This document shows positions 1-42,854 of a DNA stretch of 42,854 nt, in pieces. The DNA is taken from assembly GCA_018813295.1 (NCBI GenBank), contig JAHJBZ010000067.1:1-42854 (forward strand). The letters are read 5' to 3'. The first letter of the stretch is position 1. The number at the start of each line of letters is the position of its first letter. Source of the DNA: Patescibacteria group bacterium (GTDB lineage Bacteria > Patescibacteriota > Gracilibacteria > UM-FILTER-43-11). The position numbers and the translations under genes are program-made. The notes beneath the pieces are model-generated. The model was not told where the DNA came from and ran no database searches. It saw only the letters and a list, made by a program, of their open reading frames with translations.

Positions 1-255
1 ACTGGCATCAGCGGCAAAGCAGAGCATATTTGCATTATCACCTGGATCCTGAATTGGATAAGCGCCAAAATGATCGCGTTTGTAATTTTCAAGCGCATTG
101 GAAATTGCAATTAAATCATCCTTCACCTTTTCATTTTTAAACCAATTTCCTGTGCCGTTTATACCTATATATGCAATTACGCTCAAAACGCCGATTATTA
201 CAACTGTTATAATTAGTTCGACGAGCGAAAATCCTTTTTTATTGAGAGTTTTCAT
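1..255 (-). CDS. Type IV pilin-like protein (prepilin), N-terminal part
   Basis: Read on the minus strand from the ATG at 253-255, the frame stays open for 85 codons to the window edge, so the C-terminus is missing. The N-terminus MKTLNKKGFSLVELIITVV is a class III (prepilin) signal: a short basic leader, cleavage after G, the conserved F+1 and E+5, then a hydrophobic helix ending near ISVIAY-like residues. Such proteins are cut and N-methylated by PilD-type peptidases and are assembled into type IV pili or competence pseudopili. The rest (about 50 residues with NALENYKRDHFGAYP) resembles the pseudopilin periplasmic start. Whether it is a major or a minor pilin cannot be told from this part. 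Confidence 0.85.
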   Translation of the reverse strand, partial: MKTLNKKGFSLVELIITVVIIGVLSVIAYIGINGTGNWFKNEKVKDDLIAISNALENYKRDHFGAYPIQDPGDNANMLCFAADAS

Positions 256-356
256 GTGTTTGACTTTAATTTTTTAACTAGAAATATTGTACTCTGGATG
301 AAGGAAGTGGGCAAACTTTTTATACACTTGAAAAATTAAGGTGTGAAATTTTATGA

Positions 357-710
357 TTATGAATGATTAGAAAATTTCTTTTCTTGAAAAACGAATTCAA
401 AATATAAATCTTTTTTATTTTTTAGATCAATTTTTTGAAAAAAATGTAACATAGCTTGATGACATTCTTTTCTATAATCATCCCAATCTTTAGCTTTTGA
501 ATTAGACAAATCTAATATCATATCCATTTGGGGAAGGCGCCGATCATCTTTTGCTAAAAATCCCTCGATTCCTAAAATGGAAACATCATCATCTTGATAA
601 ATGAAATCTAAAACATCACGATAGATATCATAAGGAATCATAAAATAATTATGACCAATAATTAATTTTTCTTTGAATTTTGCGCATATTTTTTTTTCCA
701 AATTATCCAT
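357..710 (-). CDS. Probable immunity protein for the adjacent colicin-E5-like toxin
   Basis: This is a 117-residue acidic, soluble protein without signal peptide or membrane segment. It starts 16 bases after the stop of the toxin gene on the same strand, the usual toxin-immunity order in polymorphic toxin loci. I do not recognise its family. It is longer than the classical ColE5 immunity protein (about 83 residues) and shows no obvious match to it. The acidic stretch from about residue 36 to 78 (YQDDDVS, AKDDRR, SKAKDWDDY) would suit a protein that covers a nucleic-acid-binding surface of a basic RNase. Role assigned by position only. Confidence 0.6.
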   Translation of the reverse strand: MDNLEKKICAKFKEKLIIGHNYFMIPYDIYRDVLDFIYQDDDVSILGIEGFLAKDDRRLPQMDMILDLSNSKAKDWDDYRKECHQAMLHFFQKIDLKNKKDLYFEFVFQEKKFSNHS

Positions 711-726
711 AAAAAATTAAGTTAAT

Positions 727-1791
727 TTACTCCCAAGGAGTAAGCCATGCAGCATCAAATTTATCAGAAACTTGAACAATATCATTAGTAACATCATTTT
801 TTATTATATAATTACCATCTTTATCAAGATATCCGGTTGCAGGATCATCCAACTTACCACTTCCATCTGCTTTATTTCTAGTATCTCTTAATTTCTTAGT
901 TTCATGAGGATTTTGAATCAATTCTTCAACTTCTTTTTTTGTCCATCCTCGTTTTTCAAGTTGTTTTAATATTTTATCTCCAAAGTTAATGTTCGCCACC
1001 TTCCTCGCTTTAATCAAAGCGGCAACTTCATCGGCATTTTTAACTATGCCAATGACAGGTATTAGGCCGATACCATCAAGGAATGTATCGCCTGCATGTT
1101 CCCAGGACCATTCCCAATGAGCGAGGTCGTAAGCAAGGTCGCGAAGATCCATGGGAAGATCAACTCCAAGTATGCCTGCCCCAACTTGTGTACCGGTTCC
1201 TAAAATTGTTATGTCATCGGTATAATTACCTTTAAGCACCTGATTACCAGACTGAATAATGTAGGCAAGTGTCTCTGAGCCTCCTTCAATATTATTATAA
1301 TAAATAAAATAATGTGGTATACCTCCGGATTCGGACTTGCCTACCACTGTTGTGAATAAACAGTAGCTACCATCCAGATAGGAGGTAATTTCTTTTTTTG
1401 AGATATTTAGCTCAACATCATAACCGTTTACACTTACAGGTATGTTTCTTATTTCGAATTGATCAGTTATAGCATTATAAAATTCCGCTTCGTTTTTATA
1501 TTCACCTCTAAATTCTCCGGCAGATTCAAAAAAATCTGAATCAGACAGCTTGATTAAAACAGCACTGGCATCTTGCGCACCATTAAAATTTTCTCCGGCT
1601 ACTTTTTTCATTATACCTTTTATAATAATTGAATCCCCTACCTCTTCGTAGTCGGATGCTGATAACGGTAAATTATCACTTTGCAGACAAAGACTGGCCG
1701 TTAAGGAATTTTGATGATTATCCGCCCATGCAGAATAAAAAAAGCAGATAAATATATAAACTATGGCCAGTATGGGGATGATTTTTTTCAT
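727..1791 (-). CDS. Secreted polymorphic toxin with C-terminal colicin-E5-type tRNA ribonuclease domain
   Basis: The 354-residue protein begins with a Sec signal peptide (MKK, a hydrophobic core, cleavage probably after SAWA at about residue 23). Residues about 25-200 are an unrecognised exported region. A hydrophobic pretoxin-like stretch with IGLIPVIGIVKNADE follows at about 240-255. The last 85 residues match the colicin E5 RNase domain: RGWTKKEVEELIQNP, then DPATGYLDKDGNYIIKND and IVQVSDKFDAAWLTPW, parallel to RGWTEDDIKNTV, DPATVY, YVVVNDRTGEVTQISDK in ColE5. ColE5 cuts queuosine-containing anticodons of tRNA Tyr, His, Asn and Asp; the same target here is inference. It lies 2 bases after the RDD gene and 16 before the presumed immunity gene. 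Confidence 0.85.
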   Translation of the reverse strand: MKKIIPILAIVYIFICFFYSAWADNHQNSLTASLCLQSDNLPLSASDYEEVGDSIIIKGIMKKVAGENFNGAQDASAVLIKLSDSDFFESAGEFRGEYKNEAEFYNAITDQFEIRNIPVSVNGYDVELNISKKEITSYLDGSYCLFTTVVGKSESGGIPHYFIYYNNIEGGSETLAYIIQSGNQVLKGNYTDDITILGTGTQVGAGILGVDLPMDLRDLAYDLAHWEWSWEHAGDTFLDGIGLIPVIGIVKNADEVAALIKARKVANINFGDKILKQLEKRGWTKKEVEELIQNPHETKKLRDTRNKADGSGKLDDPATGYLDKDGNYIIKNDVTNDIVQVSDKFDAAWLTPWE

Positions 1792-1793
1792 AT

Positions 1794-2270
1794 TTATTTC
1801 ACTTTAATCACAAGGGTTTTTGCAATCATGTCATGCCAAGTTTGTTTCTTTTTACTGAAAAATATCCAGATATAACCAAGACAAACAACAGCACAGGAAA
1901 TTGTTATGCTTATCAGGTAACGGACGATTGATTGCCAAAAGGCAATGGATTTATTTGAAAGATTTACAATTTTTATCTTCATTACTTTCATACCCAGAGT
2001 TTTCCCGAATTTATATGGAGTGTAAATAAAGTAGATTGGGATACATAAAAAGAGAAATAGTGGCAGCAATTTAGGCAGTTCTATTCCATAGTTCTGGTAA
2101 AGCGTAATTCCCAGAGAAATTGGTACAATAAACCAAATAAGCGAAATAATGATGTCAATTAGAAGAGCTACAGCCCTTTGGGTGGATGTGGCGTATTGCA
2201 TGCGGGGGTATTTTAGCATGGATAAAGATATGGGGGCAATTTTTGTTTTTATATTTTTGAACAAACTCAT
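1794..2270 (-). CDS. RDD family integral membrane protein
   Basis: A 158-residue protein with about four hydrophobic segments. Family marks of the RDD domain are present: TSTQRAVALLIDIIIS (the Arg and Asp that name the family), FGKTLGMKVMKIKIV in the middle and QTWHDMIAKTLVI near the C-terminus. The true start may be Met19 or Met24, since the first 20 residues are not part of the domain. RDD proteins are poorly understood; some have been linked to ion exchange. It is the first gene of a compact operon with the colicin-E5-like toxin and its presumed immunity protein, so a role in toxin export or handling is possible but unproven. Confidence 0.85.
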   Translation of the reverse strand: MSLFKNIKTKIAPISLSMLKYPRMQYATSTQRAVALLIDIIISLIWFIVPISLGITLYQNYGIELPKLLPLFLFLCIPIYFIYTPYKFGKTLGMKVMKIKIVNLSNKSIAFWQSIVRYLISITISCAVVCLGYIWIFFSKKKQTWHDMIAKTLVIKVK

Positions 2271-2331
2271 ATCTTCATGTACACTTTTACGTAATAAATA
2301 AATCGATATTTTGTACTAAGAATTACCTATC

Positions 2332-3243
2332 ATGACACGAAAAAATCTGAAGCAAAAAATACTAGAACAAATACCAACCCATGAAGAGTGGGCAAAGATG
2401 AAACAGGCAGAAAAAAAAGAATTCAAAATCAATAACATGGGGCTTTACAAAATTTCAACTATATTTGGCATAAAGGGGAATCCTGTCGGCAATCATAAAG
2501 TTCATTTAGAGCTCGGAAGAAAGATTTATGGAGATAGGCATGATAGTTTGCAGGTATTCATCCTGAACAAATTAAAACAAAAAATTATTCAGAAAATACC
2601 AACCCCTGAAGAGTGGGCAAAGATGACAGCAATAGAAAAAAGTAAATTCAAGATTACCAACATAGGTCTTTACAAAATTTCAACTATATTTAATACAAAA
2701 GGTGACCCTGTTCATAGTCACAAAATCCATTTAAAGCTTGGAAGAAAAATTTATGGAAATAGGTATAAGTGCCTGCAGCAAACGGAGTTAACATTGGAAA
2801 AACTTAAACAGAAAATCCTTGAAAAAATACCAACTCCTGAGGATTGGGTATTAATGAAATGGAGAAAAAAACAGAAAATCAGAATTGCTGACATGAGCCT
2901 TAGGAAAATTGCGACCAGTTTTAATGTAAAAGGTCATCCTAGAGATAATTATTCAGCATATATGGAGCTTGGAAGAAAAATTTATGGGAGTAAACATGAA
3001 TGCCTACAGGAGCGCACTCCGGAAAATATAAGAAAGCAGATTCTTAAAGAAGTGCCCACTCTTGAAGAATGGAGCAAGATGAAACAAATGGAAAGAAAAA
3101 TATTCAAAGTTGCAAGAATGGGACTTGTAGGGATTTCAACTATATTTGGAGTAAGTAGAAATCCTAAGGATAGTCATGCAGCACATATGGAACTTGGAAA
3201 AAGGATTTATGGAAATAAGTCAGACAAAAGCAAAAATCATTAG
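2332..3243 (+). CDS. Protein of four tandem ~72-residue repeats, unknown function
   Basis: The 303-residue, strongly basic protein is four copies of one unit, starting near residues 4, 80, 155 and 231. Each unit begins with KLKQKILEQIPTPEEWAKM-like sequence, continues with MGLYKISTIFGIKGNP and ends with HLELGRKIYG. The alternation of short helices and basic residues and the pattern GLYKISTIFGV would fit a small DNA-binding helical fold used four times, but I do not recognise a family. There is no signal peptide and no membrane segment. The gene is divergent from the RDD-toxin operon. Repeat 3 has diverged most (MKWRKKQKIRIADMSLRKIATSF). Confidence 0.8.
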   Translation: MTRKNLKQKILEQIPTHEEWAKMKQAEKKEFKINNMGLYKISTIFGIKGNPVGNHKVHLELGRKIYGDRHDSLQVFILNKLKQKIIQKIPTPEEWAKMTAIEKSKFKITNIGLYKISTIFNTKGDPVHSHKIHLKLGRKIYGNRYKCLQQTELTLEKLKQKILEKIPTPEDWVLMKWRKKQKIRIADMSLRKIATSFNVKGHPRDNYSAYMELGRKIYGSKHECLQERTPENIRKQILKEVPTLEEWSKMKQMERKIFKVARMGLVGISTIFGVSRNPKDSHAAHMELGKRIYGNKSDKSKNH

Positions 3244-3275
3244 ATCAATTTCCCCCTTCCCATTACCAAGAGTTA

Positions 3276-3284
3276 TGGTATAAT
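3276..3284 (+). promoter_or_regulatory. Extended -10 promoter of efp
   Basis: TGGTATAAT (TGn plus TATAAT) lies 25 bases upstream of the efp ATG, directly after the stop of the repeat-protein gene. No good -35 box is visible, as is typical for extended -10 promoters. Confidence 0.7.
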
Positions 3285-3309
3285 TTTTGCCGACTCTAAA
3301 TTAAGTAAT

Positions 3310-3873
3310 ATGGGGAATTTAACCGACATTCGCACAGGTGCAATCGTAAAATTAAATGGAGATCCATTTCTGGTTACCAGCAACCAATTTATGCGCAAAG
3401 ATGCCGGAAAACCTGTTATGCGCACAAAGCTTAAGAATCTAAAAACCGGGAATACTTTGGATAAAACATTTTTAGCTGGTGAATCCTTTGAATTCGCAGA
3501 TATTGAGCGTCGCAAATGTCAGTATTTATACAAAGATAGTGATTCAGCCTTTTTTATGGACAATGAAAGCTTTGAGCAGTTCAACCTTCCTGTAGAAGAA
3601 ATTAAAGACTCACTTCAATTTTTAAAAGATGATGAAGAAGTTCACGTTACATTTTACGAAGGGGGCCCAATTGGCGTTCAACCACCTATAAAAGCAACTC
3701 TTGAAGTAACGGAAACAACACCTGGAGTTAAAGGAGACACGGCATCAGGCGGCTCTAAACAAGCTACAGTAGAAACCGGTGCAGTAGTTACAGTTCCACT
3801 TTTTATTAAAGAAGGAGAAAAGATTCTGATTAACACCGAAACTGGAGAATATGCAAGCAGAGTTAGTGAATGA
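3310..3873 (+). CDS. efp: Translation elongation factor P
   Basis: The 187-residue length and the three-domain layout fit EF-P, which binds ribosomes stalled at polyproline and helps peptide bond formation. The N-terminal KOW-like domain (TDIRTGAIVKLNGDPFLV), the MRTKLKNLKTGNTLDKTF strand and the C-terminal OB domain ending with LFIKEGEKILINTETGEYASR are all present. The domain I loop that normally carries a modified Lys or Arg at its tip reads RKDAGKPVMR; K34 is a candidate, but the usual GKG or GRG tip is not seen, so the modification state is uncertain. It has its own extended -10 promoter and is monocistronic. Confidence 0.95.
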   Translation: MGNLTDIRTGAIVKLNGDPFLVTSNQFMRKDAGKPVMRTKLKNLKTGNTLDKTFLAGESFEFADIERRKCQYLYKDSDSAFFMDNESFEQFNLPVEEIKDSLQFLKDDEEVHVTFYEGGPIGVQPPIKATLEVTETTPGVKGDTASGGSKQATVETGAVVTVPLFIKEGEKILINTETGEYASRVSE

Positions 3874-4037
3874 AATCTGACTTACAAATTGTATTAATAA
3901 TTGATTATAACTTTACCAATTAAAAGTAGGATGAATAGAATAAATGTGAATTTTATGGGATAAAATGGGATAATATCAGTTTTTATTCACATTCATCACA
4001 TTTATCCCACAGATCCCATTCATCACACAAAAAGATT
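3874..4037 (+). repeat. AT-rich intergenic region with imperfect inverted word repeats
   Basis: Between efp and the surface protein gene, words such as AATGTGAAT and ATGGGATAA recur in both orientations (ATTCACATT, TTATCCCAT), giving an imperfect fold from about 3932 to 4028. It may work as a terminator or leader structure. No ORF is seen. Confidence 0.5.
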
Positions 4038-6062
4038 ATGAACAAATACATAAAATCATTAATCCTGGCTTCACTGCTTAGCACTGTTATTTTTGCAATA
4101 CCGACTTTCGCTGCAGACACTCCATATTGTGGAAATGGGGTAACCGATACAGAATATGGGGAGGAATGTGACGACGGTAATTTTTGGAATAGAGATGGCT
4201 GTAGTGCTTATTGTGAACTAGAAGACATGACACCTCCTGAAGTAAGTTCAGTGTCTATCGAAGAAGGGGCAACGGGCGTATCATCATTAACTAACCGATT
4301 TACAATCACATTTTCCGAAGCAGTAGATGCAACTACTATTAACGAATACACTGTACAACTAAAACAATACACATATGAATTCCCCATCAATTACGATCTG
4401 GATGACAGTGGTACAACTCTTGTAATCACAACCGATGAAGATTTATTTGGTGAAGCAGAACATGCAATATTGGTAAAAAACGTAAAAGATGTTGCTGGAA
4501 ACCAAATGACAAACTTATTTTCAAGATATTTCACCGTAGGTGAAGGAATAGATCATACCGCCCCAACTGTAAAGGCAAAACCAGAAGGGGGTAATTATAC
4601 GGTTACTCAATCAGTAACACTCACTCCATATATCGATGAAAGGACATACAGCGATGAATACATAGACGAAGGAGCAAAAATTTACTATACCACTACAGGA
4701 GCAATTCCAACTAAAAACAGTAATATTTATAGCAATGCATTTTCAATAAGCAATAATACAACCTTACGATATTTCTCCGTTGATACAAAAGGTAATACCA
4801 GTGAAATTGTTACTCAGGTATATAACTTCAGTTGTGGAGAAAGAGCCAATGCCGCAGAAGTAAGCTCATATCCATCTTGCACAATCCAAGAATGTCTCTA
4901 TGGATTCAAACTTACAAATGGAGTTTGTATATTAAGCTCAAGCAGTGAAGATGACTACACCGTAAATGCAGCCACAGCACCTTTGCTCGGCTCCGATACT
5001 CCAATGACGGTTAGTACAAAGCCTGCGCTATATATAACCCCTCAACACCATGGAGTTATCCCCCGCCCTATCATATTCAAAGATCTTATAAGAGGTACGA
5101 CCATTAATTTCGAACGTGACACATCAATCACAACCAGTGACGGAAGAGCATTCGACGGGTATATTCAGCATCCGCTTAGCCTGTATTCAAAAAATTACCC
5201 AATTAATTTTGGATATACATTCAAATCTATTTTTGAATTCTCACCAATAGAAGACGAAGAATTAACCTTTGATCCGCCATACGAAATAACAGTTCCATTT
5301 ACCGAACGCTTTGATGAAACCGAACAGGTAACTGTTTTTACATATAACCCGGAAACCGAAGAATATACGCAGTACAGACCAGATTGGGTATGGGTAAATG
5401 ACATGGATCAGGAGGTAACAATAAAAGCCGATAAAACCAATGTTTTCTTTGTAGCCCAGGAAGGTAAAAACTATAATGCAATAGTATTCGAAGATACCGT
5501 TAATCACTGGGCACGAAATTATATTGAAGCTTTGTACAGAAAAGGGATTGTAAAAGGCCGTGACCAAGGTGTTTATGCCCCAAACGACATTTTAACCCGC
5601 GCGGAATTTACTAAAATCGCCCTAGCTGCAATTGGAGAAGAAGTAGACCCTTATGAGAATGTAGAAAGTGCCCCTTTCAAAGACGTTGCTCTTTATGCAT
5701 GGTACGTTCCTTATATAAAAAGAGCCAAAGAGATTGGGCTGATTAACGGTTATCCGCATGGAGAATTTAAACCGGATCAGGCAATCAACAAAGCTGAAGC
5801 TATTGCGGTTTTAATGAGAGCATTTGGTTTTGATCTGTACTCCGCAGGAGGCAGAGATGATAGCTATACAGATGTTTTAACGGATCAATGGTATTTTCCG
5901 GCAGTTAACTTTGCCATTAAAAATAAATTGATAGACGGAATTCGCCTGCCAAACGACACAATAATGTATGACTCTTTCGGCCCGGCAAGAGATATTACAC
6001 GTGGAGAAATGGCAAAACTAGCCATCAAAACGATGGAGCTTGCTGAAGAGCTAGAAGATTAA
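4038..6062 (+). CDS. Surface protein with DUF4215, Ig-like domains and three C-terminal SLH domains
   Basis: The 674-residue protein has a Sec signal peptide (cleavage near AIPTFAADT, residue about 25). It continues with a Cys-rich DUF4215 repeat (CGNGVTDTEYGEECDDGN), an SbsA-type Ig-like domain (PPEVSSVSIEEGATGVSS to about residue 167), and a chitobiase-type C-terminal Ig-like domain (AKIYYTTTGAIPTKNS to about residue 265). A short Cys-bearing stretch (SCGERANAAEVSSYPSC) and an unassigned beta-rich region lead to three SLH domains from about 480 to 670 (NHWARNYIEALYRKGIVKGR; AWYVPYIKRAKEIGLINGY; QWYFPAVNFAIKNKLIDG). SLH domains anchor proteins to secondary cell-wall polymers, so this is a wall or S-layer protein. 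Its 3' end overlaps the convergent small gene by 4 bases. Confidence 0.9.
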   Translation: MNKYIKSLILASLLSTVIFAIPTFAADTPYCGNGVTDTEYGEECDDGNFWNRDGCSAYCELEDMTPPEVSSVSIEEGATGVSSLTNRFTITFSEAVDATTINEYTVQLKQYTYEFPINYDLDDSGTTLVITTDEDLFGEAEHAILVKNVKDVAGNQMTNLFSRYFTVGEGIDHTAPTVKAKPEGGNYTVTQSVTLTPYIDERTYSDEYIDEGAKIYYTTTGAIPTKNSNIYSNAFSISNNTTLRYFSVDTKGNTSEIVTQVYNFSCGERANAAEVSSYPSCTIQECLYGFKLTNGVCILSSSSEDDYTVNAATAPLLGSDTPMTVSTKPALYITPQHHGVIPRPIIFKDLIRGTTINFERDTSITTSDGRAFDGYIQHPLSLYSKNYPINFGYTFKSIFEFSPIEDEELTFDPPYEITVPFTERFDETEQVTVFTYNPETEEYTQYRPDWVWVNDMDQEVTIKADKTNVFFVAQEGKNYNAIVFEDTVNHWARNYIEALYRKGIVKGRDQGVYAPNDILTRAEFTKIALAAIGEEVDPYENVESAPFKDVALYAWYVPYIKRAKEIGLINGYPHGEFKPDQAINKAEAIAVLMRAFGFDLYSAGGRDDSYTDVLTDQWYFPAVNFAIKNKLIDGIRLPNDTIMYDSFGPARDITRGEMAKLAIKTMELAEELED

Positions 6063-6388
6063 GCAACACTTTGTTCCCCATCTCCAAGAATAGCATCATC
6101 CAATCCCCTTCCAAGATCTGCCATTCTTCTATCAGAAGCCAATGTTCTTTGAAGGCCTTCTCTTTGTTGAACTGCTACTAATTTCCTTCTTTGTATTAAT
6201 GTTCTAGCAAAAAGATCATCAATTGTCTCACTATCACCTCCTACTAATTCTTGGCAGATAGCTCTAACTCTGGCAACATAATCCTTACCTGACTCACCTT
6301 CAAGTTGTTCACCAGTCGTATCTAAAACTTGCCGAACATCATCATCTAATCTAGCATCCCGTAATTGTAAAGTTTTGCCTACAGCCAT
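6059..6388 (-). CDS. Small conserved-looking protein, paralogue of the broken gene at 7569-7910
   Basis: A 109-residue charged, soluble protein of unknown family. Support for it being real: a good minus-strand promoter (TTTACA, 17 bases, TATACT), an ATG 20 bases downstream of the -10, and a recognisable paralogue in the window. The shared part is RVRAICQELVGGDSETIDDLFARTLIQRR here against RVRALAGSACRDGGEQERLVSAVLREKM there (split by me for comparison; the identity is low but collinear). The stop overlaps the stop of the convergent surface protein gene. No function can be given. Confidence 0.6.
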   Translation of the reverse strand: MAVGKTLQLRDARLDDDVRQVLDTTGEQLEGESGKDYVARVRAICQELVGGDSETIDDLFARTLIQRRKLVAVQQREGLQRTLASDRRMADLGRGLDDAILGDGEQSVA

Positions 6389-6408
6389 GGTGTTGTTATT
6401 ACAGTTTT

Positions 6409-6437
6409 AGTATATACCAATAATCTAAAATTGTAAA
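6409..6437 (-). promoter_or_regulatory. Sigma-70-like promoter for the 6059-6388 gene
   Basis: On the minus strand TTTACA (6432-6437) is followed after 17 bases by TATACT (6409-6414), which is also preceded by TG in an extended context. The start codon is 20 bases downstream. It lies back to back with the plus-strand promoter at 6443. Confidence 0.65.
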
Positions 6438-6442
6438 TGAGA

Positions 6443-6471
6443 TTGACACCTGCAGCCATAGTACTTAAAAT
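6443..6471 (+). promoter_or_regulatory. Sigma-70-like promoter for the 6502-7572 gene
   Basis: TTGACA (6443-6448), a 17-base spacer and TAAAAT (6466-6471), with the ATG at 6502. A perfect -35 and standard spacing make this one of the clearest promoters in the window. Confidence 0.75.
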
Positions 6472-6501
6472 TATGCCCAATTTAGCCCTCACTTTTTTAT
6501 A

Positions 6502-7572
6502 ATGAGTAAATTTAATTCAGGAAATACGCTCGCCGATTTTGGCACAAATGAAGTAATACAAATAGGCCAAGTCACAGTTGACCCGCATGAAGAACTACCA
6601 CCAGAAATACTGGGAGCAATTTTAAAGAAACAAGAAGCAGCCAGAGCACACAGAGCAGGGTTATGCAGAGATAGGCTAAGTGAATGGGATCGCACGTTAG
6701 GAGAAGTCGGGAAAAGTATAGAACAAATATTAGATGAAAGAGAATTGGTAACCAGAATACTTAGATCCGGAGAATTACCTATACGCATACTCCAGACTGA
6801 AATATTAATTCGCAAATCAATAGAACAAATCCAAATTGCACTAGAGCGCTTAAATAAAAGTGTTCAGCATGAAAATGGAACACCTGTTTACTCAGAAAAA
6901 AATTTGGATGTAGCACGTATAACCACTCTTGTGCCAGGAGTGCATTTAAGAGAATTAACCCAAGAAATAGCAATTATAGATGGAATGGGAAATGGTGACA
7001 TGAAGCGCTTGCTGATTCACCCACCAGAAGACAGAAGTGTATTTTTAGCCACAGAAAGTGTTGAAATCCCACCAAATATAAAAGAACGAGAGCTGCAAAA
7101 TTTAATCGACGAAGCAAAAGAAGCTTATCAACAATTTGCAGATGGAACTCAAATGTTAACCTTAGCAGACCTTTCCCGTATGTTACTTGCATTAAAGGGG
7201 CTTTATAGATACTTCAAAAAAGAACTGGATGAAATAGAGATCTTTAAAGCAGCTTTCGAATTAGATAATTCACCCGGTACACCTTTTGCAAATTACTTTT
7301 CAGAAGAGGAAATCCAAACATTCCAAACAGCTTTTGACTTTTTAAAAAGAACTCTTTCTTATACCTTACAAAGAATGACAGAGGTAAACAGCCCGAATAA
7401 CAAAGTGCTAATGAAAGGACTTGATGAAGAAGCTGTTCAAAGGTTTATGCGAATCGCCGTAAGAAAAAGAAGGCAAATGGAACAAGCTTCAAACAGGCAA
7501 ATACCACCATCTGCCAGAGAAACTGTACTTAGAAAGTCATTGGAGCTTTTTCAGGAAACCGAATCAAACTAA
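6502..7572 (+). CDS. Hypothetical cytosolic helical protein, 356 residues
   Basis: I do not recognise a family. The protein has no signal peptide or membrane segment and is rich in Glu, Arg, Gln and Leu, with long predicted helices (for example ELPIRILQTEILIRKSIEQ and ERELQNLIDEAKEAYQQFAD). It has its own strong promoter. Downstream, the broken small gene is convergent and overlaps its stop by 4 bases, repeating the arrangement of the surface protein gene and the intact small gene just upstream. It sits between the surface protein gene and the ParB-like paralogue operon, in a stretch of genes with no housekeeping role visible. Confidence 0.8.
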   Translation: MSKFNSGNTLADFGTNEVIQIGQVTVDPHEELPPEILGAILKKQEAARAHRAGLCRDRLSEWDRTLGEVGKSIEQILDERELVTRILRSGELPIRILQTEILIRKSIEQIQIALERLNKSVQHENGTPVYSEKNLDVARITTLVPGVHLRELTQEIAIIDGMGNGDMKRLLIHPPEDRSVFLATESVEIPPNIKERELQNLIDEAKEAYQQFADGTQMLTLADLSRMLLALKGLYRYFKKELDEIEIFKAAFELDNSPGTPFANYFSEEEIQTFQTAFDFLKRTLSYTLQRMTEVNSPNNKVLMKGLDEEAVQRFMRIAVRKRRQMEQASNRQIPPSARETVLRKSLELFQETESN

Positions 7573-7910
7573 GCAGCACCCGGACCATCATCAGGACCAG
7601 TAAAAGGAACAAAAACATCCGTTCCATGTAACCTAAGTCCGCGCAATCCTCTCCGCTGAGCAGGTCTTTTTAACGGTATTCTTGACTCTGTTCTGGAACC
7701 TTGAGCCATTTTTTCTCGAAGAACAGCTGATACCAATCTCTCCTGTTCTCCGCCATCTCGACACGCACTTCCCGCAAGCGCTCTAACCCTTAAAACCAAC
7801 CCCTTAATTGGCTACCCTTCAACTTGCCCAAGAACCTCTTGAACTCGAGCATTAAAAAGCTGGTTTCCTGATAGTACTGATAAGTGTCTGTGTGGAAGCT
7901 TGTCGGGCAT
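7569..7910 (-). pseudogene. Paralogue of the 6059-6388 small gene, interrupted by an in-frame TAG
   Basis: Starting at the ATG at 7908-7910, which has a TATAAT 22 bases upstream on the minus strand, the frame reads MPDKLPHRHLSVLSGNQL and on to VQEVLGQVEG, then meets TAG at 7812-7814 (codon 33). The same frame goes on without further stops to 7569. Both halves align with the intact 109-residue protein at 6059-6388: VQEVLGQVEG with RQVLDTTGEQLEG before the stop, and LRVRAL to LREKMAQ after it. A recent nonsense mutation, a sequencing error or translation restart at the TTG near 7799 are all possible. TAG is used as a normal stop elsewhere in the window. Confidence 0.6.
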
Positions 7911-7994
7911 AATTAAATTTATTACGGCACATATTATAAACTATAAAACTAAAAAGGCGAATTTAAAAATAGGTGAAAAAAATCAATATAAACA

Positions 7995-8022
7995 TTGACA
8001 CAGAATCTCATAGTTGTATAAT
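7995..8022 (+). promoter_or_regulatory. Near-consensus sigma-70 promoter of the ParB-like paralogue operon
   Basis: TTGACA (7995-8000), a 16-base spacer and TATAAT (8017-8022). Transcription would begin near 8029, leaving a leader of about 15 bases before the ATG at 8044, with no Shine-Dalgarno sequence. The promoter decides the start: a TTG in the same frame at 8014 lies inside the promoter and cannot be used. Confidence 0.8.
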
Positions 8023-8043
8023 AGATACCTTTACCCTCCTCCC

Positions 8044-9003
8044 ATGCAGCTAGAAGAAAAATTCCCAGGCATTGATTTTGAAGTCCATCCGGACACACAC
8101 GATCTTGATTTTAAAGATTTTGACAGATGGAACCCCTTAGAAAGGGCTGATTTTTATATGCTTGTATGGAAAGCTGCACATAAAAATGGCTACACAAAAA
8201 CACAAACTGCTGAAAATTTATTAGATTTAGATGGATCAACACTAAGGGAATTTGAACTTATATGTACACTGTTTCCACCAGAAGCTAAAGAAGCACTTGC
8301 AATAGGTAGCTATAGCAGAACTTTACTGCGAAACTTATTTAGCAGAAACGGAGTGAGTAAGGAAGTACTTGATTCATTACCAGCTAAATTAAGAGAAGCA
8401 GTCAAAGAATATCGTGCAAGCATGGATAATATAAAAAAAGGAATATCTTTACAACCAGAAACAGATGGAAGAGGAGCTAGATATAAAGGAGAAAAACGAA
8501 CATCACCCCCTCCTAAACCAAAGGAAAAAGAACCAGTACAAGCACTAAGTATAGAACAAGCCAGAGAAATCTTCGATAAAAAGGAGAGTACGAAAGAGGA
8601 AAAATTCGCGGCATTTATGGCTTTGCATCCTGTAGATAGAGCAAAATTATGCTCTGAGGAATCAGCTAAACATGGACAATCCAAAAAAATCAATGATATC
8701 AGGGCAGGTAAATATCTTGGAATTATAAGAACGCTTGCTCATAGGTATCGATGCGAATATGAGCGCATAGAAAACCACCCTGAAATAATAAAAGAACTTG
8801 AGACGGAGCTTAATCCAGGTGATTCACACGAAAGCTTGTTTAGAGCTATTAAAGCAAAAACAGCTATCGCAAAAACTCGGGAACCTGGAGGAAATGGAAT
8901 ACTCGCTGTTATTTCTAGCATTTCACAATTATCGGAAGCAGACGGAGATTTAGGAGATTTAAAAGATTTATTTCAAAGAATACAACAAGGAAGATCACAA
9001 TGA
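8044..9003 (+). CDS. ParB/KorB-like HTH protein, paralogue 1 of 4
   Basis: With the ATG at 8044 the protein has 319 residues and starts MQLEEKFPGIDFEVHPD like its three neighbours. Residues about 30-110 match the ParB/Spo0J helix-turn-helix region: WNPLERADFY parallels LNPIEEAxAY, followed by NGYTKTQTAENLLDLDGSTL and a LFPPEAKEALAIGSYS segment that parallels LPEEVQELLREGKLS. The N-terminal ParB CTPase/nuclease domain is absent. A proline- and lysine-rich linker (about 140-170) leads to a second conserved domain (IFDKKESTKEEKFAAFMALH, then AGKYLGI and HESLFRAIKAK) that may also be an HTH. Its stop overlaps the next start (ATGA). Function unknown; DNA binding is inferred. Confidence 0.8.
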   Translation: MQLEEKFPGIDFEVHPDTHDLDFKDFDRWNPLERADFYMLVWKAAHKNGYTKTQTAENLLDLDGSTLREFELICTLFPPEAKEALAIGSYSRTLLRNLFSRNGVSKEVLDSLPAKLREAVKEYRASMDNIKKGISLQPETDGRGARYKGEKRTSPPPKPKEKEPVQALSIEQAREIFDKKESTKEEKFAAFMALHPVDRAKLCSEESAKHGQSKKINDIRAGKYLGIIRTLAHRYRCEYERIENHPEIIKELETELNPGDSHESLFRAIKAKTAIAKTREPGGNGILAVISSISQLSEADGDLGDLKDLFQRIQQGRSQ

Positions 9004-9893
9004 ACCTATACGAAAAATTCCTCGGCGTTGATTTTGAAGTCCATCCGGATCTAAATGATCTGAATGTTAGCGATCTTAATAAATGGAACCCTCTTGAAGT
9101 AGCTGATTTATATACCAAAATAGCAGTGGCAGCATTAAAAAATGGATACAATCTTAACTGGGTTTCAGAACAATTAGGTGTTAACCAGCCAGCACTAAGA
9201 GAATATAGACGCCTATGCACTCTGCCAAATGCAGCCCAAAGAGTACTGGCAACAGGAGAATATGCCAGAGGCACCATAATTAGGCTTTTTAGTAATAAGG
9301 GAGAGTTATCATCCAAAGAACTACGTAGAATGTCGGATGAACTACGAGAAGCTGTCCTGGAATTCAGGGAAAAAATAAAAGATCTAAACATGGGACAGGC
9401 GCTAAACCCGGAGTCAGACCAAAGAAAAGTCACAAATGCACGGCTTAGGAAACCGGTAAAACCAGCTCCGAGAAAGCCTGCTCAGCCTAGCTTAACCAGA
9501 TCTCCTGATGAAATTTTTGATGCCCCAGAAAGCACAAGTGAAGAAAGATCAGCTGCTTTTTTATCCCTGCACCCCAAAGAAAGAGCCAGATTATGCCACG
9601 AAACAGCCATTTTATTTGGGGGACCTCAAAGATATTATGATGGAAAAACCGGAAAACGATTTGGCATTCCGGAACGCACAGTTGGTGAATATCGAAGAGT
9701 GCACAAAATTCTGGAAGCACAGCCTAAACTTGGAGAGGGGCTAAAAGAGGGTGATCCACACACAAGAATATTTGAAATAACACGAGAACGAAGGCATCAA
9801 AGACAAGTAACTACTCTACCAGTACAATCGTCTTTTGATTTACCAGATATATCTGACGATTTAATTGAAAGAATCAGAAACTTAAGACGTTAG
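9000..9893 (+). CDS. ParB/KorB-like HTH protein, paralogue 2 of 4
   Basis: A 297-residue protein that is translationally coupled to paralogue 1 through a 4-base ATGA overlap. The N-terminus MNLYEKFLGVDFEVHPD, the KWNPLEVADLY segment and the HTH (NGYNLNWVSEQLGVNQPAL, then TLPNAAQRVLATGEYARG) follow the family plan. The second domain has IFDAPESTSEERSAAFLSLH, RARLCHET, TGKRFGIPERTVGEYRRVH and GDPHTRIFEI. The KRFGIPERTVGEYRR stretch looks like a recognition helix, so each protein may hold two DNA-binding heads joined by a basic, proline-rich linker (about 140-165). Confidence 0.8.
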   Translation: MNLYEKFLGVDFEVHPDLNDLNVSDLNKWNPLEVADLYTKIAVAALKNGYNLNWVSEQLGVNQPALREYRRLCTLPNAAQRVLATGEYARGTIIRLFSNKGELSSKELRRMSDELREAVLEFREKIKDLNMGQALNPESDQRKVTNARLRKPVKPAPRKPAQPSLTRSPDEIFDAPESTSEERSAAFLSLHPKERARLCHETAILFGGPQRYYDGKTGKRFGIPERTVGEYRRVHKILEAQPKLGEGLKEGDPHTRIFEITRERRHQRQVTTLPVQSSFDLPDISDDLIERIRNLRR

Positions 9894-9900
9894 TAATAAT

Positions 9901-10728
9901 ATGAAACTACACAAAAGATACCCAAACATCGATTTTAAAGTTGGTCCGGATTTAGATGATATTGATTATACGGATTTTCATGAATGGAACCCGCTAGAAC
10001 AAGCTGATTTTTACGTCAGAATACTTGCGGCAGCAAAACAAAGGAAAAAATATTCCATTGATAAAACAGCTGAATCATTAAAAATGGATATTAAAACATT
10101 AAAAATTTTTAAACGTATTTGTACACTGCCGGATATAGGAAAAAAAGCATTAGCACTAGGCATACTAAGCAGAAGCCAGTTGCTGGCCATGTTCAGTACA
10201 CAAAAAATGAATGAAAGGATATTTGAAGAATTGCCAGATGATTTAAAGGAGGCAATCGCATCTTTTCGTAAAGAAATGGAGGAAGGGCTGGCAGAAAGAA
10301 GGTCTGATAAAAAGGAACAATCCCCTGCTCCCAAAGTAGAAGTAATTGCAGAAGCCATAACAATCGAAGAAGCCAGAGAAGTTTTTGATAATCCCGAAAG
10401 CACCAAAGAAGAAAGACTTGCGGCATTTATGAGGTTGCATCCTGCAAACAGAGCCAAGCTGTGCTATAAAACATCAAAACACCCTAAAGGCAGATTCTTT
10501 AAGGATAGAAGCGCTGGAAGATATGTTGGAATAGCAAAACTCACTGTTGCTAGATACAGAAGAGCATATGAAATCATCAATAGAAATCCCAAACTTAAGG
10601 AGGGCTTAAAGGCTGGAGACCCACATGCGGCATTATGGAAGGCAATCGCAAAACTGAGAGCTCCAGCACAAGAAAAAATACCAGAAAGAAGTTCTCAACT
10701 CATACACATACCACCAAGCTTTCGCTAA
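9901..10728 (+). CDS. ParB/KorB-like HTH protein, paralogue 3 of 4
   Basis: A 275-residue protein starting 7 bases after paralogue 2. It has MKLHKRYPNIDFKVGPD at the N-terminus, EWNPLEQADFYVRI, the HTH around YSIDKTAESLKMDIKTLKIF with TLPDIGKKALALGILS, a linker with KKEQSPAPKVE, and the second domain (VFDNPESTKEERLAAFMRLH, RAKLCYKTS, AGRYVGIAKLTVARYRRAYE, GDPHAALWKAI). The second domain is shorter than in paralogues 2 and 4 around the CxxTS segment. Cotranscription with its neighbours is clear from spacing. Confidence 0.8.
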   Translation: MKLHKRYPNIDFKVGPDLDDIDYTDFHEWNPLEQADFYVRILAAAKQRKKYSIDKTAESLKMDIKTLKIFKRICTLPDIGKKALALGILSRSQLLAMFSTQKMNERIFEELPDDLKEAIASFRKEMEEGLAERRSDKKEQSPAPKVEVIAEAITIEEAREVFDNPESTKEERLAAFMRLHPANRAKLCYKTSKHPKGRFFKDRSAGRYVGIAKLTVARYRRAYEIINRNPKLKEGLKAGDPHAALWKAIAKLRAPAQEKIPERSSQLIHIPPSFR

Positions 10729-10733
10729 AAAAT

Positions 10734-11597
10734 ATGAAATTAGAAGAAAAATTCCCCGGCATAGAAGTCTTAAAGCTTCCAATGGATCCGCCTGATGATT
10801 TCAGTGATTTTGAGAATTGGCATGATCTAGAAAAAGCAGAATTTTATGCCGCTGTGGCAAAAACAGCATTAGAAAATGGATATGAAAGAAAATGGATTTC
10901 AGATCTACTAAATATAGATCCATCAACATTGGCAAAATATAGACGTCTCTGTATACTTCCGCCCATAGCTAAAAAAGCATTAGTAGATGGAGTATTAAAG
11001 CGCCATCCTTTAATGGAATTATTTGAAGGAACATATTTGCGAAAAAAAATGTTTAAGAGTCTGCCATCTGAAATACTAAGAGCCGCTAAGGAATACCGAG
11101 AATGTGTAAGTAGACTGCCTAATGGTCAAGCTTTGGAATCGGAAATGAACCCAATGAAGCCTATATATCAAAATATAACAACAGAGAAGCCACCGAAAGA
11201 AATCTTCAACGATGAAAAAAGTACAGAAGATGAGCGAAACAGGGCATTTTTATCCCTGCACCCGGCAGAAAGGGCAAGGCTATGCTGTGAAACCTCAGAC
11301 TCTTTTGGCGGAGCAAGGATGTATAGCGATAATAAAACAGGGAAACGTTTTGGTATAAGTATAGATTTAGTAAGAAGATATCGAGGGGCACACAAATTAT
11401 TCGGAAAAAATCCGGAATTGGCAGAAAAATTAAAAAAAGGAGACCCTCATACAGAGGTGTTTAGGGCATTAAATAAAGCAAAAAAGGCAAATAAATCAAC
11501 GCCGCTAACAACGAACGGACTAATAGCTGATGATGATCTGCCGGACATCCCTCAGGATGTAATCGCAAGATTGCGACAGATAGGTGGAATAAAATAA
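10734..11597 (+). CDS. ParB/KorB-like HTH protein, paralogue 4 of 4
   Basis: The frame is open from 10635, but the family start MKLEEKFPGIEVLKLP is at 10734, 5 bases after the stop of paralogue 3, giving 287 residues. ENWHDLEKAEFY replaces WNPLE, followed by the HTH (NGYERKWISDLLNIDPSTL, ILPPIAKKALVDGVLKR). The second domain has IFNDEKSTEDERNRAFLSLH, RARLCCETS, TGKRFGISIDLVRRYRGAH and GDPHTEVFRALNKA. The four genes share plan and order but differ a lot in sequence, which suggests old duplications kept for different targets rather than a recent amplification. Confidence 0.8.
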   Translation: MKLEEKFPGIEVLKLPMDPPDDFSDFENWHDLEKAEFYAAVAKTALENGYERKWISDLLNIDPSTLAKYRRLCILPPIAKKALVDGVLKRHPLMELFEGTYLRKKMFKSLPSEILRAAKEYRECVSRLPNGQALESEMNPMKPIYQNITTEKPPKEIFNDEKSTEDERNRAFLSLHPAERARLCCETSDSFGGARMYSDNKTGKRFGISIDLVRRYRGAHKLFGKNPELAEKLKKGDPHTEVFRALNKAKKANKSTPLTTNGLIADDDLPDIPQDVIARLRQIGGIK

Positions 11598-11651
11598 TTA
11601 ATAATTTAACTCTATTTTAAGCACAAAACCCTTTATCTTTTGCGTTTTTTT

Positions 11652-11660
11652 TGCTATAAT
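11652..11660 (+). promoter_or_regulatory. Extended -10 promoter of the PrgI operon
   Basis: TGCTATAAT lies 50 bases upstream of the TTG start of the PrgI gene, after a T-rich stretch that may also end transcription of the ParB-like operon. Confidence 0.6.
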
Positions 11661-11710
11661 ATATAGATAGACTTGTGTCTGATGAACCCAAAAATCACTA
11701 AACATAAATA

Positions 11711-12733
11711 TTGCAGTACAAAATTCCCCAAAACATCGGTGTAGAAGACAGAATAGTAGGTCCATTTACGCTTAAACAGCTCATTATTGTTGCAGTAGGC
11801 GGAGGAATCAGTTATGTACTGTTCACAATTACTTCTAAGATTTATGAGTTAAATGTTCTGGAATATGTAATTATAGCTTTTCCTGCTTTAATAGCACTGG
11901 CGGCTGCACTTATTAAAATCAACAACATTCCATTTACTAAATTTGTCCTTCTAACTCTGGAATATGCGATAAAGCCAAAAAAACGTTTATGGGATCATCG
12001 CGGCATTGCCCCGCTTGTAGCACCGGACTTAACTGAAACAAAAGTAAAAACTGAAGCAGTTGCAACTGATGAAAAAACAAAAGAAAGTGTAAACTTAGAC
12101 GATCTTACAAAAGTGTTGGATTCAGGAGGGTTTGATCACGTAGAAGATGTAAAACATAAAGATATAGACACAGCTGAGGATGAAGATTTGGTAACAGAAG
12201 CATTCTTTGGGCACAAAGCAAAAGAAAGCCCAACCGAAAATATGTATTGGCGCACAAAAGAATCACAAAAAAAACGCCTGGATATGTTGGCCAAAATGCC
12301 AGCAACAAAAACAAAAAAGAAAGAAGAAAAACCAGCTGTAGGGATCCCGCTAAGCGGGGCGTCCGAGGATAAAAAGAAAGAAGAAAAACCGGCTTCCCAA
12401 TTGGAATCTCAACCGGAAAAAAAGAAAAGACGAAGAAGGAGAAAGCCAAAAGCAGCCTTACCCGCACGCCAAGAAACTCAAATCAACAATACAGAAAGAC
12501 AAAAACCAGTAAAACTTATTCCCAAACCAAAGCCTCAACCCCCCCGCGACCTGTCCCCGCGGGCTGTCCAGACCGGGGCAGGCAGACCGGGGCAGGCAGA
12601 CCGGGGCAGGCAGACCGAGCAGACAAAACCCGCTCCAAAAAAACAGGTTACCCCGAGTAAACCTAAAGATATGGGAGGAGAATTCCAACTCTCAGATCTG
12701 CAAAAAGGGGAAATAGAAATTAACTTAGATTAA
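11711..12733 (+). CDS. PrgI family membrane protein with long basic C-terminal tail
   Basis: The 340-residue protein starts at a TTG (no ATG fits) with MQYKIPQNIGVEDRIVGPFT, the signature of PrgI-family proteins of type IV secretion and conjugation systems in Gram-positive and CPR bacteria. Two membrane helices follow (LKQLIIVAVGGGISYVLF and VIIAFPALIALAAALI). From about residue 115 on the protein is a low-complexity, charged tail rich in Lys, Glu and Pro (KKKRRRRRKPK near residue 240). Two foreign-looking GC-rich pieces lie in frame in this tail: a CCCGCTAAGCGGG palindrome and three 14-base tandem repeats. The next gene, 2 bases on, encodes a TraC-like domain, so both probably act at the membrane in one machine. 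Confidence 0.85.
   Translation: MQYKIPQNIGVEDRIVGPFTLKQLIIVAVGGGISYVLFTITSKIYELNVLEYVIIAFPALIALAAALIKINNIPFTKFVLLTLEYAIKPKKRLWDHRGIAPLVAPDLTETKVKTEAVATDEKTKESVNLDDLTKVLDSGGFDHVEDVKHKDIDTAEDEDLVTEAFFGHKAKESPTENMYWRTKESQKKRLDMLAKMPATKTKKKEEKPAVGIPLSGASEDKKKEEKPASQLESQPEKKKRRRRRKPKAALPARQETQINNTERQKPVKLIPKPKPQPPRDLSPRAVQTGAGRPGQADRGRQTEQTKPAPKKQVTPSKPKDMGGEFQLSDLQKGEIEINLD
12346..12358. repeat. GC-rich palindrome CCCGCTAAGCGGG inside the PrgI gene
   Basis: The same palindrome occurs in intergenic DNA at 24226-24238 beside tRNA-Phe. Here it is read in frame as IPLSGAS within a Lys/Glu-rich tail, as if a small repeat element had been accepted in a tolerant part of the protein. Confidence 0.7.
12571..12612. 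repeat. Three tandem 14-base repeats GACCGGGGCAGGCA
   Basis: Three perfect copies (12571, 12585, 12599) followed by a degenerate fourth sit in frame in the PrgI tail. Because 14 is not a multiple of 3, each copy is read in a different frame. The unit is far more GC-rich than its surroundings, and a complementary CCTGTCCCC lies just upstream at 12550, so the piece can fold. Confidence 0.8.
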
Positions 12734-12735
12734 TT

Positions 12736-13452
12736 ATGGCAAAAGCAATCACTGAAACCGATAAAACGGTAAAACAAAAAAAGGGCAGCCCAGCTGCCAG
12801 CACACAGCTATATCTCGATATCGCTGAAATCAAAGATAATGTCGTTATACTAAAAAACGGAGGTTTGAGGGCTATACTTCAAACCACTAGCATTAATTTT
12901 AACCTCAAATCCGAGGAAGAACAAAATGCTATTATTTACGCTTATCAGAATTTCTTAAACTCTATCGATTTCCCTGTCCAAATTGTAATACATTCCCGCA
13001 AATTAGATGTTGATAAGTATATTGAAAACACACGGGCGACAGGTGAAAAAAATGAAAATATGCTGCTTAAAAAACAAACAATAGAATATTGTGAATATAT
13101 TCAAAAACTAGTTGAATATGCTGATATTATGGAAAAGAAATTCTATGTTGTAGTACCTTACGATCCATATCGAGTACAAGACTTGAATATGTTTTCAAAA
13201 TTCATGAGAAATATTTCTGCAGGTGACAGTATTGATGGCATCAAAAGGCGCCACAAAGAATTCGAAGAACTCAACAAAAACCTAACTCAACGCGTTAATA
13301 CTGTAAAGGCAGGACTTGAAGCATGCAACCTGCGTATAGCTCAATTAACCACACCTCAGCTTATTGAACTTTTCTATCAAATCTATAATCCGGAAACCGC
13401 ACGCAACGAAAAAATAGAGGATTTGAGCAAAATTGATATTGAAAACCTATAA
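12736..13452 (+). CDS. TraC-like N-terminal domain protein of a type IV secretion-type system
   Basis: The 238-residue protein resembles the N-terminal, non-ATPase part of VirB4/TraC proteins as found split off in CPR genomes: TQLYLDIAEIKDNVVILKNGG, LRAILQTTSINFNLKSEEEQ, FLNSIDFPVQIVIHSRKLD and a long helix region near KNLTQRVNTVKAGLEACNL. No Walker A or B motif is present, and the ATPase part does not follow: the next gene is convergent. It starts 2 bases after the PrgI gene. It may work with an ATPase encoded elsewhere; the two-gene set could also be a remnant. Confidence 0.75.
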   Translation: MAKAITETDKTVKQKKGSPAASTQLYLDIAEIKDNVVILKNGGLRAILQTTSINFNLKSEEEQNAIIYAYQNFLNSIDFPVQIVIHSRKLDVDKYIENTRATGEKNENMLLKKQTIEYCEYIQKLVEYADIMEKKFYVVVPYDPYRVQDLNMFSKFMRNISAGDSIDGIKRRHKEFEELNKNLTQRVNTVKAGLEACNLRIAQLTTPQLIELFYQIYNPETARNEKIEDLSKIDIENL

Positions 13453-13467
13453 CATTTTTCATTTAGC

Positions 13468-13503
13468 ATTTTTCATTTTACATTTAATTGAAAAATGAAA
13501 AAT
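13468..13503. terminator. Bidirectional AT hairpin between convergent genes
   Basis: ATTTTTCATTTT (13468-13479) and AAAATGAAAAAT (13492-13503) form a perfect 12-bp stem with T-rich flanks, between the ends of the TraC-like gene and the minus-strand gene at 13503. The word CATTTTTCATTT also occurs just upstream, at 13453. Confidence 0.6.
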
Positions 13504-15221
13504 TATTGCTCTTCCATAAGCTCAATTTCAATATTATCTGGGATCTTTGGCATTGTAGAAAGCCATACAGGCCAGGTCTTTATTTGAACTGCATCAACCT
13601 CAGTTAAATTATTTATATAATTTTCAGCCTCCTCTAAACTCAGGCCTGCAACTTTTTCTTTTACTTTGGTAGAAAAGCGTAGACCAGCCTCTAAAGATTC
13701 TTCGATTACATATTCTTCTATGCCTTGAATAGTAGCCGTAATCTTAATTTGCCCAAGATCTTCATCTTCATCGATAACTTCATAGCTAATGGTATCAGGA
13801 TTAATGGATTCATCCCTTATGCGCATATCCGGATGAGTGCGGGTCTTGAGTTCTTTCTTTAGAAGCGCAAAAAGCTGATCGAAATCATAAGCCACACCTT
13901 CTGCCTGTATTTTTGCAAAAACCTCAAATTTGTCCTTATAACTTCCTTCCAGATCATCCGAAATGCGCAAATCAAGAAGTTCGGTTTTTAGGTAGCGTCT
14001 ATCATCCAAAAGAACAAAATTAGTGTGATTAAGGTTGTTCATCTCTTCAATATAATTTCGCAAATCCTCTTTCGCCATCAAAATAAGATTGTCTTCAATT
14101 TGTTTTGTAGCCGCTTCAATATCTTCTTCTAAAACAACTTTCTGAAATGCGGTCACGCCACCAGTCATTGGGCTGTAGCTTTCACCCCAAATTAATTTCT
14201 GATTATAGTCAGAAAGACCTGGAAGGTAAAAAATAGATGGATCTATATTACCGCGATCACCAACTGGATCATCGTATATATCAAAAGAATCAGCCTCCAC
14301 GCTAACGGTCAGTTCGCCTGGAATTTCAATTTCCTCTTCCTCATCATAAATCGCAGAAGGAACAACCACACTCTCTTGTATTCTAAAGATAACCCCTTCC
14401 TCTGTTTGAAAACGCGTTTCATTTTTCAAAGTCCAATCCTCAAGAGCGGTATTTATTATTGTTATCTCTCCGGTTGCATTAGTGCCTTCAAAAATCTTAC
14501 TGGTTGTATTAAAAACCTTGGTTTGCTTGGTAACGGTTACCACTTCTTCACTGGCAATTACATGAGGCTCGTTCTGTGCAAGCAAATTTTGATTCTGCCT
14601 TTTGTCAGCCAGAGTGATATTGACTGTATGCGAAATATTATCGAATTTTGGCCGAATATAAATCGTTGCGCCGGGAAGAGCGATATAGCTAATAAGCATA
14701 AAAAGACCAATGCTCACAAGCAAAATCAATGCTAAGAATTTACGGTTTGGGCGCACAAAATTAAAAGCAGCCATTGAATCACCTAAGCCCTTTGAATCTT
14801 TTTTGTTCTTTTTACTCTGCGCACGGTACTCCTTTATAAGCTCTCCGATGGTGATTTTCTTTTCGGTAAAACGACGGGGAAGATCCCTTAAAACCTCATT
14901 ACGCCTGGCCTGAATAGGTTCGATACGCATCTTAGGACTTTCCTCCTCAGGCGCCTTAATTTCCTCCACTTCAATTTGGCTATAAACAGGAAGTCCTATT
15001 TGTTCGGCCAAATGCCTACCCATGCGATCGGTAGTAATAATGATAAGTTTCTTTTTGAGTTCCTTTAATTTTTTACTTAAGATCTTCAAGTTCACCACAC
15101 TCTGAAAAAGAACCGCCTTACGCGGAACAACAAGATAAATCTCTTTTTGCTTTACGCGTTTTATTCGATCATAGATCGAGGTAATTTCTTCGTCGATTTC
15201 GATGTAGACGACTTTTTTCAA
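13503..15221 (-). CDS. Bitopic membrane protein with cytosolic Rossmann-like and large extracytoplasmic domains
   Basis: The 572-residue protein begins with MKKVVYIEIDEEITSIYDRI and an alternating beta-alpha region to about residue 85 (EIYLVVPRKAVLFQS, KKLIIITTDRMGRHLAEQIG) that looks like a small cytosolic Rossmann-type domain. A charged linker follows, then one membrane helix at about 163-185 (FLALILLVSIGLFMLISY) and a large beta-rich outer region of about 385 residues with several repeats of conserved small domains. Proteins of this plan are common in CPR genomes and remain uncharacterised; some parts recall baseplate-J-like folds, but I am not sure of this. It may be a structural surface protein. 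Confidence 0.7.
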   Translation of the reverse strand: MKKVVYIEIDEEITSIYDRIKRVKQKEIYLVVPRKAVLFQSVVNLKILSKKLKELKKKLIIITTDRMGRHLAEQIGLPVYSQIEVEEIKAPEEESPKMRIEPIQARRNEVLRDLPRRFTEKKITIGELIKEYRAQSKKNKKDSKGLGDSMAAFNFVRPNRKFLALILLVSIGLFMLISYIALPGATIYIRPKFDNISHTVNITLADKRQNQNLLAQNEPHVIASEEVVTVTKQTKVFNTTSKIFEGTNATGEITIINTALEDWTLKNETRFQTEEGVIFRIQESVVVPSAIYDEEEEIEIPGELTVSVEADSFDIYDDPVGDRGNIDPSIFYLPGLSDYNQKLIWGESYSPMTGGVTAFQKVVLEEDIEAATKQIEDNLILMAKEDLRNYIEEMNNLNHTNFVLLDDRRYLKTELLDLRISDDLEGSYKDKFEVFAKIQAEGVAYDFDQLFALLKKELKTRTHPDMRIRDESINPDTISYEVIDEDEDLGQIKITATIQGIEEYVIEESLEAGLRFSTKVKEKVAGLSLEEAENYINNLTEVDAVQIKTWPVWLSTMPKIPDNIEIELMEEQ

Positions 15222-15342
15222 TAAATTATTAATTAATAATTTTGATTAGCGATTCCAGATTAATGATTTAAGATTAGCGATTTTATTTTTGATTAGTGGT
15301 TTTAAAATCTTAAATCACTATTCACTAATCTTAAATCGTAAA
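15222..15342. repeat. Intergenic hairpin built from GATTAGCGATT / AATCTTAAATC words
   Basis: The spacer between pgk and the 572-residue gene holds repeated words (GATTAGCGATT twice, GATTAATGATTTAAGATTAG, GATTAGTG) and their reverse complements (CACTAATCTTAAATCG, AATCTTAAATCAC). Together they give an imperfect hairpin over most of the region. No ORF. Confidence 0.65.
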
Positions 15343-16518
15343 TCAATGTTTTTTCAAAATAGCCAAAGCAGGAAGTTCCTTCCCCTCAATCATAGTCAAA
15401 GATGCGCCTCCACCAGTAGAAACTAAAGTCATTTTATCAGATAAACCAAGTTTTTTAACAGCACCTGCACTATCCCCTCCTCCGATAATTGAAACTGCAT
15501 CAGCTTCGGCAATAACTTTACCAATAGCCTTGGTACCCTCGGAGAAAGCCTCCATTTCAAATACGCCAACAGGCCCAAACCACAATATAGTCTTAGCCTC
15601 ACTAAGAATGTCCGCATATTTTTCTCGGGTTTGAGGACCAATATCAAGAGCCATCCAGCCATCTTCAATCCCATCAATATTAACTACTTTCGTATTCGCA
15701 TCCTCAGAAAAAGCATCCGCCACAACTGCATCGATGGGAAGTTCAACCTTATCACTATTTATTATGCCTTGTGCCAAATCCGCCATTTCAGACATGCCCT
15801 CATCATCAGCTTTACTGTCACCTATGTTGTAGCCTTCCAACTTCCTCAAATTATAAGAAATAGCACCAGCTATTAAAATTTTATCTGCAATATTCATCAA
15901 ATTATGAACTGCATTTAATTTATCTGCTTTAAGCCCGCCAACAACAGCAACAAGCGGATGTTCTGGTGATTCAATGGCTTTAGAAATTTTCTCAACCTCA
16001 TCCTCTACACCCAACCCAACAAAACCTGGAATATATTTTGGGATTGAGGTCATACTCGCATGCTCACGATGAGAATTTGAAAAAGCCTCATTAACATAAA
16101 GATCTGCAAGAGATGCTAAGTGTTTTCCAAATTCATCTCGCTCTGCCTCATTTTTGCTTTTTTCAGCCGGATGAAACCTGATGTTCTCGAGCATTACAAT
16201 TTTAGCTTCGGGAATGCCCCCCTCACCCCAATCATCAACTTTAACAACCTCCTGCCCAAGTAAATCGGACAACTTATCCGCAACTTTATTGGTCATTAAA
16301 TGGGGCTCATTATTTTTAGGGCGACCCAAATGGCTCGCTAAAATAATTTGGGAAACACCTTTTTCTAATAAATATTTAATGGTTGGAATAGCGTGACGAA
16401 TACGTTTTGCATCACGAACACCCCCCTCGTCATCTATTGGCACATTAAAATCCACCCTAACAAACACCTTCTTCCCGGAAAGGTCTGGGATATTTTTAAG
16501 AGTTTTTAAATCCATCAT
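15343..16518 (-). CDS. pgk: Phosphoglycerate kinase
   Basis: A 391-residue, full-length PGK, which makes ATP from 1,3-bisphosphoglycerate in glycolysis. Family motifs are in order: VFVRVDFNVPID near the N-terminus, IILASHLGRPK (substrate-binding His and Arg), MLENIRFHPAE, VAVVGGLKADKL (usually GGAKVSDK; the Val/Ser to Leu/Ala change is mild), LWFGPVGVFE and the nucleotide loop IIGGGDSAGAVKKLG with STGGGASL. It is separated from its neighbours by hairpin spacers and is probably expressed alone or with nnrE. Confidence 0.97.
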   Translation of the reverse strand: MMDLKTLKNIPDLSGKKVFVRVDFNVPIDDEGGVRDAKRIRHAIPTIKYLLEKGVSQIILASHLGRPKNNEPHLMTNKVADKLSDLLGQEVVKVDDWGEGGIPEAKIVMLENIRFHPAEKSKNEAERDEFGKHLASLADLYVNEAFSNSHREHASMTSIPKYIPGFVGLGVEDEVEKISKAIESPEHPLVAVVGGLKADKLNAVHNLMNIADKILIAGAISYNLRKLEGYNIGDSKADDEGMSEMADLAQGIINSDKVELPIDAVVADAFSEDANTKVVNIDGIEDGWMALDIGPQTREKYADILSEAKTILWFGPVGVFEMEAFSEGTKAIGKVIAEADAVSIIGGGDSAGAVKKLGLSDKMTLVSTGGGASLTMIEGKELPALAILKKH

Positions 16519-16567
16519 CTAATTATTAAAAATGCAAAAGAAATTATACGTCCTAAAGACACTTTTT

Positions 16568-17206
16568 TCAATCTAATGGAATATAAGTTTTTCCCAAGAA
16601 AATCGGCGTGTAATAACCAAGCTCCTGATAAGCCTTTTCGGGTATTCCAAGGCTACCCAAATAAAGCTTACCAACATATTCCTTATGTTCTTCAAGGCCA
16701 ATTTTTGGCATACCAAGTGCAATTGTATAAGTTGCTTTGACTGTGGGGTTCATCACCTGCCCGGTCTGTGCATCCAAACCAGATGGCACATCCACGGACA
16801 AAACCAGAATTCCGGATTCATTTATTTGATTAATAATCTCATCTGCAGGAGGACGTGGATTGCCTTTAAGTGAAAACCCAAAAAGCGCATCGATTATTAA
16901 ATCGAATTCGATATCCCGAAGGCGCGATTGGCCAATCGCGCCTTCGGAGTCATCATCAGAATACGGAGATAATATCTCAACCCCAACCCCCTCCTCCTTT
17001 AAAAGACGAACCGCAACAAGTGCATCACCACCATTATTCCCTTTACCGGCAACAACAAGAACCCGCTTAGGTTTTATCTCATTCACCACCAAGTCAAAAA
17101 TCGCCTTCCCTGCACTTTGCATCATATCATCCACCGTGATATCAAAATTATCACAGGCAAATTTTTCAAAAGCCTGCATCTCCGATGTTGTGAGGGGTTG
17201 TAACAT
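16568..17206 (-). CDS. nnrE: NAD(P)H-hydrate epimerase (YjeF N-terminal domain)
   Basis: The 212-residue protein is the free-standing epimerase domain that interconverts the S and R forms of hydrated NAD(P)H for repair. It has AGKGNNGGDALVAVRLL, the DLIIDALFGFSLKG loop with the catalytic-site Asp, and VDVPSGLDAQTGQ. The dehydratase domain (NnrD) that is often fused is missing here. Residues 87-97 (SEGAIGQSRLR) are encoded by a perfect 32-base GC-rich palindrome that also occurs, nearly intact, in the next intergenic region, so this loop was probably created by insertion of a repeat element. Start is the ATG at 17204-17206. Confidence 0.93.
   Translation of the reverse strand: MLQPLTTSEMQAFEKFACDNFDITVDDMMQSAGKAIFDLVVNEIKPKRVLVVAGKGNNGGDALVAVRLLKEEGVGVEILSPYSDDDSEGAIGQSRLRDIEFDLIIDALFGFSLKGNPRPPADEIINQINESGILVLSVDVPSGLDAQTGQVMNPTVKATYTIALGMPKIGLEEHKEYVGKLYLGSLGIPEKAYQELGYYTPIFLGKTYIPLD
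16916..16947. repeat. Perfect 32-bp palindrome inside nnrE
   Basis: CCGAAGGCGCGATTGG is followed at once by its exact reverse complement. The core GAAGGCGCGATT recurs as the arms of the palindrome at 17304-17331. In nnrE it is translated in frame between the end of one strand and DIEFDLIID. Confidence 0.9.
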
Positions 17207-17213
17207 AATCTAA

Positions 17214-17454
17214 TTATAGATTAAAAATTCCAAATCCCAAGCACCAAATCCCAAACAATACGCAATAACCAAATTCCAATACTTCAAGACATACCCCCCA
17301 ACAGAAGGCGCGATTCGCGAATCTCGCCTTCGAGGGTGATTCTATTGTTTGTAATTTTGAAATTTGAAAATTGTAAATTGTTTGGAATTTGGAATTTGAA
17401 AATTGGTAATTGTTATAGTATCGTAATATCGTTTATTTATCACAACATCAATCA
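17214..17454. repeat. Intergenic hairpin of AAATTCCAAATCCC words with a GC palindrome near its tip
   Basis: Between divergent nnrE and thyA, the left half (CCAAATCCCAAGCACC, CAAATCCCAAACAATACG) is complementary to the right half (TTGTTTGGAATTTGG, AATTTGAAAATTGG), giving a long imperfect hairpin. Near the centre, 17304-17331 is a 28-base palindrome with arms GAAGGCGCGATTCG and one mismatch. An extended -10-like TGTTATAGT for thyA is at 17411-17419. No ORF. Confidence 0.7.
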
Positions 17455-18267
17455 ATGAAACAATATCTCTCACTCGTCCAAGAAATATTCGACAACGGCA
17501 TTGAAAAAACTGACCGCACCGGTACGGGAACTATTTCAATTTTCGGAGCGCAACGAAAATATGATTTAAGAGAGGGGTTCCCAATGGTTACAACCAAAAA
17601 AGTAAGATTTGATGCAATTATCCGGGAACTTTTGTGGTTCTTGCGCGGTTCTACCAATATCAATGATGAACTTACCGAATACACACCAATTTGGGATGCC
17701 TGGGCGGATGAAAACGGAAATTTGGGGCCAATTTACGGCAAACAATGGGTAGCTTGGGATGAATACACCGAAAACCCGGATGGAACATTTAAAAAAAATC
17801 AAATCAATCAAGTTCAGAAAGCAATTGACCTTATAAAAAATCAACCTGACTCACGCCGCATTATCGTCAGCGCCTGGAATGTAGCGGATTTACCTAAAAT
17901 GGCGCTCATGCCATGCCATGCATTTTTTCAGTTTAATGTAATGGGCGACAGATTGGATCTCCAGCTTTACCAAAGAAGTGCTGATGTTGCGCTTGGAGTT
18001 CCTTATAACATCGCGAGCTACAGCGCACTTCTTGCAATGGTGGCCCAGGAATGCGACTTGACTCCTGGTGTGTTTGTTCATACGCTGGGTGACGTTCATA
18101 TCTACTCAAATCACGTCGAAGGCCTAAAGGAGCAATTAAAAAGAACCTCACACAAATTGCCACAACTTGAGCTAAGCAAAAAACCATTTTGGGACATTAA
18201 ATTTGAAGATTTCAAGCTAAAGAATTACGTTCACGATGAAGTTATTAAATTTCCTGTAGCCGTTTAA
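17455..18267 (+). CDS. thyA: Thymidylate synthase
   Basis: The 270-residue protein converts dUMP to dTMP with methylene-tetrahydrofolate. It has all the ThyA landmarks: [42 protein letters not shown], the [11 protein letters not shown] loop, the catalytic Cys154 in [27 protein letters not shown] and [10 protein letters not shown]. The C-terminus ends KFPVAV, as in the family. It is followed by folA after a hairpin spacer of 107 bases, so the two genes for the dTMP cycle are probably linked in one transcript. Confidence 0.98.
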
Positions 18268-18372
18268 TTAAGACTTTTAGGACTTTTACGACGTTTAAGA
18301 CTATTACGATTGAAATAAGTTCTACTAAGAATTATCCTAATAGTCGTAATAGTCCAAATAGTCATAAAAGTC
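18268..18372. repeat. Near-perfect ~35-bp-arm hairpin between thyA and folA
   Basis: The left arm (TTAGGACTTTTACGACG to GACTATTACGATT) and the right arm (AATAGTCGTAATAGTCC to CATAAAAGTCCTA) are reverse complements with few mismatches. Each arm is itself a chain of ACT/AGT words. The right arm ends 3 bases before the folA start, so it could control folA translation. Confidence 0.7.
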
Positions 18373-18374
18373 CT

Positions 18375-18896
18375 ATGATAAAAAAAATATATCTAATCGT
18401 AGCAGCCGACCTGAAAAATGGAATCGGCATCAAAGGTAAACTTCCCTGGCAATTAAAAGGTGACATGAGGTTTTTTCAAAAGAAAACAACTAAAAGCGAT
18501 AATGCAAATAAACGTAATATGGTAGTAATGGGCAGAGTCACTTGGGAATCTATACCGGAAGATCATCGCCCATTAATGGGACGAAAGAACGTGGTAATAA
18601 CTCGTAATAAAGATTTTGTTGCACCTGGCGCAGAAGTTGCCCACTCGCTCGAAAAAGCTATAGAAGCCGCAGACGAACGAATAGAAACAATTTTTATTAT
18701 CGGTGGCGCAAAAGTTTACCAGCAGGCAATAAGCAGAAAAGATTTAACAGGTATATATCTGACCAGGGTCAAAAATGAATTTAAATGTGATACATTTTTT
18801 CCAAAAATCCCACCACGCCTTAAGCCAAAAAAAATCAGTGAAAGAGAAGAAGACGGAATCAAATATGAATTTCTGTTATATAAAAAGGAGAAATAA
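18375..18896 (+). CDS. folA: Dihydrofolate reductase
   Basis: The 173-residue enzyme reduces dihydrofolate, the product of thymidylate synthase just upstream. Motifs: IYLIVAADLKNGIGIKGKLPW (Met20-loop region), the acidic residue in KGDMRFF, MVVMGRVTWESIP (NADPH binding), MGRKNVVITRN and TIFIIGGAKVYQQAI. Length is normal. The start follows directly on the hairpin spacer with no clear ribosome-binding site. Confidence 0.97.
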   Translation: MIKKIYLIVAADLKNGIGIKGKLPWQLKGDMRFFQKKTTKSDNANKRNMVVMGRVTWESIPEDHRPLMGRKNVVITRNKDFVAPGAEVAHSLEKAIEAADERIETIFIIGGAKVYQQAISRKDLTGIYLTRVKNEFKCDTFFPKIPPRLKPKKISEREEDGIKYEFLLYKKEK

Positions 18897-18908
18897 CAAA
18901 TTCATATA

Positions 18909-19505
18909 ATGGACGAATTAATAAGGCAGGTTCAGAACCTCAGGGAAAGTAAAATCAGGGAACTTATTGATAAACGAATAAGGCAATTCAAATCCCTAAG
19001 AAAACAAGGGGGTGACAGGCTTTTTAAGGAACTGTGTTTTTGCATTATGACAGCTAATTTTGACGCCCAAAGAGCAATTGATATCCAAAAGAAAATCGAC
19101 AAAGGTTTTTTGGAATTGAATGAGGCAAATTTAGCCAAACAGTTAAAAACTCACGGTCATAGATTTCCAAACGCTCGCGCAAAATACATTACTGAAGCCA
19201 GAAGGCATAAAAACACTCTAAAATTTGACCGAAGCTGGCTGGTAAAAAACATAAAGGGGTTGGGCTACAAAGAAGCCAGTCATTTTTTAAGGAATGTGGG
19301 ATGTGACAACTGCGCAATCGTAGACTTCCACATAATAGATATCCTTGTAAGACACAAAACAATTAAAAGACCTAAGACTATTACGCCAAAAAAGTATCTT
19401 GAAATTGAAAAAGTGCTTAAAAAAATGGCTGATAAATTAAACCTGACACTTGCTGAACTTGATTTTTATCTTTGGTATTTGGAAACAAAAAAAGTTTTGA
19501 AATAA
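18909..19505 (+). CDS. ogg: 8-oxoguanine DNA glycosylase/AP lyase, Ogg2 type
   Basis: A 198-residue HhH-GPD protein of the archaeal-type Ogg2 family that removes 8-oxoguanine and cuts the strand. Diagnostic sequence: LFKELCFCIMTANFDAQRA, HRFPNARAKYITEAR, the helix-hairpin-helix with the catalytic Lys in NIKGLGYKEASHFLRNVG, and the catalytic Asp in AIVDFHIIDILVR. It starts 12 bases after folA and is probably in the same operon, which places repair of oxidised guanine beside dTMP synthesis. Confidence 0.92.
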   Translation: MDELIRQVQNLRESKIRELIDKRIRQFKSLRKQGGDRLFKELCFCIMTANFDAQRAIDIQKKIDKGFLELNEANLAKQLKTHGHRFPNARAKYITEARRHKNTLKFDRSWLVKNIKGLGYKEASHFLRNVGCDNCAIVDFHIIDILVRHKTIKRPKTITPKKYLEIEKVLKKMADKLNLTLAELDFYLWYLETKKVLK

Positions 19506-19514
19506 TTTTTTTTA

Positions 19515-19606
19515 TGGTATAATCTTCTCGAAATAAAAACACAATAAATAATAAATGCAAAAAAACGCACCAAAAGGCGGTTAAACCCATATCGTCTTTT
19601 TTGTTA
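19515..19606 (+). promoter_or_regulatory. Extended -10 promoter followed by a terminator-like leader hairpin
   Basis: TGGTATAAT (19515-19523) would start a transcript near 19530. Downstream AAAAGGCG (about 19573) pairs with CGTCTTTT (about 19593), followed by a T-run, which looks like an intrinsic terminator before the membrane gene at 19654. This could be an attenuated leader or a small RNA of about 75 bases. Confidence 0.5.
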
Positions 19607-19653
19607 CGCAAAAATTTTTAACTTTTAATTTTTAATTCTTAACTTTTAACTAT

Positions 19654-20037
19654 ATGGATACTTCAATTTTCATTGCCAAGATACTTGGGCTGTCATACAT
19701 AGTTGTAGGGCTAGGTTTGCTTTTTAGCTCTGGCTACTATAAAAAGCTATACGAAGACATGATGAAAAATACCGGAATCATGTATCTCGGAGGTATTATG
19801 GCTCTAATAGTAGGTTACCTCATGGTCACTTACCATAATTTTTGGGTAAAAGACTGGACTGTTATCATTACAGTTCTTGGTTGGTTAGCATTATTAAAAG
19901 GTTTCTTCCTACTTGTTCTTCCTGAACAAATGGTAAAACTAACACTTTCTCTATTCCCAAAAAAGAATATGAACGTCTGGGGTGGAGTTGTTTTAGTTTT
20001 AGGCCTTGTTCTCGGTTATTTTGGTTTCTTTATGTAA
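19654..20037 (+). CDS. Small four-helix membrane protein, tandem paralogue 1
   Basis: A 127-residue protein with about four transmembrane helices (IAKILGLSYIVVGLGLLF, MYLGGIMALIVGYLMV, WTVIITVLGWLALLKGFFL, VWGGVVLVLGLVLGYFGFF). It is clearly homologous to the next gene, with the shared words SIFxAKxxGLxY, YHNFWV/FHNVWV, VIxVxGWLxLxKG and the FGF end. The family is unknown to me. A conserved His-Asn-x-Trp-Val at the end of helix 2 may be functional. Confidence 0.8.
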   Translation: MDTSIFIAKILGLSYIVVGLGLLFSSGYYKKLYEDMMKNTGIMYLGGIMALIVGYLMVTYHNFWVKDWTVIITVLGWLALLKGFFLLVLPEQMVKLTLSLFPKKNMNVWGGVVLVLGLVLGYFGFFM

Positions 20038-20080
20038 TTTGAATACATAAAAATATTAATTCTTAATCCATAACAAAATT

Positions 20081-20467
20081 ATGGCAACTTCAATTTTTCT
20101 CGCAAAATTAATTGGACTTATTTACCTGGTTCTTGGCGTAGGTTTAGCAGTGAATCCAAAATACTACCATAAAATGTTTAATGACCTGTTAAACGATACA
20201 CCCCTAATGTATCTTTCAGGAATATTGGCATTTATTGGAGGATTACTTTTGGTTATCTTTCACAACGTATGGGTAGAAAGTTGGGCCATCGTGATAACTG
20301 TATTCGGTTGGCTTTTACTTATAAAAGGAGCACTGCTTATAATGTTCCCGAGCACAATGAAAAAGATTTCTAGAAGCCTATTTCAAAGTAGTGATCCTTT
20401 TCTGGTAGATAGTCTTATTATTATAATTTTGGGGCTTATCTTCGCATACTTTGGATTTCTTGCCTAG
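20081..20467 (+). CDS. Small four-helix membrane protein, tandem paralogue 2
   Basis: A 128-residue protein with the same four-helix plan as the preceding gene (MATSIFLAKLIGLIYLVLG, MYLSGILAFIGGLLLVIFHN, WAIVITVFGWLLLIKGALL, IIIILGLIFAYFGFL). The pair arose by tandem duplication and is spaced by 43 bases. Tandem pairs of this kind often form heteromers in the membrane, but no function is known. Confidence 0.8.
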   Translation: MATSIFLAKLIGLIYLVLGVGLAVNPKYYHKMFNDLLNDTPLMYLSGILAFIGGLLLVIFHNVWVESWAIVITVFGWLLLIKGALLIMFPSTMKKISRSLFQSSDPFLVDSLIIIILGLIFAYFGFLA

Positions 20468-20473
20468 CTAGAT

Positions 20474-20563
20474 ATGCTCAAAATCTTATCTAACATTTTA
20501 ATAGCTATTATTATAGCTGGTATTGTATTGATTACCCTTCGTTTTGTTATTGGATATGTGTAA
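20474..20563 (+). CDS. Putative single-helix membrane peptide, 29 residues
   Basis: An ATG at 20474, 6 bases after the previous stop, opens a short frame MLKILSNILIAIIIAGIVLI ending LRFVIGYV. It is one hydrophobic helix with a basic N-terminal end. It is on the same strand and sits tightly in the operon of small membrane proteins, but it has no clear ribosome-binding site and could be chance. Confidence 0.4.
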   Translation: MLKILSNILIAIIIAGIVLITLRFVIGYV

Positions 20564-20615
20564 ATGGCGAATGGGTTAAGCATGGCATGCCCAGCGCCCC
20601 AATACCTGATTACAA

Positions 20616-21035
20616 ATGCAACCAATAAAAACCATGGACTTATCTAAAAAATTCAAAAAATTCGCACTAAACGCACGCTTTGAATCTATCGCATGGGGGT
20701 TGTTTCTAGTTATGATAGGTGTTCTTTGGCTATATCCCGAAGGAAGATTCCCAGAAGATACATGGCTGCTGGGAACAGGAATCATTCTTTTAGGACTAAA
20801 TGCCGTCAGACATATGTACGGTCTTCACATAAGCATTTTCACTACATTGCTAGGTCTAATCGCTTTAGTTGCAGGACTTGATGACTATTTAGGATATGAA
20901 ATACCAATACTCCCTATTCTAATAATCATTTTTGGTGTGAGCATTCTACTTGGCCCTTCTTTAATTAAGAATAAGGTAAAAAAAGGATCCTGGTTCTGCT
21001 GTAAAGGATCGTGTGAAAAATGGTTTGAGGAATAA
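20616..21035 (+). CDS. Small membrane protein with LiaF/DUF5668-like helices
   Basis: A 139-residue protein; a second ATG at 20634 (MDLSKKF) is an equally good start. It has about four short hydrophobic segments (AWGLFLVMIGVLWLY, WLLGTGIILLGLNAVRH, IFTTLLGLIALVAGLDDYLG, ILPILIIIFGVSILLGP) in the style of the DUF5668/LiaF N-terminal membrane region. The C-terminus WFCCKGSCEKWFEE holds three Cys residues and may bind a metal or form a disulfide. It ends just before a clear terminator. Confidence 0.7.
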   Translation: MQPIKTMDLSKKFKKFALNARFESIAWGLFLVMIGVLWLYPEGRFPEDTWLLGTGIILLGLNAVRHMYGLHISIFTTLLGLIALVAGLDDYLGYEIPILPILIIIFGVSILLGPSLIKNKVKKGSWFCCKGSCEKWFEE

Positions 21036-21060
21036 AAACTTAAACTAAAAAACTACACTA

Positions 21061-21088
21061 CCTCATAAACTGAGGATGGTTTTTTGGT
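21061..21088 (+). terminator. Intrinsic terminator, copy 1 of a repeated sequence
   Basis: CCTCA-TAAAC-TGAGG forms a 5-bp stem, followed by TGGTTTTTTGG. The sequence CTCATAAACTGAGG followed by TGGTTTTTTGGT recurs after the next gene at 21818-21845. Confidence 0.75.
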
Positions 21089-21089
21089 A

Positions 21090-21119
21090 TTGACTCGTTA
21101 GGATGTTATATGTTATAAA
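21090..21119 (+). promoter_or_regulatory. Promoter of the 21155 gene
   Basis: TTGACT (21090-21095), an 18-base spacer and TATAAA (21114-21119) with TG at the extended -10 position. The ATG is 35 bases downstream of the -10. Confidence 0.65.
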
Positions 21120-21154
21120 AACCTCTTAATTTACAAATTAATTTATAAAGTTGC

Positions 21155-21793
21155 ATGGCAGAAGTAAGAGTGGACGGAATGGTTACGCCAACCGCAGATA
21201 TGCTTTTATATGAAAAGCGTGTTACAGGTGAACAATACAATCGTGATAGATTTAGATATGTTGATATTATCACCACAAAAGCAGACGAATATTTATGTAA
21301 AACATTTAGAAATGTATTAGCAAAAGCTTTAGGTGTTCCCAAAGAAGAAGTAGCAGACGCTGCAGAATTGGCTATATTAGAACTTGCAGAGATTCCAGGA
21401 AATGAAGATTTTGATAATAAATTTGGGGAATTAGTAGAGCAAATTCAACATATTGCCAAATTAGCAGAAGGAGGGAGTCTCAATGAACCTAAAGATTTAA
21501 AAAGACCAAGAGTAACAATAGGTGACCTATGTAAGCTTTTAGAAGGTGCAAAATTTGGAGAACAGGCAGAGCAGATGGCACAATTACGCGCAAAATTAGA
21601 AAGAGTTATGCAAGGCGAAGCTACGCAGGAACATTGCAGAGAATTGGCCAAAAAAGCACTCGAAAGAGAAATGGAAGGTATAAATGAAGGCGTATCAGGT
21701 AGTAGTGCAAAGACTATAGCTAGAAGAAAAGCAAAAAGAGATAAAAAAGATATGAAGGATGCGAGAAGAAAAAAGAAGAAAAGGGGAAGGTAG
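21155..21793 (+). CDS. Hypothetical protein with highly basic C-terminal tail
   Basis: A 212-residue soluble protein of unknown family. The first 150 residues are helical and mixed in charge (YEKRVTGEQYNRDRFRYVD, VRVLAKALGVPKEEV-like stretch, EQAEQMAQLRAKLERVMQ). The last 30 residues are almost all Lys, Arg and Asp (RRKAKRDKKDMKDARRKKKK), which suggests binding to nucleic acid or the ribosome. The gene is its own unit, with a promoter in front and the same terminator sequence on both sides, so it may have moved as a cassette between terminators. Confidence 0.8.
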   Translation: MAEVRVDGMVTPTADMLLYEKRVTGEQYNRDRFRYVDIITTKADEYLCKTFRNVLAKALGVPKEEVADAAELAILELAEIPGNEDFDNKFGELVEQIQHIAKLAEGGSLNEPKDLKRPRVTIGDLCKLLEGAKFGEQAEQMAQLRAKLERVMQGEATQEHCRELAKKALEREMEGINEGVSGSSAKTIARRKAKRDKKDMKDARRKKKKRGR

Positions 21794-21817
21794 AAAACTA
21801 CAACAAAAAGAATATCA

Positions 21818-21845
21818 TCTCATAAACTGAGGGTGGTTTTTTGGT
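21818..21845 (+). terminator. Intrinsic terminator, copy 2 of a repeated sequence
   Basis: CTCATAAACTGAGGG, then TGGTTTTTTGGT, nearly identical to 21061-21088. It follows the stop of the 21155-21793 gene by 24 bases and lies between convergent genes. Confidence 0.75.
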
Positions 21846-21863
21846 TGTTATGATTATTTGATC

Positions 21864-24017
21864 TTACCTGGGTGTATAAACCTTTAGGTCATAACCATAA
21901 TAATGAAGCTTTAGAATAACTTTGAACAACTTATTATTATCTACACCCGGCAACGGAGATACGTGCAGATAAACAGTTCTATCCCTGTCAGATTTGGTGC
22001 TTGTGTCATCCCTATGCTTACGTATACTAACGTAAGGCTTAAGCCTTCCTGTAAATTCAGAGAGAACACCAGCCTCGTCAGGAAGTTCAACTCGAAGCCC
22101 CCAGACTTTTCGTTGTTTGGTTTTATCTTTGCTGGCAAGTAAATATAATAAATCAACTTCACCACTGCCCATTTTTTCATAAGCTTCTTTAGCATCAGTA
22201 ACTCCTAAAAATTTCTTTATACAAATCATAAAATCCCTCCTGGAAACTCCAAATAGTCTGCACAGTGATTCCATGTATTCATAGCCCTTTTCCATCCGCA
22301 CAGACTCATTTTTTCTACCCAAAAAAGAAGCTATAACCCTTTGCGTTCTTGGCTTGGCAAAATGCATCCAACCAGGATCAACTTGAATATCATCAGATCT
22401 ATATTGCCCCTCTCCTAAACACGAATGTAAATGAATTACAGTACCATCAGTCAATTTATCAAATATGGGCAGCTGCCTCTTATTATCACCATGAACATTA
22501 TCCCAAGCATCTGCACCCTGAAGGCCGATAACAAGAGAACGATGAATTCTAAAGGCGAAATCCAAGGCAGTCGACCCTTTAGAAAGTTCTATAGGTTCAC
22601 CTGTATCCGTTCTAACGGTTATAGTTGAACCAAGAAGTTCCTCCCTGGCTATTTTTTTAACATTCTTTCTGGTTGATTTTGTAAGCTCTAATATTCGCTG
22701 TAAAGAAGATTGGAATTCTTTCGGTGTCTTTTCATCAACATCAGCCAAAAACCCTCGCTTTGAACGAACTTCGGAAGTCAGATCATTCACACGTACAACC
22801 ATACGTCCTCCAAAATTAGGGTTGAAAAATCTGGCACGCGTTCCTAAATTAGGACCAGCGTCCTTAGTTTCATAATCACTTGTTTTCTCTCTGGCAAACC
22901 TTTTTTGTATACGGGTTAATATTTTTTCAACATTGGCCTCACCACTGTCATCATCCATTTCAAATTCCTGATGAGCTAAAATAACCGTTTCAAGCATAGG
23001 ATCATATTCATCTACAGGAATATCAGTAACTTTTAAGGATTGTAATGTTGGTACATCCCACTCGATATCACCAAGTACTTTTGTAATAGGCCGTGGAGAA
23101 AAGTGTACATTAGCTATTAGAGAAAAATCCTCATCAGATTCCAAAATCTCTTTAATATTTTGACCAGCTCCATTCTGTGGTTCAGTAACCATCTTATTTT
23201 GCCTTTTAATCGTCTTATCAACACCGACCAATAAATCGCTATTCAGATATTCCAAACAACCCCTTAAAAGCTCTTCTTCTACCTCGTAAAGTTTAAGCAT
23301 TTGAGCAAGAGGCACATAAATCTCCAATGTTTCCTGAATAATTCCCATTTCTCTTACTGGATTAGTATGACCTTTTATAGTCCTGATATTATGAATTCTA
23401 TCCGCAATTTTAATAAGCGCTACACGCACACCATATCTATAAATAAAATTCAAGAGTTTTCTAAAGGTCTCATTACTTGTAGCCTCTTTTGATCTTCCCC
23501 TGACTTTTGTAACCCCATCAACCAATTGAGATACATGCTGACGAGTTCTTTTGGCTTGTTCCAAAGCATCATCAGAAAGTTGATCCTGATATCTCTCATA
23601 TGGCAGAAGAGTTCTTTCGTCAGTCTGCTCCTTTCTATCTTCTTTATCATCATGTTTGATGCCAGCGATCATTGAAACAATACCCGCCACACTCATATGG
23701 CGAATTAAATTGAACACCGTACCGACCAAATGATCATAAAAATACGAACTTCCATCCTTTCTTGGTCGGCCATGATGTAACTCTGCAGTATTATATAGCT
23801 CATTAACAAACATTATGATTTCATCACGATCATATAACCTAAAATCCAGCTCCCCTCTTTTAAGGGCAATTTCGTGAACCAGCATTTTACAGGTATCCCT
23901 AAATTGATCCGTTATAACTTCAGAATCAGGATTCGGGATATTATTAATAGCTTTATCTACAATAACCCCTAAAGGTTCATGCGGTCCTTCTATCCTTTCT
24001 ATTGTTGGTTTAGCCAT
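21864..24017 (-). CDS. RelA/SpoT-homologue (RSH) with degenerate synthetase region
   Basis: The 717-residue protein has the long-RSH order. An N-terminal HD hydrolase domain (ELHHGRPRKDGSSYFYDH, GIKHDDKEDR, QLVDGVTKVRG, RVALIKIADRIHNIRTI, ETLEIYVPLAQMLKLYE) spans about 75-260. A TGS domain (ITVRTDTGEPIELSKGS, TALDFAFRIH) lies near 460-525 and an ACT-like C-terminal end (WGLRVELPDEAGVLSEFTGR) near 640-717. Between HD and TGS the usual synthetase marks (RxKxxxSxxxKM loop, YxSLH, ExQIRT) are not seen; only NPNFGGRMVVRVND recalls one strand. So it is probably a (p)ppGpp hydrolase, or a related phosphohydrolase, without synthetase activity. The HD motif itself is altered (HDDKED for HDVVED). Confidence 0.85.
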   Translation of the reverse strand: MAKPTIERIEGPHEPLGVIVDKAINNIPNPDSEVITDQFRDTCKMLVHEIALKRGELDFRLYDRDEIIMFVNELYNTAELHHGRPRKDGSSYFYDHLVGTVFNLIRHMSVAGIVSMIAGIKHDDKEDRKEQTDERTLLPYERYQDQLSDDALEQAKRTRQHVSQLVDGVTKVRGRSKEATSNETFRKLLNFIYRYGVRVALIKIADRIHNIRTIKGHTNPVREMGIIQETLEIYVPLAQMLKLYEVEEELLRGCLEYLNSDLLVGVDKTIKRQNKMVTEPQNGAGQNIKEILESDEDFSLIANVHFSPRPITKVLGDIEWDVPTLQSLKVTDIPVDEYDPMLETVILAHQEFEMDDDSGEANVEKILTRIQKRFAREKTSDYETKDAGPNLGTRARFFNPNFGGRMVVRVNDLTSEVRSKRGFLADVDEKTPKEFQSSLQRILELTKSTRKNVKKIAREELLGSTITVRTDTGEPIELSKGSTALDFAFRIHRSLVIGLQGADAWDNVHGDNKRQLPIFDKLTDGTVIHLHSCLGEGQYRSDDIQVDPGWMHFAKPRTQRVIASFLGRKNESVRMEKGYEYMESLCRLFGVSRRDFMICIKKFLGVTDAKEAYEKMGSGEVDLLYLLASKDKTKQRKVWGLRVELPDEAGVLSEFTGRLKPYVSIRKHRDDTSTKSDRDRTVYLHVSPLPGVDNNKLFKVILKLHYYGYDLKVYTPR

Positions 24018-24131
24018 AGGGGGGCTTTAATTGGCAATAAGGTTGCATATTGTCGCATAAAAAAGAGAGGTTGTCAAAATAAATTAGATATAAAAATTAA
24101 AAACCACATCTTTATTAGAAGTGGTTTTAAA

Positions 24132-24206
24132 TGGTGGCCCGGGGCAGAATTGAACTACCGACGCAAAGATTTTCAGTCTTTCGCTCTACCACTGAGCTAC
24201 CGGGCC
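24132..24206 (-). tRNA. tRNA-Phe (GAA)
   Basis: The minus strand folds as a full cloverleaf: acceptor GGCCCGG/CCGGGCC, D arm GCTC-AGTGGTA-GAGC, anticodon arm AAAGA-CTGAAAA-TCTTT with anticodon GAA, T arm with TTCAATT loop, discriminator A and an encoded CCA (24132-24134). The length is 75 bases with CCA. Confidence 0.97.
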
Positions 24207-24223
24207 ATGTTTTTCAGCCTTTC

Positions 24224-24240
24224 GTCCCGCTAAGCGGGAC
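24224..24240. repeat. GC-rich palindrome GTCCCGCTAAGCGGGAC beside tRNA-Phe
   Basis: Perfect 8-bp arms around a single A. The 13-base core also occurs in frame in the PrgI gene at 12346-12358. It lies 17 bases upstream of the tRNA 5' end on the minus strand. Confidence 0.8.
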
Positions 24241-24299
24241 TACCGGCACACATACAACGACGAAATTTTAAAGGAAAAAATACGTACCCGCAAGAAAAT

Positions 24300-26027
24300 T
24301 TACATCCTATCAGGTACACTAATACCTAAAAGAGAGAAACCATCGTCCATAATCCGTATAACACAAGCCGTCATAAGCAAGCGGGATTTTTTAAGATCTT
24401 CGGATTCTGCTTTTAAGATTGGATTACCGTTGTAGAAAGTGTTAAATTCCTGCGATAACTGATACAAATAATTGGCGATGTGATTGGGTTTAAATTCTTC
24501 AGCCGCTCTATTTAAAGTATCTGGATACATCATCAACTGAATTAAAATCTTAGTTTCAGCCTCAGTAGCCGCCTCCAAATCAAAACGACTAATGTCTTTC
24601 ATATCAAATCCGGACTTGTGTAGGACGGATTTAGCGCGGGTAACCGTATACATAAGATAAGGCACGCTATTGCCTTCAAATGTAAGCATCCTATCCCAGT
24701 CAAAGGTAATATTTGTGGTACGGCTTTGTGAAAGAATATTGTATTTAACAGCACCGATTCCCATAATGCGGGAAAGTTCTTTAACTTCATCATCAGATAG
24801 ATTCAGACCTTTTTCCTGAGCCAGTTTATAAGCCCGTTCCTCCGCTTCATCCAAAAGTTCCTCAAGCAGGATAATATTCCCCTTACGGGTGCTCATCCTT
24901 GCATCTTTAAACTGCATTCTGCCGAATTTCACATGTACATTTTGTGCACCAGTTAATTTAAGACGATCTGCCACATCAAAAAGCTGATTAAAATAAAATT
25001 CCTGGGCAACATCCACAACATTTACCATCAAGTCCGGACTCCATGTTTTCTCCCAGTATTGAATGCGCGCCAAATCACGGGTGATATAAAGAGTAGCGCC
25101 ATCAGCTTTCTTAATTACAGCAGGCGGATCATTTGGATCTTTTGGCATTACAATCCAGGCACCTTTTTCCCCATCCACAAAAATCTTTTCATCCCGGCCA
25201 TATTTAAGTATGGCAGGCATTTTATCCTCATAAAAACTCTCGCCATTAATCACATCGAATTCAACATTAAGCCGCTTATAAATGCGATTAAACTCATCCA
25301 TGCTCTTTTCCACAATAAATTTCCACAATTTTCGATTCTCCCTATCCCCTTCTTCAAGTTTTTTGAATTCAAGACGGCCAAAATCGTCTAACCCTGGATC
25401 TTTTTCAGCCTCATCGTGAAATTTCACATATAGATTAAGCAGTTCAGGAATGGGGTTCTTTTCAATGGCCGACATCACGCCCCAGGTTCTAATCGCATAA
25501 ATAAGCTTACCAAACTGCGTACCCCAATCTCCTAAATAGTTATCATTAATCACCTCGTATCCGGCTCGCTTATAAATCTTTTTAATCGAATCACCAATTA
25601 TTGTTGAAAGTAAATGATGAACCCCCATCGGTTTCGCAACATTTGGATGAGAGGTATCTATCACCATTGTTTTTTTAGATGGCCCACCCAAAGACCCGTA
25701 TAAATAGTCATTCAAATCATCTGCTAAAAACTGGCATTCAGTTGTATAACATTTTTGTTCAAGCCAGAAATTTATAAACCCAGGACCAGCCACTGTCACC
25801 TTCTCAAAAATAGACTGATCAAGACTCTCAATAACCTTCTCCGCCACTTCCCTTGGCCGTTTACCGGTTTTACCGGCAAGAAACATTGCAACATTTGATG
25901 CAAAATGACCATGCTCAATCATCTTGGTTTTATCGATATGTATATCTCCAATTTTCACATCAAAACCAGCCTTTTTTATGGCCTTCAGTAAAACGTCCTG
26001 AATGATTATTAAGTTCTTTTTGCTCAT
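24300..26027 (-). CDS. argS: Arginyl-tRNA synthetase
   Basis: A 575-residue class I synthetase of normal length. The N-terminal Add1 domain (MIEHGHFASNVAMFLAGKTG, VTVAGPGFINFWL) is followed by the catalytic domain with VIDTSHPNVAKPMGVHHLL, NDNYLGDWGTQFGKLI, VVDVAQEFYF and ARMSTRKGNIILLEELLDEA, and the C-terminal anticodon-binding helices with SVPYLMYTVTRAKSVL. The HIGH-type signature is unusual: the family has KPMHVGHLRST, while here it is KPMGVHHLLST, so His and Gly have changed places. The MSTRKG loop in place of KMSKS is common in ArgRS. Confidence 0.95.
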   Translation of the reverse strand: MSKKNLIIIQDVLLKAIKKAGFDVKIGDIHIDKTKMIEHGHFASNVAMFLAGKTGKRPREVAEKVIESLDQSIFEKVTVAGPGFINFWLEQKCYTTECQFLADDLNDYLYGSLGGPSKKTMVIDTSHPNVAKPMGVHHLLSTIIGDSIKKIYKRAGYEVINDNYLGDWGTQFGKLIYAIRTWGVMSAIEKNPIPELLNLYVKFHDEAEKDPGLDDFGRLEFKKLEEGDRENRKLWKFIVEKSMDEFNRIYKRLNVEFDVINGESFYEDKMPAILKYGRDEKIFVDGEKGAWIVMPKDPNDPPAVIKKADGATLYITRDLARIQYWEKTWSPDLMVNVVDVAQEFYFNQLFDVADRLKLTGAQNVHVKFGRMQFKDARMSTRKGNIILLEELLDEAEERAYKLAQEKGLNLSDDEVKELSRIMGIGAVKYNILSQSRTTNITFDWDRMLTFEGNSVPYLMYTVTRAKSVLHKSGFDMKDISRFDLEAATEAETKILIQLMMYPDTLNRAAEEFKPNHIANYLYQLSQEFNTFYNGNPILKAESEDLKKSRLLMTACVIRIMDDGFSLLGISVPDRM

Positions 26028-26083
26028 AACGACATAACAATACTACATCTTTGAAAATCTGAAAAATTAAAAAAAAATATTGA

Positions 26084-26162
26084 GCTGGCTCCATGGCTTT
26101 GCCTGGAGTCAGGTCTGTCTGATTATCTGACTTGCTGACTCCACGTACAACATGGAGCCAGC
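26084..26162. repeat. Intergenic hairpin element with GCTGGCTCCATG arms
   Basis: GCTGGCTCCATG (26084-26095) and CATGGAGCCAGC (26151-26162) are perfect 12-bp outer arms. GGAGTCAG (26105-26112) and CTGACTCC (26135-26142) are inner arms. The AT-rich flanks are also roughly complementary (CTTTGAAAATCTGAAAAATT on the left, AATTTTTCAAGTTTTC on the right), so the fold may span about 26045-26205. It lies between divergent argS and the CorC-like gene. Confidence 0.8.
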
Positions 26163-26269
26163 AAGAAGAAATTTTCAATTTTTCAAGTTTTCAATTTTTC
26201 AAGAATAACTTGATATTAGTAACCAGTTTGATAAAGTAAAAGGTACTTAATAACTAAACCAAAATAAAC

Positions 26270-27529
26270 GTGGACAGTAGTTTAGTGCTCCTATTAATTC
26301 TAATAATTCTTTCAGGAGCCTTCTCCGGAGCAGAAATTTCGTTAACATCGCTTTCACCGGCAAAAGTAAAAACCCTTAAAGACGATAAACGCTTTGGCAG
26401 TAAGGCTGTATTTAAGTTAAGAAAAAACCCTGAAAAAATGCTAATTACCATATTAATTGGAAATAATTTAGTGAACATTCTGGCTACAGTTGTAGCGACA
26501 ATTTGGGGTATTCAGGTTTTTGGAAGTAATGCAGTCGGAATAGTAACCGGTGTCCTGACTTTCATAATCCTTGTTTTTGGTGAAATAACACCAAAAACCA
26601 TTGCCCAAAAATATGCAGGATCTTTTTCCAGATTAATAGCTTATCCACTTCTTGGACTAAAATTTATACTCTCGCCAGTAATTTGGCTCCTGCATAAACT
26701 CATACACGGCCTAATGAGGGCTTTAAATGTAAAAAATCCAATGCGCACCATGAGCGAAGAGGAATTGCTTGCTATGGTGGATATCGGCACCAAAGAAGGA
26801 GTAATTGAGGAACATGAACAAGAATTCATAGAAAACGTATTAGAATTTACCGATACAGCTGCTGAAGAAGTTATGACCCTTGAAAAAGATATGGAAGTTA
26901 TGGAAGCCTCAGCTACTATCAGAGAAGCGGCACACTACTTTGTGGAACACTCACATTCGCGTATACCTGTATATAAAGGCAATATTAATAACATTATAGG
27001 AATTGTTACTGTGCACGACATCTTACGCTTAATTCACGATACCAAAGGTACAAAAACGCTTGAAGACTTACATTATCAAAAAGTAATCATTGCCCCAAAA
27101 ACAAAATCAATAAGTAAATTATTCCGTGAATTCCAAAAAAGGCGCAAGCATATAGCCATAATAGTAGATGAACATGGAGAAACCGTCGGGCTAGTAACAC
27201 TTGAAGATATTCTTGAAGAAATTGTCGGTGATATCGCCGATGAACAAGATCTCGAAGAAAAATCTGTTCACAGTATAGGAAAAAACGAATGGGAAGTGGA
27301 TGGCAATGCAACAATTGAGGAGATAAACGAAGCTCTAAAAATAGAACTAGACTACCCTGAGCATCAAACAATTAGTCTTCTTATTTTAGAAAAACTCCAC
27401 GGATTCCCTAATGAAGGTGAAAAATTAACTTTTCAAAATCTCGCTATCCAAGTTAAAGAAATGGGTAAAAATAAAATTGAAAAAGTATTGATTTCAAAGA
27501 CGTCTGAACAAGCTAATGGTGAAGACTGA
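26270..27529 (+). CDS. CNNM (DUF21) / CBS / CorC_HlyC domain transporter-like protein
   Basis: The 419-residue protein starts at a GTG. It has an N-terminal CNNM membrane domain of about 180 residues (LLILIILSGAFSGAEISLTSLS; MLITILIGNNLVNILATVVATIWG; FGEITPKTIAQKYA), two CBS domains at about 195-330 (VMTLEKDMEVME, HSRIPVYKGNINNIIGIVTVHD, HIAIIVDEHGETVGLVTLED, the last ending DILEEIVGDI) and a C-terminal CorC_HlyC domain. Relatives include CorC and PaeA and handle magnesium or polyamine export. The next gene (DedA-UppP fusion) begins 5 bases later, so they are cotranscribed. Confidence 0.93.
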   Translation: MDSSLVLLLILIILSGAFSGAEISLTSLSPAKVKTLKDDKRFGSKAVFKLRKNPEKMLITILIGNNLVNILATVVATIWGIQVFGSNAVGIVTGVLTFIILVFGEITPKTIAQKYAGSFSRLIAYPLLGLKFILSPVIWLLHKLIHGLMRALNVKNPMRTMSEEELLAMVDIGTKEGVIEEHEQEFIENVLEFTDTAAEEVMTLEKDMEVMEASATIREAAHYFVEHSHSRIPVYKGNINNIIGIVTVHDILRLIHDTKGTKTLEDLHYQKVIIAPKTKSISKLFREFQKRRKHIAIIVDEHGETVGLVTLEDILEEIVGDIADEQDLEEKSVHSIGKNEWEVDGNATIEEINEALKIELDYPEHQTISLLILEKLHGFPNEGEKLTFQNLAIQVKEMGKNKIEKVLISKTSEQANGED

Positions 27530-27534
27530 TATTT

Positions 27535-28815
27535 ATGAATAATCTGATTGAACTAGCCAAAGAAATAATCGCAACCCACGGCTATGCCGGTATTTTTGCA
27601 CTTACCACTGCAGAGCAGTTTATTTTTCCCGTACCAGCAGATATTTTTATCACCCTTGGCACCTCAACCGGATTAATTTTCACAAAAGTTTTATGGATTA
27701 TATCCATAGCCGCAGTTGTAGGGTCGCTTATCGGATATTTTCTGGGCAGATTTATCGGCCACCCGATTATAAAATGGATGTTTGGACAGGAAAGACTTAA
27801 CCAATGCGAAGAGATTGTAAAGAAATGGGGCATGTGGGGTGTTATTATCGCTGGTCTCACGCCTATACCATTTAAGATCTTTACCTGGACAGCAGGCGCT
27901 TTTGAAATGCCGTTAGGCAGATATTTATTCGCAGTCACAGTCAGCAGAATACCAAGATATATATTCAGCGCTTACGCCGGAGTGCTTATCTTTAAAACCA
28001 AATTCTATGCAAGCACAGAGATGAGTGCACTGATTCTGGGAACATTCCAGGGAATTACTGAATTTGTTCCAATTTCCAGCTCTGGACATTTAGTGATTAT
28101 AGAGCACTTCCTCCATTTACCAGAAGAAATCACTGCACAAACACTCGCAACATTCGATATCTTCCTCCACGGAGGATCTTTGCTAGCCATTGTTATTTAT
28201 TTTTGGAAGGATTGGGTGCAGGTTATCAAAGACGCCTGGAAGATGGTCAGTAAATTCAAATTTGATTATAATAGCCTGGCATTTAAATTAGCCCTAGGTA
28301 CCATCCCAGCAATCATCGCAGGCCTTACCCTCGGAGATTACTTTACAGGCCCTCTGCGTAACCTAAATTCAATTGCAATAGCCTTTATAGTGCTCGCAGT
28401 AGTTTATTTTTATGTTGCATGGAAAGGCCAAGGAAATAGAAAAGAAAATGTAAGCCTAAAAAACTCAGTAATTATCGGTTGTGCCCAAGCCCTTGCACTA
28501 ATCCCCGGTGTCTCCCGCGCCGGCTCCACAATAGCCGCCGGTGTGCTAAGCGGACTAAAACGCGAAGCAGCCGCAAAATTCTCATTCATGCTCGGCGGAA
28601 TAGCAATCCTCGCCGCAAACGTCTACGCCCTAATGTCCATCGGATCCAACACAGTAGTACCAGGAATAAAATTCACCCTCCTCGGCTTCGGCGCATCATT
28701 CGTCTTCAGCTTCCTGGCCATCACATTTTTAATTAAATACCTTCAAAAACACACCATGCGAGCGTTTGGGATTTATTTGTTGTTAGTTGGTATTTTGATA
28801 TTGAGTTTTATGTAG
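27535..28815 (+). CDS. DedA (VTT) - undecaprenyl-diphosphatase (UppP/BacA) fusion protein
   Basis: The 426-residue membrane protein joins two families. Residues 1 to about 160 are a DedA/YqaA-like VTT domain (GIFALTTAEQFIFPVPADI, AAVVGSLIGYFLGRFIGHP, AGLTPIPFKIFTWTAGAFE, SRIPRYIFSAYAG). Residues about 163-426 are a full UppP: GTFQGITEFVPISSSGHLV carries the first catalytic motif and ALIPGVSRAGSTIAAG the second (PGxSRxGxT). UppP removes a phosphate from undecaprenyl pyrophosphate. DedA proteins (UptA in B. subtilis) were identified as translocases of undecaprenyl phosphate, so one chain could make and return the lipid carrier. The last codons lie inside a direct repeat found again beyond the Fic locus. 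Confidence 0.93.
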   Translation: MNNLIELAKEIIATHGYAGIFALTTAEQFIFPVPADIFITLGTSTGLIFTKVLWIISIAAVVGSLIGYFLGRFIGHPIIKWMFGQERLNQCEEIVKKWGMWGVIIAGLTPIPFKIFTWTAGAFEMPLGRYLFAVTVSRIPRYIFSAYAGVLIFKTKFYASTEMSALILGTFQGITEFVPISSSGHLVIIEHFLHLPEEITAQTLATFDIFLHGGSLLAIVIYFWKDWVQVIKDAWKMVSKFKFDYNSLAFKLALGTIPAIIAGLTLGDYFTGPLRNLNSIAIAFIVLAVVYFYVAWKGQGNRKENVSLKNSVIIGCAQALALIPGVSRAGSTIAAGVLSGLKREAAAKFSFMLGGIAILAANVYALMSIGSNTVVPGIKFTLLGFGASFVFSFLAITFLIKYLQKHTMRAFGIYLLLVGILILSFM

Positions 28816-28855
28816 AAAGAGGGAAATTTACGTCGGTTAGAAATAAGGAGTTGTA
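28807..28855 (+). repeat. Direct repeat, left copy, overlapping the end of the DedA-UppP gene
   Basis: It begins with TTTATGTAG (the last two codons and stop of the gene) and runs through AATTTACGTCGGTTAGAAA to AGTTGTA. The other copy is at 29694-29740, with about three quarters of positions identical. The two copies bracket the Fic toxin-antitoxin locus like attachment-site duplications at a gene end. Confidence 0.65.
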
Positions 28856-28914
28856 GGGCGTATTTCGAAGCACTTAAAATTCACTCGTCCTCATTCATAC
28901 TCATAAATCCACCA

Positions 28915-29517
28915 CTATTTCCTCTTTAACCCCTTATAAATAACTGACCTCATTTTTGAACAGTCACCACTCATTCCGGCTATACAGGCTTCGATATACG
29001 CCTTTTTTGTTGTTTTGCCGAAGTCTATTAGCTCATAACCATTCTCAAGTGTCAGTAAATCCAAAAACAGGCGGATTGTCCTGCCGTTTCCTTCCCTAAA
29101 TGGATGGATAGCATTGAATTCACAGTGAATGGTAGCCAACTTTTCTGCGAAATCAGATTTATTAGTCGATTTTTTAGATAACAGCTTTTCCATAAGTTTA
29201 CTGAGGTCTTTCATCGCGCTTTCAATATGCTCCGCTTTACAGAAAAGCACACCGTCTTTTGAAATCTGCACGTTTCTTGTCTTGCCTGCCCAGGTGTACA
29301 GTGTGCCGAGGAAGTATTTATGTACATCAAAGATCAGATCAATGTCGAATTTCAGTTCACCTGTCTCCTGTTTTTCCAGAAAATGTTCATAGGTATCTGA
29401 AAGGAGCACCGTTTCCGTATCCTCCAGCGCCTTTTGGTCTTTGATTCCGAGTTTGTTTTTCAGGATTTCAGACGCGGCTTCATCACCCCCGACGTTATAC
29501 CGAGAAGCCTCTGCCAT
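28915..29517 (-). CDS. fic: Fic-domain AMP-transferase toxin
   Basis: The 200-residue protein carries the Fic motif HPFREGNGRTIRLFLD with the catalytic His, the Mg-binding acidic residue and the GNGR anion hole, preceded by YTWAGKTRNVQISKDGV (the beta-hairpin flap region). Such enzymes move AMP (or another nucleotide part) to Tyr, Ser or Thr hydroxyls of targets; small Fic toxins of this size attack gyrase and topoisomerase IV. It has no inhibitory helix of its own, which fits a class I Fic with a separate antitoxin, and that antitoxin gene overlaps its start. The DedA-UppP gene is convergent. Confidence 0.93.
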   Translation of the reverse strand: MAEASRYNVGGDEAASEILKNKLGIKDQKALEDTETVLLSDTYEHFLEKQETGELKFDIDLIFDVHKYFLGTLYTWAGKTRNVQISKDGVLFCKAEHIESAMKDLSKLMEKLLSKKSTNKSDFAEKLATIHCEFNAIHPFREGNGRTIRLFLDLLTLENGYELIDFGKTTKKAYIEACIAGMSGDCSKMRSVIYKGLKRK

Positions 29518-29647
29518 ATTTTCGGAGCAAATTAATAATAGGTATGTTCTTTTTAGCCCTGCTAAAACTCTGTCCTTCTATAGCGGAAGAACGGGAAACG
29601 GCTTTTTGTACTGAACGTTTATTTGACTTATGTGATTCTTTCTTCAT
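29495..29647 (-). CDS. Small Fic antitoxin with the S-x-x-x-E-G inhibitory motif
   Basis: A 50-residue basic protein read from the ATG at 29645-29647; its end overlaps the fic start by 23 bases. It contains SSAIEG, a match to the (S/T)xxxE(G/N) inhibition motif whose Glu blocks ATP in the Fic active site, followed by SFSRAKKNIPIINLLRKYGR and the end GFSV, a pattern common in small antitoxins that precede fic genes. With translational coupling to fic this is a class I Fic toxin-antitoxin pair. The N-terminus is Ser/Lys-rich. Confidence 0.85.
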   Translation of the reverse strand: MKKESHKSNKRSVQKAVSRSSAIEGQSFSRAKKNIPIINLLRKYGRGFSV

Positions 29648-29653
29648 ATTTTA

Positions 29654-29682
29654 ATTATCTCAAATTTGCGGTGTTTTTTCAA
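29654..29682 (-). promoter_or_regulatory. Promoter of the Fic antitoxin-toxin operon, leaderless
   Basis: On the minus strand TTGAAA (29677-29682), 17 bases and GATAAT (29654-29659). The expected start of transcription falls on or next to the antitoxin ATG (29647), so the mRNA is probably leaderless. Confidence 0.6.
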
Positions 29683-29693
29683 GAGAATTGGGG

Positions 29694-29740
29694 TTTATGT
29701 AGGAAAATGTGTAATTTACGACAGTTAGAAACTAGTTGTA
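29694..29740 (+). repeat. Direct repeat, right copy, upstream of the Fic locus
   Basis: TTTATGTAG, then AATTTACGACAGTTAGAAA and AGTTGTA, matching 28807-28855. Here no gene ends at the TAG, as expected if this copy is the duplicate of the gene-end copy. It abuts the terminal repeat of the ORF-less unit at 29744. Confidence 0.65.
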
Positions 29741-29743
29741 TTA

Positions 29744-29952
29744 AATTGCCGGCATGACGACTCCGCATAATTGCACCCTCCTAAGGGTTTGTGGCTTTAC
29801 TAAGCCAATGCAATATGCGTGGTTTTAAAATATATAGGTATTTATATAAGTAAACTTATAAAATACCTATATATTTTAAAACTGCATTCTTTTCGTATAG
29901 CGTTAAAACCGCTATGCGATGCGAATCACTTCGAGTCGTCATGCCGGCAATT
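29744..29952. mobile_element. ORF-less unit with 20-bp perfect terminal inverted repeats
   Basis: AATTGCCGGCATGACGACTC (29744-29763) is repeated inverted at 29933-29952. Inside, 29822-29882 forms a very strong hairpin: 28-base arms beginning GTTTTAAAATATATAGGT, one extra base, 4-base loop. A further complementary pair is GCATTGGCTTAG-like sequence near 29800. No ORF of note. On the minus strand it follows the first attC-like site at the same distance as the other units, so it may be the last, empty unit of the array. The outer boxes are GTTATAA on one side and GTTGTAT on the other (minus and plus strand). Confidence 0.75.
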
Positions 29953-29954
29953 TT

Positions 29955-30079
29955 TTATAACGTAAGGCTATGCGATGTTTGCCAATGTTATAATATCTTG
30001 TTTCCGCACAGGAAACAAAACATTGGCAAATATGGGCGAAGGCCGAGCCGAGGCCTGAGCCGTATAGGCGGAGTTAGCC
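29955..30079 (-). repeat. attC-like folded site 1
   Basis: Outer boxes are TTATAAC (29955-29961) and GTTAGCC (30073-30079). The outer stem joins GGCTATGCG with CGTATAGGC. Inner hairpin 1 has perfect 12-bp arms TTTGCCAATGTT (29978) and AACATTGGCAAA (30019), with a nested TTGTTTCC/GGAAACAA stem. Inner hairpin 2 is AGGCC-GAGCCGA-GGCCT (30040-30056). The same plan is found in sites 3 and 4 and, modified, in site 2. Strand is given by the cargo genes. Confidence 0.75.
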
Positions 30080-30146
30080 GACCCGAAATAAATTGTTAAA
30101 ATTGTCCCAAACAATTTAGTTGAGAGCGCAGCGTGGCCGTCAGGAG

Positions 30147-30197
30147 TACTGCCCATTTTTCAATCCAATAGATAATCTTGAGAACATTTTTAACAAT
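30147..30197. repeat. Inverted repeat of unit A, left copy
   Basis: TACTGCCCATTTTTCA and ATCTTGAGAACATTTTTAAC match the reverse complement of 34655-34722; only the middle differs (13 against about 29 bases). Between it and site 1 are a small hairpin (AATTGTTTGGGACAATT) and the stretch GAGAGCGCAGCG, which recurs near sites 3 and 4. Confidence 0.85.
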
Positions 30198-30289
30198 CCT
30201 ATAAACAAACAACAAAAAGCATAAAAAAACTGTCAAGCTATATTGCGTTAAACAGTATTGATTTTAAGCCATATATAAATACAATTAGG

Positions 30290-30318
30290 TTGACAGGCGT
30301 TCACCTGCAACATAAAAT
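30290..30318 (+). promoter_or_regulatory. Isolated plus-strand sigma-70-like promoter in unit A
   Basis: TTGACA (30290-30295), 17 bases, TAAAAT (30313-30318). Downstream is the hairpin ATCCCCG/CGGGGAT-like at 30336-30357 and the 3' end of the opposite HNH gene. With no plus-strand gene to drive it may make a short or antisense RNA, or be chance. Confidence 0.4.
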
Positions 30319-30387
30319 TGTGAACCATTTCAGGAATCCCCGCGGACGGTCGGGGAATTGTATTACCAGATTAAAGGGGGAGACTAA

Positions 30388-30615
30388 CTATAGCCTTCCC
30401 CTTCTTTGTAATTGCCTTCTTCTATTCTCACGTGCCGTTTTATCACGATGTTGAAGGATTGTGAGCAATTGTAGATTGTTAACGGTGTCTAAGCCACCAT
30501 CTTCAAGAGGAATGATGTGGTCAATTTCATAACCACGGGGAACTGACTGAAACCCTCTTAGCTTCAGAAAGAGTTGTACGACTTTTGGATCGCGTTTATT
30601 GGGAATATTTACCAT
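30388..30615 (-). CDS. Small HNH endonuclease
   Basis: A 75-residue protein that is almost only an HNH domain: YEIDHIIPLEDGGLDTVNNL (the H of DHI, the N of VNNL) and QLLTILQHRDKTARE with the last His of the ββα-metal finger. The zinc-binding Cys pairs seen in many HNH proteins are absent. It starts with MVNIPNKRDP and has a TATAAT-like -10 about 15 bases upstream. It follows the HpaII-type nuclease gene after 265 bases that hold no ORF. It may nick DNA as part of the same defence cargo. Confidence 0.85.
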   Translation of the reverse strand: MVNIPNKRDPKVVQLFLKLRGFQSVPRGYEIDHIIPLEDGGLDTVNNLQLLTILQHRDKTARENRRRQLQRRGRL

Positions 30616-30879
30616 AGTCTTAAAAAGTTATTATATAATAGATAATGTGAACCGCACCGTCCGTTTTACGGTAGGGCTATCCATTATTTCCGTGATTTAA
30701 AAGAACTGATTTTTTTGGAAAAAGAAATGCGAGACAATTCGCATTTATCGTGTTTTAAATTTTGTGTTTTAAAAATTACGTCAAAATGCGGAAGTCTTCA
30801 GTTTTTATTTTTTATTTTGGCGTTTTTACGACTATCATTATACCATTTGGGATTGGCAGTCACAAGGTTTTAGTGCTAA

Positions 30880-31971
30880 TTATTTATTAAATCTGATTTG
30901 CAAATTAAAATTCAGATATTTATTCCCGTCTTTTTCGTAGATTTCACCATAACCGTGCCTACTCGTACTTGGTGTGTCCAATCTTGTGTTGCTGTACAGA
31001 TATTCCTGAAATTCATTTCTGTTATACAGGTGATAACAAACAATTTCCCCGTTTTCTTTAACGATGATATAACCGCCATGAGCCTTGGTATATCCGTCCC
31101 ACTCTTTAGCTGGTGTCATTCCTAATGCAATTGAAACTAAAAATTCTTTTATTTTGTATTCCACATCCTCCTTACTGAAATCGAATTTGTCAGACAGAAT
31201 GTTATTTCCATCCAGATACTCCACAAGTTCTGATATTGTTCTGCCTTTACCCGCAAAAAATCCTAAAACTATTTCAGCAAGAACTTCCGGGAATAATGAA
31301 TCTATCTTTCTGATATTTTTTCTGAATATTTCGCTTTCAGGATTATCAAATTCTATTTCACCGCCCATTTCATAAATTTTATTTACTCTGTCCTGAATTT
31401 TGGATCTGGTATTAATGGAGTTTATTGTTTTAATATCAATATTTTCACCGATTATTTTATAACGTAAATTAGTTGCCCCTGAAGAATTTAGAAGGGTTGA
31501 CGGTGAACCTAACATTGATTTAATGCTGAAGCCGAGTTCGGGTTTTATTGTGGTTACAGGATCATGAATTTTTATTATTAAATCCTGTTTTGTGGCACTG
31601 GAAGCTTTTATCTGTGTACACTGAAGTTTTTCCATTATTTCCTTTCCGATTTGAATTGAAAAAGTTCTACCTTCATTACCTTTCATACCTTCAAAAATTT
31701 CATTTACTTTGGATTTAATTTCCGATGAATTAATTACTGCAATTTCTTTCTTGTCGGGAGTTTTAATATGAATTTTTTCATCATTTTTTGAAATATCATA
31801 AATTTTTGTCCCGATTTGAGTTTCTTCACGGATAATTTCCAGTACAAAATAAAAATTATCCTCTATTTTATTTAGATTTTCATCGGCGGAATAAATAATT
31901 TTGTCTGTAAGTATTTTTATGAAAGCGTAAAATTCGCTCCATTCTCCAATATTTCCTGTAATCATATTCAA
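30880..31971 (-). CDS. HpaII-family type II restriction endonuclease
   Basis: A 363-residue protein matching the HpaII family: TGNIGEWSEFYAFIKILTD at the N-terminus, SADENLNKIEDNFYFVLEII, and the central block LGFSIKSMLGSPSTLLNSSG followed by ATNLRYKIIG, with Asp/Lys residues near KQDLIIKIHD and GFSIKS. HpaII cuts CCGG. The methyltransferase gene immediately upstream is of the m5C type, as needed for CCGG protection, and Vsr precedes that. The two genes are 6 bases apart. Cutting at CCGG is inferred from the family. Confidence 0.85.
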   Translation of the reverse strand: MNMITGNIGEWSEFYAFIKILTDKIIYSADENLNKIEDNFYFVLEIIREETQIGTKIYDISKNDEKIHIKTPDKKEIAVINSSEIKSKVNEIFEGMKGNEGRTFSIQIGKEIMEKLQCTQIKASSATKQDLIIKIHDPVTTIKPELGFSIKSMLGSPSTLLNSSGATNLRYKIIGENIDIKTINSINTRSKIQDRVNKIYEMGGEIEFDNPESEIFRKNIRKIDSLFPEVLAEIVLGFFAGKGRTISELVEYLDGNNILSDKFDFSKEDVEYKIKEFLVSIALGMTPAKEWDGYTKAHGGYIIVKENGEIVCYHLYNRNEFQEYLYSNTRLDTPSTSRHGYGEIYEKDGNKYLNFNLQIRFNK

Positions 31972-31977
31972 ATTTTA

Positions 31978-32913
31978 TTAGGCAGCAATAGCTTGCGGTG
32001 TCGGTGCAAATTCCTTGATATTTGTTTTTAGCGATTTTTCTGGAATTTTTATTTCACTTCGGTTAAGTGATTTAATTATTTCTTTTCCGACTGCCTGTAT
32101 GGCATTTATTGCTACACTATTGCCAAGTTGTTTCATGGCTTCGACGTAACTCACAGGAAAAACAAAGTCTTCTGGAAATCCCTGCATTATTTTTCCTTCT
32201 TCGGGTGAAAGTCTGCGTACTTTTCCATTCACAAGATACGCATCCCAATTACGTCTATCATCAATTCTTGAGCCACGACCTCCGCAACGCAAGGTAAAGC
32301 CAACTTTTCTGCTGCAATCACCTCCCCATATATCCGACATTGTGGTTTTAAGTTTTATCGGCTTAGGAAATTCAAAATCAATGTTTTTATCTCTAAAACC
32401 GACCATAAACAAACGAGGTCTTAATTGCGGTAATCCGAAATCGGAAGCTTTTACTATTTTCCAATAAAAAGAATAACCGAGATCTTTTTCAATAACTCTT
32501 TTTATCACTTCAAAAGTTTTTCCGTTGTTATGGTTCAAAAGACCTCTTACATTTTCAAGGAAAATAGCTTTCGGTTTTTTTATGTCGATTATTTCCGCAA
32601 TTTTAAAGAAGAGTGTACCTCTTGTATCTTCAAACCCCTTCTTAAAACCCGCCTGACTAAATGGTTGGCAAGGAAAACCAGCTGTTAAAATATCAAAATC
32701 ATCTATTTCGTTTTCAATATCTTTTATTGAATTTATATCTCCGTAAAATTTCTTTTTCTTAAATAAATCGGGTGAGATTTTTTGAAAGTAGTGTTTATAT
32801 GTTTTTCTAGCGTGTTTATCCCATTCACATGCAAAAATACATTCAGCCCCCAGATTATGGAAAGCCAAGTGAAAACCTCCGATCCCCGCAAATAAATCAA
32901 TAAACTTATACAT
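31978..32913 (-). CDS. DNA (cytosine-5) methyltransferase, partner of the HpaII-type nuclease
   Basis: The 311-residue enzyme has the ordered C5-MTase motifs: I FIDLFAGIGGFHLAF, IV with the catalytic Cys in TAGFPCQPFSQAG, VI FLENVRGL, VIII QLRPRLFMVGF, IX RRLSPEEGKIMQGFP and X KQLGNSVAINAIQ. The target-recognition region between VIII and IX (about 195-245) is short. It protects the host site of the neighbouring nuclease. Methylcytosine raises C-to-T change, which explains the Vsr gene just upstream. Confidence 0.95.
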   Translation of the reverse strand: MYKFIDLFAGIGGFHLAFHNLGAECIFACEWDKHARKTYKHYFQKISPDLFKKKKFYGDINSIKDIENEIDDFDILTAGFPCQPFSQAGFKKGFEDTRGTLFFKIAEIIDIKKPKAIFLENVRGLLNHNNGKTFEVIKRVIEKDLGYSFYWKIVKASDFGLPQLRPRLFMVGFRDKNIDFEFPKPIKLKTTMSDIWGGDCSRKVGFTLRCGGRGSRIDDRRNWDAYLVNGKVRRLSPEEGKIMQGFPEDFVFPVSYVEAMKQLGNSVAINAIQAVGKEIIKSLNRSEIKIPEKSLKTNIKEFAPTPQAIAA

Positions 32914-32960
32914 GTGTTTATATTACATATTTGAACGCAATTAGTTTAGTGAACTTTTGT

Positions 32961-33365
32961 TTACCTGTCAACAAATTTTTTTATTTTTTTATAGCACTTT
33001 TCAATGTCTTCTTTGATTTCATGCTCCCAAAAACGAATAGGTTCGATATTCAGTTTCTTTAATTTAATATCATTATCCAAATCTCTTTCGACATTTGATC
33101 TTATTTTTGCAGACCAGAATTTTTTGTTGGTTTTCGGACCCTTGAAGCAAAGTGCGCACTTGTGCCAAAAACAGCCATCAATAAAAACCGCTACCTTTTT
33201 CGGTCCGAAAAACAAATCGGGTTTTCCTGGTAATTTTGCGTGTAATCGGTAACCCCTCAAACCTTTATTCCAAATGTATTGTCGAAAAATAATTTCAAGT
33301 TTGGTATTTTTACCTTTAACTTGCGACATGTTATAGCTACGTTGTTGCTTTGTGTGTCTGTCCAT
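32961..33365 (-). CDS. vsr: Very short patch repair endonuclease Vsr
   Basis: A 134-residue protein with the Vsr signature: MDRHTKQQRSYNMSQVKGKNT, the PGKPDLFFGPKKVAVFIDGC block (catalytic Asp, metal site) and CFWHKCALC with the zinc-binding His/Cys residues, ending in IEPIRFWEHEI. It nicks beside T in T:G mismatches that come from deaminated 5-methylcytosine. It is first of the Vsr, methyltransferase, nuclease order, which is repeated in unit C. Confidence 0.95.
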   Translation of the reverse strand: MDRHTKQQRSYNMSQVKGKNTKLEIIFRQYIWNKGLRGYRLHAKLPGKPDLFFGPKKVAVFIDGCFWHKCALCFKGPKTNKKFWSAKIRSNVERDLDNDIKLKKLNIEPIRFWEHEIKEDIEKCYKKIKKFVDR

Positions 33366-33392
33366 TGGCTAACAATTAAATAATTATTTCAT

Positions 33393-34133
33393 TTAATTGC
33401 ATAATTTTGACCTTGTGCACCAGTCGTTCATAGCTTCAATCCCTAGCTGTTCGGCAAGACAACTTGTCGCCTTCATTGATGATGGGCATAATTCAATTTT
33501 ACATTCAGAACCTTCCTTGCATGCATATTCAATTTCTATTGAATTAATCGAGGCACCACCGTATTTTCCTGTTTCAGTAAATGGTGCAACTAATAAGTAG
33601 GTAACTGTTGGCGGTAAGAGTTTCATTTTATCCCAAAATTTTATAAATTTTGTGGCGCCATTGGTTTCATATTCATCTTGTGTTGTGCCGAATTCCGTTA
33701 TGCTTAAAAGGTCAATTGTTACATTGATTGGGTTATTGCTATTAAATGCCCCTCCTTTTTCTATTGTCTTTTTTACATCTAATCTATTTTTTGATTTGCG
33801 CACAGCATTAATAAGACCGCTTTCTTGCCCGAAATTGAATGTTAAAAATCTGTATCCTTCACCAACTGTTTCACCTCTAATATTGATTTTTGCCCAAATA
33901 AATTCGCCACCAATTGTTAATCTATTTGCTTCTGATAAGTAGTTATATCCGTAAGGATTTTCAGATGGAATGTATGACTTACTAAGAAGTTCTATTTTTT
34001 TAACCTCCAAAAGCTTATTTGTTTCAATATTGGCAGGTGGCGTATCAAAGGCAGGAGTTTCTATTTGTGAAGTTGGCTCAACTTTATCTTCAAAAATACC
34101 TGAAAATGTATTAATAAGTATGAAACCTAGCAC
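33393..34133 (-). CDS. Membrane-anchored or exported hypothetical protein with C-terminal Cys motifs
   Basis: With the GTG at 34131-34133 the protein has 246 residues, but the frame is open further upstream to about 34220 and its translation there (KSWLAKVIDILTILVGLVLG) completes a membrane helix that the GTG start would cut. No ATG, GTG or TTG exists in that extension; an ATT near 34211 is a candidate start. After the helix the protein is beta-rich and probably outside the cytosol. The end has Cys residues (YACKEGSECKIELCPSS, SCLAEQ, DWCTRSKLCN) that may form disulfides. Family unknown. It lies between the next membrane gene and vsr in unit A. Confidence 0.65.
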   Translation of the reverse strand: MLGFILINTFSGIFEDKVEPTSQIETPAFDTPPANIETNKLLEVKKIELLSKSYIPSENPYGYNYLSEANRLTIGGEFIWAKINIRGETVGEGYRFLTFNFGQESGLINAVRKSKNRLDVKKTIEKGGAFNSNNPINVTIDLLSITEFGTTQDEYETNGATKFIKFWDKMKLLPPTVTYLLVAPFTETGKYGGASINSIEIEYACKEGSECKIELCPSSMKATSCLAEQLGIEAMNDWCTRSKLCN

Positions 34134-34221
34134 AAGACCAACGAGAATTGTAAGAATATCAATAACTTTGGCAAGCCAACTCTTTTTTTGTTGCGTTTTT
34201 TCTTTATTAATATTTTCTTAA

Positions 34222-34581
34222 TTAGTTGTAATAAATATTTAATTTCTTAGTTTTTATTATTTTGTTTGCTAAGAATGCAAATATTGAAAAAATTAACCAT
34301 TTTATGAATAGTTTTAGGAGTTCTAACAGCAGAATATCCCGAGAAAAAATATCAAGCACTGGCTTGAAAAATAGTTTGTGAGAAAAGTCTCTGTAGTCAT
34401 CACCAAAAATAATAATACTTAAGAGAAAAAATGCACATAAAAACAATCCTTTCAGTTCTGCAGATCGGATTTCGGTTATTCCGTAAAGGAATGAAAAAGA
34501 AAATAGAATGCAACCTATAATAGCAACTATAAGTAAGCGTTTGCAGCTCCAAATCAAAATTTCATTTAGTCTTTTTTTCAT
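34222..34581 (-). CDS. Small integral membrane protein, 119 residues
   Basis: A basic N-terminus (MKKRLNEILIWSCKRLL) is followed by three to four hydrophobic segments (IVAIIGCILFSFSFLYGI, FLCAFFLLSIIIFG, FIKWLIFSIFAFLANKII). Not a family I know. It is the first gene of unit A in the direction of transcription, next to the gene for a membrane-anchored protein; the two may act together at the membrane. Confidence 0.7.
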   Translation of the reverse strand: MKKRLNEILIWSCKRLLIVAIIGCILFSFSFLYGITEIRSAELKGLFLCAFFLLSIIIFGDDYRDFSHKLFFKPVLDIFSRDILLLELLKLFIKWLIFSIFAFLANKIIKTKKLNIYYN

Positions 34582-34654
34582 TTCTTTTTATGAAAGGATA
34601 ACATAGATGAAGTATGAAAATCTATCAATCATTATAATTATTGTCAAATTATGT

Positions 34655-34722
34655 ATTGTTAAAAATGTTCTCAAGATATTCCTTTGTACGAACGGAGTGA
34701 GATATATGAAAAATGGGCAGTA
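34655..34722. repeat. Inverted repeat of unit A, right copy
   Basis: ATTGTTAAAAATGTTCTCAAGAT (34655-34677, quoted in two words: ATTGTTAAAAATG, TTCTCAAGAT) and TGAAAAATGGGCAGTA (34707-34722) are the reverse complement of the ends of 30147-30197. The copy ends 4 bases before the outer box of site 2. Confidence 0.85.
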
Positions 34723-34726
34723 TTTT

Positions 34727-34873
34727 GGCTAACGTTGCAGTTTATGCGATGTTGCTCAAATTCATTATACTTTTTGCGGAGCAACAATGAATTTGAGCAA
34801 TTTGGACGAAGTCCAATGGTACAATGGCTTGCAACGCAAACCATTGGCGCAGTCGTATAAACTGCTGTTGTAC
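34727..34873 (-). repeat. attC-like folded site 2
   Basis: Outer boxes are GGCTAAC (34727-34733) and GTTGTAC (34867-34873). The outer stem joins GCAGTTTATGCGA with TCGTATAAACTGC. Hairpin 1 has perfect 15-bp arms, TTGCTCAAATTCATT (34752) and AATGAATTTGAGCAA (34786). A small TTGGAC-GAA-GTCCAA hairpin (34802-34816) and CAATGGCTTGC/GCAAACCATTG (34823-34847) complete the fold. It lies 38 bases beyond the GNAT stop codon. Confidence 0.75.
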
Positions 34874-34877
34874 GATG

Positions 34878-34919
34878 TATCGAAAAGCATTGCGATAGCA
34901 ACAATCGTCATTTATTTTT
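34878..34919. repeat. Inverted repeat of unit B, left copy
   Basis: TATCGAAAAGCA (34878-34889) and AATCGTCATTTATTTTT (34903-34919) match the reverse complement of 35447-35492. The second block contains the GNAT stop codon. Confidence 0.8.
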
Positions 34920-35442
34920 TCGTGCGGTGAATTCTGTATTCAAGTATATGTTGCTTTTTACCGGACATATTCACTTCATCATATTCTCTTGCAATCTTTC
35001 CGCCTAAAAACTCTGGGATTCTTCTGCTCGGATAGTTTTCATCGACAACTGGATAAAGTAGATATTCATAATCTAAATTTTTATCTGCCCATTCTTTAAG
35101 TGCAATCATTGCCTCTTTACCATAGCTATTGCCATGGGCTGTTTTCTTTATCCAAATACCTAATTCTGGGGTTTTTCTATCAATATGATGAATTCCCGCA
35201 CAGCCTAAAAAATCTTTACCTTTCTTATCGAGTACGACGATCTGACAATTACTACCCTCTTCATTCTCTTTTATTGATGTTTCAATAAACTCGATCGTTT
35301 CCTCAATTTTTTCCGCTGGCTTGGGAAACATATGGGTTGTAATTTCTGTTGTAAACTCTCTGAAAATATCATCTTTGTATTCCAAAGTAATACCTTTTAG
35401 GTAAAGATTTTTAGTTTCAATGGTTATGTTTGAAGTATCCAT
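34912..35442 (-). CDS. GNAT family N-acetyltransferase (RimJ/RimL-like)
   Basis: With the ATG at 35440-35442 the protein has 176 residues (a TTG two codons earlier is less likely). It follows the RimJ/RimL plan: NITIETKNLYLKGITLEYKD, FLGCAGIHHIDRKTPELGIW, a diverged acetyl-CoA loop in KTAHGNSYGKEAMIALKEWA (in place of Q/RxxGxG/A), and YPVVDENYPSRRIPEFLGG. Substrate unknown: ribosomal protein N-termini, antibiotics or toxins are possible. GNAT genes are among the most frequent cargo of integron cassettes. Confidence 0.9.
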   Translation of the reverse strand: MDTSNITIETKNLYLKGITLEYKDDIFREFTTEITTHMFPKPAEKIEETIEFIETSIKENEEGSNCQIVVLDKKGKDFLGCAGIHHIDRKTPELGIWIKKTAHGNSYGKEAMIALKEWADKNLDYEYLLYPVVDENYPSRRIPEFLGGKIAREYDEVNMSGKKQHILEYRIHRTKK

Positions 35443-35446
35443 AAAC

Positions 35447-35492
35447 AAAAATAAATGGCGATTTAATTTTTCTCAAAAATTGCTTTTCGATA
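35447..35492. repeat. Inverted repeat of unit B, right copy
   Basis: AAAAATAAATGGCGATT (35447-35463) and TGCTTTTCGATA (35481-35492) are the complement of the left copy. The latter ends 4 bases before the outer box of site 3. Confidence 0.8.
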
Positions 35493-35496
35493 TGTT

Positions 35497-35615
35497 GTAC
35501 AACGTATGCGGTATATGCGACGTTTGTCATTGGTATAATATGCCGGAGGCTCACCAATGGCAAATGTGGGCGTTTGCCGTGCTGAGGCAATAAGCCGTAT
35601 ATAGCGCTGTTATAC
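35497..35615 (-). repeat. attC-like folded site 3
   Basis: Outer boxes are GTACAAC (35497-35503) and GTTATAC (35609-35615). The outer stem joins GCGGTATATGCG with CCGTATATAGCGC with bulges. Hairpin 1 is TTTGTCATTGGT (35523) with ACCAATGGCAAA; hairpin 2 is TTGCC-GTGCTGA-GGCAA, with a loop close to the GAGCCGA of sites 1 and 4. Confidence 0.75.
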
Positions 35616-35690
35616 GCCCCGAGCCCGGCGTGTTATAATATCCAAAACACGACGGGCGAGAGCGCAGCGGGGCGTGACCGGAGGGAACGA
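35616..35690. other. GC-rich structured stretch between site 3 and the unit C inverted repeat
   Basis: CGCCCC (35615-35620) pairs with GGGGCG (about 35669-35674) around an inner hairpin CCCGGCGTGTT/AACACGACGGG-like. It contains GAGAGCGCAGCG (35658-35669), the same 12 bases found between site 1 and the unit A repeat (30122-30133); AAGCGCAGCG occurs beyond site 4. No ORF. Confidence 0.65.
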
Positions 35691-35691
35691 G

Positions 35692-35739
35692 TTCAAAAAA
35701 TATTTTTCCATCTAAATAGACCTTTTGATAGGCTTTTAC
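35692..35739. repeat. Inverted repeat of unit C, left copy
   Basis: TTCAAAAAATATTTTTCC (35692-35709) and CTTTTGATAGGCTTTTAC (35722-35739) are exact 18-base complements of 42058-42075 and 42004-42021; the middle is shorter here. Confidence 0.85.
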
Positions 35740-35794
35740 TTAAACAAAAAATCAACAACCAAAATAAAAAATCTGTTTTGAAACGAGTTGGCGT

Positions 35795-36874
35795 TTAAAA
35801 TTTTTCGAAAATATGTTTGTTGTGATATTCCAGAAATTCAGGTTCTGGTGCAAATTTTTCAGGCAAATAAATCTTTTCATTTTCATATCTTCTAAAGAAA
35901 TTTGTTATTACCTCATCCTTATATCTTTCAAATGTTGCTTTAGAGATTTTAAGCCTAAAATCGGGTGTTACAGTTATCAATCCATTATCAAAGGCTTTAT
36001 CATGAAGTGCATTAAGACTTAGTCCATTTCGTGGGTTTAGTCTGTTTTTCTTGTCCTTACTCCAAGGGATAATATGACTGGCAATAAGTAGCTGTGGGAT
36101 TCTAATGCCAGTAATACAGCAAGTATTATTGTATGCACTTAGTACAAACTTTCTAAATAGAGACTGATTAATTCTTGTCTTCATCAGGGTTGATCTTTCA
36201 CTACCTTCTGGCAGATCAGTAACGTCTATCTCTGCGACCTGATCAATGCTTTGATGTGTCATATTTGCTATTAGATTTTCACTTTCATATGTTAGTTCTT
36301 CCCAGTTTCCATTAAACTCATCCCAAATTGCTTTATCTAGTTTACTTGCGTTAGTTAGACCACCGATGTTCCTTTTCTTTAATTCAGGGTCAAAACTACC
36401 GAAATTCCCAAGTTTCATAGCAACAGAGGATGGTGAACGTCCAATTATTTTTGCTGTTTCTATAACATTAGGGTTACCTGAAACAGCTTTGCTAAAGGGA
36501 ATTTTGCAATATAAGTTAAATGCGATGATGGTTTCTTCACGCGTCCAGTTCTTCGGTTTAGTTGAAAAAGGATTATTTACTTCATTCCAATTCTTTTTAT
36601 ATACCTGTCTGAAGCCTTCTTCTGCATTATTGATTTTCCACGCTGTGAATCCAATGCCTGGCACACCATCTTGGTTGATTACAAGAATTGTAAGCGGAGG
36701 CAGATCATTCTTTAGACAATAATCTTGTATAGGCTCAAGAATGCGACCTACTTGGCGAGCATGAACATCTCCAATCTTATCGCCTAATTCCTGATATCTT
36801 ATTTTACCTTTATCGTTGGCGACATCTGTGAGTATATCCCAGCATTTTTCTATTTGTTTGTTTTCTTTTTGCAT
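35795..36874 (-). CDS. HNH restriction endonuclease-like protein
   Basis: The 359-residue protein ends with an HNH domain (HNH_2 type): NNTCCITGIRIPQLLIASHI, IPWSKDKKNRLNPRNGLSLN, ALHDKAFDNGLITVTPDF. The first His is in ASHI, the Asn in NGLSLN and the last His in ALHDKAFD. The N-terminal region (KIRYQELGDKIGDVHARQVG, ILVINQDGVPGIGFTAW) looks like a winged helix or alkyltransferase-like DNA-reading fold, and the middle contains a SANT-like stretch (WTREETIIAFNLYCKIPF). It could be a restriction enzyme, perhaps directed at modified DNA. It follows the PD-(D/E)XK nuclease gene by 40 bases. Confidence 0.85.
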   Translation of the reverse strand: MQKENKQIEKCWDILTDVANDKGKIRYQELGDKIGDVHARQVGRILEPIQDYCLKNDLPPLTILVINQDGVPGIGFTAWKINNAEEGFRQVYKKNWNEVNNPFSTKPKNWTREETIIAFNLYCKIPFSKAVSGNPNVIETAKIIGRSPSSVAMKLGNFGSFDPELKKRNIGGLTNASKLDKAIWDEFNGNWEELTYESENLIANMTHQSIDQVAEIDVTDLPEGSERSTLMKTRINQSLFRKFVLSAYNNTCCITGIRIPQLLIASHIIPWSKDKKNRLNPRNGLSLNALHDKAFDNGLITVTPDFRLKISKATFERYKDEVITNFFRRYENEKIYLPEKFAPEPEFLEYHNKHIFEKF

Positions 36875-36914
36875 TTGTTAGGGATAAGGTTAATGGTGTG
36901 AAACGTCCGAGCTT

Positions 36915-37970
36915 CTATATATTTTCCGCTATTTCCTGAATTATTTCATCGGGCTGTCTGATTTTACCACTTTCAATAAGCTGATAAATCCTGTTTTTAG
37001 CAATAAACAGATTATTTCTTTTTAACTTTGGATCTCTGCCTAAAGTGGCCAGATTAAAAGAGTAAAATTTATCCTTTTTTAATTTAAAATTACCAAAAAC
37101 GTCATTGCCAATGCTTACATTAGACAGGCATTCGATATAAGTTTTTTTCTTTTTATAAATTAACTTAAAATTGCCTTTAACTTTAAATTTAGAAATATCT
37201 TCTTTTTCAGGATAAAGACTTTTTTCAATCTCAAGCTTCATTATTGAATCAAAATTCTTATATTCCTTAATTTTTAGAACATCTCTTCTGACTCCAGCCC
37301 GACTATAGAATGAAGTGGATTTTTTTTCATCAAACAATCTTGTTTCATACATATTCATACCTCTTTCAAATGCATATGCAAAATTTTCTAAATCCTCTGA
37401 TGAAATTATGAATTCTATTCTGCATTCAGCATTTAAGTCTGCAAACTTCTGAAAAATTGTGCTTTTATCCTGATTTTCGATTTCTTTCAGGAACATTCCG
37501 GTTAAATCGGTTGTTTTTGGGTTATTATTTATTGTTTCCGAATTAATTGAAGCATAAATCATATATATTTTATTGCTTCCTGCACTTCTTTTAATGGTGT
37601 TAAACTGCTCTTCTGTTAAACCTATCCAGCGGTCATTTTCAGAAGTGTTTTTTATCTCTACAAAAATTGCAGGCTCTCTTAAATTACCATTTTCCTCTAT
37701 ATGAATAATGTCCGGTTCATCCTTAACTTGTGCATTAGACTTAATATCAAAATCGAGCATATATTTTTTGTCACCATTAAGTTCTGTTAGTATTTTTTCA
37801 ATGCCGATTTCTGTTATTTTGCCTAATGTAAAGGCATCTAAGATGGCACCAAGTCCTCTGGGCTCACCGGTTGTTCTGCCTGTTGTATTTTTTGAGGGAT
37901 CAATATAGTAATTTGTTCCAAACTCAAAAACCCTTTTGAAGTCTTCAAGTGTAAGGCGATAATATTCCAT
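36915..37970 (-). CDS. PD-(D/E)XK-type restriction endonuclease, partner of the second methyltransferase
   Basis: A 351-residue protein without a family I can name. The likely active site is DEPDIIHIEE followed by REPAIFVEIKNTSEND, i.e. D, about 17 residues, ExK with the Asp in EPDI and EIK, typical for type II nucleases. The C-terminal third (LKIKEYKNFDSIMKLE to the end) is basic. It starts 10 bases after the C5-methyltransferase gene, parallel to the HpaII-type operon, so it is the nuclease of that modification enzyme. The recognition site is unknown. Confidence 0.75.
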   Translation of the reverse strand: MEYYRLTLEDFKRVFEFGTNYYIDPSKNTTGRTTGEPRGLGAILDAFTLGKITEIGIEKILTELNGDKKYMLDFDIKSNAQVKDEPDIIHIEENGNLREPAIFVEIKNTSENDRWIGLTEEQFNTIKRSAGSNKIYMIYASINSETINNNPKTTDLTGMFLKEIENQDKSTIFQKFADLNAECRIEFIISSEDLENFAYAFERGMNMYETRLFDEKKSTSFYSRAGVRRDVLKIKEYKNFDSIMKLEIEKSLYPEKEDISKFKVKGNFKLIYKKKKTYIECLSNVSIGNDVFGNFKLKKDKFYSFNLATLGRDPKLKRNNLFIAKNRIYQLIESGKIRQPDEIIQEIAENI

Positions 37971-37980
37971 TTCTTAATTT

Positions 37981-38994
37981 TTAAGATGCAAGTGCCATTC
38001 TTGATTCATTCGTTTCGAAGATATGATTAATTTTTATCACATCTTTTGGCTTATTCAGAATAGCCTTTTTCATCTCTTTTGCAATAGCTTCGATAACTGT
38101 TGTTGTTACTGAATTGCCTATTTGCTTATATAAACGTGAATCAGCAATGTTGGATGGCAACTTATAATCTGCCGGGTATCCCTGAAATCTAAGGCATTCC
38201 TGCGGTGTCAGTTTTCTTATACCTTTTCTATCATTGATTATCGGTACATTGTGACCGCCCATACCCATATTTGCTGTAAGTGTCGGGCAGACATTGCTTT
38301 TATTCTCCCTGACATAAATTCTGCGCCACTGATAAACTGTATCGGTTTTGGTTATTTTACCGTCAAGTTTTTCGAATAGGGGTTTATCGTTGTAGTAATA
38401 TTTTTTATCCACATTACCGTTCAGCAAATCTTCTATTTTTACTGTGCGTGTAATTTTTTCAGGAAATTTAAAATTGTCAGTTATTTCTTTGTCTTTAAAA
38501 CCGACAATATAAATTCTTTCACGGGTTTGCGGAACATTGCCGTAATCCATACTATTGAGAACTTTATGCTTAATGTGATAGCCGAGCCTTTCGAGGGTTT
38601 CGATTATCACTTTAAATGTATTTCCGTTATCATGTGCTTCAAGATTTTTTACGTTTTCCAGTAAAAATCCTTTTGGCTGTTTGACCTTAAGTATGCGGGC
38701 AATATCCAAAAACAAATTTCCTCTGCCTTTTTTGTCCTCAAAACCATGCCTATAACCTGCAACTGAAAAAGCCTGGCATGGGAAACCGCCTAAAAGATAA
38801 TCAAAATCCGGTAAATCGTAAGCATTAACCTTTGTAATATCGGCAACATCCAGCTTAACATCCTTAAAATTAAGATCGTAAGTCGCCTTACAATATTCAT
38901 CAAAGTCGTTAGCGTATACAGTGGTAAAACCGGCTTTTTCAAAGCCCAGTCTTATACCCCCAATGCCTGCAAATAAATCAATTGTTCTGAGCAT
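37981..38994 (-). CDS. DNA (cytosine-5) methyltransferase, second R-M system
   Basis: A 337-residue enzyme with motif I TIDLFAGIGGIRLGFEKAG, motif IV LGGFPCQAFSVAGYRHGFED (catalytic Cys), motif VI FLLENVKNLEAHDNGNT, motif VIII PQTRERIYIVGF, motif IX LTPQECLRFQGYPADY and motif X YKQIGNSVTTTVIEA. The target-recognition region (about 190-250) is unlike that of the first methyltransferase, so the sites differ. Its start overlaps the end of vsr by 17 bases, which means coupled translation. Confidence 0.95.
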   Translation of the reverse strand: MLRTIDLFAGIGGIRLGFEKAGFTTVYANDFDEYCKATYDLNFKDVKLDVADITKVNAYDLPDFDYLLGGFPCQAFSVAGYRHGFEDKKGRGNLFLDIARILKVKQPKGFLLENVKNLEAHDNGNTFKVIIETLERLGYHIKHKVLNSMDYGNVPQTRERIYIVGFKDKEITDNFKFPEKITRTVKIEDLLNGNVDKKYYYNDKPLFEKLDGKITKTDTVYQWRRIYVRENKSNVCPTLTANMGMGGHNVPIINDRKGIRKLTPQECLRFQGYPADYKLPSNIADSRLYKQIGNSVTTTVIEAIAKEMKKAILNKPKDVIKINHIFETNESRMALAS

Positions 38995-39397
38995 TTTGTT
39001 TGATTAGTTTTTTTAGTTTGTTAAAGCACTTATTGATATCATTTTTTATTTCATGCTCCCAGAATCTTAACACTTTTATTCCATTTTTCCCTAGGAAAAT
39101 ATCTGTTTCTAAATCCCTTATTACGTTATTTTTAATCTTATGATTCCAGTATTTTTTATTGCTTTTCGGCTTTTTAAAGCATACAGGACATTTGTGCCAA
39201 AAGCATCCATCTATGAATACTGCAATTTTTTTAGGGCCGAAGTATAAATCAGGTTTACCCCGTATTTTAGAGTGAATTCTATATCCTTTTATTCCTTTTG
39301 ACCATAAAAATTGTCTGAATTCAATTTCCGGTTTAGTATTTTTCGCTCTTATACGAGACATGTTATAACTCCGCTGTGCTTTACTGTGAGTATCCAT
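38978..39397 (-). CDS. vsr: Very short patch repair endonuclease Vsr, second copy
   Basis: A 139-residue paralogue of the Vsr in unit A: MDTHSKAQRSYNMSRIRAKNT, RGKPDLYFGPKKIAVFIDGC and CFWHKCPVCFKKPKSNKKYW, VLRFWEHEIK near the end. All catalytic and zinc-site residues are kept. It is the first gene of the Vsr, methyltransferase, nuclease operon. The two Vsr proteins are clearly similar, yet the nucleases of the two operons are not, so the operons are not simple duplicates. Confidence 0.95.
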   Translation of the reverse strand: MDTHSKAQRSYNMSRIRAKNTKPEIEFRQFLWSKGIKGYRIHSKIRGKPDLYFGPKKIAVFIDGCFWHKCPVCFKKPKSNKKYWNHKIKNNVIRDLETDIFLGKNGIKVLRFWEHEIKNDINKCFNKLKKLIKQNAQNN

Positions 39398-39510
39398 ATT
39401 ATAGTAAACAAATGTTCACCAAGTCAATAGGAAAATATCAGCTACATAAATTGTAACAAATGGTTTTTAAAAAAGCAGCATGAAATCATTGAAAGCTTTT
39501 TATTTTATAT

Positions 39511-40923
39511 TTATTTAAACTGGCTACTTATTTCAATTTTTTTAATAAGAAAATCAACAACATCTAGTCTGTAATGATTATTTCCGATACTTCTGATTAT
39601 ATCAATAATTAGTTTGGCGCGATCTTTTTCTTCTGAAGATGATTTTTCCGATTCGTATGTTTTGCTATATTTGCCAATTGGGTCGTAACGTTTTGCTTGT
39701 CTTTTTTTAAATGTCATTCCTATTTCTAGATGTGCCGTAATCCAAGCGCCATAATGATTATCATCTAAAAAATTTGAATGAGTGTGTTTTTGTATATTTT
39801 TTAATACATTCTCAGGTGCCATGCTCTTTTCCCGAATTTTGTTGTATGTATCAATGTCTATTTTTCTAAGTATTGAAAGAAAACATAGTAAACCTGGGAA
39901 AAAATGTTGATTTTCAGCTGTGGTGTATAAAACTATTATAATTTGTGAAATTATTTGCTCAATTGTTCTTAAGCTGAGATTTAATTCTGAAAACCACTGT
40001 ATTAATACTTGTTCCATAGTTGGATAATCGTCATGAAATTCGCTTTGTTTCTTTCTTTCTGAAAACCACTGATCTAGTTGATGTCTTTTCAATGTAGCGC
40101 GAACAAAAGTTTCAATATCTGGTTCAGGCAGGTGATAATCAAGATCAATAAATCTATCTAAATAGCCTCTTACATCCATACCTTGCCCATAAACAGATTT
40201 AATTGAATGACCAATTTGTTTCATATCTATGCCAAGAACAAAAACAATATTATTTATCGAAAATAAGTGTTTTGCTCTTTCGAGAACTTGAATTGCATAA
40301 TCAGGTCTACATCTATCTAATTCATCTATTATAAAAATTAGCGGACCTTTATTGTCACTTTTCAGTTCTGTAGCAAATTCTTCTAGTGAAGTTTTAAAGT
40401 TTGCAAGTGATTCTTTTGTTTTTTCATATTCATCAAATTGCTCTTTCACTAAATCTTCTGCAATTGAGGAAAGGGTTTCTTCTGTGCCTTGGTTCAAATC
40501 GATAACACCTTGTGTGGCAATTTTAACAAATGCAGGTATTGCTTTTTTTGCCAATTTGTAAGCATTCTCCTTTACTTTTTTTAACAACTTTCTTGTTTTG
40601 TCCTTTTGCTTACTGTTAATGTTAAAACCGTTTAAACCAATTTCAATTTCCTTTATTAGCGCAACAAGGGCATCATCTTTAAAATCTGTTTCCCATGCAT
40701 TAAATTGTATTGTAAAAAAACCATTTTGAAGCAGTGAATATCGCCACATCTTGAGAAAAGTAGATTTTCCAGAACCCCAACATGAATCTACGGCAATAAC
40801 ATAGGGTTCTTCTAATTTTGAAATAAACTGAGTTAAAAAGTCTGAACTTTCTTTTCTTTTAAGTGCATCGTTTTCAAATGGTGCTTCGGGTTTAATGTCT
40901 AATAATGGTAATTTTATATACAT
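39511..40923 (-). CDS. KAP family P-loop NTPase
   Basis: A 470-residue KAP NTPase: Walker A VDSCWGSGKSTFLKMWRYSL at about 45-60, IQFNAWETDFKDDALVALI, Walker B FIIDELDRCRPDYAIQVLER near 205-225 and VFVLGIDMKQIGHSIKSVYG, followed by DVRGYLDRFIDLDYHLPEP. The usual KAP transmembrane insertion between Walker A and B is replaced by a helical region (about 95-190) with a weakly hydrophobic part. Bacterial KAP proteins are often in defence and mobile islands. It follows the PD-(D/E)XK gene and precedes vsr, but with gaps of 165 and 113 bases. Confidence 0.9.
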   Translation of the reverse strand: MYIKLPLLDIKPEAPFENDALKRKESSDFLTQFISKLEEPYVIAVDSCWGSGKSTFLKMWRYSLLQNGFFTIQFNAWETDFKDDALVALIKEIEIGLNGFNINSKQKDKTRKLLKKVKENAYKLAKKAIPAFVKIATQGVIDLNQGTEETLSSIAEDLVKEQFDEYEKTKESLANFKTSLEEFATELKSDNKGPLIFIIDELDRCRPDYAIQVLERAKHLFSINNIVFVLGIDMKQIGHSIKSVYGQGMDVRGYLDRFIDLDYHLPEPDIETFVRATLKRHQLDQWFSERKKQSEFHDDYPTMEQVLIQWFSELNLSLRTIEQIISQIIIVLYTTAENQHFFPGLLCFLSILRKIDIDTYNKIREKSMAPENVLKNIQKHTHSNFLDDNHYGAWITAHLEIGMTFKKRQAKRYDPIGKYSKTYESEKSSSEEKDRAKLIIDIIRSIGNNHYRLDVVDFLIKKIEISSQFK

Positions 40924-41051
40924 ACTTTTTTATTCTTACAGGAGATTCATTTTACAACAATTTCACTTTGTAGTGAAGCAAAGAAAACGTCAACCATTCC
41001 CTTTAATTTAAAAAATCAAAAACAAACAGCAAACAAAAACATATTAGTAAG

Positions 41052-41081
41052 AGCCTATCAAAAGTACCTTATCCAAGGTAT
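41052..41081 (+). repeat. 30-bp direct repeat, copy 1
   Basis: AGCCTATCAAAAGTACC, then TTATCCAAGGTAT. Identical to 42009-42038. It contains the small hairpin TACCTT-ATCC-AAGGTA. The two copies bracket the 41089-41895 gene. Confidence 0.9.
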
Positions 41082-41088
41082 TTGATAA

Positions 41089-41895
41089 TCAGAGAAATGT
41101 AAGCTGAGGTTTTTCTGATTTTAATATTATTTCTGAAACCTTTGAAAAGCATTCCTTGCGTTCTGCTAGAAAGTCCTTGAGATGGCTTGCCCGCACAACA
41201 TGTACCAAGTAGCCGTTTTTCCGACTTTTATAATGAGGTGATAAATAATTAAAAGAGACTTGCATATATTTTGACTCCTGGACTTCAATTTCTCCATCTA
41301 TTCCTAAATATGATTCAAACATCTCCCCATCAAAAATGATTACAGGTTCATAATAGTAAAGTAGGCCATACAGCTTCGGGATATCAGCATTATCTTCTTG
41401 CAAGAAGTGTGATTCATACATATGTTCTGTGGCTTTGATTACACCACAAAGCGCCGAATAGATTGGATCTTTTCCACTACTATTTGCTTGATATACTGAC
41501 CGCCCCAATCTCTCCGCTAGTTTACAAATAGTGCAAGTAAAATAATGCTGAGGATTCTTACTAAAATTTATATAGTTAGCTATAAATGGTGGGTTTGTTA
41601 TTACTTCAGTGGTTGTTGGCGAATTTGAAAAAAATATCCAAGGATTCTTGCTACTTTTAATCTCAACTACCAGATTTAAACCTAATTCCAAATACTCATC
41701 TTCTGTAGCTGTTGTAGTTTTGGTATAACTACACACTAAATCAATTTCCCTGCCCTTGAGTTCATCATGATCAATATAATAGTTATTATATTGAATATTC
41801 CAATCATCTTCTTTGAAGATGTTTGAAATTTGTAATTCAGCTGGGAAGCCACTTTTCTTTATTTCCTTCAGAATTTCAGCCTGCTTAGTTTTCAT
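41089..41895 (-). CDS. Hypothetical protein with PD-(D/E)XK nuclease-like N-terminal domain
   Basis: A 268-residue protein. The N-terminal part fits a restriction-endonuclease-like fold: PAELQISNIFKEDDWNI, then GREIDLVCSYTK (Asp) and LNLVVEIKSSKNPWIFFSN (ExK). This resembles Mrr-like and other nuclease domains used in defence. The C-terminal part is unassigned. It is the first gene of unit C and lies exactly between two 30-bp direct repeats, so it may have come in on its own. A working pair with the KAP NTPase downstream is possible. Confidence 0.7.
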   Translation of the reverse strand: MKTKQAEILKEIKKSGFPAELQISNIFKEDDWNIQYNNYYIDHDELKGREIDLVCSYTKTTTATEDEYLELGLNLVVEIKSSKNPWIFFSNSPTTTEVITNPPFIANYINFSKNPQHYFTCTICKLAERLGRSVYQANSSGKDPIYSALCGVIKATEHMYESHFLQEDNADIPKLYGLLYYYEPVIIFDGEMFESYLGIDGEIEVQESKYMQVSFNYLSPHYKSRKNGYLVHVVRASHLKDFLAERKECFSKVSEIILKSEKPQLTFL

Positions 41896-42003
41896 GATGT
41901 CAATTAATTAAGCACTATAGCAATCCGTTTGATTGCTTAGTGTGGGATTTATTATATTCGTTTTCCTTTCTATAATAAACATAAAAACAAATTACTCTCC
42001 CAG

Positions 42004-42075
42004 GTAAAAGCCTATCAAAAGTACCTTATCCAAGGTATATATCTATCATAAATAAAAGGAAAAATATTTTTTGAA
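42004..42075. repeat. Inverted repeat of unit C, right copy, with direct-repeat copy 2 inside
   Basis: GTAAAAGCCTATCAAAAG (42004-42021) and GGAAAAATATTTTTTGAA (42058-42075) are exact complements of the left copy. The 30-bp direct repeat copy 2 is at 42009-42038 and brings the extra TACCTT/AAGGTA hairpin that the left copy lacks. Confidence 0.85.
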
Positions 42076-42079
42076 TTGC

Positions 42080-42175
42080 GTATAACGTCAGGATTATGAG
42101 AAGTTTGCGGAACGAAGTGGAGCAAATTTGGGAAAATGGCGAGCCGAGCCATTTTCCTCATAATCCTTGTTATAC
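42080..42175 (-). repeat. attC-like folded site 4
   Basis: Outer boxes are GTATAAC (42080-42086) and GTTATAC (42169-42175). The outer stem joins AGGATTATGAG with CTCATAATCCT, 11 bp perfect. Hairpin 1 is AAGTTTGC/GCAAATTT; hairpin 2 is AAAATGGC-GAGCCGA-GCCATTTT. This is the cleanest of the four folds: the two arms differ in extra bases next to the boxes (GTC against A), the kind of asymmetry that gives attC sites a direction. It lies 63 bases beyond the methyltransferase stop. Confidence 0.8.
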
Positions 42176-42238
42176 GAGGGTGAGCGTAACGCAGTGAAGC
42201 GAAAGCGCAGCGTCCCCTTGAGTAAATTTTGGCACACG

Positions 42239-42854
42239 TTACTTTTGACATACATAAAAAACTGGTGGGTGTGTTCTAACGTCTTTTTTAGAAATTTGCA
42301 GGCGACCATTAGTTTCAAGAATTTTAAATCCTGTTTTGTTAATCTCACGCTCAACTTCTCGTTTTGAGGGGATGTGGATGTATTGCTGTGTTTTGTAGGT
42401 TCTTTGTTTGTCACTTGTTTCTCTATCAAAAAATCTATCGCCAAAATCTTGTTCTTGGATATTGAAGCCAATGGGTTTCAAAATGTAAAATCTTATCCAT
42501 TGTTTAATCCAGAAAAAAGAAAATTGCCTATTAAAAACACGTGGGTGAGCCGTAAAGATGAAAATTCCATCTTTTTTCAAAATTCTATGCACTTCTTTGA
42601 GTGCTTTTAATCTGTTTTCACTTCCGGGAATTTGCGTCCAACCCTGATTTGAAAAAAGGGTATAATCAAAGGAATTTTCATCAAACTTAATATCAGTAGC
42701 ATCACCCACACGATAATCAATTTTCAAATTCAATTTTTTGGCAATTTTCTTTGCGCTTTCAATCATCGCAGGCACAAAGTCTATACCAATTATTTTGAAA
42801 CCCATTTTGAAAAGAGGAATTGTAGTTCTTCCTGTTCCACAACCAATATCCAAG
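42239..42854 (-). CDS. Class I SAM-dependent methyltransferase, partial (start outside the window)
   Basis: The frame is open at the window edge, which cuts the protein just before motif I ([18 protein letters not shown]), so only the last 204 residues are seen. Later marks are [18 protein letters not shown] (motif post I), [35 protein letters not shown] and a C-terminal [10 protein letters not shown]. It belongs to the Methyltransf_11/25 type; the substrate is unknown. It would be the cargo of a fourth unit whose attC-like site is site 4. Confidence 0.85.

Follow-up and report, generated by a model that had tools for sequence, protein, structure and literature searches.

Does one protein of a reduced bacterial genome both regenerate the lipid carrier of cell-wall synthesis and bring it back across the membrane? 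The question is raised by a gene in the window, by which we mean the whole stretch of 42,854 nucleotides that was analysed (contig JAHJBZ010000067.1, Patescibacteria group). A first-pass annotation, made from the sequence alone, had described the gene as a DedA-UppP fusion that joins dephosphorylation of undecaprenyl pyrophosphate (C55-PP) with return of undecaprenyl phosphate (C55-P, UndP) in a single chain. It had also placed the gene in a reduced genome, and the source is indeed a CPR genome of 1.53 Mb (draft, 90% complete).

A complete DedA domain precedes a complete UppP in one reading frame

The gene is a single ORF on the plus strand, starting with ATG 5 nt past the stop of the upstream gene and encoding 426 amino acids. 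A Pfam search detected VTT_dom at aa 39-150 (E 1.4e-17, 64.7 bits against a cut-off of 33.9) and BacA/UppP (PF02673) at aa 165-421, the latter matching profile positions 1-257 of 257 (E 6.6e-72, 242.7 bits against a cut-off of 33.4). The fusion protein is a complete VTT/DedA domain (PF09335) N-terminal to a complete UppP/BacA, as the first-pass annotation had proposed, and the same architecture recurs in the family.

27535-28815, plus strand: DedA-UppP fusion gene, 426 aa (ORF, Pfam, relatives' proteins)
27535-28008, plus strand: DedA/VTT half, aa 1-158, YqaA-like, with two re-entrant hairpins and two membrane-spanning helices (Pfam, tree, model)
27994-28023, plus strand: linker, aa 154-163, predicted outside; M163 lies close to the start of stand-alone UppP proteins (model, alignment)
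28021-28812, plus strand: UppP/BacA half, aa 163-426, full length (Pfam, Foldseek, alignment)

We also considered a separate UppP product initiated at the internal M163; we do not argue for it, as M163 is not conserved in three orthologues.

The fusion is conserved in one family

Of the 18 genomes in this family, 17 proved to carry the full-length fusion in a protein search of the relatives taken together with the source genome; they represent 11 of 12 genera. The fusions of the 16 relatives align end to end with 48-72% identity, and no split fusion was seen in any family genome. In the eighteenth genome (G006; 89% complete, 190 contigs) neither the DedA half nor the UppP half was found. The fusions form a single clade, both in the DedA tree (support 97/99) and in the UppP tree (100/99). 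A misassembled join near position 28020, raised in the first-pass annotation as a possible source of error, is ruled out by the identical full-length architecture in 17 of the 18 family genomes.

The survey of CPR genomes proposed at that stage located the fusion in its own family, and the matches listed from 333 CPR genomes included no N-terminal DedA fusion from outside it. Among 72,556 plasmids searched none covers 80% of the query, and the fusion was not found in the viral contigs searched. The single contig scan for the fusion returned close relatives as its sole matches.

The UppP half retains the catalytic residues

Both catalytic motifs of UppP, which had been recognised at the outset, are in place:

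28048-28092, plus strand: UppP motif 1, QGITEFVPISSSGHL, aa 172-186; E176, S182 and H185 correspond to E. coli E21, S27 and H30 (alignment)
28504-28533, plus strand: UppP motif 2, PGVSRAGSTI, aa 324-333; S327 and R328 correspond to E. coli S173 and R174 (alignment)

In an alignment of 16 UppP halves these five residues do not vary. The position of E. coli E17 is taken by Q172, a substitution permitted by the (E/Q)xxxE motif and likewise invariant in the 16 halves. Foldseek comparison of the structural model (see below) gave the BacA crystal structures 5oon and 6fmt as best matches (E about 3e-10, target TM 0.79-0.83). The score with the NCBIfam equivalog TIGR00753 was 197.5 bits, below the cut-off of 217.5. 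Given the divergence of CPR sequences and the intact catalytic residues, membership of UppP stands at the level of Pfam, whereas naming at the equivalog level does not. In sum, this half shares with E. coli UppP/BacA (5oon, 6cb2) the full-length domain, the fold and the catalytic residues, and differs from it in Q172, in the 160 DedA residues that precede it and in scoring under the strict NCBIfam equivalog cut-offs.

The DedA half is predicted to form two re-entrant hairpins with both ends outside

An AlphaFold2 model was built from 17 fusion sequences (mean pLDDT 86, pTM 0.66). Its helices 17-27/35-44 and 85-106/110-122 make up two re-entrant hairpins (aa 17-44 and 85-122), so that the AlphaFold check suggested by the first-pass annotation found the VTT re-entrant fold intact; from the helix list of the model we read membrane-spanning helices at 49-83 and 127-154. 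A fold search with the full model was dominated by UppP matches, and a sequence search of the DedA half against solved structures gave no significant match. The loop 74-100 contains on average 5.2 lysines and arginines, whereas the N-terminal segment has 0.8 and the linker 1.2. Under the positive-inside rule, such a distribution predicts that the DedA half begins and ends outside, in agreement with the UppP N terminus, which is outside as well (PMC5852022).

The positions within this half that matter for its possible activity are the following:

27583-27666, plus strand: re-entrant hairpin 1, aa 17-44; invariant E27, acidic residue 36 (D/E) (alignment, model)
27859-27876, plus strand: tip of re-entrant hairpin 2, TPIPFK, aa 109-114, ending in K114 (alignment, model)
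27946-27960, plus strand: RIPRY, aa 138-142; R138 invariant, R141 at the presumed UptA W146 position (alignment; PMC11474028)

The PIPFK (aa 110-114) and RIPRY (aa 138-142) motifs noticed in the first reading were thus both located.

The DedA half is of the YqaA-like type and carries a basic set of its own

In a tree of 60 DedA domains, a branch with support 97/89 separates the fusions, together with E. coli YqaA and proteins that carry the annotation 'YqaA family', from COG0586 and COG0398. Support within the YqaA-side grouping is 89/80, and E. coli YqaA forms a long branch. The score of the DedA half with the NCBIfam model of UptA was 25.6 against a cut-off of 300. An UptA-type identity of this half is ruled out by the tree and the residues, and the warning given at the start, that the half is YqaA-like and its transport role uncertain, was right.

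In a profile alignment with COG0586 (99.5% probability), E27 and D36 fall on E39 and D51 of YghB. With E27 invariant and residue 36 D or E in 17 of 17 fusions, the acidic pair of UptA/COG0586 is present. The basic pair is absent from its place, R130 and R136 of YghB falling on G107 and F113; K114 follows the second of these positions. R141 falls on YghB W164, which by a constant offset that we infer should correspond to UptA W146; binding of C55-P is reduced when this residue, among others, is mutated (PMC11474028). From this alignment, the basic half of the UptA signature may be supplied by other residues, namely K114, R138 and R141. Residue 114 is K in 14 of the 17 fusions, R in one (G004), I in one (G007) and Q in one (G014); R138 is invariant, and R141 is kept in 16. 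The loss of key DedA residues in homologues, against which the first-pass annotation had set its reading, is seen at K114, non-basic in 2 of 17, and not at R138 or, with one exception, R141.

The proteins of COG1238 were described by Todor et al. as unlikely to flip UndP, since hairpin 2 is nearly without basic residues, and other substrates were proposed for them; 99% of them are single-domain, and the E. coli DedA proteins that sustain viability alone all belong to COG0586, none being YqaA (PMC10127716). The fusions depart from this description in two respects: they are joined to UppP, and 15 of 17 have K or R at position 114. With YqaA/COG1238 they share the side of the tree, the TPIP[YFL]K motif, whose lysine is present in the YqaA-family proteins of Azospirillum and Xanthomonas that we examined, and an RxxR-like basic pair after hairpin 2 (RxxR in Azospirillum and Xanthomonas), whereas E. 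coli YqaA has D at the position of K114. With UptA/COG0586 (B. subtilis UptA, E. coli YghB and YqjA) they share the VTT domain, the two re-entrant hairpins and the acidic residues of hairpin 1, and differ in the replacement of the arginine pair, their basic residues being K114, R138 and R141.

The YqaA-like side of the tree, the missing UptA arginine pair and the substrates proposed by Todor et al. (PMC10127716) would all agree with a DedA half that moves another lipid as a phospholipid scramblase or flippase and whose fusion to UppP serves another end than carrier return, for instance the balancing of outer-leaflet lipids near the cell-wall machinery. We regard this explanation as unlikely; it is the most serious competitor to carrier return, because the arginines are missing and all the life-sustaining DedA proteins of E. 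coli are COG0586.

dedA and uppP are associated beyond the fusion

A YqaA-like dedA also immediately precedes uppP in three further families of the class, represented by G027, G018 and G031; a short gap separates the two genes in G027, and a 4-nt ATGA stop/start overlap joins them in G018 and G031. These operons look like forerunners of the fusion. In other CPR genomes, a dedA of the COG0586 (UptA) type was found beside uppP in 9 of 74 loci with flanks of about 1.5-2 kb. The 74 loci (L046-L071 and L083-L130) were chosen without regard to neighbours, and we estimate the chance expectation at about 1%, from about three VTT genes per thousand genes. A further genome (G315, L072:479-2014, minus strand) encodes the reverse fusion in a 512-aa frame, with UppP at aa 56-305 followed by a COG0586-like DedA at aa 356-472, both over the Pfam cut-off; it is independent of the family fusion. 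Thus the specific tie to the C55-PP phosphatase, through the fusion and the ATGA-coupled operons, and the occurrence of a COG0586 dedA at the same place beside uppP elsewhere speak against the movement of another lipid by the DedA half.

We noticed in addition that in G299 (L078:1058-2521, plus strand) a COG0586-type dedA and uppP lie in frame, 3 nt apart, with one TAA between them, a single stop from fusion.

Overlapping genes make an accidental fusion easy, and the fusion could have arisen by chance from an old operon, its halves working independently and the tether being of no use. This we think very improbable, as the intact fusion has been kept over 11 genera at identities down to 48%, although such retention does not by itself demonstrate that the tether is useful. 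On the reading that we prefer, one fusion event most likely occurred, in the ancestor of one Peregrinibacteria family, and its source would have been a translationally coupled dedA-uppP operon.

Several genomes have no other known carrier flippase

The source genome encodes MurG and FtsW (contig C15), indicating that the organism makes lipid II and so needs a carrier cycle; complete Peribacteria genomes encode the whole of peptidoglycan synthesis (PMC4736985). No PAP2 and no DUF368 protein was found in the source genome. It contains four VTT domains including that of the fusion, the other three being a COG0398-like protein (C58), a protein nearest to COG0586 that lacks the arginine pair (C26) and a divergent one (C38). 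The presence of these three counts against the carrier-recycling reading; the other VTT proteins examined in the family, for their part, are also without the UptA arginine pair. Family-wide, DUF368 is present in 2 of 18 genomes and PAP2 in 2 of 18. In five genomes (G004, G008, G009, G016 and G017; drafts, 86-95% complete) no VTT protein other than the fusion was found, and no DUF368. Similarly, in G018 (99% complete) and G025, the YqaA-like dedA encodes the only VTT protein, with no DUF368. That no other known UndP flippase was found in the five fusion genomes again argues against a different lipid substrate, and it is this result, together with the association of dedA with uppP, that leads us to favour carrier return. 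In these five genomes a carrier-recycling system of great simplicity may be at hand, one gene encoding the only UppP and the only DedA found, with no DUF368 or PAP2 found.

K114 is lost in exactly the two family genomes that have DUF368 (G007 and G014). These are sisters in the UppP tree (100/97), and the link between K114 and DUF368 thus represents one lineage. Its loss there would fit relaxed constraint on a phosphate-binding residue in the presence of a second carrier flippase. Outside the family but within the class, YqaA-like proteins without the lysine occur in G032 (N), G480 (N) and G038 (T), genomes that have neither COG0586 nor DUF368, which shows that K114 is no universal mark and weakens the argument; the RxxR signature persists in all three. 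A comparison of evolutionary rates gave no clear excess for the DedA half in the DUF368 lineage (residuals -1.6 and -2.8; range -7.4 to +7.7).

A proposed carrier-recycling protein

We propose that the fusion is probably bifunctional and recycles the lipid carrier. Cell-wall polymerisation leaves undecaprenyl pyrophosphate behind, and the UppP half, which opens towards the outer face, would cleave a phosphate from it. The undecaprenyl phosphate so formed would be bound by the two re-entrant hairpins of the tethered YqaA-like DedA half, which would carry it back to the inner face, probably at the expense of the proton motive force. In this scheme E27 and D36 form the putative proton site, and binding of the phosphate, in UptA a role of two arginines, would fall to K114, R138 and R141. 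The link between dephosphorylation and return that the first-pass annotation had drawn is borne out by the fusion and the operon data, whereas UptA-like flipping is not: by tree, scores and non-basic arginine positions the DedA half is not UptA-like, so that for its flipping of UndP we argue by inference. The wider reading, that a branch of YqaA-like (COG1238) DedA proteins are UndP flippases using K114, R138 and R141, here permanently joined to the phosphatase that makes their substrate, has in our judgement an even chance of being correct.

The BacA structures led their authors to propose that this protein is itself a flippase (PMC5852022, PMC5861054). UppP might accordingly flip C55-P through its inverted-repeat fold, with the DedA half aiding dimerisation, proton coupling or regulation. 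We consider this improbable, given that genetics assigns the return step to DedA and DUF368 proteins (PMC9876793, PMC12826051) and that the DedA half has retained its putative proton-site residues, for which a mere scaffold would have no use.

Single-chain proteins that combine a C55-PP phosphatase and a member of a UndP flippase family are already on record, as DUF368-BacA, DUF368-PAP2, PAP2-DUF368 and DedA-PAP2 fusions (Sit et al. 2022, PMC9876793; Todor et al. 2023, PMC10127716). The fusion described here differs from them in pairing UppP/BacA with a DedA of the YqaA-like, not the COG0586, type. In the main texts covered we found no mention of a DedA-BacA pairing, though one may be listed in the supplementary tables of Sit et al. 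The Rosetta-stone support claimed for the pathway in the first-pass annotation is sound as to the link, on which the operon data agree, and is not new in itself, since the DUF368-BacA, DUF368-PAP2 and DedA-PAP2 fusions were known. The new element is the partner, a YqaA-like DedA, and its value lies in the case that it makes for part of COG1238: it offers a testable function for an uncharacterised DedA subfamily, and the fused protein allows one to ask whether C55-P passes directly from phosphatase to flippase.

Genes around the fusion

The gene directly upstream of the fusion is shared by most of the fusion loci:

26270-27529, plus strand: CNNM/CBS/CorC_HlyC-type membrane protein gene (same neighbour in 15 of 17 fusion loci)

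Since UppP depends on a divalent cation, a connection of this neighbour to UppP via Mg/Ca handling is conceivable.

Further genes of the window were recorded as follows. Four consecutive related genes at 8014-11597 (plus strand), each of about 275-330 aa, appear to be a tandem family; one was scanned and gave no Pfam match. Convergent with the fusion gene, at 28915-29517 (minus strand), is a gene for a Fic/DOC family protein. Among the fusion loci a homologue of it was found in the source locus alone, and many relatives have a holA-like gene there. The region 30880-39397 (minus strand) holds two restriction-type modules, each with a C5-cytosine methyltransferase and a Vsr endonuclease. The first module also has an HpaII-family restriction enzyme (374 bits). 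In the second, an HNH_2 protein (35795-36874) is found together with an unassigned protein (36915-37970). The modules are followed by a gene for a KAP-family P-loop protein at 39511-40923.
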